Assembly (NCBI RefSeq): GCF_012910805.1 | Contig: NZ_WTVK01000027.1 | Span: 1 to 64,000 of the forward strand | Reading direction: 5' to 3' | DNA: 64,000 nt | Source of the DNA: Aromatoleum evansii | GTDB lineage: Bacteria > Pseudomonadota > Gammaproteobacteria > Burkholderiales > Rhodocyclaceae | Shown here: positions 1-64,000 of the stretch, piece after piece | How positions within the stretch are numbered: the stretch's first letter is position 1 | How the letters are laid out: each line of letters opens with the position of its first letter | Made by a program: the position numbers and the translations under genes | Notes under the pieces: model-generated | Database searches by the model: none | What the model was told of the DNA's origin: nothing | Seen by the model: the letters and a program-made list of their open reading frames with translations, nothing else

Positions 1-349
1 GGGTGACGTCGGTGGGAGGGGTGACATCGACGGGAGCCGTCTTTCGGGCTGCGGCGTCGTCCGCAAGCGTCTTAAGTTTCACGACGTTGAGCTGGTACTG
101 CTTGGTGGTGCCGGGCGCACCACCATTGGCATTCCCGACTACCTTGAGGTATCCCGTTTTTTCAAAGGTGTGGATGATCCGACGAGCCTGCTTTTCCGAA
201 ACACGGATCTTCTCCGCAACAGCTTTCATCGACGGGTGGAGACTTCCGCCCTCGTCGTTGCACCAGTCGGCGAGAGCGAGCATTGCCAGCATCTCGCTTC
301 CAGACGCAGGGAATCCTTCCCACACGAGCGACATGACCTTGATGCTCAT
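1..349 (-). CDS. Helix-turn-helix protein, C-terminus beyond left edge
   Basis: The reverse strand is open from an ATG at 349 to the window edge without a stop, giving 116 residues. The translation begins MSIKVMSLVWEGFPASGSEM and continues with ADWCNDEGGSLHPSMKAVA and RVSEKQARRIIHTFEKTGYL. That pattern is the winged helix-turn-helix seen at the N-terminus of phage and ICE replication/regulatory proteins (HTH_36-like). A GAGG lies about 10 bases upstream of the ATG. The visible tail (APVDVTPPTDVT) looks like the start of a low-complexity linker. Its position at the far end of the transfer block suggests an accessory replication or regulatory protein; the actual role is unknown. Confidence 0.75.
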   Translation of the reverse strand, partial: MSIKVMSLVWEGFPASGSEMLAMLALADWCNDEGGSLHPSMKAVAEKIRVSEKQARRIIHTFEKTGYLKVVGNANGGAPGTTKQYQLNVVKLKTLADDAAARKTAPVDVTPPTDVT

Positions 350-761
350 GACGCCGCTACCTCACGGGTAGGTCGAGGCGCACGGCGGCACCTCTTTGTT
401 CATGTGGCAGGGGAATTTTTTCGTCATGCGAGTCCTGACCGACGCCGATCAAGCCGTCGATTCGGCGCCGGGGACATGCTGCCCGAGATTCATTCATGTG
501 CTTCCTCGCTGGCGTTCGTGGTCCGGATGGTTGATGCATGCCATGCCGCGGCTGATGGCAGTTGCATCAGCCGCGGGGCGGGGAATCAGGACGAGTCGAC
601 GTCAGAACGGCGAGAAGCGCCGGTTGACGAGCAAGGGATTGAGCGAGTGTCGCGCGAAGCGAGAGAGCGAGGGCGTCCCCGCCGGGTCTCGAGAGACGGC
701 AGGGTGCCGTCGAGACAAGACAAAAATAGCGGCCAAATCGCGGTTTGGCAAGAACGCAGGA
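350..761. other. Gap without a supported gene, holds a hairpin
   Basis: Several short open frames cross this stretch on both strands, but none has a ribosome binding site or recognisable protein. The one clear structure is the perfect inverted repeat at 546-576, listed separately. Confidence 0.5.
546..576. repeat. Perfect 12-bp inverted repeat, 7-nt loop
   Basis: The arms CCGCGGCTGATG (546-557) and CATCAGCCGCGG (565-576) are perfectly complementary around the loop GCAGTTG. The stem is long and GC-rich, but there is no T-run on either strand after it, so it is not a standard intrinsic terminator. It sits between the helix-turn-helix gene and radC. Confidence 0.8.
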
Positions 762-1343
762 CTACAGGAGCCCTCGCTGGGCAAAGGACACGTCCGCAGC
801 GCCGGCGATGACGAAGTGGTCGAGCACCTTCACGTCGACCATGGCGAGAGTTTCCTTCAGTTGTCGGGTCAGGCACTCGTCGGCGATCGAAGGCTCACAA
901 GCGCCCGACGGGTGCTGGTGCGAGAAGATCACTGCGGCCGCACGAAGCTCGAGTGCTCGGCGCACGATTTCGCGCGGGTAGACGCTGGTCTGCGTCAAGG
1001 TGCCACGGAAGGCTTCCTCCGCGTGGAGGAGGCGGTTGCGGGCGTCCAGGTACAACACGACGAAGATCTCATAGGGGCGACCCATGAAAAAGGTACGGAG
1101 AAACGCGCGCACGGTCTCGGGGGCATCGAGCGCATCGCGCTCCGCCAAGTCTTCGGTTAAGCCTCGCTGCAGAATCTCCAGTGCATTCGCGAGGGCGTGC
1201 CAGGGCTCCGTGCGCGGATCCCGCGCGATCTCGAGAACCTTGGCCCAGGAGCCGCAACGCTCCCACACGTCTTCGGCCTCCTGGCCGAAGAAGCGCTCCA
1301 GCAGTGCTGCGTCAGACAATGTCGTCGAATGGAAGTGGAACAT
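762..1343 (-). CDS. radC: RadC-family JAB/MPN domain protein
   Basis: This 193-residue protein belongs to the RadC/JAMM family carried by many ICEs and plasmids. The C-terminal half has the JAMM signature SHQHPSG followed by a downstream Asp (PSIAD), where chromosomal RadC usually reads HNHPSG. The N-terminal half is the helical region seen in mobile-element RadC. I chose the ATG at 1343 over the one at 1349 because AAGGAG lies six bases before it and directly abuts the other. The leader contains a CGTGGGG/CCCCACG hairpin (1381-1402). The function in mobile elements is not settled; replication or recombination support is usually assumed. Confidence 0.88.
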   Translation of the reverse strand: MFHFHSTTLSDAALLERFFGQEAEDVWERCGSWAKVLEIARDPRTEPWHALANALEILQRGLTEDLAERDALDAPETVRAFLRTFFMGRPYEIFVVLYLDARNRLLHAEEAFRGTLTQTSVYPREIVRRALELRAAAVIFSHQHPSGACEPSIADECLTRQLKETLAMVDVKVLDHFVIAGAADVSFAQRGLL

Positions 1344-1609
1344 TGGCATCTCCTTTGAAAGACATGGAGAGCCGTCTCCGCGTGGGGGAACGACTCCCCA
1401 CGGGAAAAATGAAACTGAACAGAACCCCGGGCTCGAAAGCCGTTCCGGTGTCAGGGGCTAACCGGATTCAATAGAGCCGCGAACGGCCCTGCAGCGTCAC
1501 CTATCCTATGCGCAGCTGGTCGTGTCCGCAATGGCTCGATTCGATGCTCACACCCTGATCGATTAAGGATGCGAGTGGAGTCGAGGCGAGGGCTGGCTTC
1601 GAACGTGTC

Positions 1610-1819
1610 TCAAACGTATCCCCGCCCGTTACATCCCGTGCAAAGCTGGAACTCGGATACGGATTCCATCCCGCGGCCGCCGCAGGCGCGGCAAGGCTCG
1701 TCGTCGTACGAGCGGCGTTCACGACCGCTGCCGCCGCAGCTGCGGCAAGGGCGTTCGACCTGGGCGCGGACTTCGCGCGCGCCGCGGCAGTGCGGGCAGG
1801 GGCGTTCGTCGTCGAGCAT
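1610..1819 (-). CDS. Stand-alone DnaJ-type zinc-ribbon protein
   Basis: The 69-residue product is almost entirely zinc-binding repeats: CPHCRG (Cys8, Cys11), CRSCGGSG (25, 28), CRACGGRG (43, 46) and CTGCNGRG (60, 63). This is the CxxCxGxG array of the DnaJ cysteine-rich domain, without any J domain or substrate-binding domain. The regular 17-18 residue spacing and eight conserved cysteines support translation, although I see no strong ribosome binding site. It starts 15 bases after the preceding gene on the same strand, so it is probably co-transcribed. Roles in protein folding or binding are inference. The 266 bases between this gene and radC hold only the radC leader. Confidence 0.72.
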   Translation of the reverse strand: MLDDERPCPHCRGAREVRAQVERPCRSCGGSGRERRSYDDEPCRACGGRGMESVSEFQLCTGCNGRGYV

Positions 1820-1834
1820 TGGTGATCCCGGGGG

Positions 1835-2470
1835 CTAGAAGGTGTTGTTGAGGCTTTTGAGTACCTGGTCCGGCAAATCGCGCCAGCCGGCGGGGTCGTC
1901 GGTGGTCACGCAGTACTGGCCGGTGACGCGGGTGCCGGGGCCGTCGCGGGCGAGGTCGAGCTGCAGCTTGTACTGGCGCCGGCCGTTGGCCACGTCGGGC
2001 GAATGGACCACTTGTTCGAGGCGGTAGAGGGCGCCGGGTGAGGTCTCATGAAGATAGCCCGCGATGTAAAGTCCCGCCTCGCCGGTTCCTGATTGAAGCT
2101 TGGCTTGGTTCGGGGTAACGAAGCTGTACCGGTTCATTACCCGCGCATAAGTTGAATCGACGTCGCGTACGGAGCGTGTAGAGAATGGATGGCATTCCAC
2201 GTTCTTGCGCCAGTTCCGATAGATCTTCTTGCCGAGCGTATCGTCGGGCGAGTCGAGATTCGTCGGGGTCGGTGCGTTCTGGGGCGGCTGCTGGCGCATC
2301 CGCTCCCGCGTCTCGTCGGCATCGCGTTTGGCTTGCTCCTCGCAGGCCTTGCGATCAGCCGCGCCCATGCACTTGGCGCCGAAGATCAGGCCGTCGAGCA
2401 CGTCAGCGCGGGCGGACTGCAGGGATGCCGCCAGAAGGAGGGCGGCCAGGTATGGCGTCCGTTTCATCAT
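1835..2470 (-). CDS. Secreted hypothetical protein
   Basis: A signal peptide is visible (MMKRTPYLAALLLAASLQSARA), followed by a roughly 190-residue soluble domain. Cys residues occur at KCMG, KACE, VECHPF and QYCV, which could form disulfides in the periplasm. Start is either of two adjacent ATGs (2470 or 2467). I do not recognise the family. It lies 23 bases downstream of the transglycosylase-like gene, inside the second transfer block, so a role in the envelope part of conjugation is a fair guess. Confidence 0.7.
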   Translation of the reverse strand: MMKRTPYLAALLLAASLQSARADVLDGLIFGAKCMGAADRKACEEQAKRDADETRERMRQQPPQNAPTPTNLDSPDDTLGKKIYRNWRKNVECHPFSTRSVRDVDSTYARVMNRYSFVTPNQAKLQSGTGEAGLYIAGYLHETSPGALYRLEQVVHSPDVANGRRQYKLQLDLARDGPGTRVTGQYCVTTDDPAGWRDLPDQVLKSLNNTF

Positions 2471-2493
2471 CGCCTCCATGGAAGTCGCCAGAT

Positions 2494-3405
2494 CTACATC
2501 ATGATGAGCAGCACGATCCATGTCAGAACGATAGCCCGAGCAACGTTGACCGCAAGCTCCCGCTTTGTATCAAATCCCTCCGACAAGCCCCGCCACTTGG
2601 CGACGATGACCCATGCGATCCAGGTAACGAGGGTCATCGCGGCAATTCCGACCAGGAACTGCCGGACCTGCCCCATGTGATAGCCGGTGGCACCGAAGAA
2701 ACCCTGTGCAGCAGACGTGTAGCCGAAGCCGCTGCCATTGAGCAAGGCGGCGGAGCCCGTCCCGGCTGACGGCCTTAAGGGGGAAGGGGTAGGGACATGG
2801 CCGCCAGGCGAACCGCCCGACGGGGTGCCCGCGAGGACCTCGGCGTAGCTCGGAGGCGCGAAGGCCAGCGTATAGCCGGCAAACTGCCCCAGGTAGGAGA
2901 CGAGCCTGGTGCCGTTGCCGTCGGCCGGATCCGTCGCTCCTCCGGATTTGAGCCACTCCCCAACGGTGCCGGCGCCCACAAGGTGTGCTGCGGCGACGAG
3001 ACCCGAAGCAGTGATCGGGACGCTGTTGATCGTCGTCCCCAGGTAGCTTTCGGCACCATAGACCTTCGTGAGGGTGTTCCACATCTGCCGGTGGTAAGCG
3101 GATACCGCCTGGACCTGGGCATCGGGATTTGCAAGCAGATCGGCCAGCGAACTGACGCCGTACTTGCCGGTGAAGGTGCCGGTCCAGTCGTTGGTTTTCG
3201 GTGTGCCGTCGCCCGAGTAGAGGCCTACGTCCTGGAGGGCGGCCTCGCTGAACTGGAAGAGGCCGACGTGACCGAACTGGTTGGTGACCCGTGGGTTCAT
3301 CGTGCTCTCCCGCTGCCCCAGGGCTTTGAGGAAATCGGTGTACGTCACGCCTGCCCAGACGAGGCTGGCCAGCAGAAACAGGACGAAAGCGAGACGGGCT
3401 TTCAT
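2494..3405 (-). CDS. Transglycosylase-like protein with C-terminal membrane segments
   Basis: The 303-residue protein starts with a cleavable or anchoring hydrophobic segment (ARLAFVLFLLASLVWAG). A lysozyme/transglycosylase-like region follows: YTDFLKALGQRESTMNPRV, then GHVGLFQFSEAAL, with the catalytic-type Glu in QRES. A Gly/Pro-rich linker (about 205-235) leads to two predicted membrane helices (QFLVGIAAMTLVTWIAWVIV and AIVLTWIVLLIMM). The C-terminal layout resembles the small TIGR03758/DUF3262 membrane proteins of the same ICEs, suggesting a fusion. The likely job is local peptidoglycan opening at the mating channel. The ATG at 3405 is preceded by AGGAGGT. Confidence 0.72.
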   Translation of the reverse strand: MKARLAFVLFLLASLVWAGVTYTDFLKALGQRESTMNPRVTNQFGHVGLFQFSEAALQDVGLYSGDGTPKTNDWTGTFTGKYGVSSLADLLANPDAQVQAVSAYHRQMWNTLTKVYGAESYLGTTINSVPITASGLVAAAHLVGAGTVGEWLKSGGATDPADGNGTRLVSYLGQFAGYTLAFAPPSYAEVLAGTPSGGSPGGHVPTPSPLRPSAGTGSAALLNGSGFGYTSAAQGFFGATGYHMGQVRQFLVGIAAMTLVTWIAWVIVAKWRGLSEGFDTKRELAVNVARAIVLTWIVLLIMM

Positions 3406-3415
3406 GCCAGACCTC

Positions 3416-3976
3416 CTATTGGCTTGGGCACTGAGTTCCGTCGGGCCTGATGGAGCGCGCGTACTGGTACACACCGTCCGCGGCGAGGTGCCACACCCCG
3501 TGGCACATCCCACGGCGGCCCACGACCAGGTCGCGCCACCCTTGGGTCGTTGTTGGCAGCACGCGGTAGGCGGCCGCCGCGACGTCGAGGCGCCGGCTCC
3601 AGCGCCCGTCGGGGAGCCTGGCGAACAGCCAGATGCTGCTGCCCGTCATCCCCGACGTGCAGGTGTTGCCGGCGACAACGAATACCTCCGGGAGCCCGTC
3701 GCCGTTCAGGTCTTCGAGGGACACCTCGGGGTGCATCGCCGTTTCGCAGGCCGGAAGGCTGCTCACGACGACGCCGTCGCGCAGGGCAAGAGGCGTGACG
3801 GCAGCGATCTCGCGCCGTTCCGTCTGAGATAACGCGGCAGGCGGCACGGTGGCGAAGAGCGCGGCTGCGAGGGCTCCGAGTTCGGCATGCGACGGATCCG
3901 TGGCGGGCGATGCCCCCGAGTAGGCGAGGGCAAGTGCGATCACAAGCCGATGCGGGCGGATGCTTCTCTGGCTCAT
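3416..3976 (-). CDS. Secreted hypothetical protein with an FG-GAP-like Asp motif
   Basis: The protein has 186 residues and an N-terminal hydrophobic signal (RLVIALALAYSGASPA). The motif DLNGDGLPEVFVVAGNTC resembles the calcium-binding loop of FG-GAP/VCBS repeats, but only one copy is present. Four Cys residues (ETAM context, GNTCTSG, GMCHGV, TQCPSQ) fit an oxidised periplasmic protein. It lies 10 bases after the TIGR03765 gene and 10 bases before the transglycosylase-like gene on the same strand, so the three are probably one operon. Function unknown. Confidence 0.68.
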   Translation of the reverse strand: MSQRSIRPHRLVIALALAYSGASPATDPSHAELGALAAALFATVPPAALSQTERREIAAVTPLALRDGVVVSSLPACETAMHPEVSLEDLNGDGLPEVFVVAGNTCTSGMTGSSIWLFARLPDGRWSRRLDVAAAAYRVLPTTTQGWRDLVVGRRGMCHGVWHLAADGVYQYARSIRPDGTQCPSQ

Positions 3977-3986
3977 CACGTGCCTC

Positions 3987-4526
3987 CTACTGCGAAATCG
4001 CCCCATCGGCGCCGATGAGGACGGGCCAAACGTGGATCCCGGCCGCTTCGAGGAGCGCATCGGGCGACATGGGCGTCATGTGCAGGTCGACCAAGCCCCG
4101 CAGACGCAGAAAATCCTCGGGGGTGCGCACCGATGCGACGATTCCCCGGGCGCCCATCCGATGCAATGCGTCCGCGTTGCGTTGCATCCAGTCGACGGAG
4201 GCCGCATCGTCGCCGACGATGAAGATGGGTTGTCCCGGCCCGCCCGGCAACTTGCTTGGCATGGGGTTCTGCAGCAGCCGGCCGGGCCCCCCGCGGGCTG
4301 AGACGACCGGGAAGAGCTGCGGAGAGGGTGGTTGCCACGGCGGCTGGGATACCGGCTCGCGGGCCTCCTCGCTGGCGTCGTCGGCGAACGGCTCGAAGTA
4401 AGGCGCGAGCGGTACGCCACCAGCGTCGTGGATGACGGTCGGCGGCCGGCTGGCAAGGGGGGGCGCCGACCAGGATGGCGCAGCGATGAAGACGGCCAGT
4501 AGAGGCACGAAACGGACAGGACTCAT
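3987..4526 (-). CDS. ICE protein, TIGR03765 (PFL_4695) family
   Basis: A signal peptide (SPVRFVPLLAVFIAAPSWSA) is followed by a proline-rich stretch and a C-terminal conserved domain with FIVGDDAASVDWMQRN, GIVASVRTPED and the ending HVWPVLIGADGAISQ. That ending (xYPVLxTxxGIxQ in relatives) is characteristic of the PFL_4695 family of integrating-conjugative-element proteins. I place the start at the ATG (4526), preceded by GGTGAT; a GTG at 4538 overlapping the upstream stop is the alternative. In canonical elements this gene sits beside the pilL/traD end, so its position here is a rearrangement. Confidence 0.8.
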   Translation of the reverse strand: MSPVRFVPLLAVFIAAPSWSAPPLASRPPTVIHDAGGVPLAPYFEPFADDASEEAREPVSQPPWQPPSPQLFPVVSARGGPGRLLQNPMPSKLPGGPGQPIFIVGDDAASVDWMQRNADALHRMGARGIVASVRTPEDFLRLRGLVDLHMTPMSPDALLEAAGIHVWPVLIGADGAISQ

Positions 4527-4531
4527 CGCAA

Positions 4532-5560
4532 TCACCACAAGCCGAACTGGATGCTGCCGAGGAAGATCTGGCCACGCACCCTGCAGCAGGCGTAGGGACG
4601 CCAGAGGGTGTAGGCATAGCTGCCGGAATGGGTGGCCATGGCGTCGCCGTAGGAGACCGGGCTCGCGGTGTCATTGAGTCCGAAGACGTGGCAGGGAGTG
4701 GGGACCGCGACATTCATCTGCCACAGGCCGCCCATGGGATCGTTTTCGCGCGCTGGCGGCGGATCCCACACGAGCTGACCTCGCCGTCGTCGCGTGCCGC
4801 CCGAGGTGACGTAGGCGTAGACGTGCGGCTGCGCGGGCCGGGTGATGAAATCGGCGATGCGCTGCGACAGGACCGCGGCGGCCTTGACCTCGTGTTGCTG
4901 GACGACCTCACCGGTACGCGGATAGACGTTGCCCCAGGTATTGAGCGGCGGGGTGCCGACCTCGCGCATTCCCGGCACCCAGGAGGCTGGAAGGAGAAGC
5001 TCCGCCGGTAGATAGGAACGCCACACGGCCGCGTCGAGTTTCGACTGGTAGTAGGGGGCGAAGGGAATGATGGCCGAGGGGCAGGTGACGAGGTCGGGCA
5101 GCCCGGCCGCGGGATGGCCGACGGCATCGGCGTCGCGGAAGCGCCGCTGCTTGTCTGTGCGATCGGCCTGCGAGTGTGTGCCGGCGCTGTCGGCCAGGTC
5201 GACGCCGAGCAGTGTCCCGAGGAGCCCGCGGCTCGCTGCTGAGATTGGGATGCCAATTTCCGGCCACGGGTGGGTCGCGACGTCGTGGTAGGTGCTCACC
5301 ACCAGATCGGGGGCGAAATGGCTGATGCGGGTCGATGTGCGGATGGAGCATCCGACCGGTGTGCAGCGCAGCCAGAAGCAGATCCCCGAAACATGCCACG
5401 CGCTGCAGGCCGGGTAGGTCGCGACCGCCTGGGCGAGGAGGGCAGCGGTAGTGGTGGACTCCGCCGCGCCGGTTAGAGGCGCGCAGGTTATGGCACAGGC
5501 GGCCACGATCGCGCGCAGACGCGGCGCCTTGGCTGACCGGGTGACGGAACACGCGCGCAT
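4532..5560 (-). CDS. ICE protein, TIGR03756 (PFL_4710) family, TraU-like
   Basis: The 342-residue product carries an N-terminal signal (AIVAACAITCAPLTGAA) and many cysteines arranged as in TraU-type periplasmic mating proteins, such as ATYPACSAWHVSGICFWLRC, TPVGCS and YACCRVRG. The C-terminus (GSYAYTLWRPYACC, GQIFLGSIQFGLW) is diagnostic for the PFL_4710 group. TraU relatives are needed for mating-pair formation and DNA transfer in F-like systems. The ATG at 5560 gives a clean signal peptide. It follows TIGR03757 after 11 bases, as in other elements of this class. Confidence 0.88.
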   Translation of the reverse strand: MRACSVTRSAKAPRLRAIVAACAITCAPLTGAAESTTTAALLAQAVATYPACSAWHVSGICFWLRCTPVGCSIRTSTRISHFAPDLVVSTYHDVATHPWPEIGIPISAASRGLLGTLLGVDLADSAGTHSQADRTDKQRRFRDADAVGHPAAGLPDLVTCPSAIIPFAPYYQSKLDAAVWRSYLPAELLLPASWVPGMREVGTPPLNTWGNVYPRTGEVVQQHEVKAAAVLSQRIADFITRPAQPHVYAYVTSGGTRRRRGQLVWDPPPARENDPMGGLWQMNVAVPTPCHVFGLNDTASPVSYGDAMATHSGSYAYTLWRPYACCRVRGQIFLGSIQFGLW

Positions 5561-5571
5561 GCCGCTTTCCC

Positions 5572-5991
5572 CTACCGACCGCCTTGGGCACGCCACGTCC
5601 GGTAGATGGCGCGGGCCTGATCCACGTTCTCCACGCCATAAACGACGGCCGCCCCATCGAATACGATTGCCGGGACTTTGGTGAGCCGGTAATTCATGGC
5701 GGCGGTCAGGCCCCGTGCGCTGGCCCCGATCGCCTGGCGGTCTGTGTCGGTGAGTGCCTCGAAGCGGCGCCTGGCGACCGCTTCGGCCTGGACGGGGTCG
5801 GAGGGCAGCCCGGCGGACAGGGTGGCGTTGATCCGCTCCATGCCATCCACGTGATACACCGTTGCCGTCCCCGTTCCGCGCAGCAGTTGCGTGCTGAGCT
5901 GGAAGATCTCGACCCGTTCCTGGGCCTGGACGGACGGAAGGGCGGTGGCGCAGGTCACAGAGGCGACCAATCGGCGCATTGTCGCGTTCAC
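5572..5991 (-). CDS. ICE protein, TIGR03757 (PFL_4709) family
   Basis: This 139-residue exported protein has an N-terminal signal (RRLVASVTCATALPSVQA) and the family features FEALTDTDRQAIGASARGL and TKVPAIVFDGAAVVYGVENV, which resemble a degenerate thioredoxin fold without active-site cysteines. The GTG at 5991 has GGAG eight bases upstream and overlaps the DsbC-like stop by four bases; an ATG at 5979 is possible. It is regularly found just before the TraU-like gene and probably helps assemble the periplasmic part of the mating channel. Confidence 0.85.
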   Translation of the reverse strand: MNATMRRLVASVTCATALPSVQAQERVEIFQLSTQLLRGTGTATVYHVDGMERINATLSAGLPSDPVQAEAVARRRFEALTDTDRQAIGASARGLTAAMNYRLTKVPAIVFDGAAVVYGVENVDQARAIYRTWRAQGGR

Positions 5992-6806
5992 CTGCCTGCT
6001 CCCTGGGCAGCACGCGTCAGGGCTTCTTCGAGCTCGGGGCCGGAGATCGCTCCGACTACCCGGCGCCCGTCGTCCAGTACGAGGGTAGGTGTGTTGCGGA
6101 TTCCATGGCTACGTCCGAATTCGACGATCCGCCGGACATGGTCCATGGCCGGTTCGCAGTGAGGCTCGATCTGCCGTGGCGCGGGCGCACCTTCCATGTA
6201 GGCCCGCCATTGATCGGCCGGGCGATCGCTACCGCACCAGGTGCCCACGGCTGCGGGAATCGAGTCGGAGGAGACGACCGGGTAGGTGAATGTATAGATC
6301 GTGACGTCGTCGAGCGCGGTGAGCGTCGGCTGGAGTGACCGGCACGCGGGGCACGCCGGGTCCTCGAACACGGCGAGCCGCCTCGAGCCGTTCCCGCGCA
6401 CAGTCTTGATCGCCACGTCGAGCGGCAGATCTGCGAAGGGGATTGCCGTGAGCGCCTCGAGCCTCGCCTGAGTGAGATCGCGACGCTCAACCATGTCCAC
6501 CAGGCGACCTTCCACGAAGGCATAGCGACCGGTCGCGTCCACATAGAACACGTCCATCCCGTTGACGACCTCGTAGACGCCGGAAACGGGCGTGGGGGCC
6601 ACCGAGACGGGCCGGACCTGCCCGGAGGTGTTGCGCATGATGGAGGCCTTGATGTCGTCAGCTGCCTTTGACGAATCGGCCGTGGCGATGCCGACGGAGA
6701 ACGGCAGGAGGAATATGCCTGCCACCACGTGGCTTACAGCGCGGTACATCTTCGAGGTGTACGTACCGGGTCGGGCGGCGTATTTTTCAATATGGGTTAT
6801 TGTCAT
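5988..6806 (-). CDS. DsbC-like periplasmic thiol:disulfide protein
   Basis: The 272-residue product has a signal-like segment (residues about 22-43), a DsbC-type N-terminal domain (VSGVYEVVNGMDVFYVDATG) and a thioredoxin-fold domain with the active site CPAC at Cys152-Cys155 (chromosomal DsbC has CGYC). A cis-Pro loop (NTPTLVLDDG) is present. It would isomerise or form disulfides in the cysteine-rich mating proteins encoded next to it, such as the TraU-like protein. The ATG at 6806 is preceded by GAGGA; ATGs at 6836 and 6749 are alternatives. Only 32 bases separate it from a divergent gene at 6839. Confidence 0.87.
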   Translation of the reverse strand: MTITHIEKYAARPGTYTSKMYRAVSHVVAGIFLLPFSVGIATADSSKAADDIKASIMRNTSGQVRPVSVAPTPVSGVYEVVNGMDVFYVDATGRYAFVEGRLVDMVERRDLTQARLEALTAIPFADLPLDVAIKTVRGNGSRRLAVFEDPACPACRSLQPTLTALDDVTIYTFTYPVVSSDSIPAAVGTWCGSDRPADQWRAYMEGAPAPRQIEPHCEPAMDHVRRIVEFGRSHGIRNTPTLVLDDGRRVVGAISGPELEEALTRAAQGAGR

Positions 6807-6838
6807 TGGTAGATTCCTCACGGGCGTAGGAGGCACGT

Positions 6839-7147
6839 ATGAAGCCGATTGCGAACCTGATCCGCGCGACGTTCGTTGGCGCGTTTGCCCTCATGGCGGG
6901 GACGGCGAAACTGTTGGCTTTCTTCCTGACGACTGGGCGTGACGACGAAGTGGAGAACCCTGAGCGTGGCGCCGACGCGTTCGGGCGTAACGCCATCGCA
7001 CCGTTCGACTACGGACCTCTTGGTGGCCTGGACGTCGCCGAGGGGGGGTACACGGGTTATACGGTGCATGGTCGCGAACCGATTTCTGTCGGTCGGAACG
7101 GGGAAAGAGTCGGCGCATTCTCCGGCGACCCGATCGTCCATTTCTGA
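6839..7147 (+). CDS. Small membrane protein on the opposite strand
   Basis: The 102-residue product has one hydrophobic segment near its start (FVGAFALMAGTAKLLAFFL) and a polar tail rich in Gly and Asp. An excellent ribosome binding site (TAGGAGG, six bases before ATG) supports it. It fills the 352-base gap between two leftward genes almost exactly, ending 11 bases before the convergent traG gene. It is the only rightward gene inside the transfer region. I do not recognise the family. A regulator of, or immunity factor against, mating is possible, but that is speculation. Confidence 0.62.
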   Translation: MKPIANLIRATFVGAFALMAGTAKLLAFFLTTGRDDEVENPERGADAFGRNAIAPFDYGPLGGLDVAEGGYTGYTVHGREPISVGRNGERVGAFSGDPIVHF

Positions 7148-7158
7148 GCCAGGCGCGC

Positions 7159-8751
7159 TCATCCTCGACCCCGCCGGAGTGTGTGCCCGACGCCCCCGAC
7201 GAAACGGGCGGCGATGTTCGCCCCGGATTGCCCAGCGGCCATGCCTGCGGTGATTGCACTGTGTTTCATGGCGTCGATGCCGTGGACCACGTGCAGGCCC
7301 GCCCACCCCATCATTCCGCTCCAGATCAGGGGTAACCCGAGGTAAAGGCCGATCAGGAGCGTATTCAAGGTGCTGCGCTTGAGCGCCGTGTCGAACTCCA
7401 GGTGCAGGACGTTGAACAGCAGATGTCCGCTGTCGGGGTACATCGCGACCCACAGGTGTTCGTCGACCCACATCGCGATGTACCAGAGGACCGCCCACAG
7501 CTTGACGGTGAAGATGGCGAGCGCGCCCAGGAACATGATCTGAAGGCTGTAGCGCCCGAAGACCAGGATCAGGGGCATGAACATATAGATGCCCATGAGG
7601 ATCAGGGGCTGGGCGAGGGTTGCAAATTGAATGATGGGGAAGCGGGACGCCTGGGCGTGAAGTGCCTTGTTCACCATTCCGGCCATCCCGGCGACGTCGG
7701 GGCCAGCCCCGAGGAGGGCTTGGTACCAGCTGCGGTTGTCGTCGGGGAGCATCGTTTCGGGTGCGATCGCAGGGTTCGACCGCCCCATCGCCAGCCGCGC
7801 AAGACCATCTTCGCGCTTCTCGGCGGCCACCGAGCTGAAGACCAGTGCCACCTTCTCGGTCAGCGACGTGGATGCCGCCGCGAGATTGCCGATGCCTTTG
7901 ACCAGCTTGGCGCGTACCCCGAGCGCGGGGTCTGCCCACCATTCGTGACAGGTGGGGCGTCCAAAGTCCGGGACGGCGGCGTTGGTGTCCATGTCCGCAT
8001 CCTGGTGGGCCACGTCCAGGGCGAAGCCCGGCACGCCGGCCCGTGCATGGAGGGCCGGGTAGAGGTTCGGGTCGGCCTGAAAGGCGTGGCTTCCCATCCA
8101 GTCGGGATCGCCGTCGCCGTAGGTCTCCAGTGAGGCTGCTGCGGACGGGGACGGGGGAGCTTCGAGGTAGCGCGACCGCGCCGGCAAGTAGCATTCGTTG
8201 AAGAAGCGCTGCACCTCCGCGCGCAGGGTGGGATCTTCCACTGCGGCGGAACGGGCGAACTCCTCTACCTCCCGGAGGCCGCCAAGACCGCCGGAAATAC
8301 CGCCGCGCACCGCATCGTTGAACCCGCCTGACAGGCTCATGACGGCAAACCACCAGGGCGGCAGTTCGAGGTGTTGCGGCACCAAGCTGAAGGCATCGTC
8401 GTAGGTGCTGTCCGAGTTCGTTCCGGTTGCAGTGGCGGGGGCCGGATTGAGCGCGGTTGTTGCCGGGGTGTGGTGGAGGTTGACGTTCTCGAGACTGGTG
8501 CCGACCGGCGTGAAGCAGAAGGCCATGACGAAGATGGCGGTCCAGAACTCGACCTCCATCTTCCGGACCATCCAGGCCGCATCGGCGCCCTCGACTGCGT
8601 TGATTTCATGAGCGCGCAACCAGGTGCCGATGATGATGAAGAGGAAGGGAAGGAAGATGATGCCGGTGTCCACGAGGATGTCGCGAAAGACGCCCGCGAA
8701 CGCCCAGCCGTACATGGTGGTGAAGAGCTCCAGGTAACTGTCGACGCTCAC
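7159..8751 (-). CDS. traG: TraG-type inner-membrane mating protein
   Basis: The 530-residue protein is hydrophobic at both ends: N-terminal helices (IIFLPFLFIIIGTWL, FWTAIFVMAFCFTPV) and a C-terminal cluster (LILMGIYMFMPLILVFG, QIMFLGALAIFTVKLWAVLW, LLIGLYLGLPLIW), with a large extracytoplasmic loop between them. This is the TraG N-terminal domain layout, used in F-like and ICE systems for pilus biogenesis and mating-pair stabilisation. The start is GTG at 8751 with AAGGAG upstream. It is the last gene of the main leftward transfer block. Confidence 0.88.
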   Translation of the reverse strand: MSVDSYLELFTTMYGWAFAGVFRDILVDTGIIFLPFLFIIIGTWLRAHEINAVEGADAAWMVRKMEVEFWTAIFVMAFCFTPVGTSLENVNLHHTPATTALNPAPATATGTNSDSTYDDAFSLVPQHLELPPWWFAVMSLSGGFNDAVRGGISGGLGGLREVEEFARSAAVEDPTLRAEVQRFFNECYLPARSRYLEAPPSPSAAASLETYGDGDPDWMGSHAFQADPNLYPALHARAGVPGFALDVAHQDADMDTNAAVPDFGRPTCHEWWADPALGVRAKLVKGIGNLAAASTSLTEKVALVFSSVAAEKREDGLARLAMGRSNPAIAPETMLPDDNRSWYQALLGAGPDVAGMAGMVNKALHAQASRFPIIQFATLAQPLILMGIYMFMPLILVFGRYSLQIMFLGALAIFTVKLWAVLWYIAMWVDEHLWVAMYPDSGHLLFNVLHLEFDTALKRSTLNTLLIGLYLGLPLIWSGMMGWAGLHVVHGIDAMKHSAITAGMAAGQSGANIAARFVGGVGHTLRRGRG

Positions 8752-8763
8752 GGCGGGCTCCTT

Positions 8764-9138
8764 CTACATGCTGCCGAACGGAATGCCGAGCACCACGAGG
8801 AGTTCGATGGCGAGCAGGGCGATGCAAAACCGATGGCGCGCGCCCAGAAATGCCGCACGAGCCTCTTCTGGCCATCGTGCCGGCAGGCGGTGAGCGAGCC
8901 GCGGCCAGGCGAGCCACAGCGCGGCGATCGCGAGGAGGTGCACGCCGACCAGATACGGCTTGATCCGCCCCACGACGTGGTGCAGGACGTCCAGATTGTC
9001 GCGGAATCCGAGCGCGGCCAGCGCTACCACGACGAAGGCGGCGAGACCGATCACCGCCAGAAGGGCGACAACGGCGGAGCGCGCGAGCGGACGGGTGATG
9101 GGGCGCCGGCGTCCCGACGGCAATGGGTGAACCGTCAT
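8764..9138 (-). CDS. Small four-helix membrane protein of the transfer block
   Basis: The 124-residue product has about four hydrophobic segments (AVVALLAVIGLAAFVVVAL, PYLVGVHLLAIAALWLAW, FCIALLAIELLVVLGI). Its start overlaps the TIGR03755 stop by four bases and it ends 12 bases before traG, so it is translated with them. A small membrane protein at this position is usual between PFL_4711-family and traG genes in such elements. The specific role is unknown. Confidence 0.75.
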   Translation of the reverse strand: MTVHPLPSGRRRPITRPLARSAVVALLAVIGLAAFVVVALAALGFRDNLDVLHHVVGRIKPYLVGVHLLAIAALWLAWPRLAHRLPARWPEEARAAFLGARHRFCIALLAIELLVVLGIPFGSM

Positions 9139-10454
9139 TTCTTGACCCGCCCGCCGATCATGGGTTGCTGGTCGACTGGTTGTTGGACGGCGTTTGCGCC
9201 CGAAGCAGCACGCGCCGCGTGATAACTGTCCAGCAGGACCGTCGCTGTCTCGGAGATGACGCGCTTACGGACGTTGGCCTCGTAGAGCACGTCGTCGATG
9301 TGGCGGTTCAGCTCCGCGAGCTTGGATTCGATCTGTGTATTGGCGGTCTTGTACACCTCCGGGATCATTCGTCCCGTCAGGAGCAGGTTCCGGATGATCA
9401 GTGCCTTGTCGACAGTCCTCGCCAGTGCTAAGTCCTGGACGAGGCGCTGGCGCGCAATGCCTTGCTCGATGGCAGGGAGCTCGCGAATGGCGTCGACGAG
9501 CTCGCGGGTCACGACGACCCCAGGGGCGGAGGCCGCCGCCAGATCCGTCCCGCGTGGCACGGCGTTGGCGAATACGGCGTCGATTTGCCCTTGCACAACC
9601 GGGATTTCAAGCTCGAATTTCTGTATCAGGCCAAGGCCGGTTTTCGACTGCGGGACGGGACAGCCATTCTCCTTGCAGGTAGTGACCTCGACATCGCCAA
9701 GTACGTCCGTTCCGTACGTGGCGGCGCTTCCCGGAGAGGGGAAGGTGCCGGTCAATTTGACCGCGGGATAGGTGGCAGACGACGTCTTGGGCGCCTGGCC
9801 CATTGTGACGTTGAAACCTCCGAATACCGTGTCATATACGATCCGGACCGGTTCCTGGTCGACTCCCCCAGCCTTTCCTCCTCCCACCCAAGTGATGCCG
9901 TCATTCCCTGCACTGACGCCCACACTGTCCTTCGCCGCTACCACATCCCTGGTGACGGTCGCCTGCTGCTTCCAGGCCTCGCCCCGGGCCATGCGAATGA
10001 AATCCTCGTAGGGATCCTCGCCGGCCTTGATCTGGGCCTCCATCTCCTCGCAGCTCTTGGTGGCGATCTGGATCGCCACCTCGGCCTTCTTGGCGTAGGT
10101 CTGAAACAGTTCATACAGCCCGGGCGATGCGCGCTGGAACAAATACAGCGGAAGCGCCGTGATGCCCGCCTTGACGCCATTGGTGACCTGGGTCCCAAGC
10201 GCTGCGAACTGGTTCATCAAGGTCTGAAAGGACAGCCCGAAGTCGTAGGCCCCGCATGAGTAGTGAAGGCGTGCCACCCCCGACAGGGCGAGCTTGTAGG
10301 GCACGCCGCGGGGGTTGGCTGCACGCGAGGCGGGATCGCCGCCTCCGAGCCGGTAATAGAGGCTGGAGCGGGTGCTCGGGATATCTGCGGCCACGAGGGC
10401 CGTCGCGCTGAGGCCAAGGAGGACGGCGGCGGCCATGTTGCGCATCGTCTTCAT
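9135..10454 (-). CDS. ICE protein, TIGR03755 (PFL_4711) family
   Basis: A signal peptide (MRNMAAAVLLGLSATALVAA) precedes the family hallmark LYYRLGGGDPASRAANP, then LHYSCGAYDFGLSFQTL and KSCEEMEAQIKAGEDPYEDF. The C-terminal half is helical with possible coiled coil (KTANTQIESKLAELNRHIDD). The protein is 439 residues long, normal for the PFL_4711 family, which by size and position plays a TraH-like part in pilus assembly. The ATG at 10454 overlaps the upstream stop by four bases. Confidence 0.87.
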   Translation of the reverse strand: MKTMRNMAAAVLLGLSATALVAADIPSTRSSLYYRLGGGDPASRAANPRGVPYKLALSGVARLHYSCGAYDFGLSFQTLMNQFAALGTQVTNGVKAGITALPLYLFQRASPGLYELFQTYAKKAEVAIQIATKSCEEMEAQIKAGEDPYEDFIRMARGEAWKQQATVTRDVVAAKDSVGVSAGNDGITWVGGGKAGGVDQEPVRIVYDTVFGGFNVTMGQAPKTSSATYPAVKLTGTFPSPGSAATYGTDVLGDVEVTTCKENGCPVPQSKTGLGLIQKFELEIPVVQGQIDAVFANAVPRGTDLAAASAPGVVVTRELVDAIRELPAIEQGIARQRLVQDLALARTVDKALIIRNLLLTGRMIPEVYKTANTQIESKLAELNRHIDDVLYEANVRKRVISETATVLLDSYHAARAASGANAVQQPVDQQPMIGGRVKK

Positions 10455-10987
10455 GGATTTTCCCGCGAGTACTTGATGGCGCGGCCCACGAGCTCGGCAG
10501 CCGTGCCCGAGAATTGGCCGTTGAGGATCTGGTCGACGGCGACGGGGTGGCGTCCCAGATGACGCACGAACGGCATCGCGTCCGCGGTGCTGGCGACCGT
10601 GAGCGGTAGCGTGGTGGCGGCCCAGTCCAGCCACTGGAACAGGCGCCCGCCCAGATGCTGACGGGCCTTGTCGAGGCCGGCCACGAGGACCAGAGCCCGC
10701 CCGAAGAGCACGGTGCTGAGGTCGTCGTCAAGGTCGTCGCCGTCCACCTCGAGGCCGACGATGACCCCGGAAACGATCCCTCGGCCGTTCGCCAGGAGCT
10801 GGATGTAGGCCACGTCGTCCGGCTCCGTGATCGCCTTGGCGCGGGCCCACAGGGCGAACGCGTCGTCGGGCAGGTACTCCAGGAAGAGCAGGCGGTGATG
10901 CCCGCGGGCTTCGGCGGCGACGCGGTCGAGCTGTGCGCTCAGGGCGAGGTCGCCGGCAAGGGGTACGCGAGGGTCCGGGGCGTCCAT
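10451..10987 (-). CDS. Hypothetical protein between traC and TIGR03755
   Basis: The 178-residue soluble, acidic product has no signal peptide or membrane segment. The middle contains an acidic run (GLEVDGDDLDDDL). The ATG at 10987 shares one base with the traC stop (TGATG), so translation is coupled to the ATPase. I do not recognise the family. Cytoplasmic location and coupling to TraC suggest an accessory factor for the ATPase or regulation of the block, but nothing in the sequence proves this. Confidence 0.7.
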   Translation of the reverse strand: MDAPDPRVPLAGDLALSAQLDRVAAEARGHHRLLFLEYLPDDAFALWARAKAITEPDDVAYIQLLANGRGIVSGVIVGLEVDGDDLDDDLSTVLFGRALVLVAGLDKARQHLGGRLFQWLDWAATTLPLTVASTADAMPFVRHLGRHPVAVDQILNGQFSGTAAELVGRAIKYSRENP

Positions 10988-13836
10988 CACGCCGCCCTCT
11001 TCGCCGCGATCTCGCGGGAAATCGCGTAGGCCGCCTCGAGCTCCGTGCAGCCGGTGGCCTTCATGATGTCGAGGCGCCAGGCCTTCTCGTGCTTCTCCGT
11101 CATCGCGAGCGCGATGGCGAGCGGCGGGGGCACGTTCCTGAAGAGGGCCTGCATCTGCGGATTGAGGATCACCCCCTCGGTGTACTTCGGCGGCTCCTTG
11201 CGGGCGGACTCCATCAGCGCGCGCTGCTCGGGAGTCAAGGAGCGGAAGCGGGCGACCTGTTCGATCTCGTCGCGATCCATGGTAAGCAGCACCCAGTGCT
11301 CGCACATGTTCAGGATGCGGGAGGCCGAGGCCGGGAAGTCCTGCATGTTCTGGGTGCCAAGCCAGTACCACGCCCCGAGCTTCCGCCACATCTTGGTGAT
11401 CTTGACCGAGTAGACGTTCAGCAGATCGTTGGCGGTGATGATGTGCCCTTCATCGGTGAGGTTGATGATGGGGCGGTGGTCATACTGGGTCGCCTCGGCC
11501 AGTGCCTGGACGTGGGTGATCAGGGACGTATACGCGACCGCGAGGGCATCCTCGTAGCCCTCCTGTGCCAGCGTGCCCATCTCGACGATCGTGACGTCCG
11601 CATCCGGCCAGGTCGCGCCGTACCGGTTGAAGAGCCGTCCGCGCAGGCCTTCGCAGAAGACCATCATGGCCTGGCCCATCTCCTCCGCCCGGTCGCGTCG
11701 CGCGGGGCCCAGCTCCTCGTCGCTACGCATGGCCATCAGGGCGTGGGCGACGTCCTGTACCCGCGGATGCGGCTGGCCGCGGTCGCGGCCCTGGCGCGCC
11801 GCGGCCAGGATTCCCCGAGCGATCAGGTAGCGGTCCGCACGACTCATCTTGCGCATCTCGCGGTCCTCGCCGCCGGTAATCATCAGCGTGGCCGCAATCA
11901 CCATCTCGCCCAGGATGTCGCGCTTGCCGGGGTCGGCAGCTTCGTCATCATCCTCAAGAGCCGCGGGGACTTCGGCAGCGTCGGAATCCGGGAGCTCGTC
12001 TTCATCCGGCGTCCCGAACGTCTTGTCGAAGGCCTTAATGCCGTCCTGATCGAAGAGACGCGGTGCCATGGCGAAGGGCGGAAGGCTGACCTCCGTGTCG
12101 GGGGTGAGCTCGACCTGATTGACGGTGAGCCCATGGCGACGCATGTGCTCGCCGAGGAGGCCGAAAGATTTCCCTGCGTCGATGATGAAAAAGCGCGGAC
12201 GGTAGATCGCCATCATCTGCATCGCGAGATAGCACAGCGTCGCGGACTTGCCGGCACCGGTCGGACCCAAGGTCAGGAGGTGGGCGTTCTTGTTGCGATC
12301 GCGGGGATTCAAAGGATCGAACAGGAGGGGCTCGCCGCCGCGGTTCCACAACCAGAAGCCGGGATTGCCCGTGCCGCGGGCGCGCCCATAGAGGGGAAGC
12401 AGGGCGGCGATCTGGGAGGCGAAGGCGAGGCGCGAGCGGCGCAGGTGGCGGGCGTCGAACCGGGGATCGAAGCACATCGGGAGCGCACGCAGGAAGACGT
12501 CGCAGCCCTGCAGTTCGTCCATCGGCCGAATGAACCTGAGCCCCGATGTATGCAGGGCGGCGGTGAGGTCCGCCACCGTGCGCCCCAGTTGGGTGGCGTC
12601 CTCGCCCCGCACGAAGAGCGTGAGATACATCGGGTAGAGCTTGTCGGTACGCATGTTGTCGAGGACCGCCACCGCCTCGTCATAGGTGTGGGCGGCTTCG
12701 AGGGTGTTTGCGCGCGAGGCGCTCTTGATCGCTTCGACGCGACCGACCATCGTGTCCTGTGGGCAGATCACGATGGTGGCCGACAGCATCGTGCCTTCGG
12801 GAAAGCGGTCGAAGCGTGCGAAGAGCTTGCCGGCATGATCGCGCTCGGCGGTGAAGTGGCCGATCTCGGGGAGCTTGCGCATCGACTGCAACGCCAGCGC
12901 CCGCACTGGATGGCCGTCGAAAAACCACAGACCCGCCTCGGGATCCGACTTCGGTGCAGCGAGGAAGAGCTGTTCGCCAAGATCCAGATCGTCGGGCGCC
13001 TCGTCGGGTCCGGGGTACGGACACAGCCGGAGGAGCTCGCCGACGGTTTCGGCGAAGTCGGGCTTTGGGTTGAAGAACGGCAAGAGCCACGCATAGAAGT
13101 CCGCGGCGTTCATCGGCCGGGCATGGATGCCGGTCTGCGCCAGGCCGGTGACGAGCCCGCGCGCCGCCTGCTGCAGCGTCTCCGCAGGGTCGAGGAGTTC
13201 TCGGGAGAAGTCGAAGTCCGGCGGGAAACGACGGTAGATCGCGCAACGCACACGACGGATCTGGCCGCGCCACCGGTTGCCCGATACCCCCTCATCGAGG
13301 AAGAGGCCCTCGGACCGAGCCACGAGCGACAGATGCTCAGCCATCTCGGCGAGGAAGTGGCGCGTGAACTCGCTCGCGAGAATCTGCCGCGCCCGCTCGG
13401 GGGCCTTGGCATGCACCGAGACGATGTAGTCGCGTATGCGCTCGATCTGCCACGACAGGTCCGTGTCGTCGTTGCAGAAGAACTGGACGACCCACGGCGC
13501 CTCGTCGTACTCGGGCAGGGCTTGGAGCGCCGCCTGAATCTCGGCACAGCGTTCCTTGAGGTACTGATCGGCGCAGGCCTCGCTTGGCATCGGATCGAGC
13601 TCATAGAGTAGGGCACGCGAGATGCCGTCCTCGAGGAGGAAGGTGCCGGTGTTCTCGTCGAAGTCCCGCCAGGGCAGCAGGTCGGTGATGCTGGGCGGGC
13701 GGGCGGCGAGCCGCCGGCGCTCGCGGACGGTGAGGGGTTTCCTCGACATGGCGGGCTCGCGGCGCGAGGCCTCGGCGTGATCGGAGGCGGAGCCGGCGTT
13801 TGGTGCGAGTCCCAGCATGCGAATCAGTCCGAGCAT
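10987..13836 (-). CDS. traC: Conjugative transfer ATPase TraC (TIGR03744, VirB4-like)
   Basis: The 949-residue ATPase powers assembly of the type IV secretion channel. The N-terminal half is the VirB4/TraC-specific domain (SITDLLPWRDFDENTGTFLL, GLFFDEG-like region). A Walker A GPTGAGKS lies near residue 522 and a Walker B-like PIINLTDEGHI near 790. Length and order match the PFL_4706 family. An acidic insertion (PDSDAAEVPAALEDDDEAAD) is present after the Walker A region. GGAG lies nine bases before the ATG at 13836. It is flanked upstream by the TIGR03751 lipoprotein gene (13-base gap), as expected for the MPF_G module. Confidence 0.95.
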   Translation of the reverse strand: MLGLIRMLGLAPNAGSASDHAEASRREPAMSRKPLTVRERRRLAARPPSITDLLPWRDFDENTGTFLLEDGISRALLYELDPMPSEACADQYLKERCAEIQAALQALPEYDEAPWVVQFFCNDDTDLSWQIERIRDYIVSVHAKAPERARQILASEFTRHFLAEMAEHLSLVARSEGLFLDEGVSGNRWRGQIRRVRCAIYRRFPPDFDFSRELLDPAETLQQAARGLVTGLAQTGIHARPMNAADFYAWLLPFFNPKPDFAETVGELLRLCPYPGPDEAPDDLDLGEQLFLAAPKSDPEAGLWFFDGHPVRALALQSMRKLPEIGHFTAERDHAGKLFARFDRFPEGTMLSATIVICPQDTMVGRVEAIKSASRANTLEAAHTYDEAVAVLDNMRTDKLYPMYLTLFVRGEDATQLGRTVADLTAALHTSGLRFIRPMDELQGCDVFLRALPMCFDPRFDARHLRRSRLAFASQIAALLPLYGRARGTGNPGFWLWNRGGEPLLFDPLNPRDRNKNAHLLTLGPTGAGKSATLCYLAMQMMAIYRPRFFIIDAGKSFGLLGEHMRRHGLTVNQVELTPDTEVSLPPFAMAPRLFDQDGIKAFDKTFGTPDEDELPDSDAAEVPAALEDDDEAADPGKRDILGEMVIAATLMITGGEDREMRKMSRADRYLIARGILAAARQGRDRGQPHPRVQDVAHALMAMRSDEELGPARRDRAEEMGQAMMVFCEGLRGRLFNRYGATWPDADVTIVEMGTLAQEGYEDALAVAYTSLITHVQALAEATQYDHRPIINLTDEGHIITANDLLNVYSVKITKMWRKLGAWYWLGTQNMQDFPASASRILNMCEHWVLLTMDRDEIEQVARFRSLTPEQRALMESARKEPPKYTEGVILNPQMQALFRNVPPPLAIALAMTEKHEKAWRLDIMKATGCTELEAAYAISREIAAKRAA

Positions 13837-13849
13837 GGCAGTCGCTCCG

Positions 13850-14347
13850 TCAGGGATGGGCCACCCGGGTGGCGGCAGGATCGCGCGCCGGCGTGATGCT
13901 CAGGGCGGGAGTGGACGCAGACGTGGGCGCGCGCGACGGCCGCATCGCGTCGGCCTCGCCGGGGAGCAAGTACTCGACGCGCTCGTACATCGGAAAGGCC
14001 GTCACGTAGCCCGGCGCCGGATACTTCCCGCGGGACAGGTGGGGAAACACGACCATGATGAGATCCGGGTTCGGTAGCCGGGCGAAGCGGCGCTCGAGCT
14101 GGAGCATCGCCGGCTCCAAAACCGAGCCGGGCAAGACTTCGGTGGCGGGCCGCAGCGGGAGGGCTTCGCGAGCGCGCATGCGTTGGTACTCGGAGGTGCG
14201 TTCGCGGTAGATCTCCTCGACGCTGGGCCCGTCGTCCGGCAAGGGCGACTTGCGGGGCCCGGCGACGCTGCAGGCGCCGAGGGCGAGGACTGCCACCGTA
14301 GTGGCTGTGAAGAGGCGCACAAGTCTCGGAAGATCAGTCGAGTCCAT
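13850..14347 (-). CDS. Conjugative transfer lipoprotein, TIGR03751 family
   Basis: The 165-residue product has a lipoprotein signal with lipobox LGAC (Cys26), then KSPLPDDGPSVEEIYRERT and the family motif LPNPDLIMVVFPHL. It would sit in the outer membrane as the VirB7/TraV-like partner of the channel core. The start at 14347 overlaps the end of TIGR03752 by 14 bases, indicating translational coupling. Confidence 0.88.
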   Translation of the reverse strand: MDSTDLPRLVRLFTATTVAVLALGACSVAGPRKSPLPDDGPSVEEIYRERTSEYQRMRAREALPLRPATEVLPGSVLEPAMLQLERRFARLPNPDLIMVVFPHLSRGKYPAPGYVTAFPMYERVEYLLPGEADAMRPSRAPTSASTPALSITPARDPAATRVAHP

Positions 14348-15788
14348 AGTAGCTACCTCGCAGATGGGAAGTCCCGGTCGCCGACGTGTCGAGACGCCCG
14401 TAGTCGATGCGCCGTGCGTCGGGCGCCTTGTCGATCTGGATCTCGGCGTCGATATGCACGTCAACCTCGCCGCCGGCGCGTACGACGACCGCATCGAAAC
14501 TGTCGGTGAGCCGGCGCATCAGCCAGTTCGTCACCTCGTCGGTGCCGGCGCTCGCCATCTGCCCGAGGATGTAGGTGCCCTTGCTCCCCGTGACCCGGCT
14601 GCTGGTGGTCCCGAAGACGTTCTCTGTGGTGGTCGTCTGGGCCGCGGCCGCTGCCTGGCCCGCGATCGACAGGCTCCGCAGGCCGATGGTGTCGGTGAGG
14701 ACGGCCGGGGCGTTGGTGACGAACTGCCCGGGGATGCAAGGGTTGCCGTGGCGGTCGGAGATCCAGCCGAGCTTCGGCGCTGCGGCGAGCGAAGGCTTGC
14801 CACCGGCCGCAGTACCGCTCGCACCGTACAACGGGGTCGTCCCGTCGCGGCGACGGCTGACCGTCTGGATGCTTCCGTCGTTGAAGACGAAGGTCATGGA
14901 CTGGATGAGACCCTCGGCGCAGGAGAGCGTCATGTCCCCGATGGCGATTCCCGACACCACGACGCCCGCGAGGTTACGGGGAAGGTAATGACCGTTGGCG
15001 GCCAGGTTCTCGGGCCCCAGCAGGAGCTTGAACTGCATCGGATCGGTCACCTTGCCGTCCACCGGTACTCGGCCGACGATCGTGGTCATGTTGGCGACGC
15101 CTGTCAGGGTCGCGTTCTCCGGGATCGTGTAGAACGGCGTGGGGGCAGGGGGCGCCGTTCGAGCCTGGGCACCCTTCGTCCGGCTGGCGGGCGGCGCGGC
15201 TTCGGCGAGGGTGACTTTGCGCACGATGCCTTGCCGTCCATCGGCGCCCTTGCCCATCTCGTAACCCAGCGGCAGGACGCGGGTCGGCGCGCCGGTTCCG
15301 GCGAGCGTCGCCGCATCCGGTTTCCCCTTGTCGAAGCCGAAGCCGGCAGGAAGGTTTGCCGCGCCGACCGCTGATCCGAGCAGACCGCCCGACGACTGGG
15401 TGTCTGGCGCGGGGGGCTGCTGGCGCTTGAGGGCGTCCATCTCGGCGGTCATCTCGGTGCGCAGCTCGCGGCGAAGCTGTTCGCGGATGCGGTCCTCGCT
15501 GCGCTGGCGTCGATCGTTCTGCTCCTGCAGGCGGCGGTTTTCGGCGATCAGCGACTGCACTCGATCGTTCAGCTCGGTGTAGCCCGCGACCACGGTGTTG
15601 AGGGTTTCCTGCGGCGTATCGGCGTCGGCCCCCTTGGCGGTGGGCGGCAAGGGGGTCTCCGGCACTTTGGTCAGCGGCGGGCCCGGCTCGACGCCCGGCG
15701 ACTCGCTCTGCTTGTAGAGGATGAAGCCCGTCACGATGAGGGCAATCACGGCGAGGACGGGGACGAGCCTGTTCTGGGCGATCTGCAT
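14334..15788 (-). CDS. ICE protein, TIGR03752 (PFL_4705) family, TraB/VirB10-like
   Basis: The 484-residue protein has one N-terminal membrane helix (LVPVLAVIALIVTGFILY, about 8-25), a coiled-coil region (about 63-125, rich in RRLQEQNDRRQRSEDRIREQ), and a C-terminal domain with PFYTIPENATLTGVANMTTI and YILGQMAS. This is the architecture of TraB/VirB10-type proteins that span the periplasm and gate the channel. AGGAGG lies six bases before the ATG. It is nine bases from the TIGR03749 gene. Confidence 0.92.
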   Translation of the reverse strand: MQIAQNRLVPVLAVIALIVTGFILYKQSESPGVEPGPPLTKVPETPLPPTAKGADADTPQETLNTVVAGYTELNDRVQSLIAENRRLQEQNDRRQRSEDRIREQLRRELRTEMTAEMDALKRQQPPAPDTQSSGGLLGSAVGAANLPAGFGFDKGKPDAATLAGTGAPTRVLPLGYEMGKGADGRQGIVRKVTLAEAAPPASRTKGAQARTAPPAPTPFYTIPENATLTGVANMTTIVGRVPVDGKVTDPMQFKLLLGPENLAANGHYLPRNLAGVVVSGIAIGDMTLSCAEGLIQSMTFVFNDGSIQTVSRRRDGTTPLYGASGTAAGGKPSLAAAPKLGWISDRHGNPCIPGQFVTNAPAVLTDTIGLRSLSIAGQAAAAAQTTTTENVFGTTSSRVTGSKGTYILGQMASAGTDEVTNWLMRRLTDSFDAVVVRAGGEVDVHIDAEIQIDKAPDARRIDYGRLDTSATGTSHLRGSYYGLD

Positions 15789-15797
15789 GGCCGCCTC

Positions 15798-16853
15798 CTA
15801 GCGCCACAGCGGCACGGCCGCGAACGGCCGGTCGGAGACGAGGTAGACGGCGGTGGTGTCGGCGTCGGAGCCACGGGGCGAGAGATGCCAGTGCTGGGGC
15901 GTGGCGGCGATCCACTGCCCCCGTAGCCACCGCATGTCCAGCTCAAGCTCGATGGCGCGCCCGGTGCGGTTCGTGAAGCGCACCGCCGTGACGTGCAGCG
16001 GCCCACTCGACCATGCCCCGAGAGGCGCGGTTTCGATCTCTCCACCTCGGTAGAGGCCGACCATGGGCGACTGATCGACCGGCTCCTGACGCACGCCCGG
16101 CAGTGCGGGAAGCAGGCGGGCCGGCGCATACAGCATCTGCGCGACGTAGCGCGTGAGCTGGATCATATCGACCGCCGGCTCGTCGTTCCGCCGGCTTTCG
16201 GCGCGTTCGTCACGCTCTCCGGCCGCATCTCCAGGCAGATGGACGCGGAGTATCGGCGGGACCTGGCCTCCTTCGATCGACTCGATATCGAGCGGAACCG
16301 TTGCGCTGCCGTCGATCGCCTGGGCATACAGGCGTGTGCGTGGGAAGGGGGCGTTCGCAGTCAGATACGCGGTGTCTTCGATGATCTGGACCTCAAGCAG
16401 ACTCTGCAGGCCGGCGGGCACATCGATTGACGCGACGAACGGGAATTGCACCAAGCGCTCCCGCTCCGGGCTCAGGAGCACCTGGACGGGGAGGCGCTCG
16501 AAGAGCACATGCTGGGTACGGCCGCCGTCGGGCCGGCCATCGACAGAGCGAGCGGGCGGGGGCGCTGCCGACTGCGATTCGCGGGGTGATGGTGCATGTG
16601 CGGATTTCCCGGTGGTAGGGCCGTCGGCATGGGGCGCGGGCGCCGGAGCGGGCGAGGGAACCGGTTGCGCGGGAAGGGCGCCGAGATCCAGGGTCGTCGT
16701 GCCCGCGGGATGCCAGGTTGGCACCGCCCCTTGGCCGACAGTACCCGGCGAGAGGTTTGCCGGGACAGTGACTGTGGCTTCGGGCTGCTGCGCAGAGGCG
16801 GAGGCAAGCACACCGAGGCAAACAAGCGCTGGGGCGGCGCGCGTGGCGATCAT
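15798..16853 (-). CDS. ICE protein, TIGR03749 (PFL_4704) family
   Basis: A signal peptide (RAAPALVCLGVLASASAQ) is followed by a Pro/Ala-rich spacer (about 60-100) and a conserved domain beginning HVLFERLPVQVLLSPERERL. The C-terminal half includes ALPGVRQEPVDQSPMVGLYR and TNRTGRAIELELDMRWLRGQ, typical of the family. By position between the VirB8-like and VirB10-like genes it corresponds to the TraK/VirB9-like periplasmic or outer-membrane channel component. It overlaps the preceding TIGR03746 gene by four bases. Confidence 0.9.
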   Translation of the reverse strand: MIATRAAPALVCLGVLASASAQQPEATVTVPANLSPGTVGQGAVPTWHPAGTTTLDLGALPAQPVPSPAPAPAPHADGPTTGKSAHAPSPRESQSAAPPPARSVDGRPDGGRTQHVLFERLPVQVLLSPERERLVQFPFVASIDVPAGLQSLLEVQIIEDTAYLTANAPFPRTRLYAQAIDGSATVPLDIESIEGGQVPPILRVHLPGDAAGERDERAESRRNDEPAVDMIQLTRYVAQMLYAPARLLPALPGVRQEPVDQSPMVGLYRGGEIETAPLGAWSSGPLHVTAVRFTNRTGRAIELELDMRWLRGQWIAATPQHWHLSPRGSDADTTAVYLVSDRPFAAVPLWR

Positions 16854-17623
16854 GACGACTTCTCCTGGGTTTCCGGGACTCGCAGCGGCACGGCCTGCGG
16901 CAGGTCCGAATCGGGATCGGCGGTCGAGGGTGCTGCGGCCGGAGGCAGTGGCGCCGCCGGCGCCGGCTGGGTGGCGATCGGCGCCTCGAGCGCCCGCGGG
17001 TCGATCCGTTCGGGATATCGGCCGGCAAAGCAGTTGAGGGCGAGCCCCCAGGGGTTGCGCTCACGGTCCACGTCGTAGCGCACGACGTGCAGGGGATAGC
17101 GGATGAAGGTGTCCTTCACGGGCATTCCCCTGGAGGTCTCGAGAATCTGGGCATCGAGGAGCACGGTCCATCCGCCGTTGCCGTGCGCCGTCACCCGGTT
17201 CGCGGTATAGCCGTAACCGGGAATCTCCAGTAGGGCGCGAGTGCGCTGGATCAGCTCCGCATCGCCGGCCTTGGTGCTGACGTCCTTGAGGAGCTGCTCG
17301 CGGCAGGAAGGCGTCAGGTAGTTCTGGAGCGCGTAGATCTGCGCGACGTAGTCCTTGGAGCCATCCTTGGCCCAGCGGTTGACCTGCTGCCAGATTAGAT
17401 ACCCGAAGGCATAGACGTTCGGAGGCGGAACCGCCGGCGTATGTCCCGCGCGAACGGTGGCTCCGTGGGAGAGGTCCGGCGGAATATGCACGGTGAAGTC
17501 CGTCTGCCTCATGAACCGGTCGGCCACCGCGAGCAGCACGATGACCAGCGCAACGAGGATGGCCCAGGACTGGAGGCGAATCGTCGCGCGGGCGTTTGCG
17601 AGGTTGTCGGTGTAGGCGGGCAT
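16850..17623 (-). CDS. ICE protein, TIGR03746 / DUF2895 family, VirB8-like
   Basis: The 257-residue protein has a short cytoplasmic start, one membrane helix (SWAILVALVIVLLAVADRFM) and a periplasmic domain with FTVHIPPDLSHGATVR, VYAFGYLIWQQVNRW and LTPSCREQLLKDV, diagnostic for DUF2895. The C-terminus is a Pro-rich tail (PAPAAPLPPAAAPS). Such proteins act like TraE/VirB8 as inner-membrane scaffolds of the channel. It starts 16 bases after the TIGR03750 stop. Confidence 0.92.
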   Translation of the reverse strand: MPAYTDNLANARATIRLQSWAILVALVIVLLAVADRFMRQTDFTVHIPPDLSHGATVRAGHTPAVPPPNVYAFGYLIWQQVNRWAKDGSKDYVAQIYALQNYLTPSCREQLLKDVSTKAGDAELIQRTRALLEIPGYGYTANRVTAHGNGGWTVLLDAQILETSRGMPVKDTFIRYPLHVVRYDVDRERNPWGLALNCFAGRYPERIDPRALEAPIATQPAPAAPLPPAAAPSTADPDSDLPQAVPLRVPETQEKSS

Positions 17624-17639
17624 GGCAACGCTCCGGGTC

Positions 17640-18074
17640 TCAGCACAACGGATTGCGGCGTTTCGCCACCGGAGGGGGCTCGAGTGTGCGGCCGAGCTCC
17701 CAGGCGCCCGCGTGCGTGACGAAATGGGAACGGATGAGGCCGAGGCGCGCCGCGCGTCGCTTGAGCAACTGCACGTAGTAGTGATCGGGGCGATTGCGCT
17801 TCATCGTGGCGAGGTACCCGGCCGCGAGCCAGACCGTGGCGATGGGACCGGTGGCGATGATGAGGACGGCCACCGGAAAGTGCCGCAGGGCGAGGCCCAC
17901 CACACTGCCCACCGGGAACCACAGCAGGAAAGCCAGCGAGATGGTCCACTTCGACTCGGTGTACGAGAGCCCCTTGATGATCGCGGGCTCCGCGTTCACA
18001 CGATCCGGCAGTGGCGCTGGGCCCGATCCGACGGAGATCTCCGGCTGCGGCGCCAGGAGGCTGGAGGAGTCCAT
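17640..18074 (-). CDS. Conjugative transfer protein, TIGR03750 / DUF3487 family
   Basis: The 144-residue protein has two close membrane helices (WTISLAFLLWFPVGSVVG and VAVLIIATGPIATVWLAAGYL) followed by a basic cytoplasmic tail with PDHYYVQLLKRRAARLGLI. Size and layout are those of the TraL/VirB3-like small inner-membrane proteins of these ICEs. It lies eight bases downstream of the TIGR03745 gene. Confidence 0.9.
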   Translation of the reverse strand: MDSSSLLAPQPEISVGSGPAPLPDRVNAEPAIIKGLSYTESKWTISLAFLLWFPVGSVVGLALRHFPVAVLIIATGPIATVWLAAGYLATMKRNRPDHYYVQLLKRRAARLGLIRSHFVTHAGAWELGRTLEPPPVAKRRNPLC

Positions 18075-18082
18075 GACCGTCC

Positions 18083-18520
18083 CTAAGTGATGATGACGGC
18101 CGCCTCGTTGAGGAGGTACACCATGAGCACCAGCACGACGGCACCGACCACGGCCAGCACGCCCAAGTCGCCGAGTTCCGCGCGACCGATGCGGTATTCG
18201 TTGAACTTCGCGATGCCGCCCGCGGCAACCGCGATAAAGCCCAGCGTGGCGATGATGAGCCCGAGGACGATCAGGCCGTTCTTGAAGTACTCCTTGCCGA
18301 TCGCGATGTAGTCCCCGGACGCGGCGCCGTCTGCGGTGACGGCCGTCGGCAGCTCGGCCAGGGCCGGCTCGACGATGAAGACCGAGCCGAGGACGGTGAG
18401 GCCCAGCAACACGGCGCGGGCAGCACGGTTCGCCCGGTGCTGCAGACCAGGCGCCGGCGCTTGTGCCAGATGACGATTGATTGCGTTCGCGGTGCCCGAA
18501 GGTGGAATGAGGAGCTTCAT
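18083..18520 (-). CDS. ICE membrane protein, TIGR03745 (PFL_4702) family, pilin-like
   Basis: The 145-residue protein has a long N-terminal signal region (RAARAVLLGLTVLGSVFIVEPALA) and, after cleavage, two hydrophobic helices (GLIVLGLIIATLGFIAVAAGG and LGVLAVVGAVVLVLMVYLL). This is the organisation of TraA/VirB2 pilin-type subunits and of the PFL_4702 family, so it is the candidate conjugative pilin. GGAGG precedes the ATG at 18520. Confidence 0.88.
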   Translation of the reverse strand: MKLLIPPSGTANAINRHLAQAPAPGLQHRANRAARAVLLGLTVLGSVFIVEPALAELPTAVTADGAASGDYIAIGKEYFKNGLIVLGLIIATLGFIAVAAGGIAKFNEYRIGRAELGDLGVLAVVGAVVLVLMVYLLNEAAVIIT

Positions 18521-18601
18521 GGTTTCCTCCGTGAAATGGTGAGGCGCCGCACTGTGGAATCCTTGCAAGCTTGCGGCTCGGCCTGCGAAGGTGGTCGCGA
18601 T

Positions 18602-18832
18602 CTAGGTGAGGAGATAGATCAGCATCAGGACGATGATCAGTACGCGCAGCTTGTAGAACAGGAGCATCGGTAGGCGGCGCGGGTCGTCGAGGCCTTCGAT
18701 CCCGAGTCTGCGCACCATGTCGGCGGCCCAGAGCACGATCACGGCGCCCACGAGCAGGGCAAAGAAGAGCGCGATATAGCCGGGCTGGTAGCCTGCGGCT
18801 GCCGCGAAAGCTTCGGACTGTTGGGGCGACAT
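18602..18832 (-). CDS. ICE protein, TIGR03758 (PFL_4701) / DUF3262 family
   Basis: This 76-residue protein has two membrane helices (YIALFFALLVGAVIVLWAADM and LRVLIIVLMLIYLLT) and the N-terminal pattern QSEAFAAAAGYQPGY that marks the DUF3262 group. It sits between the RAQPRD and pilin-like genes as in related elements. The ATG at 18832 is chosen; an upstream in-frame ATG at 18865 would overlap the preceding gene. An 81-base gap to the next gene is the longest within this part of the block. Confidence 0.86.
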   Translation of the reverse strand: MSPQQSEAFAAAAGYQPGYIALFFALLVGAVIVLWAADMVRRLGIEGLDDPRRLPMLLFYKLRVLIIVLMLIYLLT

Positions 18833-18848
18833 GTCAGTGCTTCCGGAT

Positions 18849-19145
18849 TCAACGCCGGTAATCACCCTTCAGCGGTTCGATCGGGCGGGGATGGCGCGGC
18901 GCGTCGAGGTGATCGGCAATCCCGGCGCGGATGAGATCGAGGTCGCGCGCGAGGTTGTCGTACTGAAAATGGATGCGGGCGATGGAGGGCGCATCGGCCT
19001 TCGCCGCGCGAACCTCGGAGGCAAGAAGCGCGAGCTCGTGCTCGAGGCGCGCGAGGTTCTCGCGCTCGCGGTCGGCGTCGGCCGCCACCGGCAAGGCGGC
19101 AGCGGCGACAAGGGCGGCGATGGTGGAGCGGAGCGGCAATGACAT
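18849..19145 (-). CDS. RAQPRD-family integrative conjugative element protein
   Basis: A signal peptide (RSTIAALVAAAALPVAADA) precedes a short helical domain; the C-terminal signature is LDLIRAGIADHLDAPRHPRP followed by GDYRR. This matches the TIGR01690 family of small exported ICE proteins (98 residues here). The eponymous RAQPRD string is only partly conserved (DAPRHPRP). GGAG lies before the ATG at 19145. The molecular function is unknown, but the gene is constant in this transfer module. Confidence 0.87.
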   Translation of the reverse strand: MSLPLRSTIAALVAAAALPVAADADRERENLARLEHELALLASEVRAAKADAPSIARIHFQYDNLARDLDLIRAGIADHLDAPRHPRPIEPLKGDYRR

Positions 19146-19162
19146 GGCTGACTCCTTCGTTG

Positions 19163-19933
19163 CTACAGGTACTTCTTGAACGTGCTGGCGGTGGTCCAGA
19201 CGGCGGCGGCCACCAGGGTTGCGAAGATCAGGACGAGATATGCCGGATTGAATCCGTCGAACGGCCACGCGAGATAGGCGGTGAAGCCGGCAGTGAGGAA
19301 CCACCAGGCGAAGCGCTTCGAGTGGTGGTAGACGTAGGAGGACTCCCGTCCACCGGTCCACTTGCGCAGGTCGCGGCGGACCAGTCCATCGATCAGGCCG
19401 ATGAGGATGGCCATCGCGAAGGCCGGCAGCGCAAAGAAGGCGATCGCCAGGCGGATGGCGGTGTCCTGGGCGACGTAGATAGCGGTCTCGACGACGCGCC
19501 CGGCTTCCTTGACGATGCGGCGAATGGCGCGCGCATGGGGATTCGCCTCCACGTCGGGCTCGATGGCAGCCGTACGGGCGATGAAGGCGGGGGCACCCAG
19601 CCAATGGAACGGACGTGCGACGCGTTCGGCGAAGTCGCGCGCAAGGGCGACGGTGTCGTCGACCATCAGCGATCGGGGATAGCCTTGGAGGTAACCGAAG
19701 TCCTCCTCCACGGCGGCCATGGCGCGCTCGACGCCGCGGCCCTTCCAGAACGTGTGATCGCCCAGGACGGTGAGCGCCGTCCCGAAGATCCATGAGCTGA
19801 GGGTGGAGAAGGCGAGGCCGACTACAACGCTCGCCAGGGAGGCAATGGGCCCGCGGGACCGGCCCGCCGCTGCGGTCGATGCGTGGGGTGCCGGGTGGTG
19901 GGCGGGGGTCGAGGTCGAAGCGGTCGTACTCAT
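19163..19933 (-). CDS. ICE membrane protein, TIGR03747 (PFL_4697) family
   Basis: The 256-residue protein has about four membrane helices: one after a Ser/Thr/Pro-rich start (SLASVVVGLAFSTLSSWIFG), and three C-terminal (LAIAFFALPAFAMAILIGLI, WFLTAGFTAYLAW, YLVLIFATLVAAAVW). The motif VRRDLRKWTGGRESSYVYHH is diagnostic for the PFL_4697 family. Its start overlaps the traD stop by four bases. It is thought to act with the coupling protein at the inner membrane. Confidence 0.92.
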   Translation of the reverse strand: MSTTASTSTPAHHPAPHASTAAAGRSRGPIASLASVVVGLAFSTLSSWIFGTALTVLGDHTFWKGRGVERAMAAVEEDFGYLQGYPRSLMVDDTVALARDFAERVARPFHWLGAPAFIARTAAIEPDVEANPHARAIRRIVKEAGRVVETAIYVAQDTAIRLAIAFFALPAFAMAILIGLIDGLVRRDLRKWTGGRESSYVYHHSKRFAWWFLTAGFTAYLAWPFDGFNPAYLVLIFATLVAAAVWTTASTFKKYL

Positions 19934-22059
19934 GAGGCCTCCCCGATGTCATCGCCCGATGTATCGAAACCCAGTGGGGTGACGAGCCCGATCGGCATGT
20001 CCTTCAGCCAATCGGTCTGCGCGGCCCAGTCCTCGGCCGTTCGATACTTGGCCCGCATCTGGATCGCCACGTCGCGGAGCGACGCCGGAATGAAGCGATC
20101 GTTTGTGGCATCGGGCAGCGGAAAGCGCAGCTTGAAGAGGCGGTTGCCCTCGAGCAGCGCGAAGGCCTGGCCTTGGGGCAGGGCCATGATGTCGGCGGGG
20201 GAGATCATCGGCATCCGTTGGGTGGTGAGGCGGTCCTCGTTGCGCGAGGTGAAGTCCGTCTCGGTCGCCCCGTCCGTGTCGCTCACGCCGGTCACCACCA
20301 TCAGATGCTGGACGTCGACCTCGGGCAACTGGTTGCAGAAGAACTCCGCGGTGCCCGGATCCTTCACGCGCAGCATGATGAGGTTGTTGAAGTTGCCCAG
20401 TACCTGGCGGGCCTTGGCTGCATCGCCAAGCTTCGCCTCGATGTCGGGAATGGTCTGGGTGTACGCGGTGATGCTGAAACCCGACCCGCCGAGCTTGTTC
20501 ACCATCGGCACGAACTCGGGGCCCGCGATCTCGTTGACCTCGTCGAAGTGGCAGGCCACGTCGGGCAGGATGATCTTGCCCTCGGGGTGGTGAGGATCGA
20601 GGCCGGTCTTGTAGAGCTTGCCGCCGACGCTCACGAGATCGGCGAGCATCGAGTTGCCGACGGCCGCCGCGACCGTGGCATCGGAGAGCGCGTCGAGGCC
20701 CACATAGACGATGCCTTCCTGGCGGATGACCTGCATCCAGTCGAAGATCGGCCGCGTGTCGACCGGATCGAAATAATCGGGCGAGATCAGCTTGCCGACG
20801 GGGCCGGTAGTGAGCTTCTCCAGGAAGGGGCCGAGAGAGGCCACGATCTTCTCGAAGAAGCTCCGTTCGTAGCGCACTGCGGTGGCGAGGCCCTGGAGGA
20901 CGGCGTCGGGAAGCTGGAGGTCCTTCAGCACGTGCACGAGGGCGATCAGGCGGTCGCTGCGATCCTGCAGGGCGCGCGGAACGGTGATCTGGCGCTTCTC
21001 GATGCGGGTCTGTACTTCCTCGACCAGGGTCTCCCAGTTCTCGGGCCCCTCCGTGCGCAACGCGTGGGTCGCGTAGCGCAGGAAGAGGGGCTCGATGTCG
21101 GTGATGTCGCGAAGCAGCAGGCCGTAGGTGGGGACCTGCCCGAGGGCGACCTGGGCCTGGGCGACGAGATTCGTGAAGCGCCACGCGAATTCCTTGAACG
21201 CCGCGGAGTTGCCACTGGAAGGCAGCGGATTCGTCGTGCGGTTCGCGACTTCGGTGATGCGGGCGAAGTTGCCGATGCCGTTGTAGCGGGCGGAGATGTC
21301 GGGGTAGCCCAGATGGAAGAGGTAGAGCTGGTCCAGGCGCCCGGCACGAGCGGCCTCGGCATGGACGCGCAGCATGAGGTCCGCGTCGCCCTTCGGGTCG
21401 ATGACGATGACGACCTTCCCATCGCGGATGTCCTGAGTGACGAAGAGCTCCATTGCGCGGGTCTTGCCGACGCGCGTCGTGCCGAGGATGGCCAGGTGAC
21501 CGGGACGGTGTTTCTGCCCGAGGGCGACGTGGACCTCGTCGGGCTCGACCCCATGCAGGACCGGCGTCCCGCCGAGATCGGGAGGCTCGGAGAGCGGGTT
21601 CCACCAACGCGGGAGGAGGAGCGCTGCGGCAAGCGGCTTGAGCGGGGTCGGGCCCATCGCGCGGAGTAGCGCGCGCATTGCGCGAAGGCTGGCGCCCTCG
21701 ACAAGATAGGGGTGGGCTTGTGGCCGCGTGGCGTCGATGCGGCGCTGGGTGTGTTGCTGCCCCCATGCGAAGCCTTCGCCCAGATACAGCTTTCCGGGAA
21801 CGCGCGGCAGTTGGTGCGGCGCGATGGTCGTCACCTTGTACCGGGTGAGCCCGTACTGATAACGGCATACCCGCCATGCCTGGCGCGCGCGCAGGCCGGC
21901 GAAGCCGAAGGCGAGGGTCGCGGTGCCACGGCCGAGGTCAGGCGGCATCATCAGTGCCCACGGAGCGACGAGTGCGACGAGCCCGCAACTCGCCGCGGTC
22001 AGGGCGCTCCAGATCTCGATCGGGGGGCGCAGCCACGCCTCGATGGTGCCCTGGCTCAT
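19930..22059 (-). CDS. traD: Conjugative coupling factor TraD (TIGR03743, SXT/TOL subfamily)
   Basis: The 709-residue protein is the type IV coupling ATPase that brings the relaxase-DNA complex to the channel. Two N-terminal membrane helices (LTAASCGLVALVAPWALMM region) are followed by the ATPase with Walker A TTRVGKTR near residue 192 and Walker B ACHFDEVNEIAG near 505. The tail motif NRLFKLRFPLP is also typical. I chose the ATG at 22059; the frame is open to 22170, but the upstream extension is unlike the family. No strong ribosome binding site is visible. A 270-base gap with an inverted repeat lies upstream. Confidence 0.94.
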   Translation of the reverse strand: MSQGTIEAWLRPPIEIWSALTAASCGLVALVAPWALMMPPDLGRGTATLAFGFAGLRARQAWRVCRYQYGLTRYKVTTIAPHQLPRVPGKLYLGEGFAWGQQHTQRRIDATRPQAHPYLVEGASLRAMRALLRAMGPTPLKPLAAALLLPRWWNPLSEPPDLGGTPVLHGVEPDEVHVALGQKHRPGHLAILGTTRVGKTRAMELFVTQDIRDGKVVIVIDPKGDADLMLRVHAEAARAGRLDQLYLFHLGYPDISARYNGIGNFARITEVANRTTNPLPSSGNSAAFKEFAWRFTNLVAQAQVALGQVPTYGLLLRDITDIEPLFLRYATHALRTEGPENWETLVEEVQTRIEKRQITVPRALQDRSDRLIALVHVLKDLQLPDAVLQGLATAVRYERSFFEKIVASLGPFLEKLTTGPVGKLISPDYFDPVDTRPIFDWMQVIRQEGIVYVGLDALSDATVAAAVGNSMLADLVSVGGKLYKTGLDPHHPEGKIILPDVACHFDEVNEIAGPEFVPMVNKLGGSGFSITAYTQTIPDIEAKLGDAAKARQVLGNFNNLIMLRVKDPGTAEFFCNQLPEVDVQHLMVVTGVSDTDGATETDFTSRNEDRLTTQRMPMISPADIMALPQGQAFALLEGNRLFKLRFPLPDATNDRFIPASLRDVAIQMRAKYRTAEDWAAQTDWLKDMPIGLVTPLGFDTSGDDIGEAS

Positions 22060-22080
22060 GTGCGATTCTGCAAGAAGAGC

Positions 22081-22136
22081 GCACAACCATGATCCATAGC
22101 CCGAGAGGAGGCCATTGAAGCGGACCATGGTTGTGC
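22081..22136. repeat. 11-bp inverted repeat before traD
   Basis: GCACAACCATG (22081-22091) and CATGGTTGTGC (22126-22136) are perfect inverted copies separated by 34 bases, 22-77 bases upstream of the traD start. No T-run follows. It could be an operator or a leader stem. Around it (22060-22329) I see no supported gene. Confidence 0.6.
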
Positions 22137-22329
22137 TGAAACCGCCGTTGCAGCGGTGGAGGAGTCGCAAGAACTGCGGAGGGAGGGAGACAGCGCGACG
22201 CGAATGGGATAGCGCGCCCGAGTCGTCCCGGCGCGATCACCTCCGACAAGAGCAGTGGAAAACGCAGCGGAGAGTCGCGCGCAGTCGGCTCCGATGGGGG
22301 AGGCAGCCAGAGGCGTCCGATGCAGCAGT

Positions 22330-22905
22330 TCAGGCATGATCGGGAATCCTCTCGAGTCGGTTGAAGACGGAATGCGCGTAACGGTTGGCTCGCACGAGGT
22401 CGGCGGGGTTGTGATAGGCGCCGGTGGCGTCGAACCAATTGGATGCGGAGCGGCGGCGGTCGAGGAGGATCGCGCCGGCCACTCGCAGGTTGTGCCAGGG
22501 GTCGAGCGCGAGCTCGGGGGTACGCAATTTGTCGGCGTGGTAGTGCCAGTTCACCTGCATCGGGCCGCAATCCACATTGCGTACCCCCTGCGCGAGCGCG
22601 CGCTTGAGCTCGGTGACGGCTTCCGGATAGCGTTGGTAACGACGGGGGCTACGGCGGACGTTGAGCGTCCAGGGCCAAGGCAGCGCCAGCGCCCCCCACT
22701 GCATGACGGATTCCTGGATCGCGATGGCAAAAAGGAGCTTCGGCGGAAGCGTGAGCGACCGGGCCACGCTGAGGTAGGCGGGCGGGACTGGCGGATAGAC
22801 CGTCCGGCTGCGCTCGCTGCCGAAGGCGAGCGCCGGCACTGCAACAAACAGCCCGCCCTGGCAGAGGCGGGCGAGGAAGGCGCGACGTGCGCCGGACGCG
22901 CTCAT
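22330..22905 (-). CDS. Lytic transglycosylase of the transfer module
   Basis: The 191-residue exported protein has a signal peptide (RAFLARLCQGGLFVAVPALA) and a Slt-type domain: LLFAIAIQESVMQW with the catalytic Glu, then GVRNVDCGPMQVNWHYH and the C-terminal NWFDATGAYHNP. It opens peptidoglycan for the mating channel, equivalent to VirB1. The ATG at 22905 overlaps the TIGR03759 stop by four bases. Confidence 0.92.
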   Translation of the reverse strand: MSASGARRAFLARLCQGGLFVAVPALAFGSERSRTVYPPVPPAYLSVARSLTLPPKLLFAIAIQESVMQWGALALPWPWTLNVRRSPRRYQRYPEAVTELKRALAQGVRNVDCGPMQVNWHYHADKLRTPELALDPWHNLRVAGAILLDRRRSASNWFDATGAYHNPADLVRANRYAHSVFNRLERIPDHA

Positions 22906-23387
22906 GGCGCCGCCCCTCCCGGCGCGAAGTACCAGTTGGGGAGGGAGAGGGCGTTCGGGGCGCGCCCGAAGTCGATCGCCTTGTCTTGCGGGTAGAGACG
23001 CCGCATCGCCGCATCCCCGGCTCGTTGCCACGCGAGGACGCGCTGAGCATCGTCGTGCAACAGTTTGGTGAAGAGCTCCGCATAGCGGTCCCGCTCCGCG
23101 TCGGAGCGGGCGTGGATGCCAAGTACTTCGACCGGGCTGATGTTGGAGACGCTGAAGGCGCCGCGTGGGCCGCGCATCAGGTGTCGCGCGCGTTGCAGCT
23201 CCTCGACGGTGATGGCCCAGTAGCCAGCCTCGACGCGATCGATGGCGGCAACTTCAGTGGCCTCGGCCGCCGAGGGGGCCGTCGTGGTGGTACCGGGTTG
23301 GACGCCGCGCAGCCGCGTGTGGCCGGTTTCGACTGCCGCGGCCGGGTGCAGCGCGGCGACGAGGAGGAACAGGACCGTCTTGCGCAT
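22902..23387 (-). CDS. ICE protein, TIGR03759 (PFL_4693) family
   Basis: A signal peptide (KTVLFLLVAALHPAAA) is followed by the family core WAITVEELQRARHLMRGPRG, ISPVEVLGIHARSDAERDRY and AMRRLYPQDKAI. At 161 residues it is slightly short for the family. It lies between the membrane protein at 23398 and the transglycosylase gene, the canonical order. Periplasmic; specific role unknown. GAGG lies about eight bases before the ATG. Confidence 0.9.
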   Translation of the reverse strand: MRKTVLFLLVAALHPAAAVETGHTRLRGVQPGTTTTAPSAAEATEVAAIDRVEAGYWAITVEELQRARHLMRGPRGAFSVSNISPVEVLGIHARSDAERDRYAELFTKLLHDDAQRVLAWQRAGDAAMRRLYPQDKAIDFGRAPNALSLPNWYFAPGGAAP

Positions 23388-23397
23388 GTGCGGCGCC

Positions 23398-24051
23398 TCA
23401 GTGCTGCACGCCGATGGCAGTCAGGGTGCCGTCGGGCGACCGTAGGTGGACCCGACGGGTCTGCGGGTCGATGCGCTCGATGCGTGCAACACCCACGACA
23501 TCGCCCTCGCGATAGAACGCCATCTCGCCTTGCAGGCCGCGAATCGCGACAGAAGGCTCACTGCCCCAGGTGTCGATCGACAGGACCGTGGGCATTCGCG
23601 GCTTGGGCGGCTTGGTGGCCACGGGCCGGCGTGCCGGCGCCGGACGGGGCGGATTGGCGAGCGTTTCCAGTTGCGCACGGAGGTCGTTGTTGTGCTCGTC
23701 AGACGCGACAAGGCGGGTCTCGATGGTGGCGAACCGGGCCTCGAGCGCCTCGAAGGAGCGGGAAAGTTCGACGATGCGCTCGTCAAGCCCGTCAATACGC
23801 GGCGAATCTGGAGGTGCCGGCTGGAGCTCGGGCGCCGCGATCGGTGGGAGCGGCTGCCGCACCGGCTCGGCACGCTCCGGTTCCGGAACCGGTTCCGACG
23901 ATCGTGAGCCGAGGAGAAACAAGACCGTGCCAGTGACGAGCAGGGCAGTGATCAGGTGCAGCACGAGCGCGCGGTGGCCCGGCGAGCGCAGCGAAAATCG
24001 CGGAGCGGGACCGGAGGATGCGTCGACCAGCGGGGTTTGCGGCGCGTTCAT
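23398..24051 (-). CDS. Single-span membrane protein of the pilL region
   Basis: The 217-residue protein has one N-terminal membrane helix (ALVLHLITALLVTGTVLFLL), a Pro-rich stretch, a predicted coiled coil (about 85-130, LDERIVELSRSFEALEARFA) and a C-terminal beta-rich domain (EMAFYREGDVVGVARIERID). The layout recalls PilP/PilM-like accessory proteins or VirB10-like scaffolds. It overlaps the PilL-like gene by four bases. Proteins of this shape occur between pilL and TIGR03759 in related elements, but I cannot name the family. Confidence 0.78.
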   Translation of the reverse strand: MNAPQTPLVDASSGPAPRFSLRSPGHRALVLHLITALLVTGTVLFLLGSRSSEPVPEPERAEPVRQPLPPIAAPELQPAPPDSPRIDGLDERIVELSRSFEALEARFATIETRLVASDEHNNDLRAQLETLANPPRPAPARRPVATKPPKPRMPTVLSIDTWGSEPSVAIRGLQGEMAFYREGDVVGVARIERIDPQTRRVHLRSPDGTLTAIGVQH

Positions 24052-24533
24052 TGGATCGCCTCCAGCGGCGTGGCGGGGGCGACGGGACGGATGTCGACCT
24101 CTTCAACCGTCGCCACCGTGCCGAGGGGCGCGGAGCCGGGATCCCGCAAGGCGATCCCCAGAGTGCGATCGACGGGCGACGGCTTCACGTCATAGGCGTC
24201 TCCGAGGAGAACCTGAAGAATGGCGCGGGCCGGGTAGGGCCCGAGGACGCGATGCGATTCGGGCAAGGGCAAGGCCAGGAGGGTTGTGGCAGCGGGGTCG
24301 GCGGATGCCACGCGGTAGCCGGTCCGCAGGAGGAGATAGTCGACTGCATCGCCCACGGTTCGCACCTGCTCACGCGGGAAGTGGACGGTCGCGACGACGA
24401 TGAGAGGATCGACGGCGGCTGCAGCCGGGGCAGGCTCGGCGTCGGTGTAACGGGCAAGGCGGACGTGGTCGGGCGGGGTCGCCGACGTACCGGTGACAAC
24501 CAGCAGTAGCGCAAGCGCAAGAAGGCGAGGCAT
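24048..24533 (-). CDS. pilL: PilL-like ICE protein (TIGR03748 type)
   Basis: The exported 161-residue protein (signal RLLALALLLVVTGTSA) has the PilL N-terminal core with VRTVGDAVDYLLLRTGYRVA, LALPLPESHRVLGPYPARAI and LQVLLGDAYDVKPSPVDRTL. This is the PFGI-1-class PilL, a secretin-domain-like outer-membrane-associated protein found at the start of the transfer block. The ATG at 24533 is preceded by CGGAG; a longer open frame upstream has no signal and is not used. It is the first gene of the leftward block, with a leader hairpin at 24556-24586. Confidence 0.85.
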   Translation of the reverse strand: MPRLLALALLLVVTGTSATPPDHVRLARYTDAEPAPAAAAVDPLIVVATVHFPREQVRTVGDAVDYLLLRTGYRVASADPAATTLLALPLPESHRVLGPYPARAILQVLLGDAYDVKPSPVDRTLGIALRDPGSAPLGTVATVEEVDIRPVAPATPLEAIQ

Positions 24534-24555
24534 GGCGGTCTGCTCCGTGATGGGA

Positions 24556-24586
24556 GGCGTCCTCACCGGGAGGCGGTGAGGACGCC
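24556..24586 (-). promoter_or_regulatory. Leader hairpin upstream of the transfer operon
   Basis: A perfect 13-bp stem (GGCGTCCTCACCG and its complement) with a 5-nt loop lies 23 bases upstream of the pilL-like start. In the leftward transcript the loop reads CCUCC, which is complementary to a Shine-Dalgarno sequence, and the gene's own GGAG lies just downstream. There is no T-run, so it is not a plain terminator. A translational or transcriptional control role is inference. Confidence 0.55.
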
Positions 24587-25154
24587 GGGCTGCTGAGGTC
24601 AGCGGCCAGTCACGGGGCGCAGTGTGGCGAGCGCGTCGCGGTCTTGCAGCCCGAAATTCGAAAAAGATTTTTTGAGTTTCGCCTTGCATCGCGATGAAGA
24701 AAATGGCGGGCGAAAGGATTGAAGGGTGGGCGGCCCGCGGCGGTCCGCCTTCTACCGGGCTACGGGCCCAACCCGAAAGGGCGCCCAGCTCAAATTCCGC
24801 AGGGCGAAGGATTTACCGGTACGGGGCGCCGTGCGGCAAAGGCCGACGGGAGACGGGGCCTCCAGGCCGCCTGGAGCGACCTGGAGGCAAATGCGCCAAA
24901 GGCGCCGGCGTAACCGCTGCGGCATGTCAAGCGGAAAGTCGAAAAACCTGGCGCGAATTTGCGGCGGACGGAAAGGGCGAAATGCGGCACGCTCTCGTCG
25001 CGATCCGGCAATCGTGGGTGCCATCGAGTCCTCACCAAGTCCTCTGTCCTATGCCGAAAGTAAGCGGGGCCATGCGCGGCCGCAGCTGGCCGTCCAAGGC
25101 GCGGGCCACGACGTGAAGAAGAACAACTCGCACCTTTCCGGAGGTGTCTTCGTG
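24587..25154. other. Divergent intergenic region, candidate origin of transfer
   Basis: No gene is supported here; it separates the leftward mating block from the rightward traI operon. Near 24660 there is an A/T-rich patch (AAAAAGATTTTTTGAG) that could hold promoters. At 24859-24887 the sequence CCTCCAGG is followed by two opposing copies of CCTGGAG (24870-24876 and 24880-24887). Short clustered inverted repeats next to a relaxase gene are what an origin of transfer looks like, but no nick site can be assigned. Confidence 0.35.
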
Positions 25155-25613
25155 ATGAACGACCTACCGCCGCCGATTTCCCCGCTCCAGCAGGAGGCCC
25201 GTACCCAGGCCGTTGTGACCATCGGTCATTTCCTCGAGGGCCTCGGTGAGCCGGGATGGCGCAGCGTGCTGCTGGGCTGGCTCGGGCGATACGACGGCCT
25301 GGAGGTGTACCTCTACCCGGAGGACGATCCGGTGCTGACGGTCCGGGATCTGCTGGCGCGCTACGTGGAGGCGCTGCGACCGGCCGATCCGGTCCGGCTG
25401 GCGGCGGATCTGGCCGCGCTGCCGTTCTGTCGGTACCGCGCGCAACGCGGCGATGAGAAGTGGAGGCCGTTGGCGGAGACCTTCTCCTCGTTCTGCAGAG
25501 GTACGACGGTCGAAGTGTGGGAGTCGGAGCGGCCGGCGCCACCACAACAAGTGCTGGAGAACTGGCTGCTGGCGCAGTTCTGTGCAGCCCAGATCTGCAA
25601 TCGCCGGAGCTGA
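25155..25613 (+). CDS. Hypothetical protein preceding traI
   Basis: The 152-residue cytoplasmic product begins MNDLPPPISPLQQEARTQAV and has regular helical character (RSVLLGWLGRYDGLEVYLYP, PADPVRLAADLAALPFCRYR). GGAGG lies about ten bases before the ATG. It ends five bases before the relaxase start, so the two are co-transcribed. The family is not recognised. A partner or regulator of the relaxase is plausible from position only. Confidence 0.68.
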   Translation: MNDLPPPISPLQQEARTQAVVTIGHFLEGLGEPGWRSVLLGWLGRYDGLEVYLYPEDDPVLTVRDLLARYVEALRPADPVRLAADLAALPFCRYRAQRGDEKWRPLAETFSSFCRGTTVEVWESERPAPPQQVLENWLLAQFCAAQICNRRS

Positions 25614-25618
25614 TCCAC

Positions 25619-27766
25619 ATGATCGAGCTGGCTGGTGCCTGTTTCCTGGCTGCGGCAGCACTGGGCGGCTGGCTCGGCTGGTCGATCCGCTGCGAACGGG
25701 GCGTGCGGCAACGTCGGGCCGATATCGACGCAAAGCAGGCGAGCGCGGGGACGCCGGCCACGGGTGCCGCCCCGGAACTGGCGGCAAACCGAACGGGCTG
25801 GCTCAGAGTGCTCGACGCGCCGGTGCTGGTCCAGGTGTGCAAGCTTTCGAACGCGCTGCAACAAATCCATCGTGAATCGAAGCTGAGCCAAGCCGCGTGG
25901 GATCGCGACATCGGGCCGGCGATCCTCGGCTACCTGCAGTTCGTCCAGCTTCTGCCGGGGAGCGAGGCGCACCACCACGCCCACGTTGGCGGACTCGCGG
26001 CCCACACGATTGAAGTCATCCATGCGGCGGTCGGCTTGCGCAATGGCTACCTGCTGCCGAAAGGCGGTGGCGCAGAGGTGATCGACGCCCAGCGCGATCA
26101 CTGGACATACGCCGTCATCCTCGCCGCGCTGCTCCACGACATCGGCAAGACGATGACCGACTTGCGGATCAGCATCGCTGAACGGCCAGACGGCCCGGGA
26201 CGACCCTGGCTGCCGGTATGCGGCGACATGCCGACCGCCGCCGCGGTCGAATATGAGGTGCGATTCGCGCCGAAAGCCGAGCGCAACTACGGTGCGCACC
26301 GCCGCCTGCCGCTGGTGCTGGCACCAAGGATCGTCCCTGCAACAGCCCTGGCCTTTGTGGCGCGCGAACCGTCGGTCATGCGCGAGCTCGAGGCGGCGTG
26401 GTCGGGGGATGATGCAAACGGAGTGTTGGCCGAGATCGTGCGCCAGGCGGATCGCCAATCGGCCGCGAGCAACCTGCAGCAGGGGCCGCGCAACCAGTTC
26501 GCGACTGCGACAGCTGTCCCGCTGGTCGACCAGCTGATGGACGCCATGCGCCGGCTGCTGCGCCAAGGGGCGCTGCCGCTCAACCGGGATGGTGCGGCAG
26601 GCTGGATCGGTGCTGGCGCAGCCTGGTTCGTGGCGAAGCGGCTCGCTGACACCGTGCGGGAAGAGATCGCGCGCGCCCATCCGGACGACGGCGCGAGCAT
26701 CCCCGGGCCGGCCAAGAACGACCGGCTATTCGACAGCTGGCAGGACTACGGCCTGCTCGAGCGCAACCCCGATACCGGTCAGGCGATCTGGTACGTGGAA
26801 GTCCGCGGCGAGGGGTATGTGCACGAGTTCGCAATGCTGAAGTTCCCCTTGGGGAAGCTTTTTGAATCGGTGGACGACTACCCGTCGGACTTCGACGGCG
26901 AGCTCGTCGTCATACCACCGCGCAAGACACGGAACACGCGACCCGACGAGCCCCCGGGCGACCGCTTGGGCGGCGCACCAAGGACGGGTGATGCGCACCC
27001 CGAGCGGCAACGCGCCTCGGGTCTCCTGACGCCGCCATCTCCCGTTCCGCCCCCGAAGCCCGCCCATGCGGCCGTCAAGCGATCCCCGAGTCATGAACAG
27101 CCGACGAGCGAGGAGAAGAACAGCGAAGCCGAGGGGCACGAAGCGCCTCCCCGGAACGCAGGGCCCAGCCGAAACGACGAATTCCTCGCGAATGACGAGT
27201 CGGCGACGGCCGCCGCTACCGCACCCGGAAAACGCGGCCGCCTGCCACCGGCCACCCAACCCGTCACCCCGTTCGTGTCGGTGCCGACGACGGATGCCGA
27301 CGGCGACAAGTCGGGTCACGAGGCGCCCGGCGATGCAGCCTGCCGCTTCATGGCGTGGCTGCAACAGGGCATCGCAGACGGTTCGATCCGCTACAACGAA
27401 GCGGGCGCGCCGGTCCATTTCGTGCCCGAAGGGATGGCGCTGGTCTCCCCGCGCACTTTCCGCGAGTTTGCAGCGCTCTGCGGCGACGACGGCAATGGGT
27501 TGGCCCCTGGCGCAAGCGCATCCGACAGGCAGGGGATCGGCGTCCAGCGCCAGGTCATCAAGGCGCATTGGCATCTGGTCGGGCCCGGGAACTCGAACGT
27601 TCATCACTTCGGCGTCATCGGCCGCGGCGGCAAACGCGTCGGAAAGCTCGCGGCCGTCGTGATCCAGCACCCCGAGCGCTGGTTCAATCCAGTTCCGCCG
27701 TCGAATCCGAGCGTGGTGCCGTTCCTCGACCCCGAGTCCTCCGAGCAGCCTGGGGCGGCTTCGTGA
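25619..27766 (+). CDS. traI: Relaxase TraI, MobH family (TraI_2 domain)
   Basis: The 715-residue protein nicks and carries the transferred strand. After a hydrophobic N-terminal segment (GACFLAAAALGGWLGW) comes the TraI_2 domain with the three-His motif HHHAHVGGLAAHT (His118-120, 122, 129) and an HD pair in LLHDIGK (173-174), the MobH catalytic signature. A long Pro/Arg/Ser-rich linker (about 440-570) leads to the TraI_2_C domain (CRFMAWLQQGIADGSIRYNE, QVIKAHWHLVGPG). The length is normal for ICE relaxases. It is read divergently from the mating block. Confidence 0.94.
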   Translation: MIELAGACFLAAAALGGWLGWSIRCERGVRQRRADIDAKQASAGTPATGAAPELAANRTGWLRVLDAPVLVQVCKLSNALQQIHRESKLSQAAWDRDIGPAILGYLQFVQLLPGSEAHHHAHVGGLAAHTIEVIHAAVGLRNGYLLPKGGGAEVIDAQRDHWTYAVILAALLHDIGKTMTDLRISIAERPDGPGRPWLPVCGDMPTAAAVEYEVRFAPKAERNYGAHRRLPLVLAPRIVPATALAFVAREPSVMRELEAAWSGDDANGVLAEIVRQADRQSAASNLQQGPRNQFATATAVPLVDQLMDAMRRLLRQGALPLNRDGAAGWIGAGAAWFVAKRLADTVREEIARAHPDDGASIPGPAKNDRLFDSWQDYGLLERNPDTGQAIWYVEVRGEGYVHEFAMLKFPLGKLFESVDDYPSDFDGELVVIPPRKTRNTRPDEPPGDRLGGAPRTGDAHPERQRASGLLTPPSPVPPPKPAHAAVKRSPSHEQPTSEEKNSEAEGHEAPPRNAGPSRNDEFLANDESATAAATAPGKRGRLPPATQPVTPFVSVPTTDADGDKSGHEAPGDAACRFMAWLQQGIADGSIRYNEAGAPVHFVPEGMALVSPRTFREFAALCGDDGNGLAPGASASDRQGIGVQRQVIKAHWHLVGPGNSNVHHFGVIGRGGKRVGKLAAVVIQHPERWFNPVPPSNPSVVPFLDPESSEQPGAAS

Positions 27767-28013
27767 TCCATCCGTCCGCGGTCGCGAGACTGATTCGACC
27801 GGGAATCCAGTCCTCATGCAAGTGGCGTGTTTCATTGTGTTTCCGCGTTGACAACCACCAAATGATGATCAATTCTGAATACGTACAAGCTCCATTCCAT
27901 CCGGGACGCCCTTGTCGCTTCATGCGCGTGTGTCGCAGCTTCGCCTTGCCGACACTCAAGCTTTCCCCTCGCTATCGTCCCCTGCTCGCCGCTGATTCAC
28001 CGGAGGTGATCGC
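27767..28013. other. AT-richer intergenic region between traI and parA
   Basis: No gene is supported. TTGACA at 27848-27853 could be a -35 box for parA, but the -10 is poorly defined. The stretch 27860-27890 is unusually AT-rich for this region. In integrated relatives traI and parA lie near opposite ends with the integrase and attachment site between them on the circle, so this is where a joined attachment site would be expected. No repeat core can be identified from this window. Confidence 0.35.
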
Positions 28014-28919
28014 ATGATCGTCTACGCCACCGTGTCGACCAAAGGCGGTGTCGGGAAGTCCACCCTGACCGCCAACCTCGGCGCACTGCTCGCCGACATC
28101 GGCATGCGTGTCCTGCTGGTCGATGCCGATGTCCAGCCGAGTCTCAGTCGCTATTACCCCATTGCCAAGCGGGCGCGGCACGGACTGACGCAAATGATCA
28201 AGCAGGGGGCGCTCACCGACGACTGCATTTCAACGATCGACTTCGCGCTCGCGCCCGCGCCGTTGCGTCGCCAGCCGCAGCTCAACCCGAACGGCTGCCT
28301 CGACATCGTCATCTCCGATGCGCCACAGGGGACGCTGCAGGACTGGCTGGCGCCGCGCATGGACAGCGCGCTGCGCATCAAGCTCGCCTTGCGCAGTCCG
28401 CTGCTGCAGGAGCACTACGACGTCGTGCTCATCGATACCCAGGGCGCGGTGGGCCACCTTCAGGATGCCGCAGTGCTGGCAGCCGATGTGCTGCTTTCTC
28501 CAATCTCGCCTGACATCCTCTCCGCGCGCGAGTTCCTGTCGGGCACCCAGGAACTGCTGAACCGCGTAGAAACGGCTGCGGCGTTCGGCATCTCCGTGCC
28601 GCAAATGCTGGCGATCATCTACCGCCACGAAAACACCCGCGACGCACGCGAGATCGGCCTGGCGATTCGCGAGAGCTATCAGCAACTCAAGTGCAAGGTT
28701 CTGCTCCTGAAAACGGTCATCCCGCACGCCGTTGCATACCGCAATGCAGCCACCGCCCAAGTCCCGGTGCATTGGATCGACCCGGTCAAGGCGAGTCCTG
28801 CCATGCATGCGCTCCTGTGGGAGCTCATTCCGAGCCTCGACGGCACCCGCGCCGGTGTGCCGCCGGAAGCTCTCAGCGAGGTCGTCGACGGCCATGACGT
28901 CCAGAACGCGATTGCCTGA
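28014..28919 (+). CDS. parA: ParA-family partition ATPase
   Basis: The 301-residue protein has the deviant Walker A KGGVGKST at residues 10-17, Walker A' LLVDADVQPSLS and Walker B VVLIDTQGAVGHL. It is the Soj/ParA protein that opens the maintenance module of PFGI-1/SPI-7-class elements and is needed for stable keeping of the excised form. ACCGGAGGTGATCGC lies directly before the ATG. The 3' end overlaps parB by 26 bases. Confidence 0.94.
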   Translation: MIVYATVSTKGGVGKSTLTANLGALLADIGMRVLLVDADVQPSLSRYYPIAKRARHGLTQMIKQGALTDDCISTIDFALAPAPLRRQPQLNPNGCLDIVISDAPQGTLQDWLAPRMDSALRIKLALRSPLLQEHYDVVLIDTQGAVGHLQDAAVLAADVLLSPISPDILSAREFLSGTQELLNRVETAAAFGISVPQMLAIIYRHENTRDAREIGLAIRESYQQLKCKVLLLKTVIPHAVAYRNAATAQVPVHWIDPVKASPAMHALLWELIPSLDGTRAGVPPEALSEVVDGHDVQNAIA

Positions 28920-30363
28920 CTCCATCTCCGTCAAGGAACTGGCCCAGCACATGGAAAAGCGAGGAAAGCTGCAGGTGCCCGCGTCCCATGCCACAACCGG
29001 CGAGCGTCGTGCGCTGCTCGTTCAACACAGCCTGGCCGTCAAGGAAGCGGCCAACGCTGCGGCCGACCTCCAGCCGGGTGAGGATGTCGACGGCTGGATG
29101 CTCCTGCGGTGCATGGATATCGATTGCTATGACCGCAACCCGCGCGTGCGAACCAACAAGCGGTATGCCGACATCCGCGCCTCCATCGAAGCCCGGGGCG
29201 GGCTGAAGGATGCGCTGAGCGTGACCCGCAGGCCGGGCGCCAGCCGCTACATGTGCTACTTCGGCGGCAATACGCGCCTGCAGATCGTCCAGGAACTGTG
29301 GCTCGAGACGCACGATGCCCGCTACGAGTGGATTCGCGTCGTCGTGCATCGGTGGCTGAGCGAAGCCGATGTCATCGCGGCCCACTTGGCCGAGAACGAG
29401 AATCGCGCCGAAACCCTGTTCTGGGAGAAGGCCCGCGGTACCGCACTGCTCAAGAGCGAGCTCGAATCCGAGCTCCACCGACCGCTCAGCCTGCGCGAAT
29501 TGTCCGAGCACGCCCAACGCTGCGGCCTGAAGCTCCACAGCGTGACCGCCTCCAACTACCTCTTCGCCATCGATTACCTGGCCCCGATCGGCTTGCACCT
29601 TAGCCACGAGAGCACAGCCGCCATTCGCTCCCGCTTCGGCTGCCTCGATAAGCTCGCAAACGCACTCAATCTGGATCCCCTGGTGCGCCAGACTGCATTC
29701 GAGGAGCTCGTGGCTGACCTCGCCACCGAGATCAACGCGGTCCGGGAGATGGACGATCCGCCGCGACTCGGCAAGGACGAGGTGGAGACGATCCTCTCCC
29801 GGATGACCTCGCAATTCGCAACGCTCGCACAGTGCACGCCGGCTGCCGCGGAGCGCGCCGCGCTGGTGGTCGCCGGTGCCGACCGGCAGTTGCCGGATTC
29901 GGAGATCCGACGTCTCCTGTGCGAGCCCCCGCCATGCGACGCGCCGTCCATTGCGACCGACGTGGCGGTGGGCGGGGCGGCAGCAGTCCCGCTGCCGACG
30001 AGAAAGGGCTGGCACGCGCGGACAGGGGTACGCCTTTCGAAGCGGATCGCGGACTTCGCCCGTGTGTTCCGATTGTCCGACTGCGTCCGCGTGGACCCCG
30101 GCCAACCGCAAGGATTCCGTGTCGAGCCCTTGCCCGCGGCGGGCGGTGAACCCAGCGACCCGGAAGAGACGGGCCCGCTCGGGCGCGCGGCCGCACATCG
30201 GCTGCTGGCACAGCTGTCCAACTCAGCCGGCGGGCGCGATGCCGAGCCCGACCCCATCGTGGCCTTGCTGCGTGATCCATCCTCGTGGGCGGCAACACGA
30301 TCGCTCCTCGACGCGTACCACCGCGCATGCGAGGAGAAGCCGCCCAGCGTCGAGGAGAAGTAG
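28894..30363 (+). CDS. parB: ParB-family protein, PFGI-1 class (TIGR03764)
   Basis: The 489-residue protein has the ParB N-terminal nuclease-like domain: DCYDRNPRVRTNKRYADIRA, RPGASRYMCYFGGNTRLQIV (the GGNTR motif) and HLAENENRAETLFWEKA. A helix-turn-helix region follows. The C-terminal third is variable. The length is typical of ICE ParB rather than chromosomal ParB. I used the ATG at 28894, which overlaps parA; the open frame extends further upstream in the wrong style for the family. Confidence 0.92.
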   Translation: MTSRTRLPDSISVKELAQHMEKRGKLQVPASHATTGERRALLVQHSLAVKEAANAAADLQPGEDVDGWMLLRCMDIDCYDRNPRVRTNKRYADIRASIEARGGLKDALSVTRRPGASRYMCYFGGNTRLQIVQELWLETHDARYEWIRVVVHRWLSEADVIAAHLAENENRAETLFWEKARGTALLKSELESELHRPLSLRELSEHAQRCGLKLHSVTASNYLFAIDYLAPIGLHLSHESTAAIRSRFGCLDKLANALNLDPLVRQTAFEELVADLATEINAVREMDDPPRLGKDEVETILSRMTSQFATLAQCTPAAAERAALVVAGADRQLPDSEIRRLLCEPPPCDAPSIATDVAVGGAAAVPLPTRKGWHARTGVRLSKRIADFARVFRLSDCVRVDPGQPQGFRVEPLPAAGGEPSDPEETGPLGRAAAHRLLAQLSNSAGGRDAEPDPIVALLRDPSSWAATRSLLDAYHRACEEKPPSVEEK

Positions 30364-30373
30364 GAGGAGCACG

Positions 30374-30967
30374 ATGATTCCGATCAGAAGCGAGCAACTG
30401 CGGTACGCCCTGCTGTCGCATCTCATTCACCTGCTCGACACCGGCGAGCTGCAGACGCTGCTCGAGGCCGGGCTCAGCCCCGACATCCTCGACACCCTGC
30501 GTGCCGCGTCCGCCCGCGACCTCGCCTCCATCGCCGGCATGCCTCAGCTCGATGTCCGCATTCACTTCGATCCCGCAACGCTCGAGGCCGCCTATCGACG
30601 GCATTGCGCGATCGCCGAAATGCGGCAGCTGATGGAGTATCACGTCATGCACGGCGCCCAGCCCCCGCTGCTGGTGCACCTCTTCAAGATGACGCTGGCC
30701 GAGATTCAGCAGCAACGTGCACTCCTATGCCCCGATCCGCCGCCGCGCGGACGGCCGGCGCTTCCCGACCCGAGCGTACGCGAAGCGGTCCACAACGCCT
30801 GGTCCAGCATTCGATGCATGTGCCCGCCGCAACGTCAGTTCGTGGAACTGCATCGGGCCTTCCCCAACCATTCCATCGCCACGCTGTGGCACGTCGTGCA
30901 CGAATTCGATGCGGACACCGAGGGCATCGAGCATCTGGATTCTTCCAACCCAGCGTCAACGCCATAA
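30374..30967 (+). CDS. DUF2857-family ICE protein
   Basis: The 197-residue protein (LRYALLSHLIHLLDTGELQT, LDVRIHFDPATLEAAYRRH, YHVMHGAQPPLLVHLFKM) belongs to DUF2857, found after parB in this ICE class. AGGAGGAGC precedes the ATG. The stop TAA (30965-30967) falls inside the first of three 36-bp repeats. Read past that stop, the same frame continues LDSSDPAYTPLP and LDSFDP for about 55 more codons, so the tail may be truncated. Function unknown; DNA binding or replication support is likely from context. Confidence 0.85.
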   Translation: MIPIRSEQLRYALLSHLIHLLDTGELQTLLEAGLSPDILDTLRAASARDLASIAGMPQLDVRIHFDPATLEAAYRRHCAIAEMRQLMEYHVMHGAQPPLLVHLFKMTLAEIQQQRALLCPDPPPRGRPALPDPSVREAVHNAWSSIRCMCPPQRQFVELHRAFPNHSIATLWHVVHEFDADTEGIEHLDSSNPASTP

Positions 30968-31042
30968 GCGCTGGATTCATCCGACCCAGCGTACACGCCA
31001 TTGCCGCTGGATTCATTCGACCCAGTGCAAGGCGCTTCTTGC
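30935..31042 (+). repeat. Three tandem 36-bp direct repeats
   Basis: Copies start at 30935, 30971 and 31007 with an exact 36-base period. The first two differ at seven of 36 positions; the third keeps 18 of its first 20 against the second. Each holds CTGGATTC followed by CCAG, forming a small interrupted dyad around TCCGAC. The copies lie just upstream of a winged-helix gene. They could be iteron-like binding sites or the remains of a 12-residue coding repeat. Confidence 0.85.
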
Positions 31043-31073
31043 GGGGACTCTCTCAACCAGCCGTGCGTCATCG

Positions 31074-31472
31074 ATGTCAGGACACAGCCTTTCCGAGCCG
31101 CAGATCACCCTCGAGGTGCTCATTCGCCTGAACGGTGACTATGCCGCCACCGCGGTGCTCCTTGCCCTGCTGTGGCGGGGCGCAGAGCGTGCGCCGGTGC
31201 GCATCTCCAGCCGCACACTGGCCGAGTACACGCGGCTGGGACACCAGGTCGTCCAGCGCGCCTTGCTGCGCCTGGAAGAGCGTTGCCTGATCCGCAGTCG
31301 CAAGCTCAGCCGTACCACCGGCGCGTACACCGTCGATATGGCGGCACTGCGGTACCTCTTGCGCGCTCCGTTTCCAGAAGGCGAGTTCCTGCCCGGCTTC
31401 ACGCCTATCCCGGCGCTGGCCCAACTGCAACCCGTCGAGTCGCCCGCGGACGACCTCTCCCACGCCACCTAG
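31074..31472 (+). CDS. Small winged-helix protein of the maintenance module
   Basis: The 132-residue product has a helix-turn-helix core: LEVLIRLNGDYAATAVLLAL, ISSRTLAEYTRLGHQVVQRA and LLRLEERCLIRSRKLSRTTG (recognition helix and wing). In related elements a larger replication protein (STY4528 type) occupies this place; this one is much shorter. It may bind the 36-bp repeats directly upstream, which is inference. Start at the ATG at 31074; the open frame continues upstream over the repeats and the DUF2857 gene but without protein-like sequence. Confidence 0.75.
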   Translation: MSGHSLSEPQITLEVLIRLNGDYAATAVLLALLWRGAERAPVRISSRTLAEYTRLGHQVVQRALLRLEERCLIRSRKLSRTTGAYTVDMAALRYLLRAPFPEGEFLPGFTPIPALAQLQPVESPADDLSHAT

Positions 31473-31481
31473 AGGAAGACC

Positions 31482-32627
31482 ATGCCCTCCGATCCGATCG
31501 CCCCACCGCTTCCTCGATCCTCCCAGGCACTGGCCGACGATCAGCCCGGGCTGCTCGATCCCGTTTTTCCGGGTGGCACCCCGATCCTGTTCGAGACCGA
31601 CGACCGGTCCCCGTTTCCCGATCGCTACAGCATTGCCAGGGAGCGCGAGAAGCTGGCCGATCTCATCGACGCCGACGACCCCGATCCCCATGATCCACGC
31701 TGGGCGCGCTACGAGCTTTACCTCCAGCGCTGCGACACGCTCAAGCAAATGGAGGCGGAATACCGCGTCACCGCGGGTGCCGACGCCACGGTCGAACCCG
31801 TGGTCGCGACCCAGCTGCGCGATCTCGGCTCGCTGGTCGACGACGGCGTCGACACCATGACCCTCCATACCAAAGAGGGCTTTCGGATGTTCATGGGTCG
31901 CCGACGCGACCCCGCCGGGCACTACAACGCGATACCCGGCGGCAAGCGGGTCGCCTCGAGCCTGAAAGCATTGTGGGCGCTCACGCGCAATAACAACCCG
32001 TACGCGGACTGGGCGCTCCTTCGCGCCGATCACCGCATCCCGGAACTCAGGCGCGCGCTCGACCATCAGGCCCAACTGCTCAGCGCCGAACTCAAGAAGC
32101 GCGCCGACAAGGGGCTCGGCTTCGGCATCCTCAAGTCGCGCGAGCCGAAGGTCCTGGAGCTCGGCTTCCGCAGCCCCTACGGCTACGTCATCGCCGAGCT
32201 GATCGTGGAGTTCGACTACTACGTCCGGGTGGTCAAGACGCTCGGCCGCAAGGCCTTGTTCTCCGACAAGGAGGCGCATGACGCCATCCGGCAATTCACT
32301 CGGCCGATGCGTGCCGCATTCGAGGAATTCATCCGGTTCGAGACCTGGCTCACCAAGCCGGACCTGCTCGCGCTCAGTCGTGCCGACTTCCTGCCCGGTG
32401 CGGACGCCCATGCGCAGAAGCGTGTCGCAGCCGTCACCGGCATCTTCGGTGCTGTGCCAGCCGGCATCTACGCTGGTCACCCGATCTCGCGCCACTCCCA
32501 GCGCCGCATCGCAATTTCGTACACCGAGAAGGCCATGCTCGAGCGCGTGGCCGCCGACATCGCGGCCATCGATTCGGAACGCGGCGCGGCTGGCGATGAG
32601 GCAACCGATGATGGGCTGGTCGACTGA
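31482..32627 (+). CDS. ICE protein, TIGR03761 (PFL_4669) / DUF1845 family
   Basis: The 381-residue protein carries the family core LHTKEGFRMFMGRRRDPAGH, ALWALTRNNNPYADWALLRA and VIAELIVEFDYYVRVVKTLG with ISRHSQRRIAISYTEKAM near the end. PFL_4669 proteins lie in the replication/maintenance part of PFGI-1-class ICEs; the biochemical role is not known. AGAGGAAG precedes the ATG. It is nine bases after the winged-helix gene. Confidence 0.92.
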   Translation: MPSDPIAPPLPRSSQALADDQPGLLDPVFPGGTPILFETDDRSPFPDRYSIAREREKLADLIDADDPDPHDPRWARYELYLQRCDTLKQMEAEYRVTAGADATVEPVVATQLRDLGSLVDDGVDTMTLHTKEGFRMFMGRRRDPAGHYNAIPGGKRVASSLKALWALTRNNNPYADWALLRADHRIPELRRALDHQAQLLSAELKKRADKGLGFGILKSREPKVLELGFRSPYGYVIAELIVEFDYYVRVVKTLGRKALFSDKEAHDAIRQFTRPMRAAFEEFIRFETWLTKPDLLALSRADFLPGADAHAQKRVAAVTGIFGAVPAGIYAGHPISRHSQRRIAISYTEKAMLERVAADIAAIDSERGAAGDEATDDGLVD

Positions 32628-32634
32628 GGCGATC

Positions 32635-33090
32635 GTGAGCGATCTGGCACAACCCGAACCCCGGGGTGCTGCCGACGTCGTCGACCAGCGCTGCGGCAGT
32701 CCGCCTTGTCAACAGGATGCTGACACAAAGGCCTTTACGGGTAGGGGCGGCGCCCCGGCCGAGGTGCGGCAGGCGCAGGCCCATGTTGCAAGCATTCACC
32801 GGCAACAGGAGGAGCTGTCGCGGCTGACACGCCGGGTGAGGGGGCGGACCTTCTATCTGTCGGTGCATCGGCGCAAAACCACGGGTCAGGTTCACCTGCG
32901 TTGGCGTGCGGCAGGCACTGGGACCCACGCGGGTCACATCCCATGGGGCACGATCGACGCCTACTTCGCCCAACTCCCCGGGGCGCTGCGAGAGTGGTAT
33001 GAGCGCATCCACCGGCGGGCCATCGAGCTCAACCGGCGCGAAATTGAAGCGCGGCTCGCCCTGCGGCATGCCCGTGAACGCTATCCGTAA
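32635..33090 (+). CDS. DUF3158-like ICE protein
   Basis: The product (151 residues from GTG) has a low-complexity start and a conserved-looking C-terminal part: QQEELSRLTRRVRGRTFYLS, TTGQVHLRWRAAGTGTHAGH, LREWYERIHRRAIELNRREI. Position between PFL_4669 and the single-strand binding protein, plus the LRWR core, agrees with the DUF3158 family. GAGG lies five bases before the GTG at 32635; an ATG at 32596 inside the preceding gene is the alternative. Probably a replication accessory. Confidence 0.7.
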   Translation: MSDLAQPEPRGAADVVDQRCGSPPCQQDADTKAFTGRGGAPAEVRQAQAHVASIHRQQEELSRLTRRVRGRTFYLSVHRRKTTGQVHLRWRAAGTGTHAGHIPWGTIDAYFAQLPGALREWYERIHRRAIELNRREIEARLALRHARERYP

Positions 33091-33159
33091 GGTTTCACGC
33101 GGTGGTGGTGCCGGCGTCGCCGACTGCCGTGTTTATTCCTGACGCCCAAGGAGAGCATC

Positions 33160-33576
33160 ATGCCAAATGTATTTCGCGGGAAGGGAAATCTGGCCGATAC
33201 GCCCATTCTCAAGCACGTCCCCGTCAACGGCGCGGATGAGGTGGTCGCCGAGATGCGCGTGTTTTTCGACGACTACGCCTACGACCAGGCCAACGACGCG
33301 TATCTGCAGGTCGGCGGCTTCTGGATGGGCGTGTCGCTGTGGGGCCAGCGCGGGGAAGACGCCGCGCGCGTGCTGCGCCGAGGCGCGCGGGTTCAGGTCG
33401 AAGGCGTCCTCAAGCAGTTCCTGTACTCGCTGGAGGGCGCCCCGGACAAGGTTCCGGGGTTCCAGGTCACGGCCGACGACGTCACGCTGTGCCTCGGCCG
33501 GGTTGCAGGCGTCGATTACAAGCCCAAGCGTGAGTTCGCGGGATCACCCAGCACGGCGGCGTCTGACGCTACCTAG
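33160..33576 (+). CDS. ssb: ICE single-strand DNA binding protein
   Basis: The 138-residue OB-fold protein reads FRGKGNLADTPILKHVPV, VAEMRVFFDDYAYDQANDAY, GGFWMGVSLWGQRGEDAARV and RRGARVQVEGVLKQFLYS, the SSB pattern of PFGI-1-class elements. The acidic C-terminal tip of housekeeping SSB is absent. AAGGAG precedes the ATG. It would coat single strands during transfer or replication. A topoisomerase III gene normally follows; here insertion-sequence debris begins instead. Confidence 0.9.
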   Translation: MPNVFRGKGNLADTPILKHVPVNGADEVVAEMRVFFDDYAYDQANDAYLQVGGFWMGVSLWGQRGEDAARVLRRGARVQVEGVLKQFLYSLEGAPDKVPGFQVTADDVTLCLGRVAGVDYKPKREFAGSPSTAASDAT

Positions 33577-33801
33577 CCATTCCTGCCGTCTCATCCCGTT
33601 CGCGCTGAGGATGGCCAGTTACTGTTGACGGCACCCTAGGGAAGTAATACAGCACCTGCTCGGGACCAATCACGTGAGCGTTTCGTGGGCATCTCCGATG
33701 GCAGGCAGCACCAACGGTAGGAGACAAGTTCCGCCCGACTCGAATGGGTGACGCCGAAAAGAGCGATCAACCGATCGGCTGCCGGACGTATGCGGCTGGG
33801 C

Positions 33802-33930
33802 CAAGTGATCATTCAGGCACTCATCGCGAAAGCGTCGATTGAAGCTTTCAATGAAAGCATTCTGCGCGGGCTTGTCCGTCTCGATAAGTTTCAAGACGAC
33901 TGCGTTCTCGATTGACCACTGATCGAGCGA
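33802..33930 (-). pseudogene. IS3-family transposase C-terminal relic
   Basis: On the reverse strand SLDQWSIENAVVLKLIETDK followed by PAQNAFIESFNRRFRDECLN is the C-terminal catalytic part of an IS3-family OrfB (the NAFIESF...FRDECLN motif holds the third acidic residue). Both sides lose the expected sequence, so only about 43 codons survive. Confidence 0.8.
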
Positions 33931-34697
33931 CCCACCCCCGCACCCGCTTGCCCAACGCAGCCTGGATGACGCGAAGTATTGGGCCATCAGATTCGTCAAA
34001 GCTTTCTCGGCAGCGACCCGACTTATGGTGCTCATCGAGTCCCGCAGGATGTTCTGGCGGCTATCGCCGTGGTTTCCACCGCATCGAACGGCGCGTGCGC
34101 TAGAAGGCATTACCGTCCTTGCCGGCGCGGGTTACCACAAGACCGCGAAGCCCGCGCGCCATCGCTGACAATATGCTGAACGGTGAATTTCAGGCAGAAG
34201 GGCCGAACCAGAAATGGGTCGCAGACTTCACCTACTTGTGGACGGCTGAGGGCTGGCTCTATGTCGCCGCGGTGCTCGACCTGTATTCCCGCCGGATTGT
34301 CGGTTGGTCGATGCAGGCGAGCATGACTTCTCAGCTCGGCGCCGACGCGCTCATGATGGCGGTGTGGCGCCGCGCCAAGCTGGTCGAATTGCTCCACCAC
34401 TCGCACCTGGGGAGCCAATACACCAGCGAGCACTTCTGGGAATTGCTCAAGGAACAGAGCATCGCTTGCAGCATGAGCCGTGCAGGCGAGGTCTGGGACA
34501 ATTCGGCGATGGAAAGCTTCTTCAGTTCGTTCAAAACTGAGCGCACGGCGCGAAAGGTCTATCGCACCCGCGAGCAAGCACGCGCCGACGTGTTCGACTA
34601 TATCGAGTGCTTGTACAATCCGAGGCGACGTCACACAACACTCGGAGTGAATCGCACCGGGTTTCGCGGAGGCTCCAACTCTTGAGAAGATGGAGCC

Positions 34698-35018
34698 ATG
34701 AAGAAGACAACCAAGTTCTCCCCTGAAGTGCGCGAGCGGGCCGCGCGTATGGTGTTCGAGCAGCGCAGCGAGCATGGATCACAGTGGGCGGCGATTGAGT
34801 CGATCGCCGGCAAGATCGGCTGCAGCGCGCAGACGCTGTCGAACTGGGTTCGCCGGTACGAGCGCGACACCGGGCAGCGTGACGGGGTCACCACAGCGGA
34901 GGCGGCTCGCGTTAAGGAGCTCGAGCGCGAGGTGCGCGAGTTGAAGAAAGCCAACGAGATCCTGCGCCTAGCCAGCGCGTATTTCGCGCAGGCGGAGCTC
35001 GACCGCCGCAACAAGTGA
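34698..35018 (+). CDS. IS3-family transposase OrfA
   Basis: The 106-residue protein has the OrfA helix-turn-helix ([37 protein letters not shown]) and a C-terminal leucine-zipper-like helix ([20 protein letters not shown]). It binds the element's ends and regulates transposition. GATGGAGCC lies before the ATG. Its TGA overlaps the ATG of orfB by one base (TGATG); programmed frameshifting normally fuses the two products. Confidence 0.92.
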
Positions 35019-35918
35019 TGAACGGTTTCATCGACACGCACCGCCAGCGCTTCGGGGCGAGCCGATCTGCAGAGTTCTGCAGGTCGCCCCGTCCGCTTAT
35101 CGACGCGCCGTGGCTCGCCGCCGCGATCCGGCCTTGCGCTGTGCGCGGGCTCGTGCGACGAGGTGCTGGCTGGCCACGTCGAGCGGATCTGGCAGGCGAA
35201 TTTGCAGGTGTATGGAGCGCGCAAGGTGTGGCGGCAGTTGCAGCGCGAGGGCATCGAGGTCGCCCGCTGTACGGTCGAGCGGCTGATGCGGACCCAAGGG
35301 CTGCGTGGTGCGATGCGAGGCAAGGCGGTGCGGACTACTCGGCCCGATCCTGCAGCCCCCTGTCCGCTCGATCGCGTCAATCGCCAGTTCGCCGCGCAGC
35401 GCCCGAACCAGCTCTGGGTTTCCGACTTCACGTATGTCTCGACGTGGCAGGGCTTCGTGTACGTGGCCTTCGTCGTCGACGTCTTCGCCCGCTACATCGT
35501 AGGCTGGCGCGTGAGCCGATCCATGCACACCGAGTTCGTCCTCGACGCGTTGGAGCAGGCCCTGTGGGCGCGCCAGCCCGAACGCAACGCCTTGATCCAC
35601 CACAGTGACCGTGGCTCGCAGTACGTGTCGATCCGCTACAGCGAACGACTGGCCGAAGCCGGCATCGAGCCATCGGTCGGCAGCCGCGGCGACAGCTACG
35701 ACAACGCGCTGGCCGAGACCATCAACGGACTGTACAAGGCGGAAGTCATCCACCGGCGAGGCCCCTGGAAGAGCGTTGAAGCGGTCGAGCTGGCCACCCT
35801 CGAATGGGTCTCATGGTTCAATCACCACCGCTTGCTTGAGCCGATCGGGTACATTCCGCCAGCCGAAGCCGAGGCAAACTACTACCGCAGTCGAACTGAG
35901 CAGGCGGTTGCTGCCTGA
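35018..35918 (+). pseudogene. IS3-family transposase OrfB with two frameshifts
   Basis: Starting [13 protein letters not shown], the frame breaks near 35057, resumes in the next frame with EPICRVLQVAPSAYRRAVAR, and breaks again near 35155. From about 35163 the rest is intact: HVERIWQANLQVYGARKVWR, WVSDFTYV (first Asp), HHSDRGSQY (second Asp) and NALAETINGL (Glu). Each break is explained by loss of one base. The catalytic core is therefore intact but probably not expressed with its N-terminal DNA-binding part. Sequencing error in the original assembly is an alternative. Confidence 0.8.
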
Positions 35919-36031
35919 CTCAAAAAAACGGCCTCCGCGAAACCCGGTGCGATTCAGAGACGTCAGCCCGGTAGAGTTTGAGAACGCTCGAAAAGCTTAG
36001 ATCGGTGTCCACGAAACCGGCTGCAGCCCAC

Positions 36032-36055
36032 CTACCCCGAAACCCGGTGTGATTC
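36032..36055. repeat. Orphan IS terminal repeat
   Basis: CGAAACCCGGTGTGATTCA (within 36032-36055) matches the right inverted repeat of the nearby IS (CGAAACCCGGTGCGATTCA) with one difference over the inner 19 bases. No transposase is attached to it, so it is probably the end of an older, deleted copy of the same IS type. From here to 36765 no gene is supported. Confidence 0.75.
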
Positions 36056-36374
36056 ACGGCAGGCGATTGACTTCATTCGTTTCCGACTTAAGTCCAATCC
36101 GAACAAATCTTCTTCGATATTGCCGTCGGCTGTATTTGATCACAAAATTGTGCTCGTTATCGGTTACTCAGAGCGTCAATACTGAAACAGCGCTTTCAGA
36201 ACACCGTTTGTCGCTTTTCGCAAAACTAGGATTGGAGGTAGCCTCTAAGATTTGCTCGCCAACCTGACGAGACAATCCGTAATTGGCACGAAGATCCCAG
36301 TTCGTGTCGATTGAAGGATGTGACATCTCGTCGGCGCACCTCCACTCTCCCTGGTCGGATTCGATCGTATGCAA

Positions 36375-36408
36375 CCCTCCGGAGGCACTTCTTCGGAGGG
36401 ATTTTTTT
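36375..36408 (+). terminator. Rho-independent terminator
   Basis: CCCTCCG (36375-36381) pairs with CGGAGGG (36394-36400) around a 12-nt loop, followed by A and seven T (36402-36408). The form is classical for rightward transcription, but no recognisable rightward gene remains upstream, so it probably belonged to a gene that has been lost. Confidence 0.75.
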
Positions 36409-36765
36409 GAGTCGAAATCCCGTAATGGGTGACGAAATAGGCGGAGTGCAGACACCGATAAGGCGTCTAGTGATCGATGGTTGGGAATGAATGTCCTGGC
36501 GATTATCTGATCGCTGATAGCCGACTCTTGCAGCTTCTTAGGGATAGGCTATCGAACGTTCTTGGTGATCGCTCAGGTGGTTTCGTGCAAGGTCTATGGA
36601 GCTTTCGTGAGCCTACGGATAAGGCGGCTGTCAAATGCATGTCGGTGATGGTCTACGAAGTGGCGGTGCCCGGCTAGTAGGCGCGAGTCACGGTCTATAT
36701 GCTGTAAAAATGTGACCGCTTGAGAGTCACTCCATTACCCCCAGCCTCAATAGAGATACATTGGT

Positions 36766-37137
36766 ATGAAATCAATCGCGCGCTCGCTTACGGCGATGCA
36801 TTCTGATTCGCCAGAGGTGATTTCCTCGAGATTTATATTTGCATCGGGCCGGGTTGCCGCTGCCCCAAACGACGCGTACCTCGTGGACGACATAGCGATT
36901 CAGGCGCGACAAGCTTTCAGTAATATAACAACAACCCTCGCCGCTGCGGGCGCTCAACTCAGCCATGTGGAAATGGTGACCTTGTATATTAAGGATTTAA
37001 GTGACCTGGGTGCAGTAGATAAAATTTATTGTGAGCAGTTTGGGCGGCACCGGGCAGCACGTTCAACAGTGAAGGTTCCTAATCTGCCGGGTGGGTCTCG
37101 TGTCGAGATTGAAGTTCTCGCACTCTTGCCTTTATGA
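36766..37137 (+). CDS. RidA/YjgF-family protein
   Basis: The 123-residue protein shows the RidA fold pattern: SSRFIFASGRVAAAPND, DIAIQARQAFSNITTTLAAA and NLPGGSRVEIEVLALLPL, with LSHVEMVTLYIKDLSDL between. RidA proteins hydrolyse reactive enamine/imine intermediates; here the catalytic Arg lies in GGSRVEIEV, where the usual reading is LARxxxxVEIE. Base composition is much more AT-rich than the ICE. It stands alone among insertion-sequence relics and has no clear ribosome binding site; the ATG at 36796 is an alternative start. It may be a remnant of a catabolic cluster. Confidence 0.75.
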   Translation: MKSIARSLTAMHSDSPEVISSRFIFASGRVAAAPNDAYLVDDIAIQARQAFSNITTTLAAAGAQLSHVEMVTLYIKDLSDLGAVDKIYCEQFGRHRAARSTVKVPNLPGGSRVEIEVLALLPL

Positions 37138-37489
37138 TCTCGTTGTCTTAAGAGACCTAACAAAGACTCCAGCTATACGTGCTTACCATATTCGTTGCGG
37201 ACGCGTTTCGATATTTTGATGGGGCCGACATTGGAGTAACTAATGACAGCTACGCCCTCATAATTAAGCTGTTGGCGCGGCCTCGAAAAATGTCTATTGG
37301 ATGAGTTGCCGAAGACATGATGTGATATCACAACGATCTTGTACTCGATGCTCGCCATGTTAAGGGCGAGCCTGGCAACCATTAAGCGATAGTCAATTTC
37401 TGGAAAGGTGCCGGTAGGCACGTGAAGGTGATCTCCTTCCTCTCCCTCTTCCTCATGTGTGGCACCTTTCCTTTTTTATACACTATTGA
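37138..37489. other. AT-rich stretch without a supported gene
   Basis: Short open frames occur on both strands but none is recognisable or has a ribosome binding site. The composition is like the RidA segment, not the ICE. Confidence 0.4.
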
Positions 37490-38799
<1,310 letters not shown>

Positions 38800-38803
<4 letters not shown>

Positions 38804-39917
38804 CCTGCGACCTCCTGCACGCCGCGGCCGAGGATGCCGGCCTCGAGCAGGTGCTCGTAGATCGCCAGATCTCGCACCTCCACCGCGAGGGCATCGGGGG
38901 CGCGGCGCAGGGAATGCCCTGGCGTACTCGCTGATGTGGGGCCAGCATGGCGCCGGCGCGCATTGCGCATCGGGGCACCCGCCCCGTGCTGTGGGCACAC
39001 CGACAGCTGCGCTCGCCCGGCGAGCACCGGCTGCTCGGCGACCAGGCGTCCGCGATGACGTATCAACCAGTTGCCGCCGGCGCGCACGATCTCGACGGTC
39101 TGACCGATCAGGGTCTGCGCCCGGTAGGGCTGGCATAGGCGCGGCAGAAGCCCCTGTGACCGGCGAAGGCGGCGAAGGTCGCATTGAGCCGGCGGCGCCG
39201 CTCACCATCGCCGTCGCTCTCGGTGCCGAGCACAACGGTGCGCATACGGTCGTAGAGCAGGCACTCGCAGCGCCCGCCGAAATGGGCGACGGCGTGTTCA
39301 TGCACAGCGAGCAGATCGCCCATGCGTTCGTGCAGGAAGCCCTCGGCATAGGCGCGCCGGCTGTAGCTGAGAGTCATCACGAAGATGTGCACCTTCGTGC
39401 GCTGATCGCCGAACCCGACGGTGATCTGGCCCCAGCCGACCTGCGCTTGTTCGCCGGGGTCGTTTCAAAGCGGCACTGCGTCAACGCGGCGAAGTTGGCC
39501 TGCGCCCGCAGGGGCGCACGGCGAGCTTGACGGTCTCGCAGCTGCCGGCGAAGCCGTGCTGGGCGCGCAACTCCTGGTAAAGGATGCGCGCCGAGTACCG
39601 CACCTGGGGCGCCCGCTCGACGAGCTATGCCCGATACGCATCGAGCACCGTCGCCGCGCTCTTCTCGCGCCGGTACGGAAGCCACGCGTCCTGTCGCAGA
39701 CAGCCCCGCACCGTGTTCCGATCGAGCTCGAACTCGTGGGCGATGGCCGACACGCTCGCCCCCTCCCGTCCGCCGCGCATGGATCGCGTTCCATTATTCG
39801 CGTCCGATCACGTCGCCCTCCGTGCCCGGTTTCAACCCGGACACGGTAACGCCGATGGTCCAGGACCCGCGGGCCCTGGACCGCATCCACACCAGACACC
39901 ACTGCTTCCCTTTCCAT
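38800..39917 (-). pseudogene. istA: IS21-family istA, frameshifted
   Basis: Pieces of the IstA transposase are spread over three reverse frames: VRYSARILYQELRAQHGFAG, AEGFLHERMGDLLAVHEHAV and AHFGGRCECLLYDRMRTVVL from the catalytic core, then PYRAQTLIGQTVEIVRAGGN and VEVRDLAIYEHLLEAGILG at the C-terminus. The stop overlaps the istB start, the usual IS21 layout. The segment TGTCAGCGG (complement of 39983-39991) upstream could be the element's left terminal repeat, but no matching right end is visible. Confidence 0.82.
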
Positions 39918-40102
39918 CTCGCACTCCTTCAGGTCGATGGGTGGGGAAGATTCGAATACCGTAGGTGGGGATTATTGGATTACCGCTGACACTCCGCCAC
40001 CGGTGGGAGAGCACAATGAGTGATCGAGCTGCTCCGCACAGTACTCAGTGAGGAAGGGGGCTCCGGGCTGGTTCAGCAAGCTGTGTCAGCACCTGAGGGA
40101 GC

Positions 40103-40345
40103 GTGACCGTTACAATCCTGTTGACGAAATCGGTGGCCAAGGTACAGGAGCGGTTTGTCGAACTGAACAACGCGCTGCTAGTGGAGCATCCGTTGTTCGG
40201 GTACCGCAAGGTGCCCCAATTGGTAGCCTTCAAGAAGAACACGGTGTAGCGAATCTTCCAATTGATGCATTGGCAGGTGGAGAAGCGCCCGATCTGATTG
40301 CACTTAAGAGTTCCGGGGTTTGCCGTTTGAGGGGTGGCCACGAAA
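40103..40345 (+). pseudogene. IS3/IS2-like transposase relic
   Basis: The forward frame reads VQERFVELNNALLVEHPLFG, YRKVPQLVAFKKNTV, stop, RIFQLMHWQVEKRPI, stop. That matches the HTH region of IS2/IS3-type OrfB (EHPTFGYRRVWALLRF, RLMRLKGWQVHKR) but with stop codons. Only this fragment remains; it marks the border with the catabolic cluster. Confidence 0.6.
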
Positions 40346-40647
40346 ACTGCGATGCACCAAGCTAGTGCGTTGCACCTGCGACGCTTTCGTCGTTACATTG
40401 GCCCCCGGAACGTCCCAAAGAACGGACGCGTTTTGACAATTCATGGCGTACATCTACAACTGGATGCCGATTTCAGTCAATACCCCTTAGGGGCACTGGC
40501 CTATTCTCTTTTCAAACGGATTGCAGATTGTTTCCACGGCCGGGAGCAACGACCCACCTTGCCGCAACCTTCTGTAGTGCATGGGCGCCCACCGGACTGG
40601 CCCTGCGCCGTTAATACAATGCAAAAAAAGCTTCAAGGAGACGACAA
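40346..40647 (+). promoter_or_regulatory. Upstream region of the alcohol dehydrogenase cluster
   Basis: About 300 bases without a supported gene precede the cluster. TTGACA at 40433-40438 followed 16 bases later by TACAAC (40455-40460) is a possible sigma-70 promoter, about 190 bases from the start codon. The -10 is weak (four of six). Confidence 0.28.
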
Positions 40648-42864
40648 GTGAAGCAACTTCTTAGGCGCCGTAGCCTGACGGGCGCGACTATCGCACTTAC
40701 ACTTTTGAACTCCCTGATCGCGTTCGCCGACGAGCGTGTACAGGGGTATGTCGACTCCGCCAGAATGAGCAGTTTAGATTCTGAGCCTCAAAACTGGGTA
40801 GCGCCGGGTCGAGATCAAAAAGGCACGTATTTCTCCCCGTTGGAGACGATTAACGAGAAGAACGTCAGTCGTCTTGGCCATGCGTGGTCCTACAAACTTG
40901 GTACCTATCGCGGTCAAGAAGCTACGCCCATTGTGATTGATGGCGTGATGTACGCAGCGGGCATTTGGGGGCGTGTTTATGCCCTCGAAGCTGCAACTGG
41001 CAATGAACTATGGACATACGATCCGCAGGTCAATGGTCAAGTTGCAAGGAACACCTGTTGCGACGTCGTAAACCGCGGATTAGTGGTATGGCAGGGGATG
41101 GTGTACGTGGCGTCTACCGACGGTCGGTTGCATGCCCTTGATGCGGCGACGGGGAAGAGGATATGGGTTGTAGACACAATCGAAGATAAGAAGCTGCCGT
41201 ACGCGAGTACCGGGAGTCCTCAAATTGCTAAAGATGTTGTCGTAATTGGCAACGCGGGTGCTGATCTTGGGCAGGGCGGTGTTCGGGGCTACGTTACGGC
41301 CTATGACCTGAAAACTGGCGCCCAGAAGTGGAGGTTCTATACAGTACCCGGTGCCCCTGGTTCCGCTCCGGAGCATCCAGAAATGGAGGTTGCTCAGAAG
41401 ACATGGGATCCCCAACGGGCTGCCTTCGTAAAAGGAGGTGGCACAGTTTGGGACGGCATGGCCTACGATCCAGAACTTAACCTGCTATACGTCGGCACCG
41501 GGAATGGCGCCCCGTACGACCAGCGAAAGCGTAGTCCCGCAGGCGGGGATAATCTCTACCTTTCATCAATACTAGCCATTAATCCAGATACTGGAAGACT
41601 GGTGTGGCACTACCAGACGACTCCAGGAGATATCTGGGACTTTACCGCTGTACAAAAGATGATCCAGGCTGACTTGGTCATCAATGGAAGGCAACGTAAG
41701 GTGCTGATGCAGGCGCCGAAAAACGGCTTCTTCTATGTGCTGGACCGTGCGACCGGCGAATTGCTTTCGGCCAAGAACTATTCCTACGTAAACTGGGCTA
41801 GTCATGTCGACATGAAGACGGGTCGGCCGGCGGTGACCAAACAAGGGGACTACTACACGGGGCCAAAGCTGCTGTATCCGTCATGGTCTGGCGCTCATAG
41901 TTGGCAGCCAATGGCGTTCAATCCAAAGACAAATCTTGTTTATATCCCGGTAATCGACATCCCGAATTTCTGGGTCGACATGCCTAACTCGGGGGGTAAA
42001 CTCAAGTTTGTCAATGGATTCTTCACTACTGCCGGCATTACCCCTGACGGCGCTTTTGACGCGAAAACCCTAAAGCCGCTCTTTGGAACATTGCCAGACT
42101 TGAAGCAAATCAAGGCTCCGCGTCCCGGGGCTCTTGTCCGAGAAGTGCTTCGCGCGTGGGATCCGGTCAAGCAGAAAGTGGTCTGGGAGCAGGAAACTTC
42201 AAATGGATACCGCTCCTACGACGGTGGTGTCCTGACTACCGCGGGCAATCTAGTGTTCCAAGGGCGGGGAGATGGCGACTTCGTTGTGTATGCGGCTGAT
42301 ACGGGGAAACAGCTCAAGCGCATAAACACCGGTAGTACCATCATGGCGGCACCGATGACCTATTCGGTGAACGGAACGCAATATGTCGCGGTTCAGACTG
42401 GCTATGGCGGTACCGCGATCGTTACGCCGATTTCCCCAAAGAGCGCCGCGGCCACCCGCGTCAACGAGAACCGCATCCTCGTATTCAAGCTTGATGGCGA
42501 CGAGGTTCCAAAGCCTCCGCTGCGCAACGATGAGCCCTTTCCGTCGCCCCCGAAGAGCGATGCTACGCCAGAGCAGATTAAATCCGGTGAGATAAAGTTC
42601 AACCAGCATTGCGCCCAGTGTCACGTCTTTTCGCCGAATGTCACTCCGGATTTGCGCCGGATCTCGGAAGGAGTCCATCAGAATTTCAAGGAAATCGTTC
42701 TGCGTGGCCAAAGAGCATTCATGGGAATGGGCAGGTTTGACGACGTGCTTACCGAAAATGACGCAGATGAGATTCATGCCTATCTAATCAGCGAACAGGC
42801 CAATGCATATAACCTTGAACATAAACAGGAGGAAAAGCTGAAACAGCGAGCGTCAAAGCATTAG
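40648..42864 (+). CDS. PQQ-dependent alcohol dehydrogenase with haem c domain
   Basis: The 738-residue periplasmic quinohaemoprotein oxidises a primary alcohol to an aldehyde. A signal peptide (TGATIALTLLNSLIAFA) is followed by the eight-bladed PQQ domain: vicinal disulfide Cys137-Cys138 (RNTCCDVV), propeller tryptophan-docking repeats such as LHALDAATGKRIWV, and the catalytic Asp331 in GDIWDFT. Thr333 sits where lanthanide enzymes have Asp, so calcium dependence is expected. The C-terminal cytochrome c has CAQCH (655-659). The usual calcium-ligand Glu (GAExGVRG) reads GADLGQGGVRG here. Start is GTG with AAGGAG. The substrate is unknown; type II ADH or tetrahydrofurfuryl-alcohol-dehydrogenase-like enzymes are the closest comparison. 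Confidence 0.92.
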   Translation: MKQLLRRRSLTGATIALTLLNSLIAFADERVQGYVDSARMSSLDSEPQNWVAPGRDQKGTYFSPLETINEKNVSRLGHAWSYKLGTYRGQEATPIVIDGVMYAAGIWGRVYALEAATGNELWTYDPQVNGQVARNTCCDVVNRGLVVWQGMVYVASTDGRLHALDAATGKRIWVVDTIEDKKLPYASTGSPQIAKDVVVIGNAGADLGQGGVRGYVTAYDLKTGAQKWRFYTVPGAPGSAPEHPEMEVAQKTWDPQRAAFVKGGGTVWDGMAYDPELNLLYVGTGNGAPYDQRKRSPAGGDNLYLSSILAINPDTGRLVWHYQTTPGDIWDFTAVQKMIQADLVINGRQRKVLMQAPKNGFFYVLDRATGELLSAKNYSYVNWASHVDMKTGRPAVTKQGDYYTGPKLLYPSWSGAHSWQPMAFNPKTNLVYIPVIDIPNFWVDMPNSGGKLKFVNGFFTTAGITPDGAFDAKTLKPLFGTLPDLKQIKAPRPGALVREVLRAWDPVKQKVVWEQETSNGYRSYDGGVLTTAGNLVFQGRGDGDFVVYAADTGKQLKRINTGSTIMAAPMTYSVNGTQYVAVQTGYGGTAIVTPISPKSAAATRVNENRILVFKLDGDEVPKPPLRNDEPFPSPPKSDATPEQIKSGEIKFNQHCAQCHVFSPNVTPDLRRISEGVHQNFKEIVLRGQRAFMGMGRFDDVLTENDADEIHAYLISEQANAYNLEHKQEEKLKQRASKH

Positions 42865-43014
42865 CCATCCTGAGTGCGAGGACGCGACTGCGAGAGGCGT
42901 CAGCAAGAACGCAGACATAAGTTGCCCGCCCACATTCGGCTTATTTCAGTTTATTTAGACCAATTAGATCAAAATTGCCGGACTAGATAACACTTCCACA
43001 CCTTGGAGACAGTA

Positions 43015-44514
43015 ATGAATACGGTTCGTTATCACGAGATCGCGGGTAGCTTGTCGTTTGATACCCAAGCATTTATCGGTGGCAAATTTCTATCGTCCAT
43101 TTCGGAAAAACAGTTTGAAACGTTTAATCCAGCTAACGGCAGGGTCATCACCCGGGTCTCCGAATGCAATAGCGCAGACGTCGATCGAGCAGTAGCCGCA
43201 GCTCGAGCTGCGTTCGAGAGTGGAGTTTGGTCGCGAATGGCGCCTCGCCAACGTAAGAAAGTACTTCTGAGGTTCGCTGACCTTATCGAGAAGAATACTG
43301 AAGAGCTGGCAGTGATGGAGTCGGTGGATTCCGGCAAGACCATCGCCGACGCGGTTGGGTTTGACGTACCTGAAACCGTTGAGACGCTGCGCTGGCACGC
43401 GGAGGCACTGGACAAACTCTATGATCAAGTGGCACCTACGGCCGACAATATTGTTGCGATGGTCGTGCGCGAACCGATTGGTGTCGTGGGCCTGGTGCTT
43501 CCTTGGAACTTCCCCCTGTACGTGACAATGTGGAAGTTGGCCCCCGCGCTCGCCGGCGGCAATTCCGTGATTATCAAACCTTCAGAATTGACGTCGTTGA
43601 CTACGCTTCGCCTCGCTAAGCTCGCGGCAGAAGCCGGTCTACCGGAAGGGGTATTGAGTGTCGTTCCCGGTTTTGGCGAGACGGCCGGTCAGGCGCTTGG
43701 ACGTCACGCCGATGTGGATTGTCTGAGCTTTACGGGATCCGGGGAAGTCGGGCGATATTTTCTTCAATATTCGGCGGAAACCAATCTCAAACGCGTGGTG
43801 CTTGAACTCGGTGGCAAGAGCCCCGCTGTGGTGCTGGATGACGTTCGAGATTTGAAGGCTGTAGCCGAGCAGGTGGCGATCGGATGTCTGTTCCATCAAG
43901 GCCAGAATTGTAGCGCTGGTTCTCGCCTCATCGTACAGCAAGGCGTTAAGAATGCTCTCCTGGACGAACTCGTGTCAGTGTTCAAGTCCTGGACCGTTGG
44001 GGATCCGCTCGATCCGGCCAGTCGCCTTGGGGCGCTGGTCGAAGAAAAGCACATGAATCGAATCCTTTCATATATTGACACCGGCAAGAAGGAAGGCGCT
44101 CGCCTGATTTTGGGAGGTGGCCAAGTCCTCCAGTCGAGCGGTGGCTTCTTCCTGGAGCCCACGATCTTTGACGAAGTCACTAATTCAATGACTATCGCGC
44201 GCGAGGAAATCTTCGGTCCGGTCCTCTCCATAATCGCCTGCACCGATACGCAGGATGCGATTAGAAAGGCCAACGAGACTAATTATGGTCTCGCAGCGTC
44301 GCTTTATACCGACAGTGTCGACAACGCGCATCAAGTTGCCAAGTCTCTTCGCGCGGGACAGGTCTCAGTTAATTGCTTCTCGGAAGGAGATCAGACAGTT
44401 CCGTTCGGTGGATATAAGCAATCGGGCTTCGGGGGGCGCGACAAGGGTCTTCAGGCTCACGAACAGTATCTCGAAACTAAAGCAATTTGGATGCAACTCG
44501 CTCCGCGAGATTGA
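43015..44514 (+). CDS. NAD(P)-dependent aldehyde dehydrogenase
   Basis: This 499-residue cytoplasmic enzyme has all ALDH landmarks: PWNFP (Asn166), the nucleotide-binding FTGSGEVG, general base Glu265 in ELGGKSP, and nucleophile Cys299 in GQNCSAGSR. The C-terminal motif PFGGYKQSGFGG is normal. It would convert the aldehyde made by the upstream dehydrogenase to the acid. GGAG precedes the ATG at 43015; an in-frame start at 43003 is less well placed. A 150-base gap separates it from the first gene. Confidence 0.95.
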   Translation: MNTVRYHEIAGSLSFDTQAFIGGKFLSSISEKQFETFNPANGRVITRVSECNSADVDRAVAAARAAFESGVWSRMAPRQRKKVLLRFADLIEKNTEELAVMESVDSGKTIADAVGFDVPETVETLRWHAEALDKLYDQVAPTADNIVAMVVREPIGVVGLVLPWNFPLYVTMWKLAPALAGGNSVIIKPSELTSLTTLRLAKLAAEAGLPEGVLSVVPGFGETAGQALGRHADVDCLSFTGSGEVGRYFLQYSAETNLKRVVLELGGKSPAVVLDDVRDLKAVAEQVAIGCLFHQGQNCSAGSRLIVQQGVKNALLDELVSVFKSWTVGDPLDPASRLGALVEEKHMNRILSYIDTGKKEGARLILGGGQVLQSSGGFFLEPTIFDEVTNSMTIAREEIFGPVLSIIACTDTQDAIRKANETNYGLAASLYTDSVDNAHQVAKSLRAGQVSVNCFSEGDQTVPFGGYKQSGFGGRDKGLQAHEQYLETKAIWMQLAPRD

Positions 44515-44706
44515 AGAGTGCCCGGGAAGTGGAAGTAGGGTGATCATCGACTGATCGCCACAATTGCGGTCCGCGTCCATGTCCCCTACGGCGCTCCTGA
44601 CGCGAGCAGGGGCGTCGTTCACCACACTGGTAAATCAAATAGCAACAGGTTTGGGTCCGTTGCTGGGGCAGCTCAACCCCAAATTCTGAATTTCTGGAGA
44701 AGTGAA

Positions 44707-46089
44707 ATGAGTTCGCATAAGCTCTCAATGCTGTTGGCTGCTGTGATCGGATGCAGCCAAATAAGCGTGGCAGTCGCGGCGGGCGATGCAGATCGTCTGG
44801 GAAAGGAACTAACCCCTCTTGGTGGAGAAAAGAAGGGGAATGCCGACGGGTCTATCCCGGCTTGGGAGGGACTAGAATCCGCTCCCAACGGATGGGTAGC
44901 CGGGAAATATCGCGGTGATTATGCAAAGACGAAGGACGAGAAGGCGCTCTTTTCGATTGACGCGTCCAACGTCGATAAATATGCCAGCAAGCTCACCCCG
45001 GGCCAAATTGCTCTAATCAAGCAATCGAAGGGGTACCGGATGGATGTGTACCCCACACATCGAAACTGTGGTGTTCCCGCTTGGGTTGAGGAGCGTACGA
45101 AGGAAAACGCCACTGAGGCGAAGATGGCGCCCGACGGATTCAGTCTCGAGCATGCTCGAGCGGGCGGTGTACCATTCCCGATTCCAAAGAGCGGCGTGGA
45201 GGCCATGTGGAACCACAAGTTGCGTTCCACCGGCGTTGGTTTCGACTATAAGCAGGGCGTCGCAGCGCTGAGTCCATCCCGCGGTACCAACGACTTCGTA
45301 TTCTCGACATTCGAGATTACTCAGTACTATCCGCACGGCACAAAGGAAGCTAAGAACGTCGAGGATGCTGGTAAGGTCGAATTTTACACTTATTACAAGT
45401 ACAAGTCGCCGGTATCTCTTGCTGGCCAGGCACTGGTATCGACCAGCTATCTTGACCGTCCAGCTGAGGTGTCCTATTACTTTCCGGGCCAGCGTCGAGT
45501 GCGTCGCCTTCCGACGTACGCATATGATGCTCCACTACTCGGCTTCGAAAATGAATACATGGTCGATATACAGAACATGTTCTGGAGTCAGCTCGACAGG
45601 TTCGATTACAAGCTAGCCGGAAAGAAGGAAATCTACATCGCTCACAACGCGTTCAAGATGTATGACTTCAACGCCAAACTTGAAGACGTGTTTAAGCGCG
45701 ATTTCATCAATCCAGACGTTACAAGATACGAACTGCATCGCGTATGGGTGGTCGAGGCAACCGTGAAGCAAGGTCAGCGGCATACCACACCTAAGCGCAC
45801 CTATTATCTTGATGAAGACAGCTGGAATCTGGTTGCTGCTGAAGACTACGACGCAAACGGGAACATTTGGAACGTGCGCCAGACTTTCCAAATCCCGGTC
45901 TGGGAACTTGGAGGAACATGCACCTATGGTCCGTGGATGCAGTACAGCCTCCAATCAGGGCGCTACGTAGCAGACAACCAGGTGATCGGACAGGGTTCTG
46001 ATGTGAAGTTCCTAACCAGTCCTGACGGTGGGCGCTTCAAGGCGAATTTCTATACTCCCGACACCCTGCGCGCGACGAGCGAACGCTAA
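44707..46089 (+). CDS. DUF1329 exported protein
   Basis: The 460-residue protein has a signal peptide (LSMLLAAVIGCSQISVAVAA) and the DUF1329 hallmark LGKELTPLGGEKKGNADGSI then PAWEG. The remainder (VSYYFPGQRRVRRLPTYAYD, FDYKLAGKKEIYIAHNAFKM, KRTYYLDEDSWNLVAAEDYD) matches the LolA-like body of the family. DUF1329 genes nearly always accompany DUF1302 and RND/MMPL genes. It probably carries or binds a hydrophobic molecule in the periplasm; this is inference. GGAG precedes the ATG. Confidence 0.93.
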   Translation: MSSHKLSMLLAAVIGCSQISVAVAAGDADRLGKELTPLGGEKKGNADGSIPAWEGLESAPNGWVAGKYRGDYAKTKDEKALFSIDASNVDKYASKLTPGQIALIKQSKGYRMDVYPTHRNCGVPAWVEERTKENATEAKMAPDGFSLEHARAGGVPFPIPKSGVEAMWNHKLRSTGVGFDYKQGVAALSPSRGTNDFVFSTFEITQYYPHGTKEAKNVEDAGKVEFYTYYKYKSPVSLAGQALVSTSYLDRPAEVSYYFPGQRRVRRLPTYAYDAPLLGFENEYMVDIQNMFWSQLDRFDYKLAGKKEIYIAHNAFKMYDFNAKLEDVFKRDFINPDVTRYELHRVWVVEATVKQGQRHTTPKRTYYLDEDSWNLVAAEDYDANGNIWNVRQTFQIPVWELGGTCTYGPWMQYSLQSGRYVADNQVIGQGSDVKFLTSPDGGRFKANFYTPDTLRATSER

Positions 46090-46164
46090 TCGGTTTGCTG
46101 GAGCCCAATCGCACGGGTTCCAGCAAAAGATTTCTCCTGATTTGCTTATTACACGGAGTGAAAT

Positions 46165-47907
46165 ATGTTCAGGATCACACGTCTGTCAATGGCTACTGCG
46201 TCGGCGCTTGCTGTGATGACCGGGCCGGCCAGCGCATTTCAGTTTGCGACAGGGTCGATCGAAGGTTCTTTCGACTCGACTTTGACCGCCGGATTTGGGG
46301 TTCGAGCCTCCAAGCAAAGCTGCGCCCTTATCGGTGACGGAAATACATCTTGCGGAGCAAGCGCAAACACCGCCCAGTACTCGAATGGCGACAACGGAAA
46401 TCTAAACTATAAGCGCGGCGATTTTTTTGCGGCCAATATCAAGGGAACCCATGAGCTCTTGCTAAAAATGCCTGACGGCTACAAGTTCATGGCGCGGGGC
46501 ACCTGGCTATATGACGCTGGCGCGCCTGAAACACGTCGTACTGACCTGGATGACGACGCAAAGCGTCAAGTGGCGCGTGACGTACGCTTGCTCGATTTTT
46601 GGGCCAGCAAGGATTTTACTATCGGGGAGCAAAACGCGCGCGTTCGCTTGGGAAATCAAGTGCTCAATTGGGGTGAGAGTTACTACATCTCCGGGGGTAT
46701 CAACGCCACCAACGCTTTGGACCTTCAGAAGCTCGCCGTGCCGGGGACCCAATTGAAGGAGGCGGTAATTCCTGCTCCGATGGTGTCGTTCGCAACCGGC
46801 CTAGGGCATGGGGTTAACCTTGAAACGTACTATCAATTTCGATGGAATCGAAATCGTGTGCCTCCGGTTGGCGCCTACTTTTCGGCCAACGACCTTTACG
46901 ACAAGGGACGACAACCGCTCTTTCTTAACCCCTCCAATTTTAACGTAGGTGGATTTGACCCACGGGGGACTCCTCAAGGGGCCGCTGCTTCATTTGCGTC
47001 ACCGGTGTCCGGAGACGACATTGAGGCCAGGAAGACTGGGCAGTATGGACTTTCGCTGCACTACAAGCCTGAGGGTTCCGATCTCGATCTCGGTTTCTAT
47101 TATCTCAATTACCACGACAAAAGCCCTGTTTTGCAATATAACTCGGCCGGAATCTACAATTGGCGATTTCTTGAGGATCGCGAACTGTATGGCCTGAGCG
47201 CGAATTTCCCGCTTGGGGATTGGGCTATTGGAACTGAGTTGTCATATCGACCACGAGACGCTGTAGCCCTTACCGGCTGCTACAACGCCGGCGGACCGCT
47301 TGATTTCAATACCAACGGCGCAGTCGTCGATACCTGTAGCCAGTGGATAGACAAGGAAAAGTATCAGTTTCATGTGACTGCGCAACTGAGCATCTCTCCG
47401 AGTAACTATCCCGGAGTCCTTAAAGCGCTCGGTGGTGCCACGAATGCGACCTTCACGACCGAGGCGGTTGTTATTCGATATCCGGATCTCAGGAGTCGAT
47501 TCGTGCGGTCTGCTAACGGAGTGCCTGTCCAGCAGGCGCCTGCTGCTGGCTATGCCTTCTGGACTGAGAATTCGCCTAGCCTCGGTACGATCGCCTCGGC
47601 CGGCGGCACTGGTACGTCTTGGGGCTACGTCGCAGACTTCAATGCGGCCTATGACGGGAAAATCATTGATGGTTGGCAGGTTATTCCAGGCGTGACCTAC
47701 TTCCAGGCGGTTCGTGGCGACACCCCGACGCTTACTGCTACCTTCCTTGAGGGCGCTAAGTCTGCCACTTACTATGTACTGTTCAATAAGAATGACGGGA
47801 AATGGAACGCAGGTATCAATTACACGGCGTATTGGGGCGGTAATGCGTTAAGGCAAGCTTACGGCGATCGTGATTTCGTCGGAGGCTTCCTTTCCTACAA
47901 CTTCTAA
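46165..47907 (+). CDS. DUF1302 outer-membrane protein
   Basis: The 580-residue protein has a signal peptide (LSMATASALAVMTGPASA) followed by alternating hydrophobic/aromatic strands and a C-terminal aromatic residue (GGFLSYNF), the pattern of an outer-membrane beta-barrel. RGDFFAANIKGTHELLLKMP, VRLGNQVLNWGESYYISGGI and KPEGSDLDLGFYYLNYHDKS are typical DUF1302 segments. It is likely the entry or exit port for the cluster's substrate. GGAG precedes the ATG at 46165. A hairpin terminator follows. Confidence 0.92.
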   Translation: MFRITRLSMATASALAVMTGPASAFQFATGSIEGSFDSTLTAGFGVRASKQSCALIGDGNTSCGASANTAQYSNGDNGNLNYKRGDFFAANIKGTHELLLKMPDGYKFMARGTWLYDAGAPETRRTDLDDDAKRQVARDVRLLDFWASKDFTIGEQNARVRLGNQVLNWGESYYISGGINATNALDLQKLAVPGTQLKEAVIPAPMVSFATGLGHGVNLETYYQFRWNRNRVPPVGAYFSANDLYDKGRQPLFLNPSNFNVGGFDPRGTPQGAAASFASPVSGDDIEARKTGQYGLSLHYKPEGSDLDLGFYYLNYHDKSPVLQYNSAGIYNWRFLEDRELYGLSANFPLGDWAIGTELSYRPRDAVALTGCYNAGGPLDFNTNGAVVDTCSQWIDKEKYQFHVTAQLSISPSNYPGVLKALGGATNATFTTEAVVIRYPDLRSRFVRSANGVPVQQAPAAGYAFWTENSPSLGTIASAGGTGTSWGYVADFNAAYDGKIIDGWQVIPGVTYFQAVRGDTPTLTATFLEGAKSATYYVLFNKNDGKWNAGINYTAYWGGNALRQAYGDRDFVGGFLSYNF

Positions 47908-47918
47908 TCGCGTGTTTG

Positions 47919-47964
47919 CCAGCCGCAATTGATCAACTCGACTGCGGCTGGATCTTGTTCTCTC
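47919..47964 (+). terminator. Hairpin terminator after the DUF1302 gene
   Basis: CCAGCCGCA (47919-47927) pairs with TGCGGCTGG (47943-47951) around a 15-nt loop, followed by the pyrimidine-rich ATCTTGTTCTCTC. The T content is modest, so it may be partial and let the downstream transporter genes be expressed at a lower level. Confidence 0.5.
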
Positions 47965-48063
47965 CATTTCGCCGGGTCCGTTTCCCAACGGTCAAAGCCG
48001 AGACTTTGGACTAGGTCAGGACTGTGAATTGGATGTATACATCGATCTGTAGTGACGGCTGCC

Positions 48064-50457
48064 ATGATAAATATTCTCAAAGTCAACGACGTTGACAAAT
48101 TGCTGACTCGGATGCTAGCCGGGCTGGAAAATTTTTGCTTTAGGTTCCGGACTCCATTCCTGCTGTGGCTAGCCATATTTACTGCAGGGATGGGGTATTT
48201 CGCTCTGCAGTTGCGAATGGAAGCTGGTTTTGAAAAGCAACTTCCAATTGGTCACGAGTACGTCAAGACATTCAATGAGTATCGCGGCGACCTTCTGGGC
48301 GCAAACCGGCTGAACATAGTAGTTAAGGCGCGCAATGAGTCAATCTGGACACAAGCTAGCCTGACTCGCCTTTACGAAGTCACCCAAGCTGTAATCTACC
48401 TCCCCAGCGTTGACCGGCTAGGCGTCCAGTCGTTATGGACTCCTAATAGTCTCGTCAACGAAATTACAGAGGAGGGCTTTCGGGCGGATCCTATTATTCC
48501 CGGAACTGTAACGCCAGACAGCCTGACCGCCGAAAAAATCGCCGAAATCCAGCGTTCAACGAGCCTTGGTGGATTTGTCGGAACTCTTGTATCGAGGGAC
48601 CAGACTAGTGCGATGATCGTCGCAGAGTTGGGCGAGGTCGATAAGGATGGTAATAAAATCGATTACGTCGAGTACAACAAGAGTCTAAATGAGTTAAGGA
48701 AGCGCTTCGAAGACGAGAACTACGAGATACAAATAATCGGGTTTGCAAAACAAATCGGTGACATTGCGGACGGAGCTTCGTCAGTTCTTGAGTTCTGCGG
48801 TGCCGCGCTTGTTCTTACGGCAATGGCGGTCTACTGGTACTGCCGTTCTATTCGCTTTACGCTACTACCGATCATTTGCTCTTTCACCTCGCTGGTGTGG
48901 CAATTTGGCGCGTTGCGCCTTCTAGGATTTGGTCTGGATCCGCTCGGAGTACTCGTGCCGTTTCTGGTTTTCGCTATTGGCGTTTCCCACGGCGTTCAAC
49001 AGATTAACTTCATTGTTCATGAACTGGCGCATGGCAAGTCAGCCGAAGACGCTGCGCGCACCAGTTTTCGCGGTTTGCTGATTCCCGGTGTTTTGGCCCT
49101 CGTTACGGCCTTCGTGTCGTTCGTAACGTTAGTCATCATTCCGATCCCGATGGTCAGGGAACTGGCGATTACGGCATCGTTGGGCGTGTTCTTCAAGATT
49201 ACTACCAACTTGGCGATGCTGCCGATTGCAGCGTCCTACTTCACGTTAGACCGTAAATACGCCGAAGAGGCGATGGACCGTCGAGAGAGCCGTGCACGTT
49301 GGCTCCGGCCACTTGCGCGAGTGGCTGAACCCGGGCGGGCATTGGTGGTCATTGGCATCGCGGCGTGCGTCTTTGGTGCCGCTGTCTGGCAAAGCAGAGA
49401 TCGAGTTATCGGTACGTTGCAGCCAGGTGCCCCGGAATTACGGCAAGAGGCGCGATTTAATCGGGACGCAGTGGCTATCGCGCAAAACTACGACACGGGA
49501 TTGGACTGGCTGACGGTGGTTTTCGAAGCGAGTCCGGAATCCTGCAACAACGTGGCAATTGGGGATTTTCAAGATAAGTTTGTTTGGGATATGCAGAACA
49601 CGCCTGGAGTACTGTCAGTGGCGTCTTACGCCGGGCAACTGCGTACATACAACGAGGGTTACAACGAAGGGCATCCAAAAATGGCGGTCGTTCCGTTGGA
49701 CGAGGCTAATTATGCCTCACTGAGTACAGAAATTGGTCGGATGCGCGGGTACATGCGTAAAGATTGCAGCATGACCGCAGTCCATCTCTTCCTCTCAGAC
49801 CATAAAGCGACGACTATTGGCGGAGTAATAGATAAGGTAAAGACTTTCCGCAACGATCATCAGCTTGAAGGCGTGACTATTCGGCTTGCAGCAGGCAATT
49901 CGGGTGTTCTTGCCGCGGTGAATGACGAAGTGGAACATGCTGAGACCCCGATGATGGTTTATGTGTTTGCTACTATCATTGCCCTAGTCGCCCTTGTCTA
50001 TCGCGACTTCCGAGCGGTTGTCGCGTGCTGCTTGCCACTGTTGATCGGGACGTTCATCGGTTACTGGTTTATGAAGGAACTGCAAATTGGTCTAACCGTC
50101 GCGACGCTCCCCGTAATGGTTCTGGCGGTGGGTATCGGTGTGGACTACGCGTTTTACATCTACAATCGCCTTCAACTGCACTTGGCGAACGGCCTGAACA
50201 TTGTCAGGGCGCTTGAGCATTCGATCCTGGAGGTAGGAACGGCGACGATCTTCACTGCTATTACGCTTGCAGTGGGGGTGGCAACATGGGCGTTTTCAGA
50301 GCTTAAGTTTCAAGCTGACATGGGGATGCTTTTGGCGTTCATGTTTATTGTGAACATGATTATGGCCATGACCGTGCTTCCGGCGTGCGCTGTGTGGCTC
50401 GAAAAGATCTTCCCGAGACGTTCGCCAGTTAGGGCGCCAGGGATTTTGGCGCATTGA
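48064..50457 (+). CDS. RND superfamily MMPL-type transporter
   Basis: The 797-residue inner-membrane protein has the duplicated RND layout: one helix, a periplasmic domain, then five helices, twice. Characteristic stretches are LDPLGVLVPFLVFAIGVSHG with the conserved GVSHGVQ, PIPMVRELAITASLGVFFKI, and in the second half TVATLPVMVLAVGIGVDYAF. The family exports or moves lipids and other hydrophobic molecules with proton motive force. I chose the ATG at 48064; a GTG at 48052 is in frame. Neither has a good ribosome binding site. It is translated with the beta-propeller gene just downstream. Confidence 0.92.
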   Translation: MINILKVNDVDKLLTRMLAGLENFCFRFRTPFLLWLAIFTAGMGYFALQLRMEAGFEKQLPIGHEYVKTFNEYRGDLLGANRLNIVVKARNESIWTQASLTRLYEVTQAVIYLPSVDRLGVQSLWTPNSLVNEITEEGFRADPIIPGTVTPDSLTAEKIAEIQRSTSLGGFVGTLVSRDQTSAMIVAELGEVDKDGNKIDYVEYNKSLNELRKRFEDENYEIQIIGFAKQIGDIADGASSVLEFCGAALVLTAMAVYWYCRSIRFTLLPIICSFTSLVWQFGALRLLGFGLDPLGVLVPFLVFAIGVSHGVQQINFIVHELAHGKSAEDAARTSFRGLLIPGVLALVTAFVSFVTLVIIPIPMVRELAITASLGVFFKITTNLAMLPIAASYFTLDRKYAEEAMDRRESRARWLRPLARVAEPGRALVVIGIAACVFGAAVWQSRDRVIGTLQPGAPELRQEARFNRDAVAIAQNYDTGLDWLTVVFEASPESCNNVAIGDFQDKFVWDMQNTPGVLSVASYAGQLRTYNEGYNEGHPKMAVVPLDEANYASLSTEIGRMRGYMRKDCSMTAVHLFLSDHKATTIGGVIDKVKTFRNDHQLEGVTIRLAAGNSGVLAAVNDEVEHAETPMMVYVFATIIALVALVYRDFRAVVACCLPLLIGTFIGYWFMKELQIGLTVATLPVMVLAVGIGVDYAFYIYNRLQLHLANGLNIVRALEHSILEVGTATIFTAITLAVGVATWAFSELKFQADMGMLLAFMFIVNMIMAMTVLPACAVWLEKIFPRRSPVRAPGILAH

Positions 50458-50468
50458 GGAGAATGATC

Positions 50469-51491
50469 ATGAAATATTTTGCTGCTATGAGCGTAAAGCG
50501 CCTTGGTGCAACAATCTGCCTTGCCACGGGAATATGTGCACTTTATGCGGTGCAAGCCAGCGCTGCGGTGGAGCAAAGTGAAGTACGAATTTCACCGGCC
50601 GTGATATCTCAGTTTGCTACTAGGGCGGCGATTTTGGGGGCTGCAACTGCTGGTCAGCGCGTTGTCGCTGTCGGATCGTACGGAACAGTGTTGTTGTCTG
50701 ATGACGGGGGACAATCGTTTCGTCAGGCGAGGTCGGTACCAGTCTCGTCGACTTTGACTTCTGTATCCTTTGTCGACGAAAAGCATGGATGGGCGGTTGG
50801 TCATTGGGGGATGATCCTCGCTACTGAGGACGGGGGGGACACGTGGGCAGTGCAGCGAACTGACCTGAAGGAGGACCGTCCCCTTTTTTCGGTACACTTC
50901 TTCGATCAGAACGAGGGTGTTGCCGTGGGATTGTGGTCGCTGATACTACGGACCGGTGACGGCGGAAAGACGTGGGATCGTATTTCGGTTCAGGATCCCG
51001 ATACCGGTGGGGAAAGCGATAGGAACTTGTTCAAGTTGTTTGCAGCTCCTAGTGGGACTCTATTTGTATCTGCGGAGCGGGGTTCGGTTCTGCGTAGCGA
51101 CGATCGGGGACGAACGTGGAGTCGCCTTGATACCCCGTACAAGGGGTCACTATGGTCGGGGCTCGTTATGAAGGATGGTACTTTGCTGGTCGGTGGTCTG
51201 CGCGGTAGCCTTTATCGTAGCCGCAACGGCGGCAGTAGTTGGGATCAGGTGAGAAACGACGCGCATAACTCGATCACAGATATGGTTGAAACTTCGGATC
51301 GGGTCGTCGCGGTCGGACTGAACGGGGTACGCCTCGAAAGTCGCGACGGGGGAATGACGTTTGTTGCCTCGCAAAGAGATGATCGTTTGTCGTTGACTGC
51401 TGCGGTCATCGCACCTAGCGGTGACGTCGTTACATTTTCCAAGACGGGGATTGTGGGGACAGGAACAAGTTCTGCAGTGTCAAGCAAGTAG
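50469..51491 (+). CDS. YCF48-like exported beta-propeller
   Basis: The 340-residue protein has a signal peptide (RLGATICLATGICALYAVQA) and repeated Asp-box/YCF48 units: VLLSDDGGQSFRQA, MILATEDGGDTWAVQR, LILRTGDGGKTWDRIS, VLRSDDRGRTWSRLD and LYRSRNGGSSWDQV. Such propellers accompany RND/DUF1302/DUF1329 sets and probably act as periplasmic adaptors. GAGGAG overlaps the upstream stop and lies eight bases before the ATG at 50469, so the transporter and this protein are coupled. Confidence 0.9.
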   Translation: MKYFAAMSVKRLGATICLATGICALYAVQASAAVEQSEVRISPAVISQFATRAAILGAATAGQRVVAVGSYGTVLLSDDGGQSFRQARSVPVSSTLTSVSFVDEKHGWAVGHWGMILATEDGGDTWAVQRTDLKEDRPLFSVHFFDQNEGVAVGLWSLILRTGDGGKTWDRISVQDPDTGGESDRNLFKLFAAPSGTLFVSAERGSVLRSDDRGRTWSRLDTPYKGSLWSGLVMKDGTLLVGGLRGSLYRSRNGGSSWDQVRNDAHNSITDMVETSDRVVAVGLNGVRLESRDGGMTFVASQRDDRLSLTAAVIAPSGDVVTFSKTGIVGTGTSSAVSSK

Positions 51492-51693
51492 GTGCCGTTG
51501 GTAGGGTAGGCGGGGGCCTGGTGATAGGCTGATTTTTGCCGGTTGTGCTCGCACTTGCATAAGCAGCCATCGCCGATCGTTCGACGTATTTCGTGGATGA
51601 TCGGCTGGCGCTATTTAGGTCGGGTCGTGGATGTAGTCTTGACGCCAGCGAATGGATAGACACCATTTGCTTGCTGGCGAAATTGCACAGTTG

Positions 51694-52719
51694 TTAGCTG
51701 TGCTGATGCGCGCATTCTTCCTCACGCACCTGACTGGGCTTCTTCCCAAAGGTCTGCTTGAAAGATCGAGAAAAGTGGGAATTACTCAGAAAGCCGCATT
51801 CGAGGGCGATGTCAAGGATTGGTGCCTGCGTTGTGACTAGAAGATTGTAGGCAGTTGCCATTCTCAGTTTGACTGCAAATGCCACGGGAGTCATGCCTAC
51901 TTCTGCCAAGAATAGACGCTCCAGGTGACGGACGCTAATGTTCACATGCTGTGCGATGAATTCCGCTGAGACCGGGGTGCTAATGTGGCGCTCGATGAGC
52001 AGAATCGCCTTGCGTACGCGAGTGTCAGACGTCTGCTGCATCAGGGGGGGCAGTGGTTGCGGTGTCTGCGCCGGAAGCTGAGTATGCTCGATCATGATGC
52101 GCAATGCTTTTGCGGCTCGTGCCTTGTCGCAGTGACGTTCTATAAGGTGCGCTGCCAGATGGACGACGCTGGTCCCTCCAGCACAACTTAGACGGTCTCC
52201 TTCGTCAATAAAGAGCTCCTCGGAGCTGAAAGGAAGCCCGGGAAATTCTTCCGCAAAATCCGAGGCAACATACCAGCTCACGCAACTGCGGCGGTTTTCC
52301 ATCAAGCCTAGTCTGGCGAGGATGAACGGAGCTGTGCAGATCCCTATCAGTGGGACGCGTCGCGCGGCTGCGTGTTGGATAAAGTTAGAAAGCTCGGGGT
52401 CGAGCTTGAGGTGCGGCAGCAGGCCCCCGACAACTACGATGTAGTCGAACTGGGTGGGATCAACGAGCGGGCTGGTAGGGCTAACCTTTAGGCCACAGCT
52501 CGCCGTAATCGGTTGCATATCCTGACTGAGCACCTGCCAGTCACAGTCTATCGGCCGACTCGAGTCGCCTTCGTCAGCCGCCAGTCTGAGGGCATCGACG
52601 AAGGCCGAAAAGGCCACCAGCGTAAAGCGCGGCGCAAGCAAAAATGCAACGGACAGGCGCCTCGTTCTTGGGGGGGCAGATACGTTGCTGCCTCGCGGGG
52701 CGGCTTTTGGATACATCAT
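51694..52719 (-). CDS. GATase1/AraC-type transcriptional regulator (GbdR-like)
   Basis: The 341-residue protein joins an N-terminal DJ-1/PfpI-like sensor (FDYIVVVGGLLPHLKLDPE, PLIGICTAPFILARLGL, SCVSWYVASDF) to a C-terminal AraC DNA-binding domain (SAEFIAQHVNISVRHLERLF, DIALECGFLSNSHFSRSFKQ). This is the architecture of GbdR, CdhR and SouR, which control glycine betaine, carnitine and sarcosine catabolism in Pseudomonas. It is convergent with the transporter cluster and divergent from the Dgc operon, so it most likely controls the latter. The base composition is intermediate. Two adjacent ATGs (52719, 52716) are possible. Confidence 0.88.
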   Translation of the reverse strand: MMYPKAAPRGSNVSAPPRTRRLSVAFLLAPRFTLVAFSAFVDALRLAADEGDSSRPIDCDWQVLSQDMQPITASCGLKVSPTSPLVDPTQFDYIVVVGGLLPHLKLDPELSNFIQHAAARRVPLIGICTAPFILARLGLMENRRSCVSWYVASDFAEEFPGLPFSSEELFIDEGDRLSCAGGTSVVHLAAHLIERHCDKARAAKALRIMIEHTQLPAQTPQPLPPLMQQTSDTRVRKAILLIERHISTPVSAEFIAQHVNISVRHLERLFLAEVGMTPVAFAVKLRMATAYNLLVTTQAPILDIALECGFLSNSHFSRSFKQTFGKKPSQVREEECAHQHS

Positions 52720-53513
52720 GATTTTCTAGTTAAGTACTCGACTAAGTTCCTCGGAACGTGGGAGCACGACAGCTTCCGTGCGACGCTGCCTAGTGCTTTC
52801 ACCCACGTCAACAACTCGGGACTCCTTTTGGGCCAAGCTTATTGCAGGACAGGTGCCGTTCAGGTTCCTTGATCGGCTCGCTGGGCGTTGTTTCGGTAGT
52901 TTGGAGCTACACACTCCTCGATACTCCTCGGATTGATCGACCGTCAGATATGTTGAGGTTTGTCGAGTTTAGATGAGCGAAGGCACTTATTGGTACATCA
53001 AGGTCGCGTTTAAGCAAAAGTGCGTCGTCTCAAGGATAGATTATCGGCGCACATAGGGGTAGGTAGATCGTTCTCGGTCCCGATTTCGCCATTGAAAGTG
53101 TTCCTGAAGTGTGGTTCAGCGTGTCCACCAAGCCGTAGGAACGATCCGTCTGGTGGCGGTACGGGGCCGGAGTCGGGGCGATACACATGACTCCTTGCGT
53201 TCACGCCTGATCGGCTGTCCTCCCGGTCGCCAATTCGAACACTTTGCCGTGCCGGAGGAATCTGTACCTAAGGAACCCCTGGATAACCGAGCGGCCTCCT
53301 GGCAAGGCGCACGGACCGCAGGATGCGAGACATATCAGTGAGATAGGCGAGCATCCGAGCACCGCGCAAGTGGGCGGCAGCTTTGCGGTCCGCTTCCGTT
53401 TATTGCTTCCTGGTGGCGGAATTTGCACACCGTCGGTCGCTTCCATGCGCGGGCCTGCTGGGCCCCTTGGCTATGCTGTTTTCCACGGAACAGCGACACC
53501 GGAGGAGACAGGA
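52720..53513. promoter_or_regulatory. Divergent regulatory region of the Dgc operon
   Basis: Nearly 800 bases between the regulator and the dipeptidase-like gene hold no supported gene. Promoters for both directions and the regulator's binding sites should lie here, but I can identify no clear dyad or -35/-10 pair. The AT-rich composition changes to high GC at about 53200-53450, which may mark an old junction. Confidence 0.4.
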
Positions 53514-54491
53514 ATGAATTTTAAACAGGTCCACGACGATTCCATCATCATAGATGGACTGATCATTGCGAAATGGAGCCGCGCGCTCTTTGAAGACATG
53601 CGCCGAGGCGGCCTGACGGCGGCGAACTGCACCGTTTCGGTGTGGGAAGGATTCCAGGCGACGATCGACAATATCGTGATGGTCAATCGCCTGATGGCGG
53701 AAAGCACGGACCTCGTGCTGCCGGTGCGCACCACGGCTGACATCGCTGCGGCCAAGGAAGCGAACAAGACCGGCATCATCCTCGGCTTCCAGAACGCGCA
53801 TGCGTTCGAGGACAAGCTGGGCTACGTCGAGATCTTCAAGAAGCTCGGCGTGGGCATCGTGCAGATGTGCTACAACACGCAGAACCTCGTCGGCACCGGC
53901 TGCTACGAGCGTGACGGCGGACTGTCGGGCTTCGGCCGCGAGGTCGTCGCCGAAATGAACCGCGTCGGCATCATGTGCGATCTCTCGCACGTCGGCGCGA
54001 AGACCTCCGAGGAAGTCATCCTCGAATCGAAGAAGCCGGTCTGCTATTCGCACTGCCTGCCGTCCGGCCTCAAGGAACATCCGCGCAACAAGTCTGACGC
54101 CGAGCTGAAGTTCATCGCCGATCACGGCGGTTTCGTCGGCGTGACCATGTTCGCCCCCTTCCTCAAGAAGGGCATCGACTCGACGATCGACGACTACGCC
54201 GAAGCGATCGAATACGTCATGAACCTCGTCGGCGAGGATGCGATCGGCATCGGCACCGATTTCACGCAGGGCCACGACAAGGACTTCTTCGAGTGGCTCA
54301 CGCACGACAAGGGCTACGCCCGCCGCCTCACCAACTTCGGAAAGATCGTCAATCCCCTTGGCATCCGCACCGTTGGTGAGTTCCCCAACCTGACCGAAAC
54401 GCTGCTCAAGCGCGGCATGCCCGAGCGTGTCGTGCGCAAGGTGATGGGCGAGAACTGGGTGCGCGTGCTGCGCGACGTCTGGGGCGAGTGA
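53514..54491 (+). CDS. Membrane-dipeptidase-family protein of the Dgc operon
   Basis: The 325-residue protein has the renal-dipeptidase fold and matches the PA5396-type protein that opens the dimethylglycine operon of Pseudomonas. His159 (DLSHVG), His180 (CYSHCLPSGL) and Asp249 (GTDF) are present. The first metal site is changed: the usual DGHND is DGLII (residues 14-18) and the bridging Glu is Gln93 (GFQNAH). It may be a mononuclear or altered hydrolase. No signal peptide is visible. GGAGGAGACAG precedes the ATG at 53514; the open frame extends upstream without a plausible start. Confidence 0.88.
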   Translation: MNFKQVHDDSIIIDGLIIAKWSRALFEDMRRGGLTAANCTVSVWEGFQATIDNIVMVNRLMAESTDLVLPVRTTADIAAAKEANKTGIILGFQNAHAFEDKLGYVEIFKKLGVGIVQMCYNTQNLVGTGCYERDGGLSGFGREVVAEMNRVGIMCDLSHVGAKTSEEVILESKKPVCYSHCLPSGLKEHPRNKSDAELKFIADHGGFVGVTMFAPFLKKGIDSTIDDYAEAIEYVMNLVGEDAIGIGTDFTQGHDKDFFEWLTHDKGYARRLTNFGKIVNPLGIRTVGEFPNLTETLLKRGMPERVVRKVMGENWVRVLRDVWGE

Positions 54492-54543
54492 GCCCGACGC
54501 GATCCCCCTGCTGCCCCGACAACATACCGGAGACAAACCGAAC

Positions 54544-55071
54544 ATGAAGACCGCCCCGCAACTGCCGATCGAAGTCGATTCCGAAACCGGCGTCTGGACC
54601 ACCGATGCGCTGCCGATGCTGTATGTGCCGCGCCACTTCTTCATCAACAACCACAAGGGCATCGAGGAAGAGATCGGCGCCGAGCGCTACGCCCAGATCC
54701 TCTACAAGGCGGGCTACAAGTCGGCGTGGCACTGGTGCGAGAAGGAAGCTGCGCGGCACAAGCTTTCCGGCGTCGCGGTGTTCGAGCACTACATGAAGCG
54801 CCTGTCGCAGCGCGGCTGGGGCCTCTTCTCGATCGAGGCGATCGATCTCGACGCGGGTACCTGCCGCGTGCGTCTGGACCATTCGGCCTTCGTCTATGAG
54901 TACGGCAAGGTCGGCCGCAAGATCGAATACATGTTCACCGGCTGGTTCGCTGGCGCGATGGACCAGATCCTCGCCGCCGCCGGCAGCCCGCTGCGCACCC
55001 TTGCCGAGCAGACCCAGAGCGGCGCCGAGGAAGGCTGCGACTACGGCGTGTTCGTCACCCGCCCGCGCTGA
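54544..55071 (+). CDS. DUF5943-like protein of the Dgc operon (PA5397 type)
   Basis: The 175-residue cytoplasmic protein (ALPMLYVPRHFFINNHKGIE, YKSAWHWCEKEAARHKLSGV, QRGWGLFSIEAIDLDAGTCR, YMFTGWFAGAMDQILAAAG) resembles the V4R/DUF5943 proteins that sit between dipeptidase and dgcA in Pseudomonas. The fold is likely a small-molecule-binding alpha/beta domain. The function is not known; co-occurrence points to the demethylation pathway. It is separated from both neighbours by short gaps (52 and 15 bases). Confidence 0.85.
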   Translation: MKTAPQLPIEVDSETGVWTTDALPMLYVPRHFFINNHKGIEEEIGAERYAQILYKAGYKSAWHWCEKEAARHKLSGVAVFEHYMKRLSQRGWGLFSIEAIDLDAGTCRVRLDHSAFVYEYGKVGRKIEYMFTGWFAGAMDQILAAAGSPLRTLAEQTQSGAEEGCDYGVFVTRPR

Positions 55072-55086
55072 AAGGAGTAAAAGGCA

Positions 55087-57150
55087 ATGGCACAGTTCGA
55101 CGCCCTTTTCCAGCCGATCCAGATCGGCAAGCTGACGATCCGCAACCGCATCATCAGCACCGCGCACGCCGAGGTCTATGCGACCGACGGCGGCATGACC
55201 ACCGAGCGCTACGTCAAGTACTACGAGGAAAAGGCCAAGGGCGGCATCGGCCTGTGCATCTGCGGCGGCTCCTCGGTGGTCGCGATCGACAGCCCGCAGG
55301 GCTGGTGGAAGTCGGTGAATCTGTCGACCGACAAGATCATCCCGCACTTCCAGAACCTCGCCGACGCGATGCACAAGCACGGCGCGAAGATCATGATCCA
55401 GATCACGCACATGGGCCGGCGCTCGCGCTGGGATGGCGAGAACTGGCCGCATCTGGTGTCGCCGTCGGGCATCCGTGAGCCGGTTCACCGCGCCACGTGC
55501 AAGACGATCGAGCCCGAGGAGATCCAGCGCATCATCGGCAACTACGCGCAGGCGGCACGCCGCGCGAAGGAAGGCGGGCTGGACGGGGTGGAGCTGTCGG
55601 CGGTGCACCAGCACCTCATCGACCAGTTCTGGAGTCCGCGCGTCAATCAGCGCACGGACGAGTGGGGCGGCTCCTTCGAGAACCGCATGCGTTTCGGCAT
55701 GGAAGTGCTGAAGGCGGTGCGGGCCGAGGTCGGGCGCGACTTCGTCGTCGGCATGCGCATCTGCGGCGACGAGTTCCACCCGGATGGCCTCACCCATGCC
55801 GACATGAAGCAGATCGCCAAGTACTACAGCGACACGGGCCTGCTCGACTTCATCGGGGTCGTCGGTTCGGGCTGTGACACGCACAACACGCTTGCGAACG
55901 TGATTCCGAACATGAGCTATCCGCCGGAGCCCTTCCTGCATCTCGCGGCCGGGATCAAGGAAGTGGTGTCGGTGCCGGTGATCCACGCGCAGAACATCAA
56001 GGATCCCAACCAGGCGCAGCGCATCCTGGAAGGCGGTTATGTCGACCTCGTGGGCATGACGCGTGCGCACATCGCCGATCCGCACTTCGTGAACAAGATC
56101 AAGATGGGCCAGGTCGACCAGATCCGCCAGTGTGTCGGCGCGAACTACTGCATCGACCGCCAGTACCAGGGTCTGGACGTGCTGTGCATCCAGAACGCGG
56201 CGACCTCGCGCGAGCACCGGGGGCTGCCGCACATCATCGAGAAATCGACGGGCCCGAAGCGCAAGGTCGTCGTCGTGGGCGGCGGGCCGGCGGGCATGGA
56301 GGCCGCACGCGTCGCAGCCGAGCGCGGCCATGACGTGACGCTGTTCGAGAAGAAGGATGCGCTCGGCGGCCAGATCTCGATCGCCGCACGGGCGCCGCAA
56401 CGCGACCAGATGGCGGGCATCACGCGCTGGTACCAGCTCGAGCTCGCGCGCCTGAAGATCGACCTGCGCCTGGGCGTCGGGGCGGATGCGGCAACGATCA
56501 TGGATCTGAAGCCCGACGTCGTCGTGCTGGCGGTCGGTGCGCACCCCTTCCTCGAGCAGAACCCGCACTGGGGTGCGGCCGAAGGGCTGGTCGTGAGCAG
56601 CTGGGACATTCTCGAAGGCAAGGTCGCGCCGGGCAAGAACGTGCTGGTGTACGACACGATCTGCGAATTCTCCGGCATGTCGGTCGCGGATTACCTCGCC
56701 GACAAGGGCGCCAAGGTCGAGATCGTCACCGACGACATCAAGCCGGGTGTGGCGATCGGCGGCACGACCTTCCCGACCTACTACCGCAGCCTGTACCCCA
56801 AGGAAGTGATCATGACCGGGGACCTGATGCTGGAGAAGGTGTATCGCGAGGGCGACAAGCTCGTCGCGGTGCTGGAGAACGAATACACCGGTGCCAAGGA
56901 AGAGCGCGTGGTCGACCAGATCGTGGTCGAAAACGGCGTGCGGCCGGACGAGAAGCTGTACTACGAGCTGAAGCCGGGTTCGCGCAACAAGGGCCAGGTG
57001 AATATCCAGGAGCTCTTCGCGATCCAGCCGCAGTCCTGCCTCGCGGAAAAGGGCGACGGGTACCTGCTGTTCCGCATCGGCGACTGCGTGTCGCAGCGCA
57101 ATACCCACGCGGCCATCCTCGACGCCCTGCGCTTGTGCAAGGACTTCTGA
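55087..57150 (+). CDS. dgcA: Dimethylglycine demethylase subunit DgcA
   Basis: The 687-residue flavoprotein belongs to the trimethylamine-dehydrogenase/2,4-dienoyl-CoA-reductase family. Residues 1 to about 370 form an old-yellow-enzyme TIM barrel (LFQPIQIGKLTIRNRIISTA, MIQITHMGRRSRW, VELSAVHQHLIDQFWSPRVN). A cluster-binding region with Cys349, Cys355 and Cys367 follows, then a Rossmann domain (VVVVGGGPAGMEAARVAAE, about 394). In Pseudomonas DgcAB removes a methyl group from dimethylglycine to give sarcosine; related enzymes act on stachydrine or N-methylproline. AAAGGAGTAAAAGG precedes the ATG. Confidence 0.9.
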   Translation: MAQFDALFQPIQIGKLTIRNRIISTAHAEVYATDGGMTTERYVKYYEEKAKGGIGLCICGGSSVVAIDSPQGWWKSVNLSTDKIIPHFQNLADAMHKHGAKIMIQITHMGRRSRWDGENWPHLVSPSGIREPVHRATCKTIEPEEIQRIIGNYAQAARRAKEGGLDGVELSAVHQHLIDQFWSPRVNQRTDEWGGSFENRMRFGMEVLKAVRAEVGRDFVVGMRICGDEFHPDGLTHADMKQIAKYYSDTGLLDFIGVVGSGCDTHNTLANVIPNMSYPPEPFLHLAAGIKEVVSVPVIHAQNIKDPNQAQRILEGGYVDLVGMTRAHIADPHFVNKIKMGQVDQIRQCVGANYCIDRQYQGLDVLCIQNAATSREHRGLPHIIEKSTGPKRKVVVVGGGPAGMEAARVAAERGHDVTLFEKKDALGGQISIAARAPQRDQMAGITRWYQLELARLKIDLRLGVGADAATIMDLKPDVVVLAVGAHPFLEQNPHWGAAEGLVVSSWDILEGKVAPGKNVLVYDTICEFSGMSVADYLADKGAKVEIVTDDIKPGVAIGGTTFPTYYRSLYPKEVIMTGDLMLEKVYREGDKLVAVLENEYTGAKEERVVDQIVVENGVRPDEKLYYELKPGSRNKGQVNIQELFAIQPQSCLAEKGDGYLLFRIGDCVSQRNTHAAILDALRLCKDF

Positions 57151-57223
57151 TGCACCGCCCGGCGGGATGAAGGCGCGGCCCCGCGCTGCGCTCCCGCCGG
57201 ACTGCAGAAGCAAGGAGAGTTGA

Positions 57224-59170
57224 ATGCTTGACGTTGTACTCCCAGTTCTGGTCCTCGGGGCGCTTGCGCTGGCGCTGCTGGGCGCCTTCCGGCGCATCAG
57301 CCTGTGGCGGCAGGGACGCCCGTCGCCGGTATCGATACTCGGCGGGCTCGCCGTGATGCCGCGCCGCTACCTGGTGGACCTCCACGACGTCGTCGCGCGC
57401 GACAAGGTGTTCGCGAACACCCACGTCGCGACCGGTGGCGGTTTCGTCGCTGCCGCCGTGCTGCTGATCCTGGTGCATGGCTTCCAGGTGCAGAGTCGCC
57501 TGTTGAGCTGGGCGCTGCTCGCGGCGACAGTCGTCATGTTCGTGGGCGCGCTGCGCGTCGCAGCGCGGCGCAGGAATCCTCCGGCGCGCCTTTCGCGTGG
57601 CCCGTGGATGCGCCTGCCGAAGAGCCTCTTCGCGTTCGCGAGCGGCGTGTTCCTGGTCACGCTGCCGACGGCCGGGATCCTGCCCGCCGGATTCGGCGGC
57701 TGGGCGCTCGCCGCCGTGCTGACGCTCGTTATCGCGTGGGGCATCTCCGAGATGTTCCTCGGCATGACCTGGGGCGGACCGATGAAGCATGCCTTCGCCG
57801 GCGCGCTGCATCTGGCTTTCCACCGTCGGCCCGAACGTTTCGGCGGCGGGCGCTCGACCGGCCTCAAGCCGCTCGACCTGAAGGACGCGACCGCGCCGTT
57901 GGGCGTCGGCAAGCCGGCCGATTTCAAGTGGAACCAGCTCCTTGGCTTCGATGCGTGCGTGCAGTGCGGCCGCTGCGAAGCGATGTGTCCGGCTTTTGCC
58001 GCAGGGCAGCCGCTCAATCCGAAGAAGCTGATCCAGGACATGGTCATCGGGATGGCCGGTGGCACGGACGCGGCCTATGCGGGCTCGCCGTATCCCGGCA
58101 AGCCCGTGGGCGAGCACGGCGGCGACGCGCACAGCCCGATCGTGCTCCGCGAAGGCCGCGCGCTTGTCGATGCGGAGACCTTGTGGTCCTGCACGACCTG
58201 CCGTGCCTGCGTCGAGGAGTGCCCGATGATGATCGAGCACGTCGATGCGATCGTCGACATGCGCCGCTTCCTGACTATGGAGCATGGCAATACGCCGAAC
58301 AAGGGGAGGGAGGTGCTGGAAAACCTGGCGACCACCGACAACCCCGGCGGCTTCGACCCGGCCTCGCGCATGAATTGGGCGGCGGACCTGGACCTGCCGC
58401 TGATGGCGAAGCGCGGCACGGCCGACGTGCTGCTATGGATGGGCGACGGCGCGTTCGACATGCGCAACCAGCGCACGCTGCGGGCACTCGTGAAGGTACT
58501 GCGCGCGGCGCAGGTGGATTTCGCGGTGCTCGGCAACGAGGAACTCGACAGCGGTGACGTCGCGCGACGCCTCGGCGACGAGGCGACCTTTCAGGCGCTG
58601 GCCGTGCGCAATGCGGCGACGCTGGGCAAGTACCGCTTCCGCGAGATCGTGACCTGCGACCCGCACAGCTTCCACGTGCTGAAGAACGAATACCCGGCAT
58701 TCGGCGCGAGCTACACGGTGACGCATCACAGCACCTTCATCTCGAACCTGATGGAGAAGGGCCGGCTCGCGCTGGGCGAGTGGACCGGCGGGCGCGTGAC
58801 CTATCACGACCCGTGCTACCTCGGCCGCTACAACGGCGAATACGAAGCGCCGCGCAAGGCACTGAAGGGCATCGGCATCAAGGTCGTGGAGATGGAGCGC
58901 TCCGGTTTCCGTTCGCGCTGCTGCGGCGGCGGTGGCGGGGCGCCAATCACCGACATCCCCGGCAAGCGGCGCATTCCCGACATGCGGATGGAGGAAATCA
59001 ACTCGACGAAGGCCGACATCGTGGCCGTCGGGTGCCCGCAATGTACGGCGATGCTCGAAGGCGTCGTCGGTCCTCGGCCGGAAGTTTGTGATATCGCCGA
59101 ACTGGTCGCAGCGCAACTCGTCGAGGCGCCCAAGGTCGAGCGCCAGCGGCAAGAGGAGGTCATGGTATGA
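57224..59170 (+). CDS. dgcB: Dimethylglycine demethylase subunit DgcB
   Basis: The 648-residue protein is a membrane-linked iron-sulfur electron carrier. The N-terminal DUF3483 region has about five helices (VVLPVLVLGALALALLG, GFVAAAVLLILVHG, AVLTLVIAWGISEMFL). Two 4Fe-4S motifs follow: CVQCGRCEAMCP (about 245) and CTTCRACVEECP (about 324). The C-terminal half has two CCG-type motifs (CDPHSFHVLKNEY and RCCGGGGGAP), as in heterodisulfide-reductase-like and GlpC proteins. It passes electrons from DgcA to the ETF encoded next. AAGGAG precedes the ATG; the end overlaps etfA by four bases. Confidence 0.9.
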   Translation: MLDVVLPVLVLGALALALLGAFRRISLWRQGRPSPVSILGGLAVMPRRYLVDLHDVVARDKVFANTHVATGGGFVAAAVLLILVHGFQVQSRLLSWALLAATVVMFVGALRVAARRRNPPARLSRGPWMRLPKSLFAFASGVFLVTLPTAGILPAGFGGWALAAVLTLVIAWGISEMFLGMTWGGPMKHAFAGALHLAFHRRPERFGGGRSTGLKPLDLKDATAPLGVGKPADFKWNQLLGFDACVQCGRCEAMCPAFAAGQPLNPKKLIQDMVIGMAGGTDAAYAGSPYPGKPVGEHGGDAHSPIVLREGRALVDAETLWSCTTCRACVEECPMMIEHVDAIVDMRRFLTMEHGNTPNKGREVLENLATTDNPGGFDPASRMNWAADLDLPLMAKRGTADVLLWMGDGAFDMRNQRTLRALVKVLRAAQVDFAVLGNEELDSGDVARRLGDEATFQALAVRNAATLGKYRFREIVTCDPHSFHVLKNEYPAFGASYTVTHHSTFISNLMEKGRLALGEWTGGRVTYHDPCYLGRYNGEYEAPRKALKGIGIKVVEMERSGFRSRCCGGGGGAPITDIPGKRRIPDMRMEEINSTKADIVAVGCPQCTAMLEGVVGPRPEVCDIAELVAAQLVEAPKVERQRQEEVMV

Positions 59171-60420
59171 GCGACATCATCCGACGCGATCCGCGCAGGG
59201 AGCATATCCTGCGCAACCGCCTGCATCCCGACCATGGGGTCGTTCTCGCCTTGGTCGGTGGCGCCCTGTCCGACGCGGCCCGCTGGATCGGACCGAGCGG
59301 CCTCGTGCGGCGCAATCCGCATGCGGTCGGCTTCATCGGCCCGAACGGGCTGCGTCGCATCGACCGCAGCGGCGCCCCGACGAGCGGACTTCGCAGTGCT
59401 GCGAAATCCGAGGCAGCCTCTGACTCCCGCCGGGAGGTGGTCATCTCCGAGCCCGCGTTCTACATCGCGGTCGTCGCTGATCTGCCTGGCGGCCGGCTCT
59501 CCGCGCACGATCGCGACCTTCTCGGTCTTGCACGGCAACTCGCCGATGCCGAGCGGGATGGCGCGGTGCTGCTCCTTGCATTCGGCGAGCTGCGGGACGA
59601 AGGACTGGGCGATTCGGGCGTCGATCGCGTGCTCGAGTTCAAGGGCGGCCATTACGACGGCTACGGACCGGAAGCCCGGCTCGCGACGCTGTTCGTAGTC
59701 GAGCGCGACCTGAGACCTCGTCACTGGATCTTCCCCGAGTCGACCTTGGGGGGCGGAGAACTCGGGCGCCGACTGGCTGCCCGCTTGGGCGTGAGACCCG
59801 CGACTCAGGTCTGGCAGATCGCCGATGGCCGCTGTACCGGGCGCGGCGCGGCCGGTGCGACGGACATCACGCGCGCGCTGCCGAGCGTCGTGCTGGCGCT
59901 TCCCGAATGCGGCGAGCCGGTCACCGACACGCGCCATGCGGCAACACCGCTCGCCGTGACCGCCGCGGTCGCGCTGCCCTTGCGCCGCGTCGAGGATCTC
60001 GGTGCGGTCGCGGTCGATCCGGCCGGCGTTGCGCTGGCGGAAGCCGAATTCATCCTGTCGGCCGGCAACGGCATCACGGACTGGGACGGTTTCCATCATG
60101 CAGCGAAGGTGCTGGGCGCCGCCGAGGGCGCTTCGCGCGTCGCCGTCGACAACGGCTTCATGCCGCGCCACCGCCAGGTCGGCGCGACCGGGACCTGGGT
60201 GACGGCGCGGGTGTATCTCGCTGCCGGCATCTCCGGCGCGATCCAGCATCTGCAGGGCATACAGAGCTGCGAGAAGGTGGTTGCGATCAACACCGACCCG
60301 GGCTGCGACATGGTCAAACGTGCTGATCTGGCGGTGATCGGCAATGCTGGAGAGGTGCTCGGCGAACTCGTGAAACTCATCGGTAAAACGCAAGGAGAAC
60401 GTCGCGATGTTGCTGCGTGA
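59167..60420 (+). CDS. etfA: Electron transfer flavoprotein alpha subunit
   Basis: The 417-residue EtfA has the usual N-terminal domain and the C-terminal FAD-binding domain with QVGATGTWVTARVYLAAGIS and GAIQHLQGIQSCEKVVAINT. It is longer than housekeeping EtfA because of an N-terminal extension (IIRRDPRREHILRNRLHPDH), as in the PA5400-type protein of the Pseudomonas operon. It is a dedicated acceptor for the demethylase. ATGA overlap with dgcB; 14-base overlap with etfB. Confidence 0.9.
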   Translation: MSDIIRRDPRREHILRNRLHPDHGVVLALVGGALSDAARWIGPSGLVRRNPHAVGFIGPNGLRRIDRSGAPTSGLRSAAKSEAASDSRREVVISEPAFYIAVVADLPGGRLSAHDRDLLGLARQLADAERDGAVLLLAFGELRDEGLGDSGVDRVLEFKGGHYDGYGPEARLATLFVVERDLRPRHWIFPESTLGGGELGRRLAARLGVRPATQVWQIADGRCTGRGAAGATDITRALPSVVLALPECGEPVTDTRHAATPLAVTAAVALPLRRVEDLGAVAVDPAGVALAEAEFILSAGNGITDWDGFHHAAKVLGAAEGASRVAVDNGFMPRHRQVGATGTWVTARVYLAAGISGAIQHLQGIQSCEKVVAINTDPGCDMVKRADLAVIGNAGEVLGELVKLIGKTQGERRDVAA

Positions 60421-61228
60421 AGGAAGCAAAGGCGCTGCGTCCTCGGGCGCGCTGAAGGTTGCGGCCCTGGTGTCGCTCGGCCGTCACCCCGTCACGGGCC
60501 GCGGCCGGCGTGCCGAGCAGGATGCGCGCGCCGTCGAACTCGGACTGTCGCTCACCTCGTCCGAGCACATCAGCCTGATCCACGCAGGCACGGCAGCCGA
60601 CGAGACGGTACAGGCGATGCGCGGCTACCTCGGCATGGGGCTCGACGCGCTCGACCTCATCGTCCAGCCCCCTGATGCGGACGTGCTACCGGCGCTCGCG
60701 ACTCGCGTGATGGAAACGCGGCCCGGCCTCGTGCTGTGCGGTTCGCGAGGCGAGTCCGGCGAAGCTTCCGGGATGCTGCCCTATCTGCTCGCCGAGCGCC
60801 TCGGCTGGACACTGGTATCGGGCGTCGCCAAGGTGGAAGCCGTCGAAGGCGATTCGATGACGGTGCTCCAAGCGCTGCCCCGCGGGCAGCGTCGTCGCCT
60901 GAAAGTACGCCTACCGGCCATCGCGACCGTCGATAGCGCCGCGCCGCCCCCGCGCCAGAGCGCCTTTGGCCCGGCGCGTCGCGCCAAGGTCCGTCACTTC
61001 GAGTTGTCGGGCCAGATCGATGCGGAGGCGGCCGACTGGACCGTCAGCCCGGCACGAAAGCGCCCGAAGCGCCTGAAGATCGTCAAGGCCAGCTCGGCGC
61101 GCGACCGCTTCAAGGTCGCCGCCGCGAAGGCGGAAGGCGGGGGCGGGCAGGTCGTGAAGGGCGTGTCGGCGCAGGCGGGCGCCGAGGCGATTCTGAAGCT
61201 CCTTCGAGAGGAGGGCGTGGTGCGCTAG
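60407..61228 (+). CDS. etfB: Electron transfer flavoprotein beta subunit
   Basis: The 273-residue EtfB has LKVAALVSLGRHPVTGRGRR, the conserved GLVLCGSRGESGEASGMLPY and the adenine-nucleotide-binding end RRLKVRLPAIATV. The C-terminus is extended by a basic segment and ends in GAEAILKLLREEGVVR. It pairs with EtfA and matches the PA5401-type protein. AAGGAG lies before the ATG. It is the last gene of the operon; 153 bases of non-coding DNA follow, with no clear terminator. Confidence 0.9.
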   Translation: MLLREGSKGAASSGALKVAALVSLGRHPVTGRGRRAEQDARAVELGLSLTSSEHISLIHAGTAADETVQAMRGYLGMGLDALDLIVQPPDADVLPALATRVMETRPGLVLCGSRGESGEASGMLPYLLAERLGWTLVSGVAKVEAVEGDSMTVLQALPRGQRRRLKVRLPAIATVDSAAPPPRQSAFGPARRAKVRHFELSGQIDAEAADWTVSPARKRPKRLKIVKASSARDRFKVAAAKAEGGGGQVVKGVSAQAGAEAILKLLREEGVVR

Positions 61229-61381
61229 ATCGCTTCGCTAACGAAGATCTTAGCTCTGCTACGCATTTGTTGACGGCCTAATAAATTCCGAATGGATTCC
61301 AACGTTCCCAGCTGTTAACAGGCATGTTGGTGCTCACACGTCTGTCCTTTTCTCACTACCAAAAAACATCATAGGCCCATA

Positions 61382-62755
61382 GTGCAAACCCGGCCCGCTA
61401 GCCTCGGCAACCGCGTCGGCCTCGTTGTCGTCGCGACACTGGCCGTGATGTTGATCGCGGGCGCGACCTGTTGGGTGCGCGAGACACGCCGAGCGATCGA
61501 GGAGGAAGTCCACGCCGCGAGCCACGTCGCGCAACAATGGATTTCGGTGTTGGTGTCGGAAACGCTGCGCGATCCCGCCCAAGGCCCGACCCGGCTGATG
61601 GCCGAGCTTCGCGCAGTGGGCCGTTTGCGCGCAAACCAGCTCGAAGTCGTCGGAAGCGAGGGCCAGAGCCTGTACATCTCCCCCGAGTCCCCGTACAAGG
61701 CGGGCCGCTACGCCCCCGAATGGTTCTCCGATTGGGTCGCTCCGTCGCTACCGGTCCGCCACTTTGATGCGGGTGACCGCCAAGTCGTGCTGCGCCCGGA
61801 CGTTTCCCGCTCGGTGCTCGATGCCTGGGACGATCTCTTCACCGGCATCGGCACTGCTATCGCGCTCCTATGCCTCGTCGCCTTCGGTGCCCGCGCGGCC
61901 CTGAACAGGGCGCTCGCGCCGCTTGCGGACATCGACCGTGCCCTCGCCCGCGGCGCTGACGGCAACTTCGACGTGCGCCTACCGGCCTACCGGGCAGCCG
62001 AGCTCGATTGCGTCGCCAACAGCTACAACCGCCTCGCCGACGCGCTCGACCAGAGCCGCGCGCAAAACCTGCGCCTCGAGGAAGACCAGGCCTTCGCCCG
62101 CGCGGTGCAGGCCCGGCTTGAAGAGGAACGCCGGCTGATCGCACGCGACCTACACGACGAACTCGGGCAAGCGATCACCGCCGTGCGCGCGATCTCGGGC
62201 GCGATCCTGCAGCGTTGCGACGACCAGCCGCAGATCCACGGCAGCGCCCAGGCGATCCTCGCGATGACGGGCCAGATGCAGGACGGCGTCCGGACGATCC
62301 TGCAACGGCTGCGCCCCGCAAACAGCGGCGGCGCCCTGCTCGACCAAGCGGTCGCCGAATATTGCCGCCTGTGGTCCGGCCACCATCCGCAGATCGCCCT
62401 CGATTGCCACACTTCGCCGATCGCCGCCCCGACCAGCGAAACGCTAGGCATCGCCGTGCTGCGCCTGCTGCAGGAAAGCCTCACCAACGTCGCGCGGCAC
62501 TCCGGCGCTTCGCACGTCGATGTGCGTCTCGACATCGCCGCCGACGCGATCGCGCTAGAAGTCTGCGACAACGGCTGCGGAATCGTCGCCGCGGCGAATC
62601 CCGCCCGCTACGGACTGATCGGCATGCGCGAACGCGTCGCCGAGCTGCACGGCGAACTTCGTCTCGAGTCCCTTTCCGGGGGCGGCCTGCGCGTCAGTGC
62701 CCGCCTGCCCATCCCTTCGTCCCACGAGGAAAGCAATCATGGCCTCCACGCTTGA
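61382..62755 (+). CDS. NarL-type sensor histidine kinase
   Basis: The 457-residue kinase starts at GTG with a membrane helix (VGLVVVATLAVMLIAGAT), a periplasmic loop (about 32-150), a second helix (GTAIALLCLVAFGARAAL), a HAMP region and a HisKA_3 domain with the phospho-acceptor His258 (ARDLHDELGQ). The HATPase end (VCDNGCGI, GLIGMRERV) is complete. It signals to the adjacent response regulator. The periplasmic sensor is not recognised, so the stimulus is unknown; proximity suggests but does not prove a link to the Dgc operon. Confidence 0.9.
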   Translation: MQTRPASLGNRVGLVVVATLAVMLIAGATCWVRETRRAIEEEVHAASHVAQQWISVLVSETLRDPAQGPTRLMAELRAVGRLRANQLEVVGSEGQSLYISPESPYKAGRYAPEWFSDWVAPSLPVRHFDAGDRQVVLRPDVSRSVLDAWDDLFTGIGTAIALLCLVAFGARAALNRALAPLADIDRALARGADGNFDVRLPAYRAAELDCVANSYNRLADALDQSRAQNLRLEEDQAFARAVQARLEEERRLIARDLHDELGQAITAVRAISGAILQRCDDQPQIHGSAQAILAMTGQMQDGVRTILQRLRPANSGGALLDQAVAEYCRLWSGHHPQIALDCHTSPIAAPTSETLGIAVLRLLQESLTNVARHSGASHVDVRLDIAADAIALEVCDNGCGIVAAANPARYGLIGMRERVAELHGELRLESLSGGGLRVSARLPIPSSHEESNHGLHA

Positions 62756-63386
62756 AAACCTCCGCCTCGTCCTCGCCGACGACCATGCCGTCGTACGCAT
62801 GGGCTTTCGCATGTTGCTGGAAGGCGCGGGCGCGACAATCGTGGCCGAAGCCGACTGCGGGGAAGTCGCGGTCGCGGCCGTCACCGAGCATCGCCCGGAC
62901 GCGCTCGTGATGGACGTGACGATGCCCGGCATCGGCGGCATCGGCGCCCTCGAACGCCTGCTCGCCCATCATCCGAACGCCCGCGTCCTGATGCTCTCGG
63001 CCCACGACGACGCGCAGATTCCGATGCGCGCCCTGAAGACGGGCGCGACCGGCTACCTGTCGAAGCGCGCCCAGCCGTCCGAGCTCGTCCGTGCCGTCGC
63101 TCAGGTCGCGCGCGGCCAGCGCTACGTCGATCCGGAACTCGCCCCGCAACTCGCGCTCGCCCAGTTCGGCGGCAGCAGCGATCCGGTCGACGCGCTCACA
63201 GAAACGGAATTCGCGGTCTTCCTGCAACTGGCGAAAGGCAATTCCGTGAGCCAGGTGGCGAGCACTCACAAAGTGAGCCCAAGCACCGTCGGCACTCATC
63301 TCTACCACATCAAGCAGAAGCTCAATGCGACGAACGCGGCGGAACTCGCGCTGATCGCTGTGCGGTCAGGGTTGGTCGAGGCTTGA
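62739..63386 (+). CDS. NarL/FixJ-family response regulator
   Basis: The 215-residue regulator has a receiver domain with Asp14-Asp15, phospho-acceptor Asp59 (LVMDVTMPG) and the Lys in YLSKRA, and a LuxR-type helix-turn-helix (LTETEFAVFLQLAKGNSVSQ, KVSPSTVGTHLYHIKQKLNA). GAGGAAAG lies before the ATG, which is 17 bases inside the kinase gene, so the pair is translationally coupled. Confidence 0.93.
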   Translation: MASTLENLRLVLADDHAVVRMGFRMLLEGAGATIVAEADCGEVAVAAVTEHRPDALVMDVTMPGIGGIGALERLLAHHPNARVLMLSAHDDAQIPMRALKTGATGYLSKRAQPSELVRAVAQVARGQRYVDPELAPQLALAQFGGSSDPVDALTETEFAVFLQLAKGNSVSQVASTHKVSPSTVGTHLYHIKQKLNATNAAELALIAVRSGLVEA

Positions 63387-63478
63387 GTCCATGATGAATC
63401 TTCAGTGGGGTAATTGGGGGCCGTCTAAGATAAGAAAGCGCGGTACCGCAGACGCGCGTATGAGCAGAGACGACCGAC

Positions 63479-64000
63479 ATGCAAATGGCCACCGAATTTT
63501 CCTGCGACCTTAGAGAGTTGAAACGTGTTCATCGTGCTTTGCGCACACTGAGCGCGAGCAATCGCGCACTGTTGCGAGCGGAATGTGAGGAATCTCTCTT
63601 TCACGAGTTTTGCCGTGTCGCAGTGGAGGAGGGAGGGTACAGACTGGCATGGGTTACTCAAGCGGAGCACGACGAGACCAAGACCGTACGACCGGTTGCT
63701 AGCGCTGGCGTGAATGACGGCTATCTTGAATCGATTCAGCTTTCATGGGCAGACACACCGTTGGGACAAGGTCCAACCGGGACGGCGATTCGCACCGGTA
63801 AGCCATCGGTGATTCAGAACATTCAGACCGATCCTCGCGAGGCACCTTGGTTTGAAGTTGGCGTTGCACACGGCTTCGCGTCCTTCATCGCTTTGCCGCT
63901 GCTTGTCGAGGGAAGCATTATCGGAGCGATTACCATTGCGGCTCCCGAACCTGATGCATTCGGCGCCGATGAGGTTGCACTGCTAAGCGAGACGGCGGAC
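63479..64000 (+). CDS. GAF-domain sensor protein, cut by right edge
   Basis: From the ATG at 63479 the frame is open to the window end (174 codons). A short coiled coil (RELKRVHRALRTLSASNRAL) leads to a GAF domain: EFCRVAVEEGGYRLAWVTQA, LGQGPTGTAIRTGKPSVIQN, DPREAPWFEVGVAHGFASFI and ALPLLVEGSIIGAITIAAPE. This is the N-terminal module of many diguanylate cyclases, phosphodiesterases and hybrid kinases; which output follows cannot be seen. Confidence 0.85.
   Translation, partial: MQMATEFSCDLRELKRVHRALRTLSASNRALLRAECEESLFHEFCRVAVEEGGYRLAWVTQAEHDETKTVRPVASAGVNDGYLESIQLSWADTPLGQGPTGTAIRTGKPSVIQNIQTDPREAPWFEVGVAHGFASFIALPLLVEGSIIGAITIAAPEPDAFGADEVALLSETAD

Follow-up and report, generated by a model that had tools for sequence, protein, structure and literature searches.

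A quinohaemoprotein alcohol dehydrogenase operon of Aromatoleum evansii with an AmeABCD-like envelope cassette, a possible exporter of hydrophobic aldehydes or their precursors

The operon and its surroundings

The window, a stretch of 64,000 nt from a contig of Aromatoleum evansii (NZ_WTVK01000027.1), harbors an operon of six genes (Table 1). A preliminary description had reported six collinear genes, and profile searches bore out both the arrangement on the plus strand (40648-51491) and the family names. The genes are separated by gaps of 138, 192, 75, and 144 nt, followed by a 4 nt overlap of the start of the propeller gene with the stop of the pump gene. No terminator-like sites were found on the plus strand within the gaps, in a scan that, like the promoter scan, performed no better than on shuffled sequences.

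Table 1. Genes and mobile-element relics of the operon region (positions in the window).
Feature	Position	Strand	Profile evidence
Quinohaemoprotein (PQQ + haem c) alcohol dehydrogenase gene	40648-42864	+	TIGR03075, PF13442
Aldehyde dehydrogenase gene	43003-44514	+	PF00171, 566 bits
DUF1329 LolA-fold gene, likely periplasmic shuttle, AmeB-like	44707-46089	+	PF07044, 403 bits
DUF1302 outer-membrane barrel gene, AmeA-like	46165-47907	+	PF06980, 451 bits
HAE3-like RND/MMPL inner-membrane pump gene, AmeD-like	48052-50457	+	MMPL PF03176, 90 bits
YCF48-type beta-propeller gene, AmeC-like	50454-51491	+	PSII_BNR/YCF48 PF14870, 86 bits
GbdR-like AraC regulator gene, convergent with the operon	51694-52719	-	GbdR model, 182.6 bits (below cut-off of 480)
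Broken IstB (IS21-type) relic, near the left edge	38325-39349	-	PF01695, two overlapping ORFs, 75.8 + 47.3 bits
Integrase-core (rve) ORFs, two, upstream of the operon	34119-34682; 35163-35915		

The GC content at third codon positions (GC3) is uniform over the six genes (0.54-0.60) and unlike that of either flank, with values of 0.87-0.91 in three genes on the right (53562-57150) and 0.66-0.85 on the left (gene calls of a rough caller at 28732-35915). The compositional difference noted earlier thus holds, as do the IS relics upstream (IstB fragments in two frames and two rve ORFs), and the composition is consistent with transfer, which had been proposed as recent. The AraC gene (GC3 0.62) belongs to the same low-GC3 stretch, and is an unproven candidate for a role in the operon.

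The first gene encodes a quinohaemoprotein alcohol dehydrogenase (ADH), with a PQQ propeller that scores 577.6 bits against a curated cut-off of 480 and a C-terminal cytochrome c domain (29.1 bits, cut-off 27). The protein contains an adjacent Cys pair at residue 137, a CAQCH motif at residue 655 and, judged by eye, a signal-like stretch at the N-terminus. Its closest solved structures, 1yiq (633 bits) and 1kv9 (631 bits), are type II quinohaemoprotein ADHs, to which it aligns over nearly the full length, with both the PQQ and the haem c domains alike. PqqE, encoded by the only pqq gene that was searched for, is present in the genome (525.6 bits, cut-off 381). In the aldehyde dehydrogenase (ALDH) no signal peptide was seen by eye; its top NCBIfam match is PuuC, at 545 bits, under the cut-off of 850, and its two best matches among solved structures are 7uyy (567 bits) and KauB (6b4r, 566 bits).

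The envelope cassette and its known relatives

The last four genes represent four adjacent families in the order DUF1329-DUF1302-RND-YCF48. Among the fold families listed, the DUF1329 protein has the LolA fold, and the DUF1302 model appears to have an OprD/Occ-type porin fold; the best NCBIfam match of the pump is HAE3 (TIGR00921), at 153 bits, below the cut-off of 352. The four genes do recur jointly, as previously stated: all four are present in one order in 25 of 33 control loci with other HAE3 cassettes and in another order, that of the window, in 85 of 91 loci of its own kind. The same genome also contains two loci, L021 and L023 (C281 and C243), with DUF1329-DUF1302 pairs but no pump match.

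The statement that these genes lack a settled function was too strong, because AmeABCD of Castellaniella defragrans, which supports tolerance to monoterpene hydrocarbons, has already been described (PMC6394551). As presented there, AmeA is a DUF1302 protein, AmeB a DUF1329/LolA protein, AmeC a COG4447 protein (photosystem II assembly factor-like), and AmeD an HAE3 RND pump. The effect on Nile Red was slight, efflux from the mutant followed nearly the same real-time curve as that from the wild type, and a transposon insertion in ameB reduced growth on perillic acid (PMC6394551). AmeABCD and the window cassette share the four families and a location in a catabolic island, but the order of AmeABCD is DUF1302-DUF1329-YCF48-RND, and its partners are monoterpene genes instead of a quinoprotein dehydrogenase. 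Judged by sequence, the last four genes of the operon form an AmeABCD-type cassette, whose clade is distinct and has a gene order of its own. By its gene order, AmeABCD probably sits in another clade.

Related components occur in P. putida, where PP_2018 is presumably a YCF48-type protein. Growth of this species on Tween 20 requires PP_0765, PP_0766, PP_2018, and PP_2019, for which two complexes (PP_0765/PP_0766 and PP_2018/PP_2019), linked by phenotype and co-folding, have been suggested (PMC10866462). This set likewise includes DUF1302, DUF1329, a periplasmic protein, and an efflux transporter; however, by locus number it is split over two places, and no dehydrogenase partner is named in the part of that paper considered here. 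Full-text searches of one literature library found no link in print between the cassette and an amine or alcohol dehydrogenase.

Enzymes that accompany the cassette

We compared the 91 loci of the window's kind (the clade) with the 33 controls over 10 kb around the pump gene. A quinone-cofactor dehydrogenase or oxidase was found in 53 of the 91 clade loci and in none of the 33 controls, 11 of which have less than 5 kb on one side; because the query enzymes were drawn mostly from the clade's own loci, the controls were tested for those enzyme families only. Restricted to loci with at least 5 kb on both sides, the counts are 49 of 77 and 0 of 22 (Fisher p = 2.4e-8). In the first sampling, such an enzyme accompanied 15 of the 31 clade rows but none of the 32 rows with other HAE3 pumps (Fisher p = 2.5e-6), and the second added 60 loci to these clade rows; the rows are related, so that both p values are guides only. 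In 39 of the 53 loci, the enzyme genes lie on the strand of the pump gene and within 2 kb of the cassette. An ALDH gene (49 of 91) and a EutR-like AraC gene (55 of 91) are likewise common within the clade and absent from the 33 controls. The window itself lacks a EutR-like AraC gene, and its own AraC gene was rejected as the clade's usual regulator, being GbdR-like and without a BLAST match to the EutR-like genes.

The 53 enzymes comprise 33 tryptophan-tryptophylquinone (TTQ) amine dehydrogenases, 16 quinohaemoprotein amine dehydrogenases, 3 PQQ ADHs, and 1 copper amine oxidase. Among the remaining clade loci, 7 contain some other enzyme firmly assigned to the amine-to-aldehyde step, 11 have candidates that are all weak or ambiguous, and 20 have none (12 of these 20 with at least 5 kb on both sides). 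The 7 were left after inspection of a wider class of 18 loci; in 6 of them the enzymes are related to a single flavin amine oxidoreductase (75-100% identity), and in 1 the enzyme is EutB. The 11 discarded were 5 class III transaminases and 6 weak matches to FAD proteins (25-28%) on plasmids. The transaminase of L217 is of the 4-aminobutyrate type.

The assignments of individual partners are as follows. The cassette of L163 is flanked by the TTQ dehydrogenase genes on one side and an ALDH gene on the other, on one strand throughout, and both TTQ chains are closer to solved structures of aromatic amine dehydrogenase than of methylamine dehydrogenase (203 vs. 156 bits for the light chain, 312 vs. 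148 bits for the heavy chain). Compared with this aromatic amine (aralkylamine) dehydrogenase operon of the mau/aau type, the window has a PQQ ADH and an unlike ALDH instead. L020, from the same genome as the window, encodes QhpA (728 bits) and QhpD (743 bits), L168 a primary-amine oxidase (1429 bits, cut-off 1278), L201 a flavin amine oxidoreductase (PF01593, 194 bits), and L167 EutB (724 bits, cut-off 554). EutBC is normally cytoplasmic, so that periplasmic aldehyde formation is not common to all partners.

Quinone-cofactor amine dehydrogenases or the copper amine oxidase thus are the partners in 50 of the 91 loci and PQQ ADHs in 3, that is, the clade's usual partner is amine oxidation, and the alcohol form of the window is rare. 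The window ADH shares 38% identity with those of the two other PQQ loci. Seen from the enzymes, the link is weak. MauA was found at 22 places in a sample of 290 genomes from the order, and at 19 of these the DNA fetched held no cassette. Likewise, none of 80 loci of window-ADH relatives contained the cassette, as judged in fetched DNA from DUF1329, DUF1302, RND, and YCF48 matches to the window's proteins above 80 bits; 12 of the first 17 loci listed have at least 5 kb downstream, and the two nearest relatives, L030 and L031, are uninformative because their DNA ends within 1 kb after the ADH gene. Aldehyde is the common product of the clade's partner enzymes. The counts for the clade and the controls uphold the proposed tie of a trans-envelope gene set to a two-step oxidation via an aldehyde, and show the co-occurrence with dehydrogenases elsewhere on which the preliminary description had staked its reading. 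They do not favor its choice of an alcohol as the compound that is moved.

Ancestry and possible function

The window pump is 81% identical to the pumps of L163, L164, and L194, which lie beside TTQ amine dehydrogenase genes, and no other pump exceeding this identity was found among the 297 family genomes sampled. In the pump tree, the window falls among L195, L194, L163, and L164 (support 99), and grouping with L166 is rejected (p = 9.6e-52). In the DUF1329 tree, the window joins L166 (support 99.9-100), and grouping with L163/L164 (p = 1.9e-27) or with L163/L164/L194 (p = 0.0012) is rejected; for DUF1302, grouping with L163/L164 is rejected as well (p = 1.4e-4). By these trees, the window cassette is a mosaic, in which the pump groups with the amine-dehydrogenase operons of the family and the shuttle is of other ancestry, the barrel being excluded from that group too. 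Along the pump tree, the partner type changes at least six times; for instance, L020 (CTQ) and L169 (TTQ) are sisters, with pumps that are 93% identical. A division of the cassette into two halves is favored by L219, which carries its two gene pairs in swapped order, and by the two complexes suggested in P. putida.

An explanation that fits these observations best would include different origins for the pump on the one hand, and for the outer half and the enzymes on the other. The operon would join a dehydrogenase that forms aldehyde in the periplasm, together with an ALDH of the cytoplasm, to a trans-envelope cassette of the AmeABCD kind that moves hydrophobic compounds. Such a cassette would consist of two exchangeable halves, barrel and shuttle (outer) and pump and propeller (inner): the YCF48 propeller may assist the pump, the LolA-like DUF1329 protein may ferry the cargo through the periplasm, and its way out through the outer membrane may be the DUF1302 barrel. 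The cassette could then act as a relief valve while the ALDH consumes aldehyde that enters the cell. The clade accompanies many unrelated aldehyde-making enzymes, which mostly start from amines (TTQ, CTQ, TPQ, flavin) and sometimes from alcohols (PQQ). We give about even chances to the reading that the operon encodes a two-half envelope system, most likely exporting a hydrophobic aldehyde or its precursor, with an exchangeable outer half and exchangeable enzymes. The direction of export, the cargo, the assembly, and the setting of the cargo by the outer half are what we infer; efflux is argued by analogy with AmeABCD, a cassette probably of another clade by its gene order, and, although aldehyde is the common product, the cargo could instead be an amine, alcohol, or acid.

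Export of an aldehyde or precursor ranks above the uptake of alcohol, which was dropped as the main reading. More generally, the cassette might import a hydrophobic alcohol or amine to the periplasm, the barrel being the entry pore and the shuttle or pump feeding the dehydrogenase. The apparent porin fold of the barrel fits such a role, since the OprD/Occ family consists of uptake channels, and so do the Tween 20 phenotype in P. putida and the impaired growth on phenanthrene of a Delftia DUF1329 deletion mutant, as told in PMC13101534. However, a periplasmic dehydrogenase needs no inner-membrane pump for feeding, the direction of transport described for HAE3 pumps is into the periplasm, and with perillyl alcohol or aldehyde the ame deletion mutant reached wild-type growth (both PMC6394551), so that we regard import as unlikely, if worth keeping in mind. 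We also think it improbable that the cassette is a general pump for hydrophobe or solvent tolerance, specific to neither aldehydes nor amines, which would owe its place in catabolic islands to the toxic hydrophobic compounds that are handled there. The role of AmeABCD in monoterpene tolerance, the strong expression of a DUF1329-YCF48-MMPL cluster in a benzene degrader (PMC13101534), and seven plasmid loci of the clade with a PhyH-type dioxygenase and no quinoprotein are in line with that reading. Against it, the 33 control loci, which are cassettes of this kind, too, lack such enzymes and the EutR-like regulator, so that the association with the enzymes belongs to a single clade.

In the window itself, the genes for alcohol oxidation might also adjoin the cassette only through recombination within the island, without a joint function. 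No other locus was seen to pair a close relative of the window ADH with the cassette, the window ALDH is 36% identical to that of L163, and IS relics lie close by. Yet the six genes share one strand, the spacing and the lack of terminator-like sites given above, and a uniform GC3, and L158 and L219 also have a PQQ ADH on the cassette's strand within 2 kb. A chance neighborhood appears quite improbable.

Taken together, the findings suggest that this pump branch handles the hydrophobic amine or aldehyde of such pathways and that a swap of the outer half can refit it to a new enzyme. A bolder proposal, which we consider possible though doubtful, is a distinct trans-envelope class for aldehyde-forming oxidation of amines and alcohols, with a conserved inner half that evolution fits to different enzymes, of four or more quinone cofactors, through the swap of a substrate-selecting outer half; the window would then be an amine-to-alcohol refit. 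For DUF1329, DUF1302, and the RND pumps that go with them, all of them widespread but poorly assigned, the clade-specific link to aldehyde-forming enzymes provides a concrete, testable class of cargo. It also indicates operons suited to such tests and hints that the substrate is set by the outer half. If true, this would bear on how bacteria survive aldehydes made outside the cytoplasm and on efforts to engineer whole cells that oxidize amines or alcohols.

The operon and its island

The six genes named in the preliminary description were all recovered on one strand, with the families it had assigned. Their intergenic spacing is 138, 192, 75 and 144 bases, and the final gene pair shares 4 bases. 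No terminator-like site was detected in the + strand gaps of the run, in a scan that performed no better than on shuffled sequences. The island proposed there on grounds of composition and IS relics proved sound, because GC3 is low in all six genes compared with the genes to the right, and because there are IS remnants on its left side, namely a broken IstB gene in two ORFs together with a pair of integrase-core ORFs. The convergent AraC gene has a GC3 of 0.62.

The low-GC3 RidA-like gene to the left of the IS21 relic may be an older fragment of the island. In plasmid loci L149, L150 and L153–L156, DUF1329 is immediately preceded by a RidA gene; the window gene gave no BLAST match to any of these. 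The locus following the island, which we take to resemble a dimethylglycine (dgc) catabolism locus, looks native, judged by GC3. The host genome comprises 5.94 Mb in 330 contigs.

Genes in and around the island
Feature	Position	Strand	GC3
RidA-like (L-PSP) gene	36766–37137		0.49
PQQ/haem c alcohol dehydrogenase (ADH), aldehyde dehydrogenase (ALDH), DUF1329, DUF1302, RND/MMPL pump, YCF48 propeller, in that order	40648–51491	+	0.54–0.60
M19 dipeptidase, DUF5943, OYE-type oxidoreductase, DUF3483 Fe-S protein, ETF alpha	53562–60417
Three genes	53562–57150		0.87–0.91

The cassette and its clade

The families of the four envelope genes and one cassette of this kind are already known: the same four families make up AmeABCD of Castellaniella defragrans (PMC6394551). 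The clade, its link to amine or alcohol oxidation and the split ancestry of its halves were not found in full-text literature searches.

Pump matches were collected from overlapping genome draws, with cut-offs from 1e-150 to 1e-220: 33 in 274 genomes of the class (E up to 1e-150), 3 in 36 genomes of one order, 6 in 398 of the phylum, 13 in 399 of the window's own order, 1 in 293 of another order and 61 in 297 of its own family. Matches were present in 39 plasmid records, and 13 of the 15 best were used (H4 and H7, with scores equal to H3 and H8, were omitted). In a tree of 66 pumps, from which control L141 was absent owing to the ORF length limit, the window's pump belongs to one clade of 31 with a support of 100. 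The order DUF1329-DUF1302-RND-YCF48 occurs in 30 of these 31 loci, whereas 25 of the 33 control loci, which carry other HAE3 cassettes, have the ameABCD order DUF1302-DUF1329-YCF48-RND. Later, 60 of 66 further family places were added (omitted: G1444 C1 517016, G1516, G1488, G1391, G1403 C94 and G1366), assigned on the basis of gene order and E-value; later trees also include 20 of these 60.

The window's genome has seven matches each to DUF1329 and DUF1302 and nine to the pump, six of the latter at 230 bits or more, the window's own included. Two near-identical, distant YCF48, RND, DUF1302 and DUF1329 sets (L022 on C243, L024 on C177) are among its loci, with pump branches of about 0.03 in the 66-pump tree.

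Partner enzymes and mosaic ancestry

Partner enzymes were sought by BLAST, with queries mainly from these same loci. The first 31 clade loci include nine with a tryptophan-tryptophylquinone (TTQ) amine dehydrogenase (MauB/D/A), two with a quinohaemoprotein amine dehydrogenase (CTQ; QhpA/QhpD), two with a PQQ alcohol dehydrogenase (the window and L158), and one each with a copper amine oxidase (L168) and EutBC (L167), that is, 15 of 31 rows versus 0 of the 32 rows for other HAE3 cassettes (Fisher 2.5e-6, for rows that are not independent). Among the 60 added loci, 24 have TTQ, 14 CTQ, one PQQ (L219) and 21 none of these; six of the 21 harbor close relatives of a flavin amine oxidoreductase, a Pfam assignment made on L201 only, and those of L201 and L204 gave no NCBIfam match at E 1e-20. 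Altogether, a quinone-cofactor enzyme accompanies 53 of the 91 loci and another firm amine-to-aldehyde enzyme seven, with weak or ambiguous matches only (transaminases, distant FAD proteins) in 11 and none in 20. ALDH is nearby in 49 loci and a EutR-like AraC gene in 55; the same queries found no such enzyme, ALDH or EutR-like AraC gene in the 33 controls. Co-occurrence with quinone-cofactor dehydrogenases or oxidases thus holds beyond the window (53/91 versus 0/33), also among loci with at least 5 kb on each side (49/77 versus 0/22). The partners are unlike in fold and cofactor; their common trait is an aldehyde product, mostly from an amine. For the TTQ chains of L163, the closest solved structure is aromatic amine dehydrogenase.

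In L198, L200, L201, L204, L205 and L207, the flavin enzyme relatives lie near DUF1329, together with a EutR-like AraC gene. Same-clade cassettes on large plasmids of Pseudomonas aeruginosa and Burkholderiaceae (L147, L149, L150, L153–L156) have a PhyH-type dioxygenase gene upstream, without a quinoprotein.

Partner type switches at least six times across the pump tree; the cassette L020 (C274) of the window's own genome adjoins a CTQ enzyme and its sister L169 a TTQ enzyme. The pumps of L163, L164 and L194, all TTQ loci, share 81% identity with that of the window; the window's DUF1329 groups with L166 (66% identity, support 99.9–100), and its YCF48 leans to L163/L164 (89). In topology tests whose p values are guides only, because the groups were picked after viewing the trees, grouping with L163/L164 was rejected for DUF1329 (p 1.9e-27; with L194 added, 0.0012) and DUF1302 (1.4e-4), grouping with L166 was rejected for the pump (3.4e-5 with 22 rows, 9.6e-52 with 36), and grouping with L166 was not rejected for DUF1302 (0.2) and YCF48 (0.16). 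The nearest DUF1302 is that of L217 (56%); the ALDH in the window shares 36% identity with the L163 enzyme and 46% with the L217 enzyme. These conflicting groupings and identities place the break in ancestry between the DUF1302 and pump genes; the outer half (barrel and shuttle) and the enzymes differ in origin from the pump. The DUF1329/DUF1302 and RND/YCF48 pairs are kept intact in each of the two common orders, as well as in L219, where they are flipped; L134 and L167 differ.

L219 reads PQQ alcohol dehydrogenase, RND-YCF48, DUF1329-DUF1302, with the halves reversed. L166 (G954, a 1.5 Mb genome), which has the closest DUF1329, adjoins sensory genes (PAS-GGDEF-EAL, histidine kinase), and its 20 kb yielded no match to the sought enzymes, though several ORFs there are without annotation.

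Possible role of the cassette

Viewed from the enzyme side, a sample of 290 genomes of the order holds 22 MauA places, spread over 15 genomes; three adjoin the cassette. It is absent from the examined DNA around the other 19, and from that of every one of 80 loci carrying a relative of the window's ADH. The association is thus one-sided: the dehydrogenases do not depend on the cassette, while the window-clade cassette is often accompanied by one. We consider chance adjacency of the oxidation genes and the cassette in the window quite improbable.

According to the cited reports, deletion of ameABCD impaired growth on non-functionalised monoterpenes and left growth on perillyl alcohol, aldehyde and acid unharmed (PMC6394551), growth of P. 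putida on Tween 20 requires DUF1302, DUF1329, a periplasmic protein and a transporter (PMC10866462), encoded, judged by locus number, in two separate places, and a DUF1329-YCF48-MMPL set was strongly expressed in a benzene degrader (PMC13101534). Uptake of a hydrophobic substrate by the cassette seems rather unlikely to us, and general solvent tolerance is also an unlikely explanation.

We favor a role in export. The dehydrogenase, once exported, would oxidize the alcohol beyond the inner membrane, with haem c receiving the electrons; PqqE is present in the genome. The aldehyde would enter the cell and meet ALDH, in which no signal peptide was seen by eye. Hydrophobic compounds would be picked up at the inner membrane by a proton-driven pump of this family and pass outward via propeller, shuttle and barrel. 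We give even odds to the cassette being a relief valve that handles either the aldehyde alone or the aldehyde together with the substrate.
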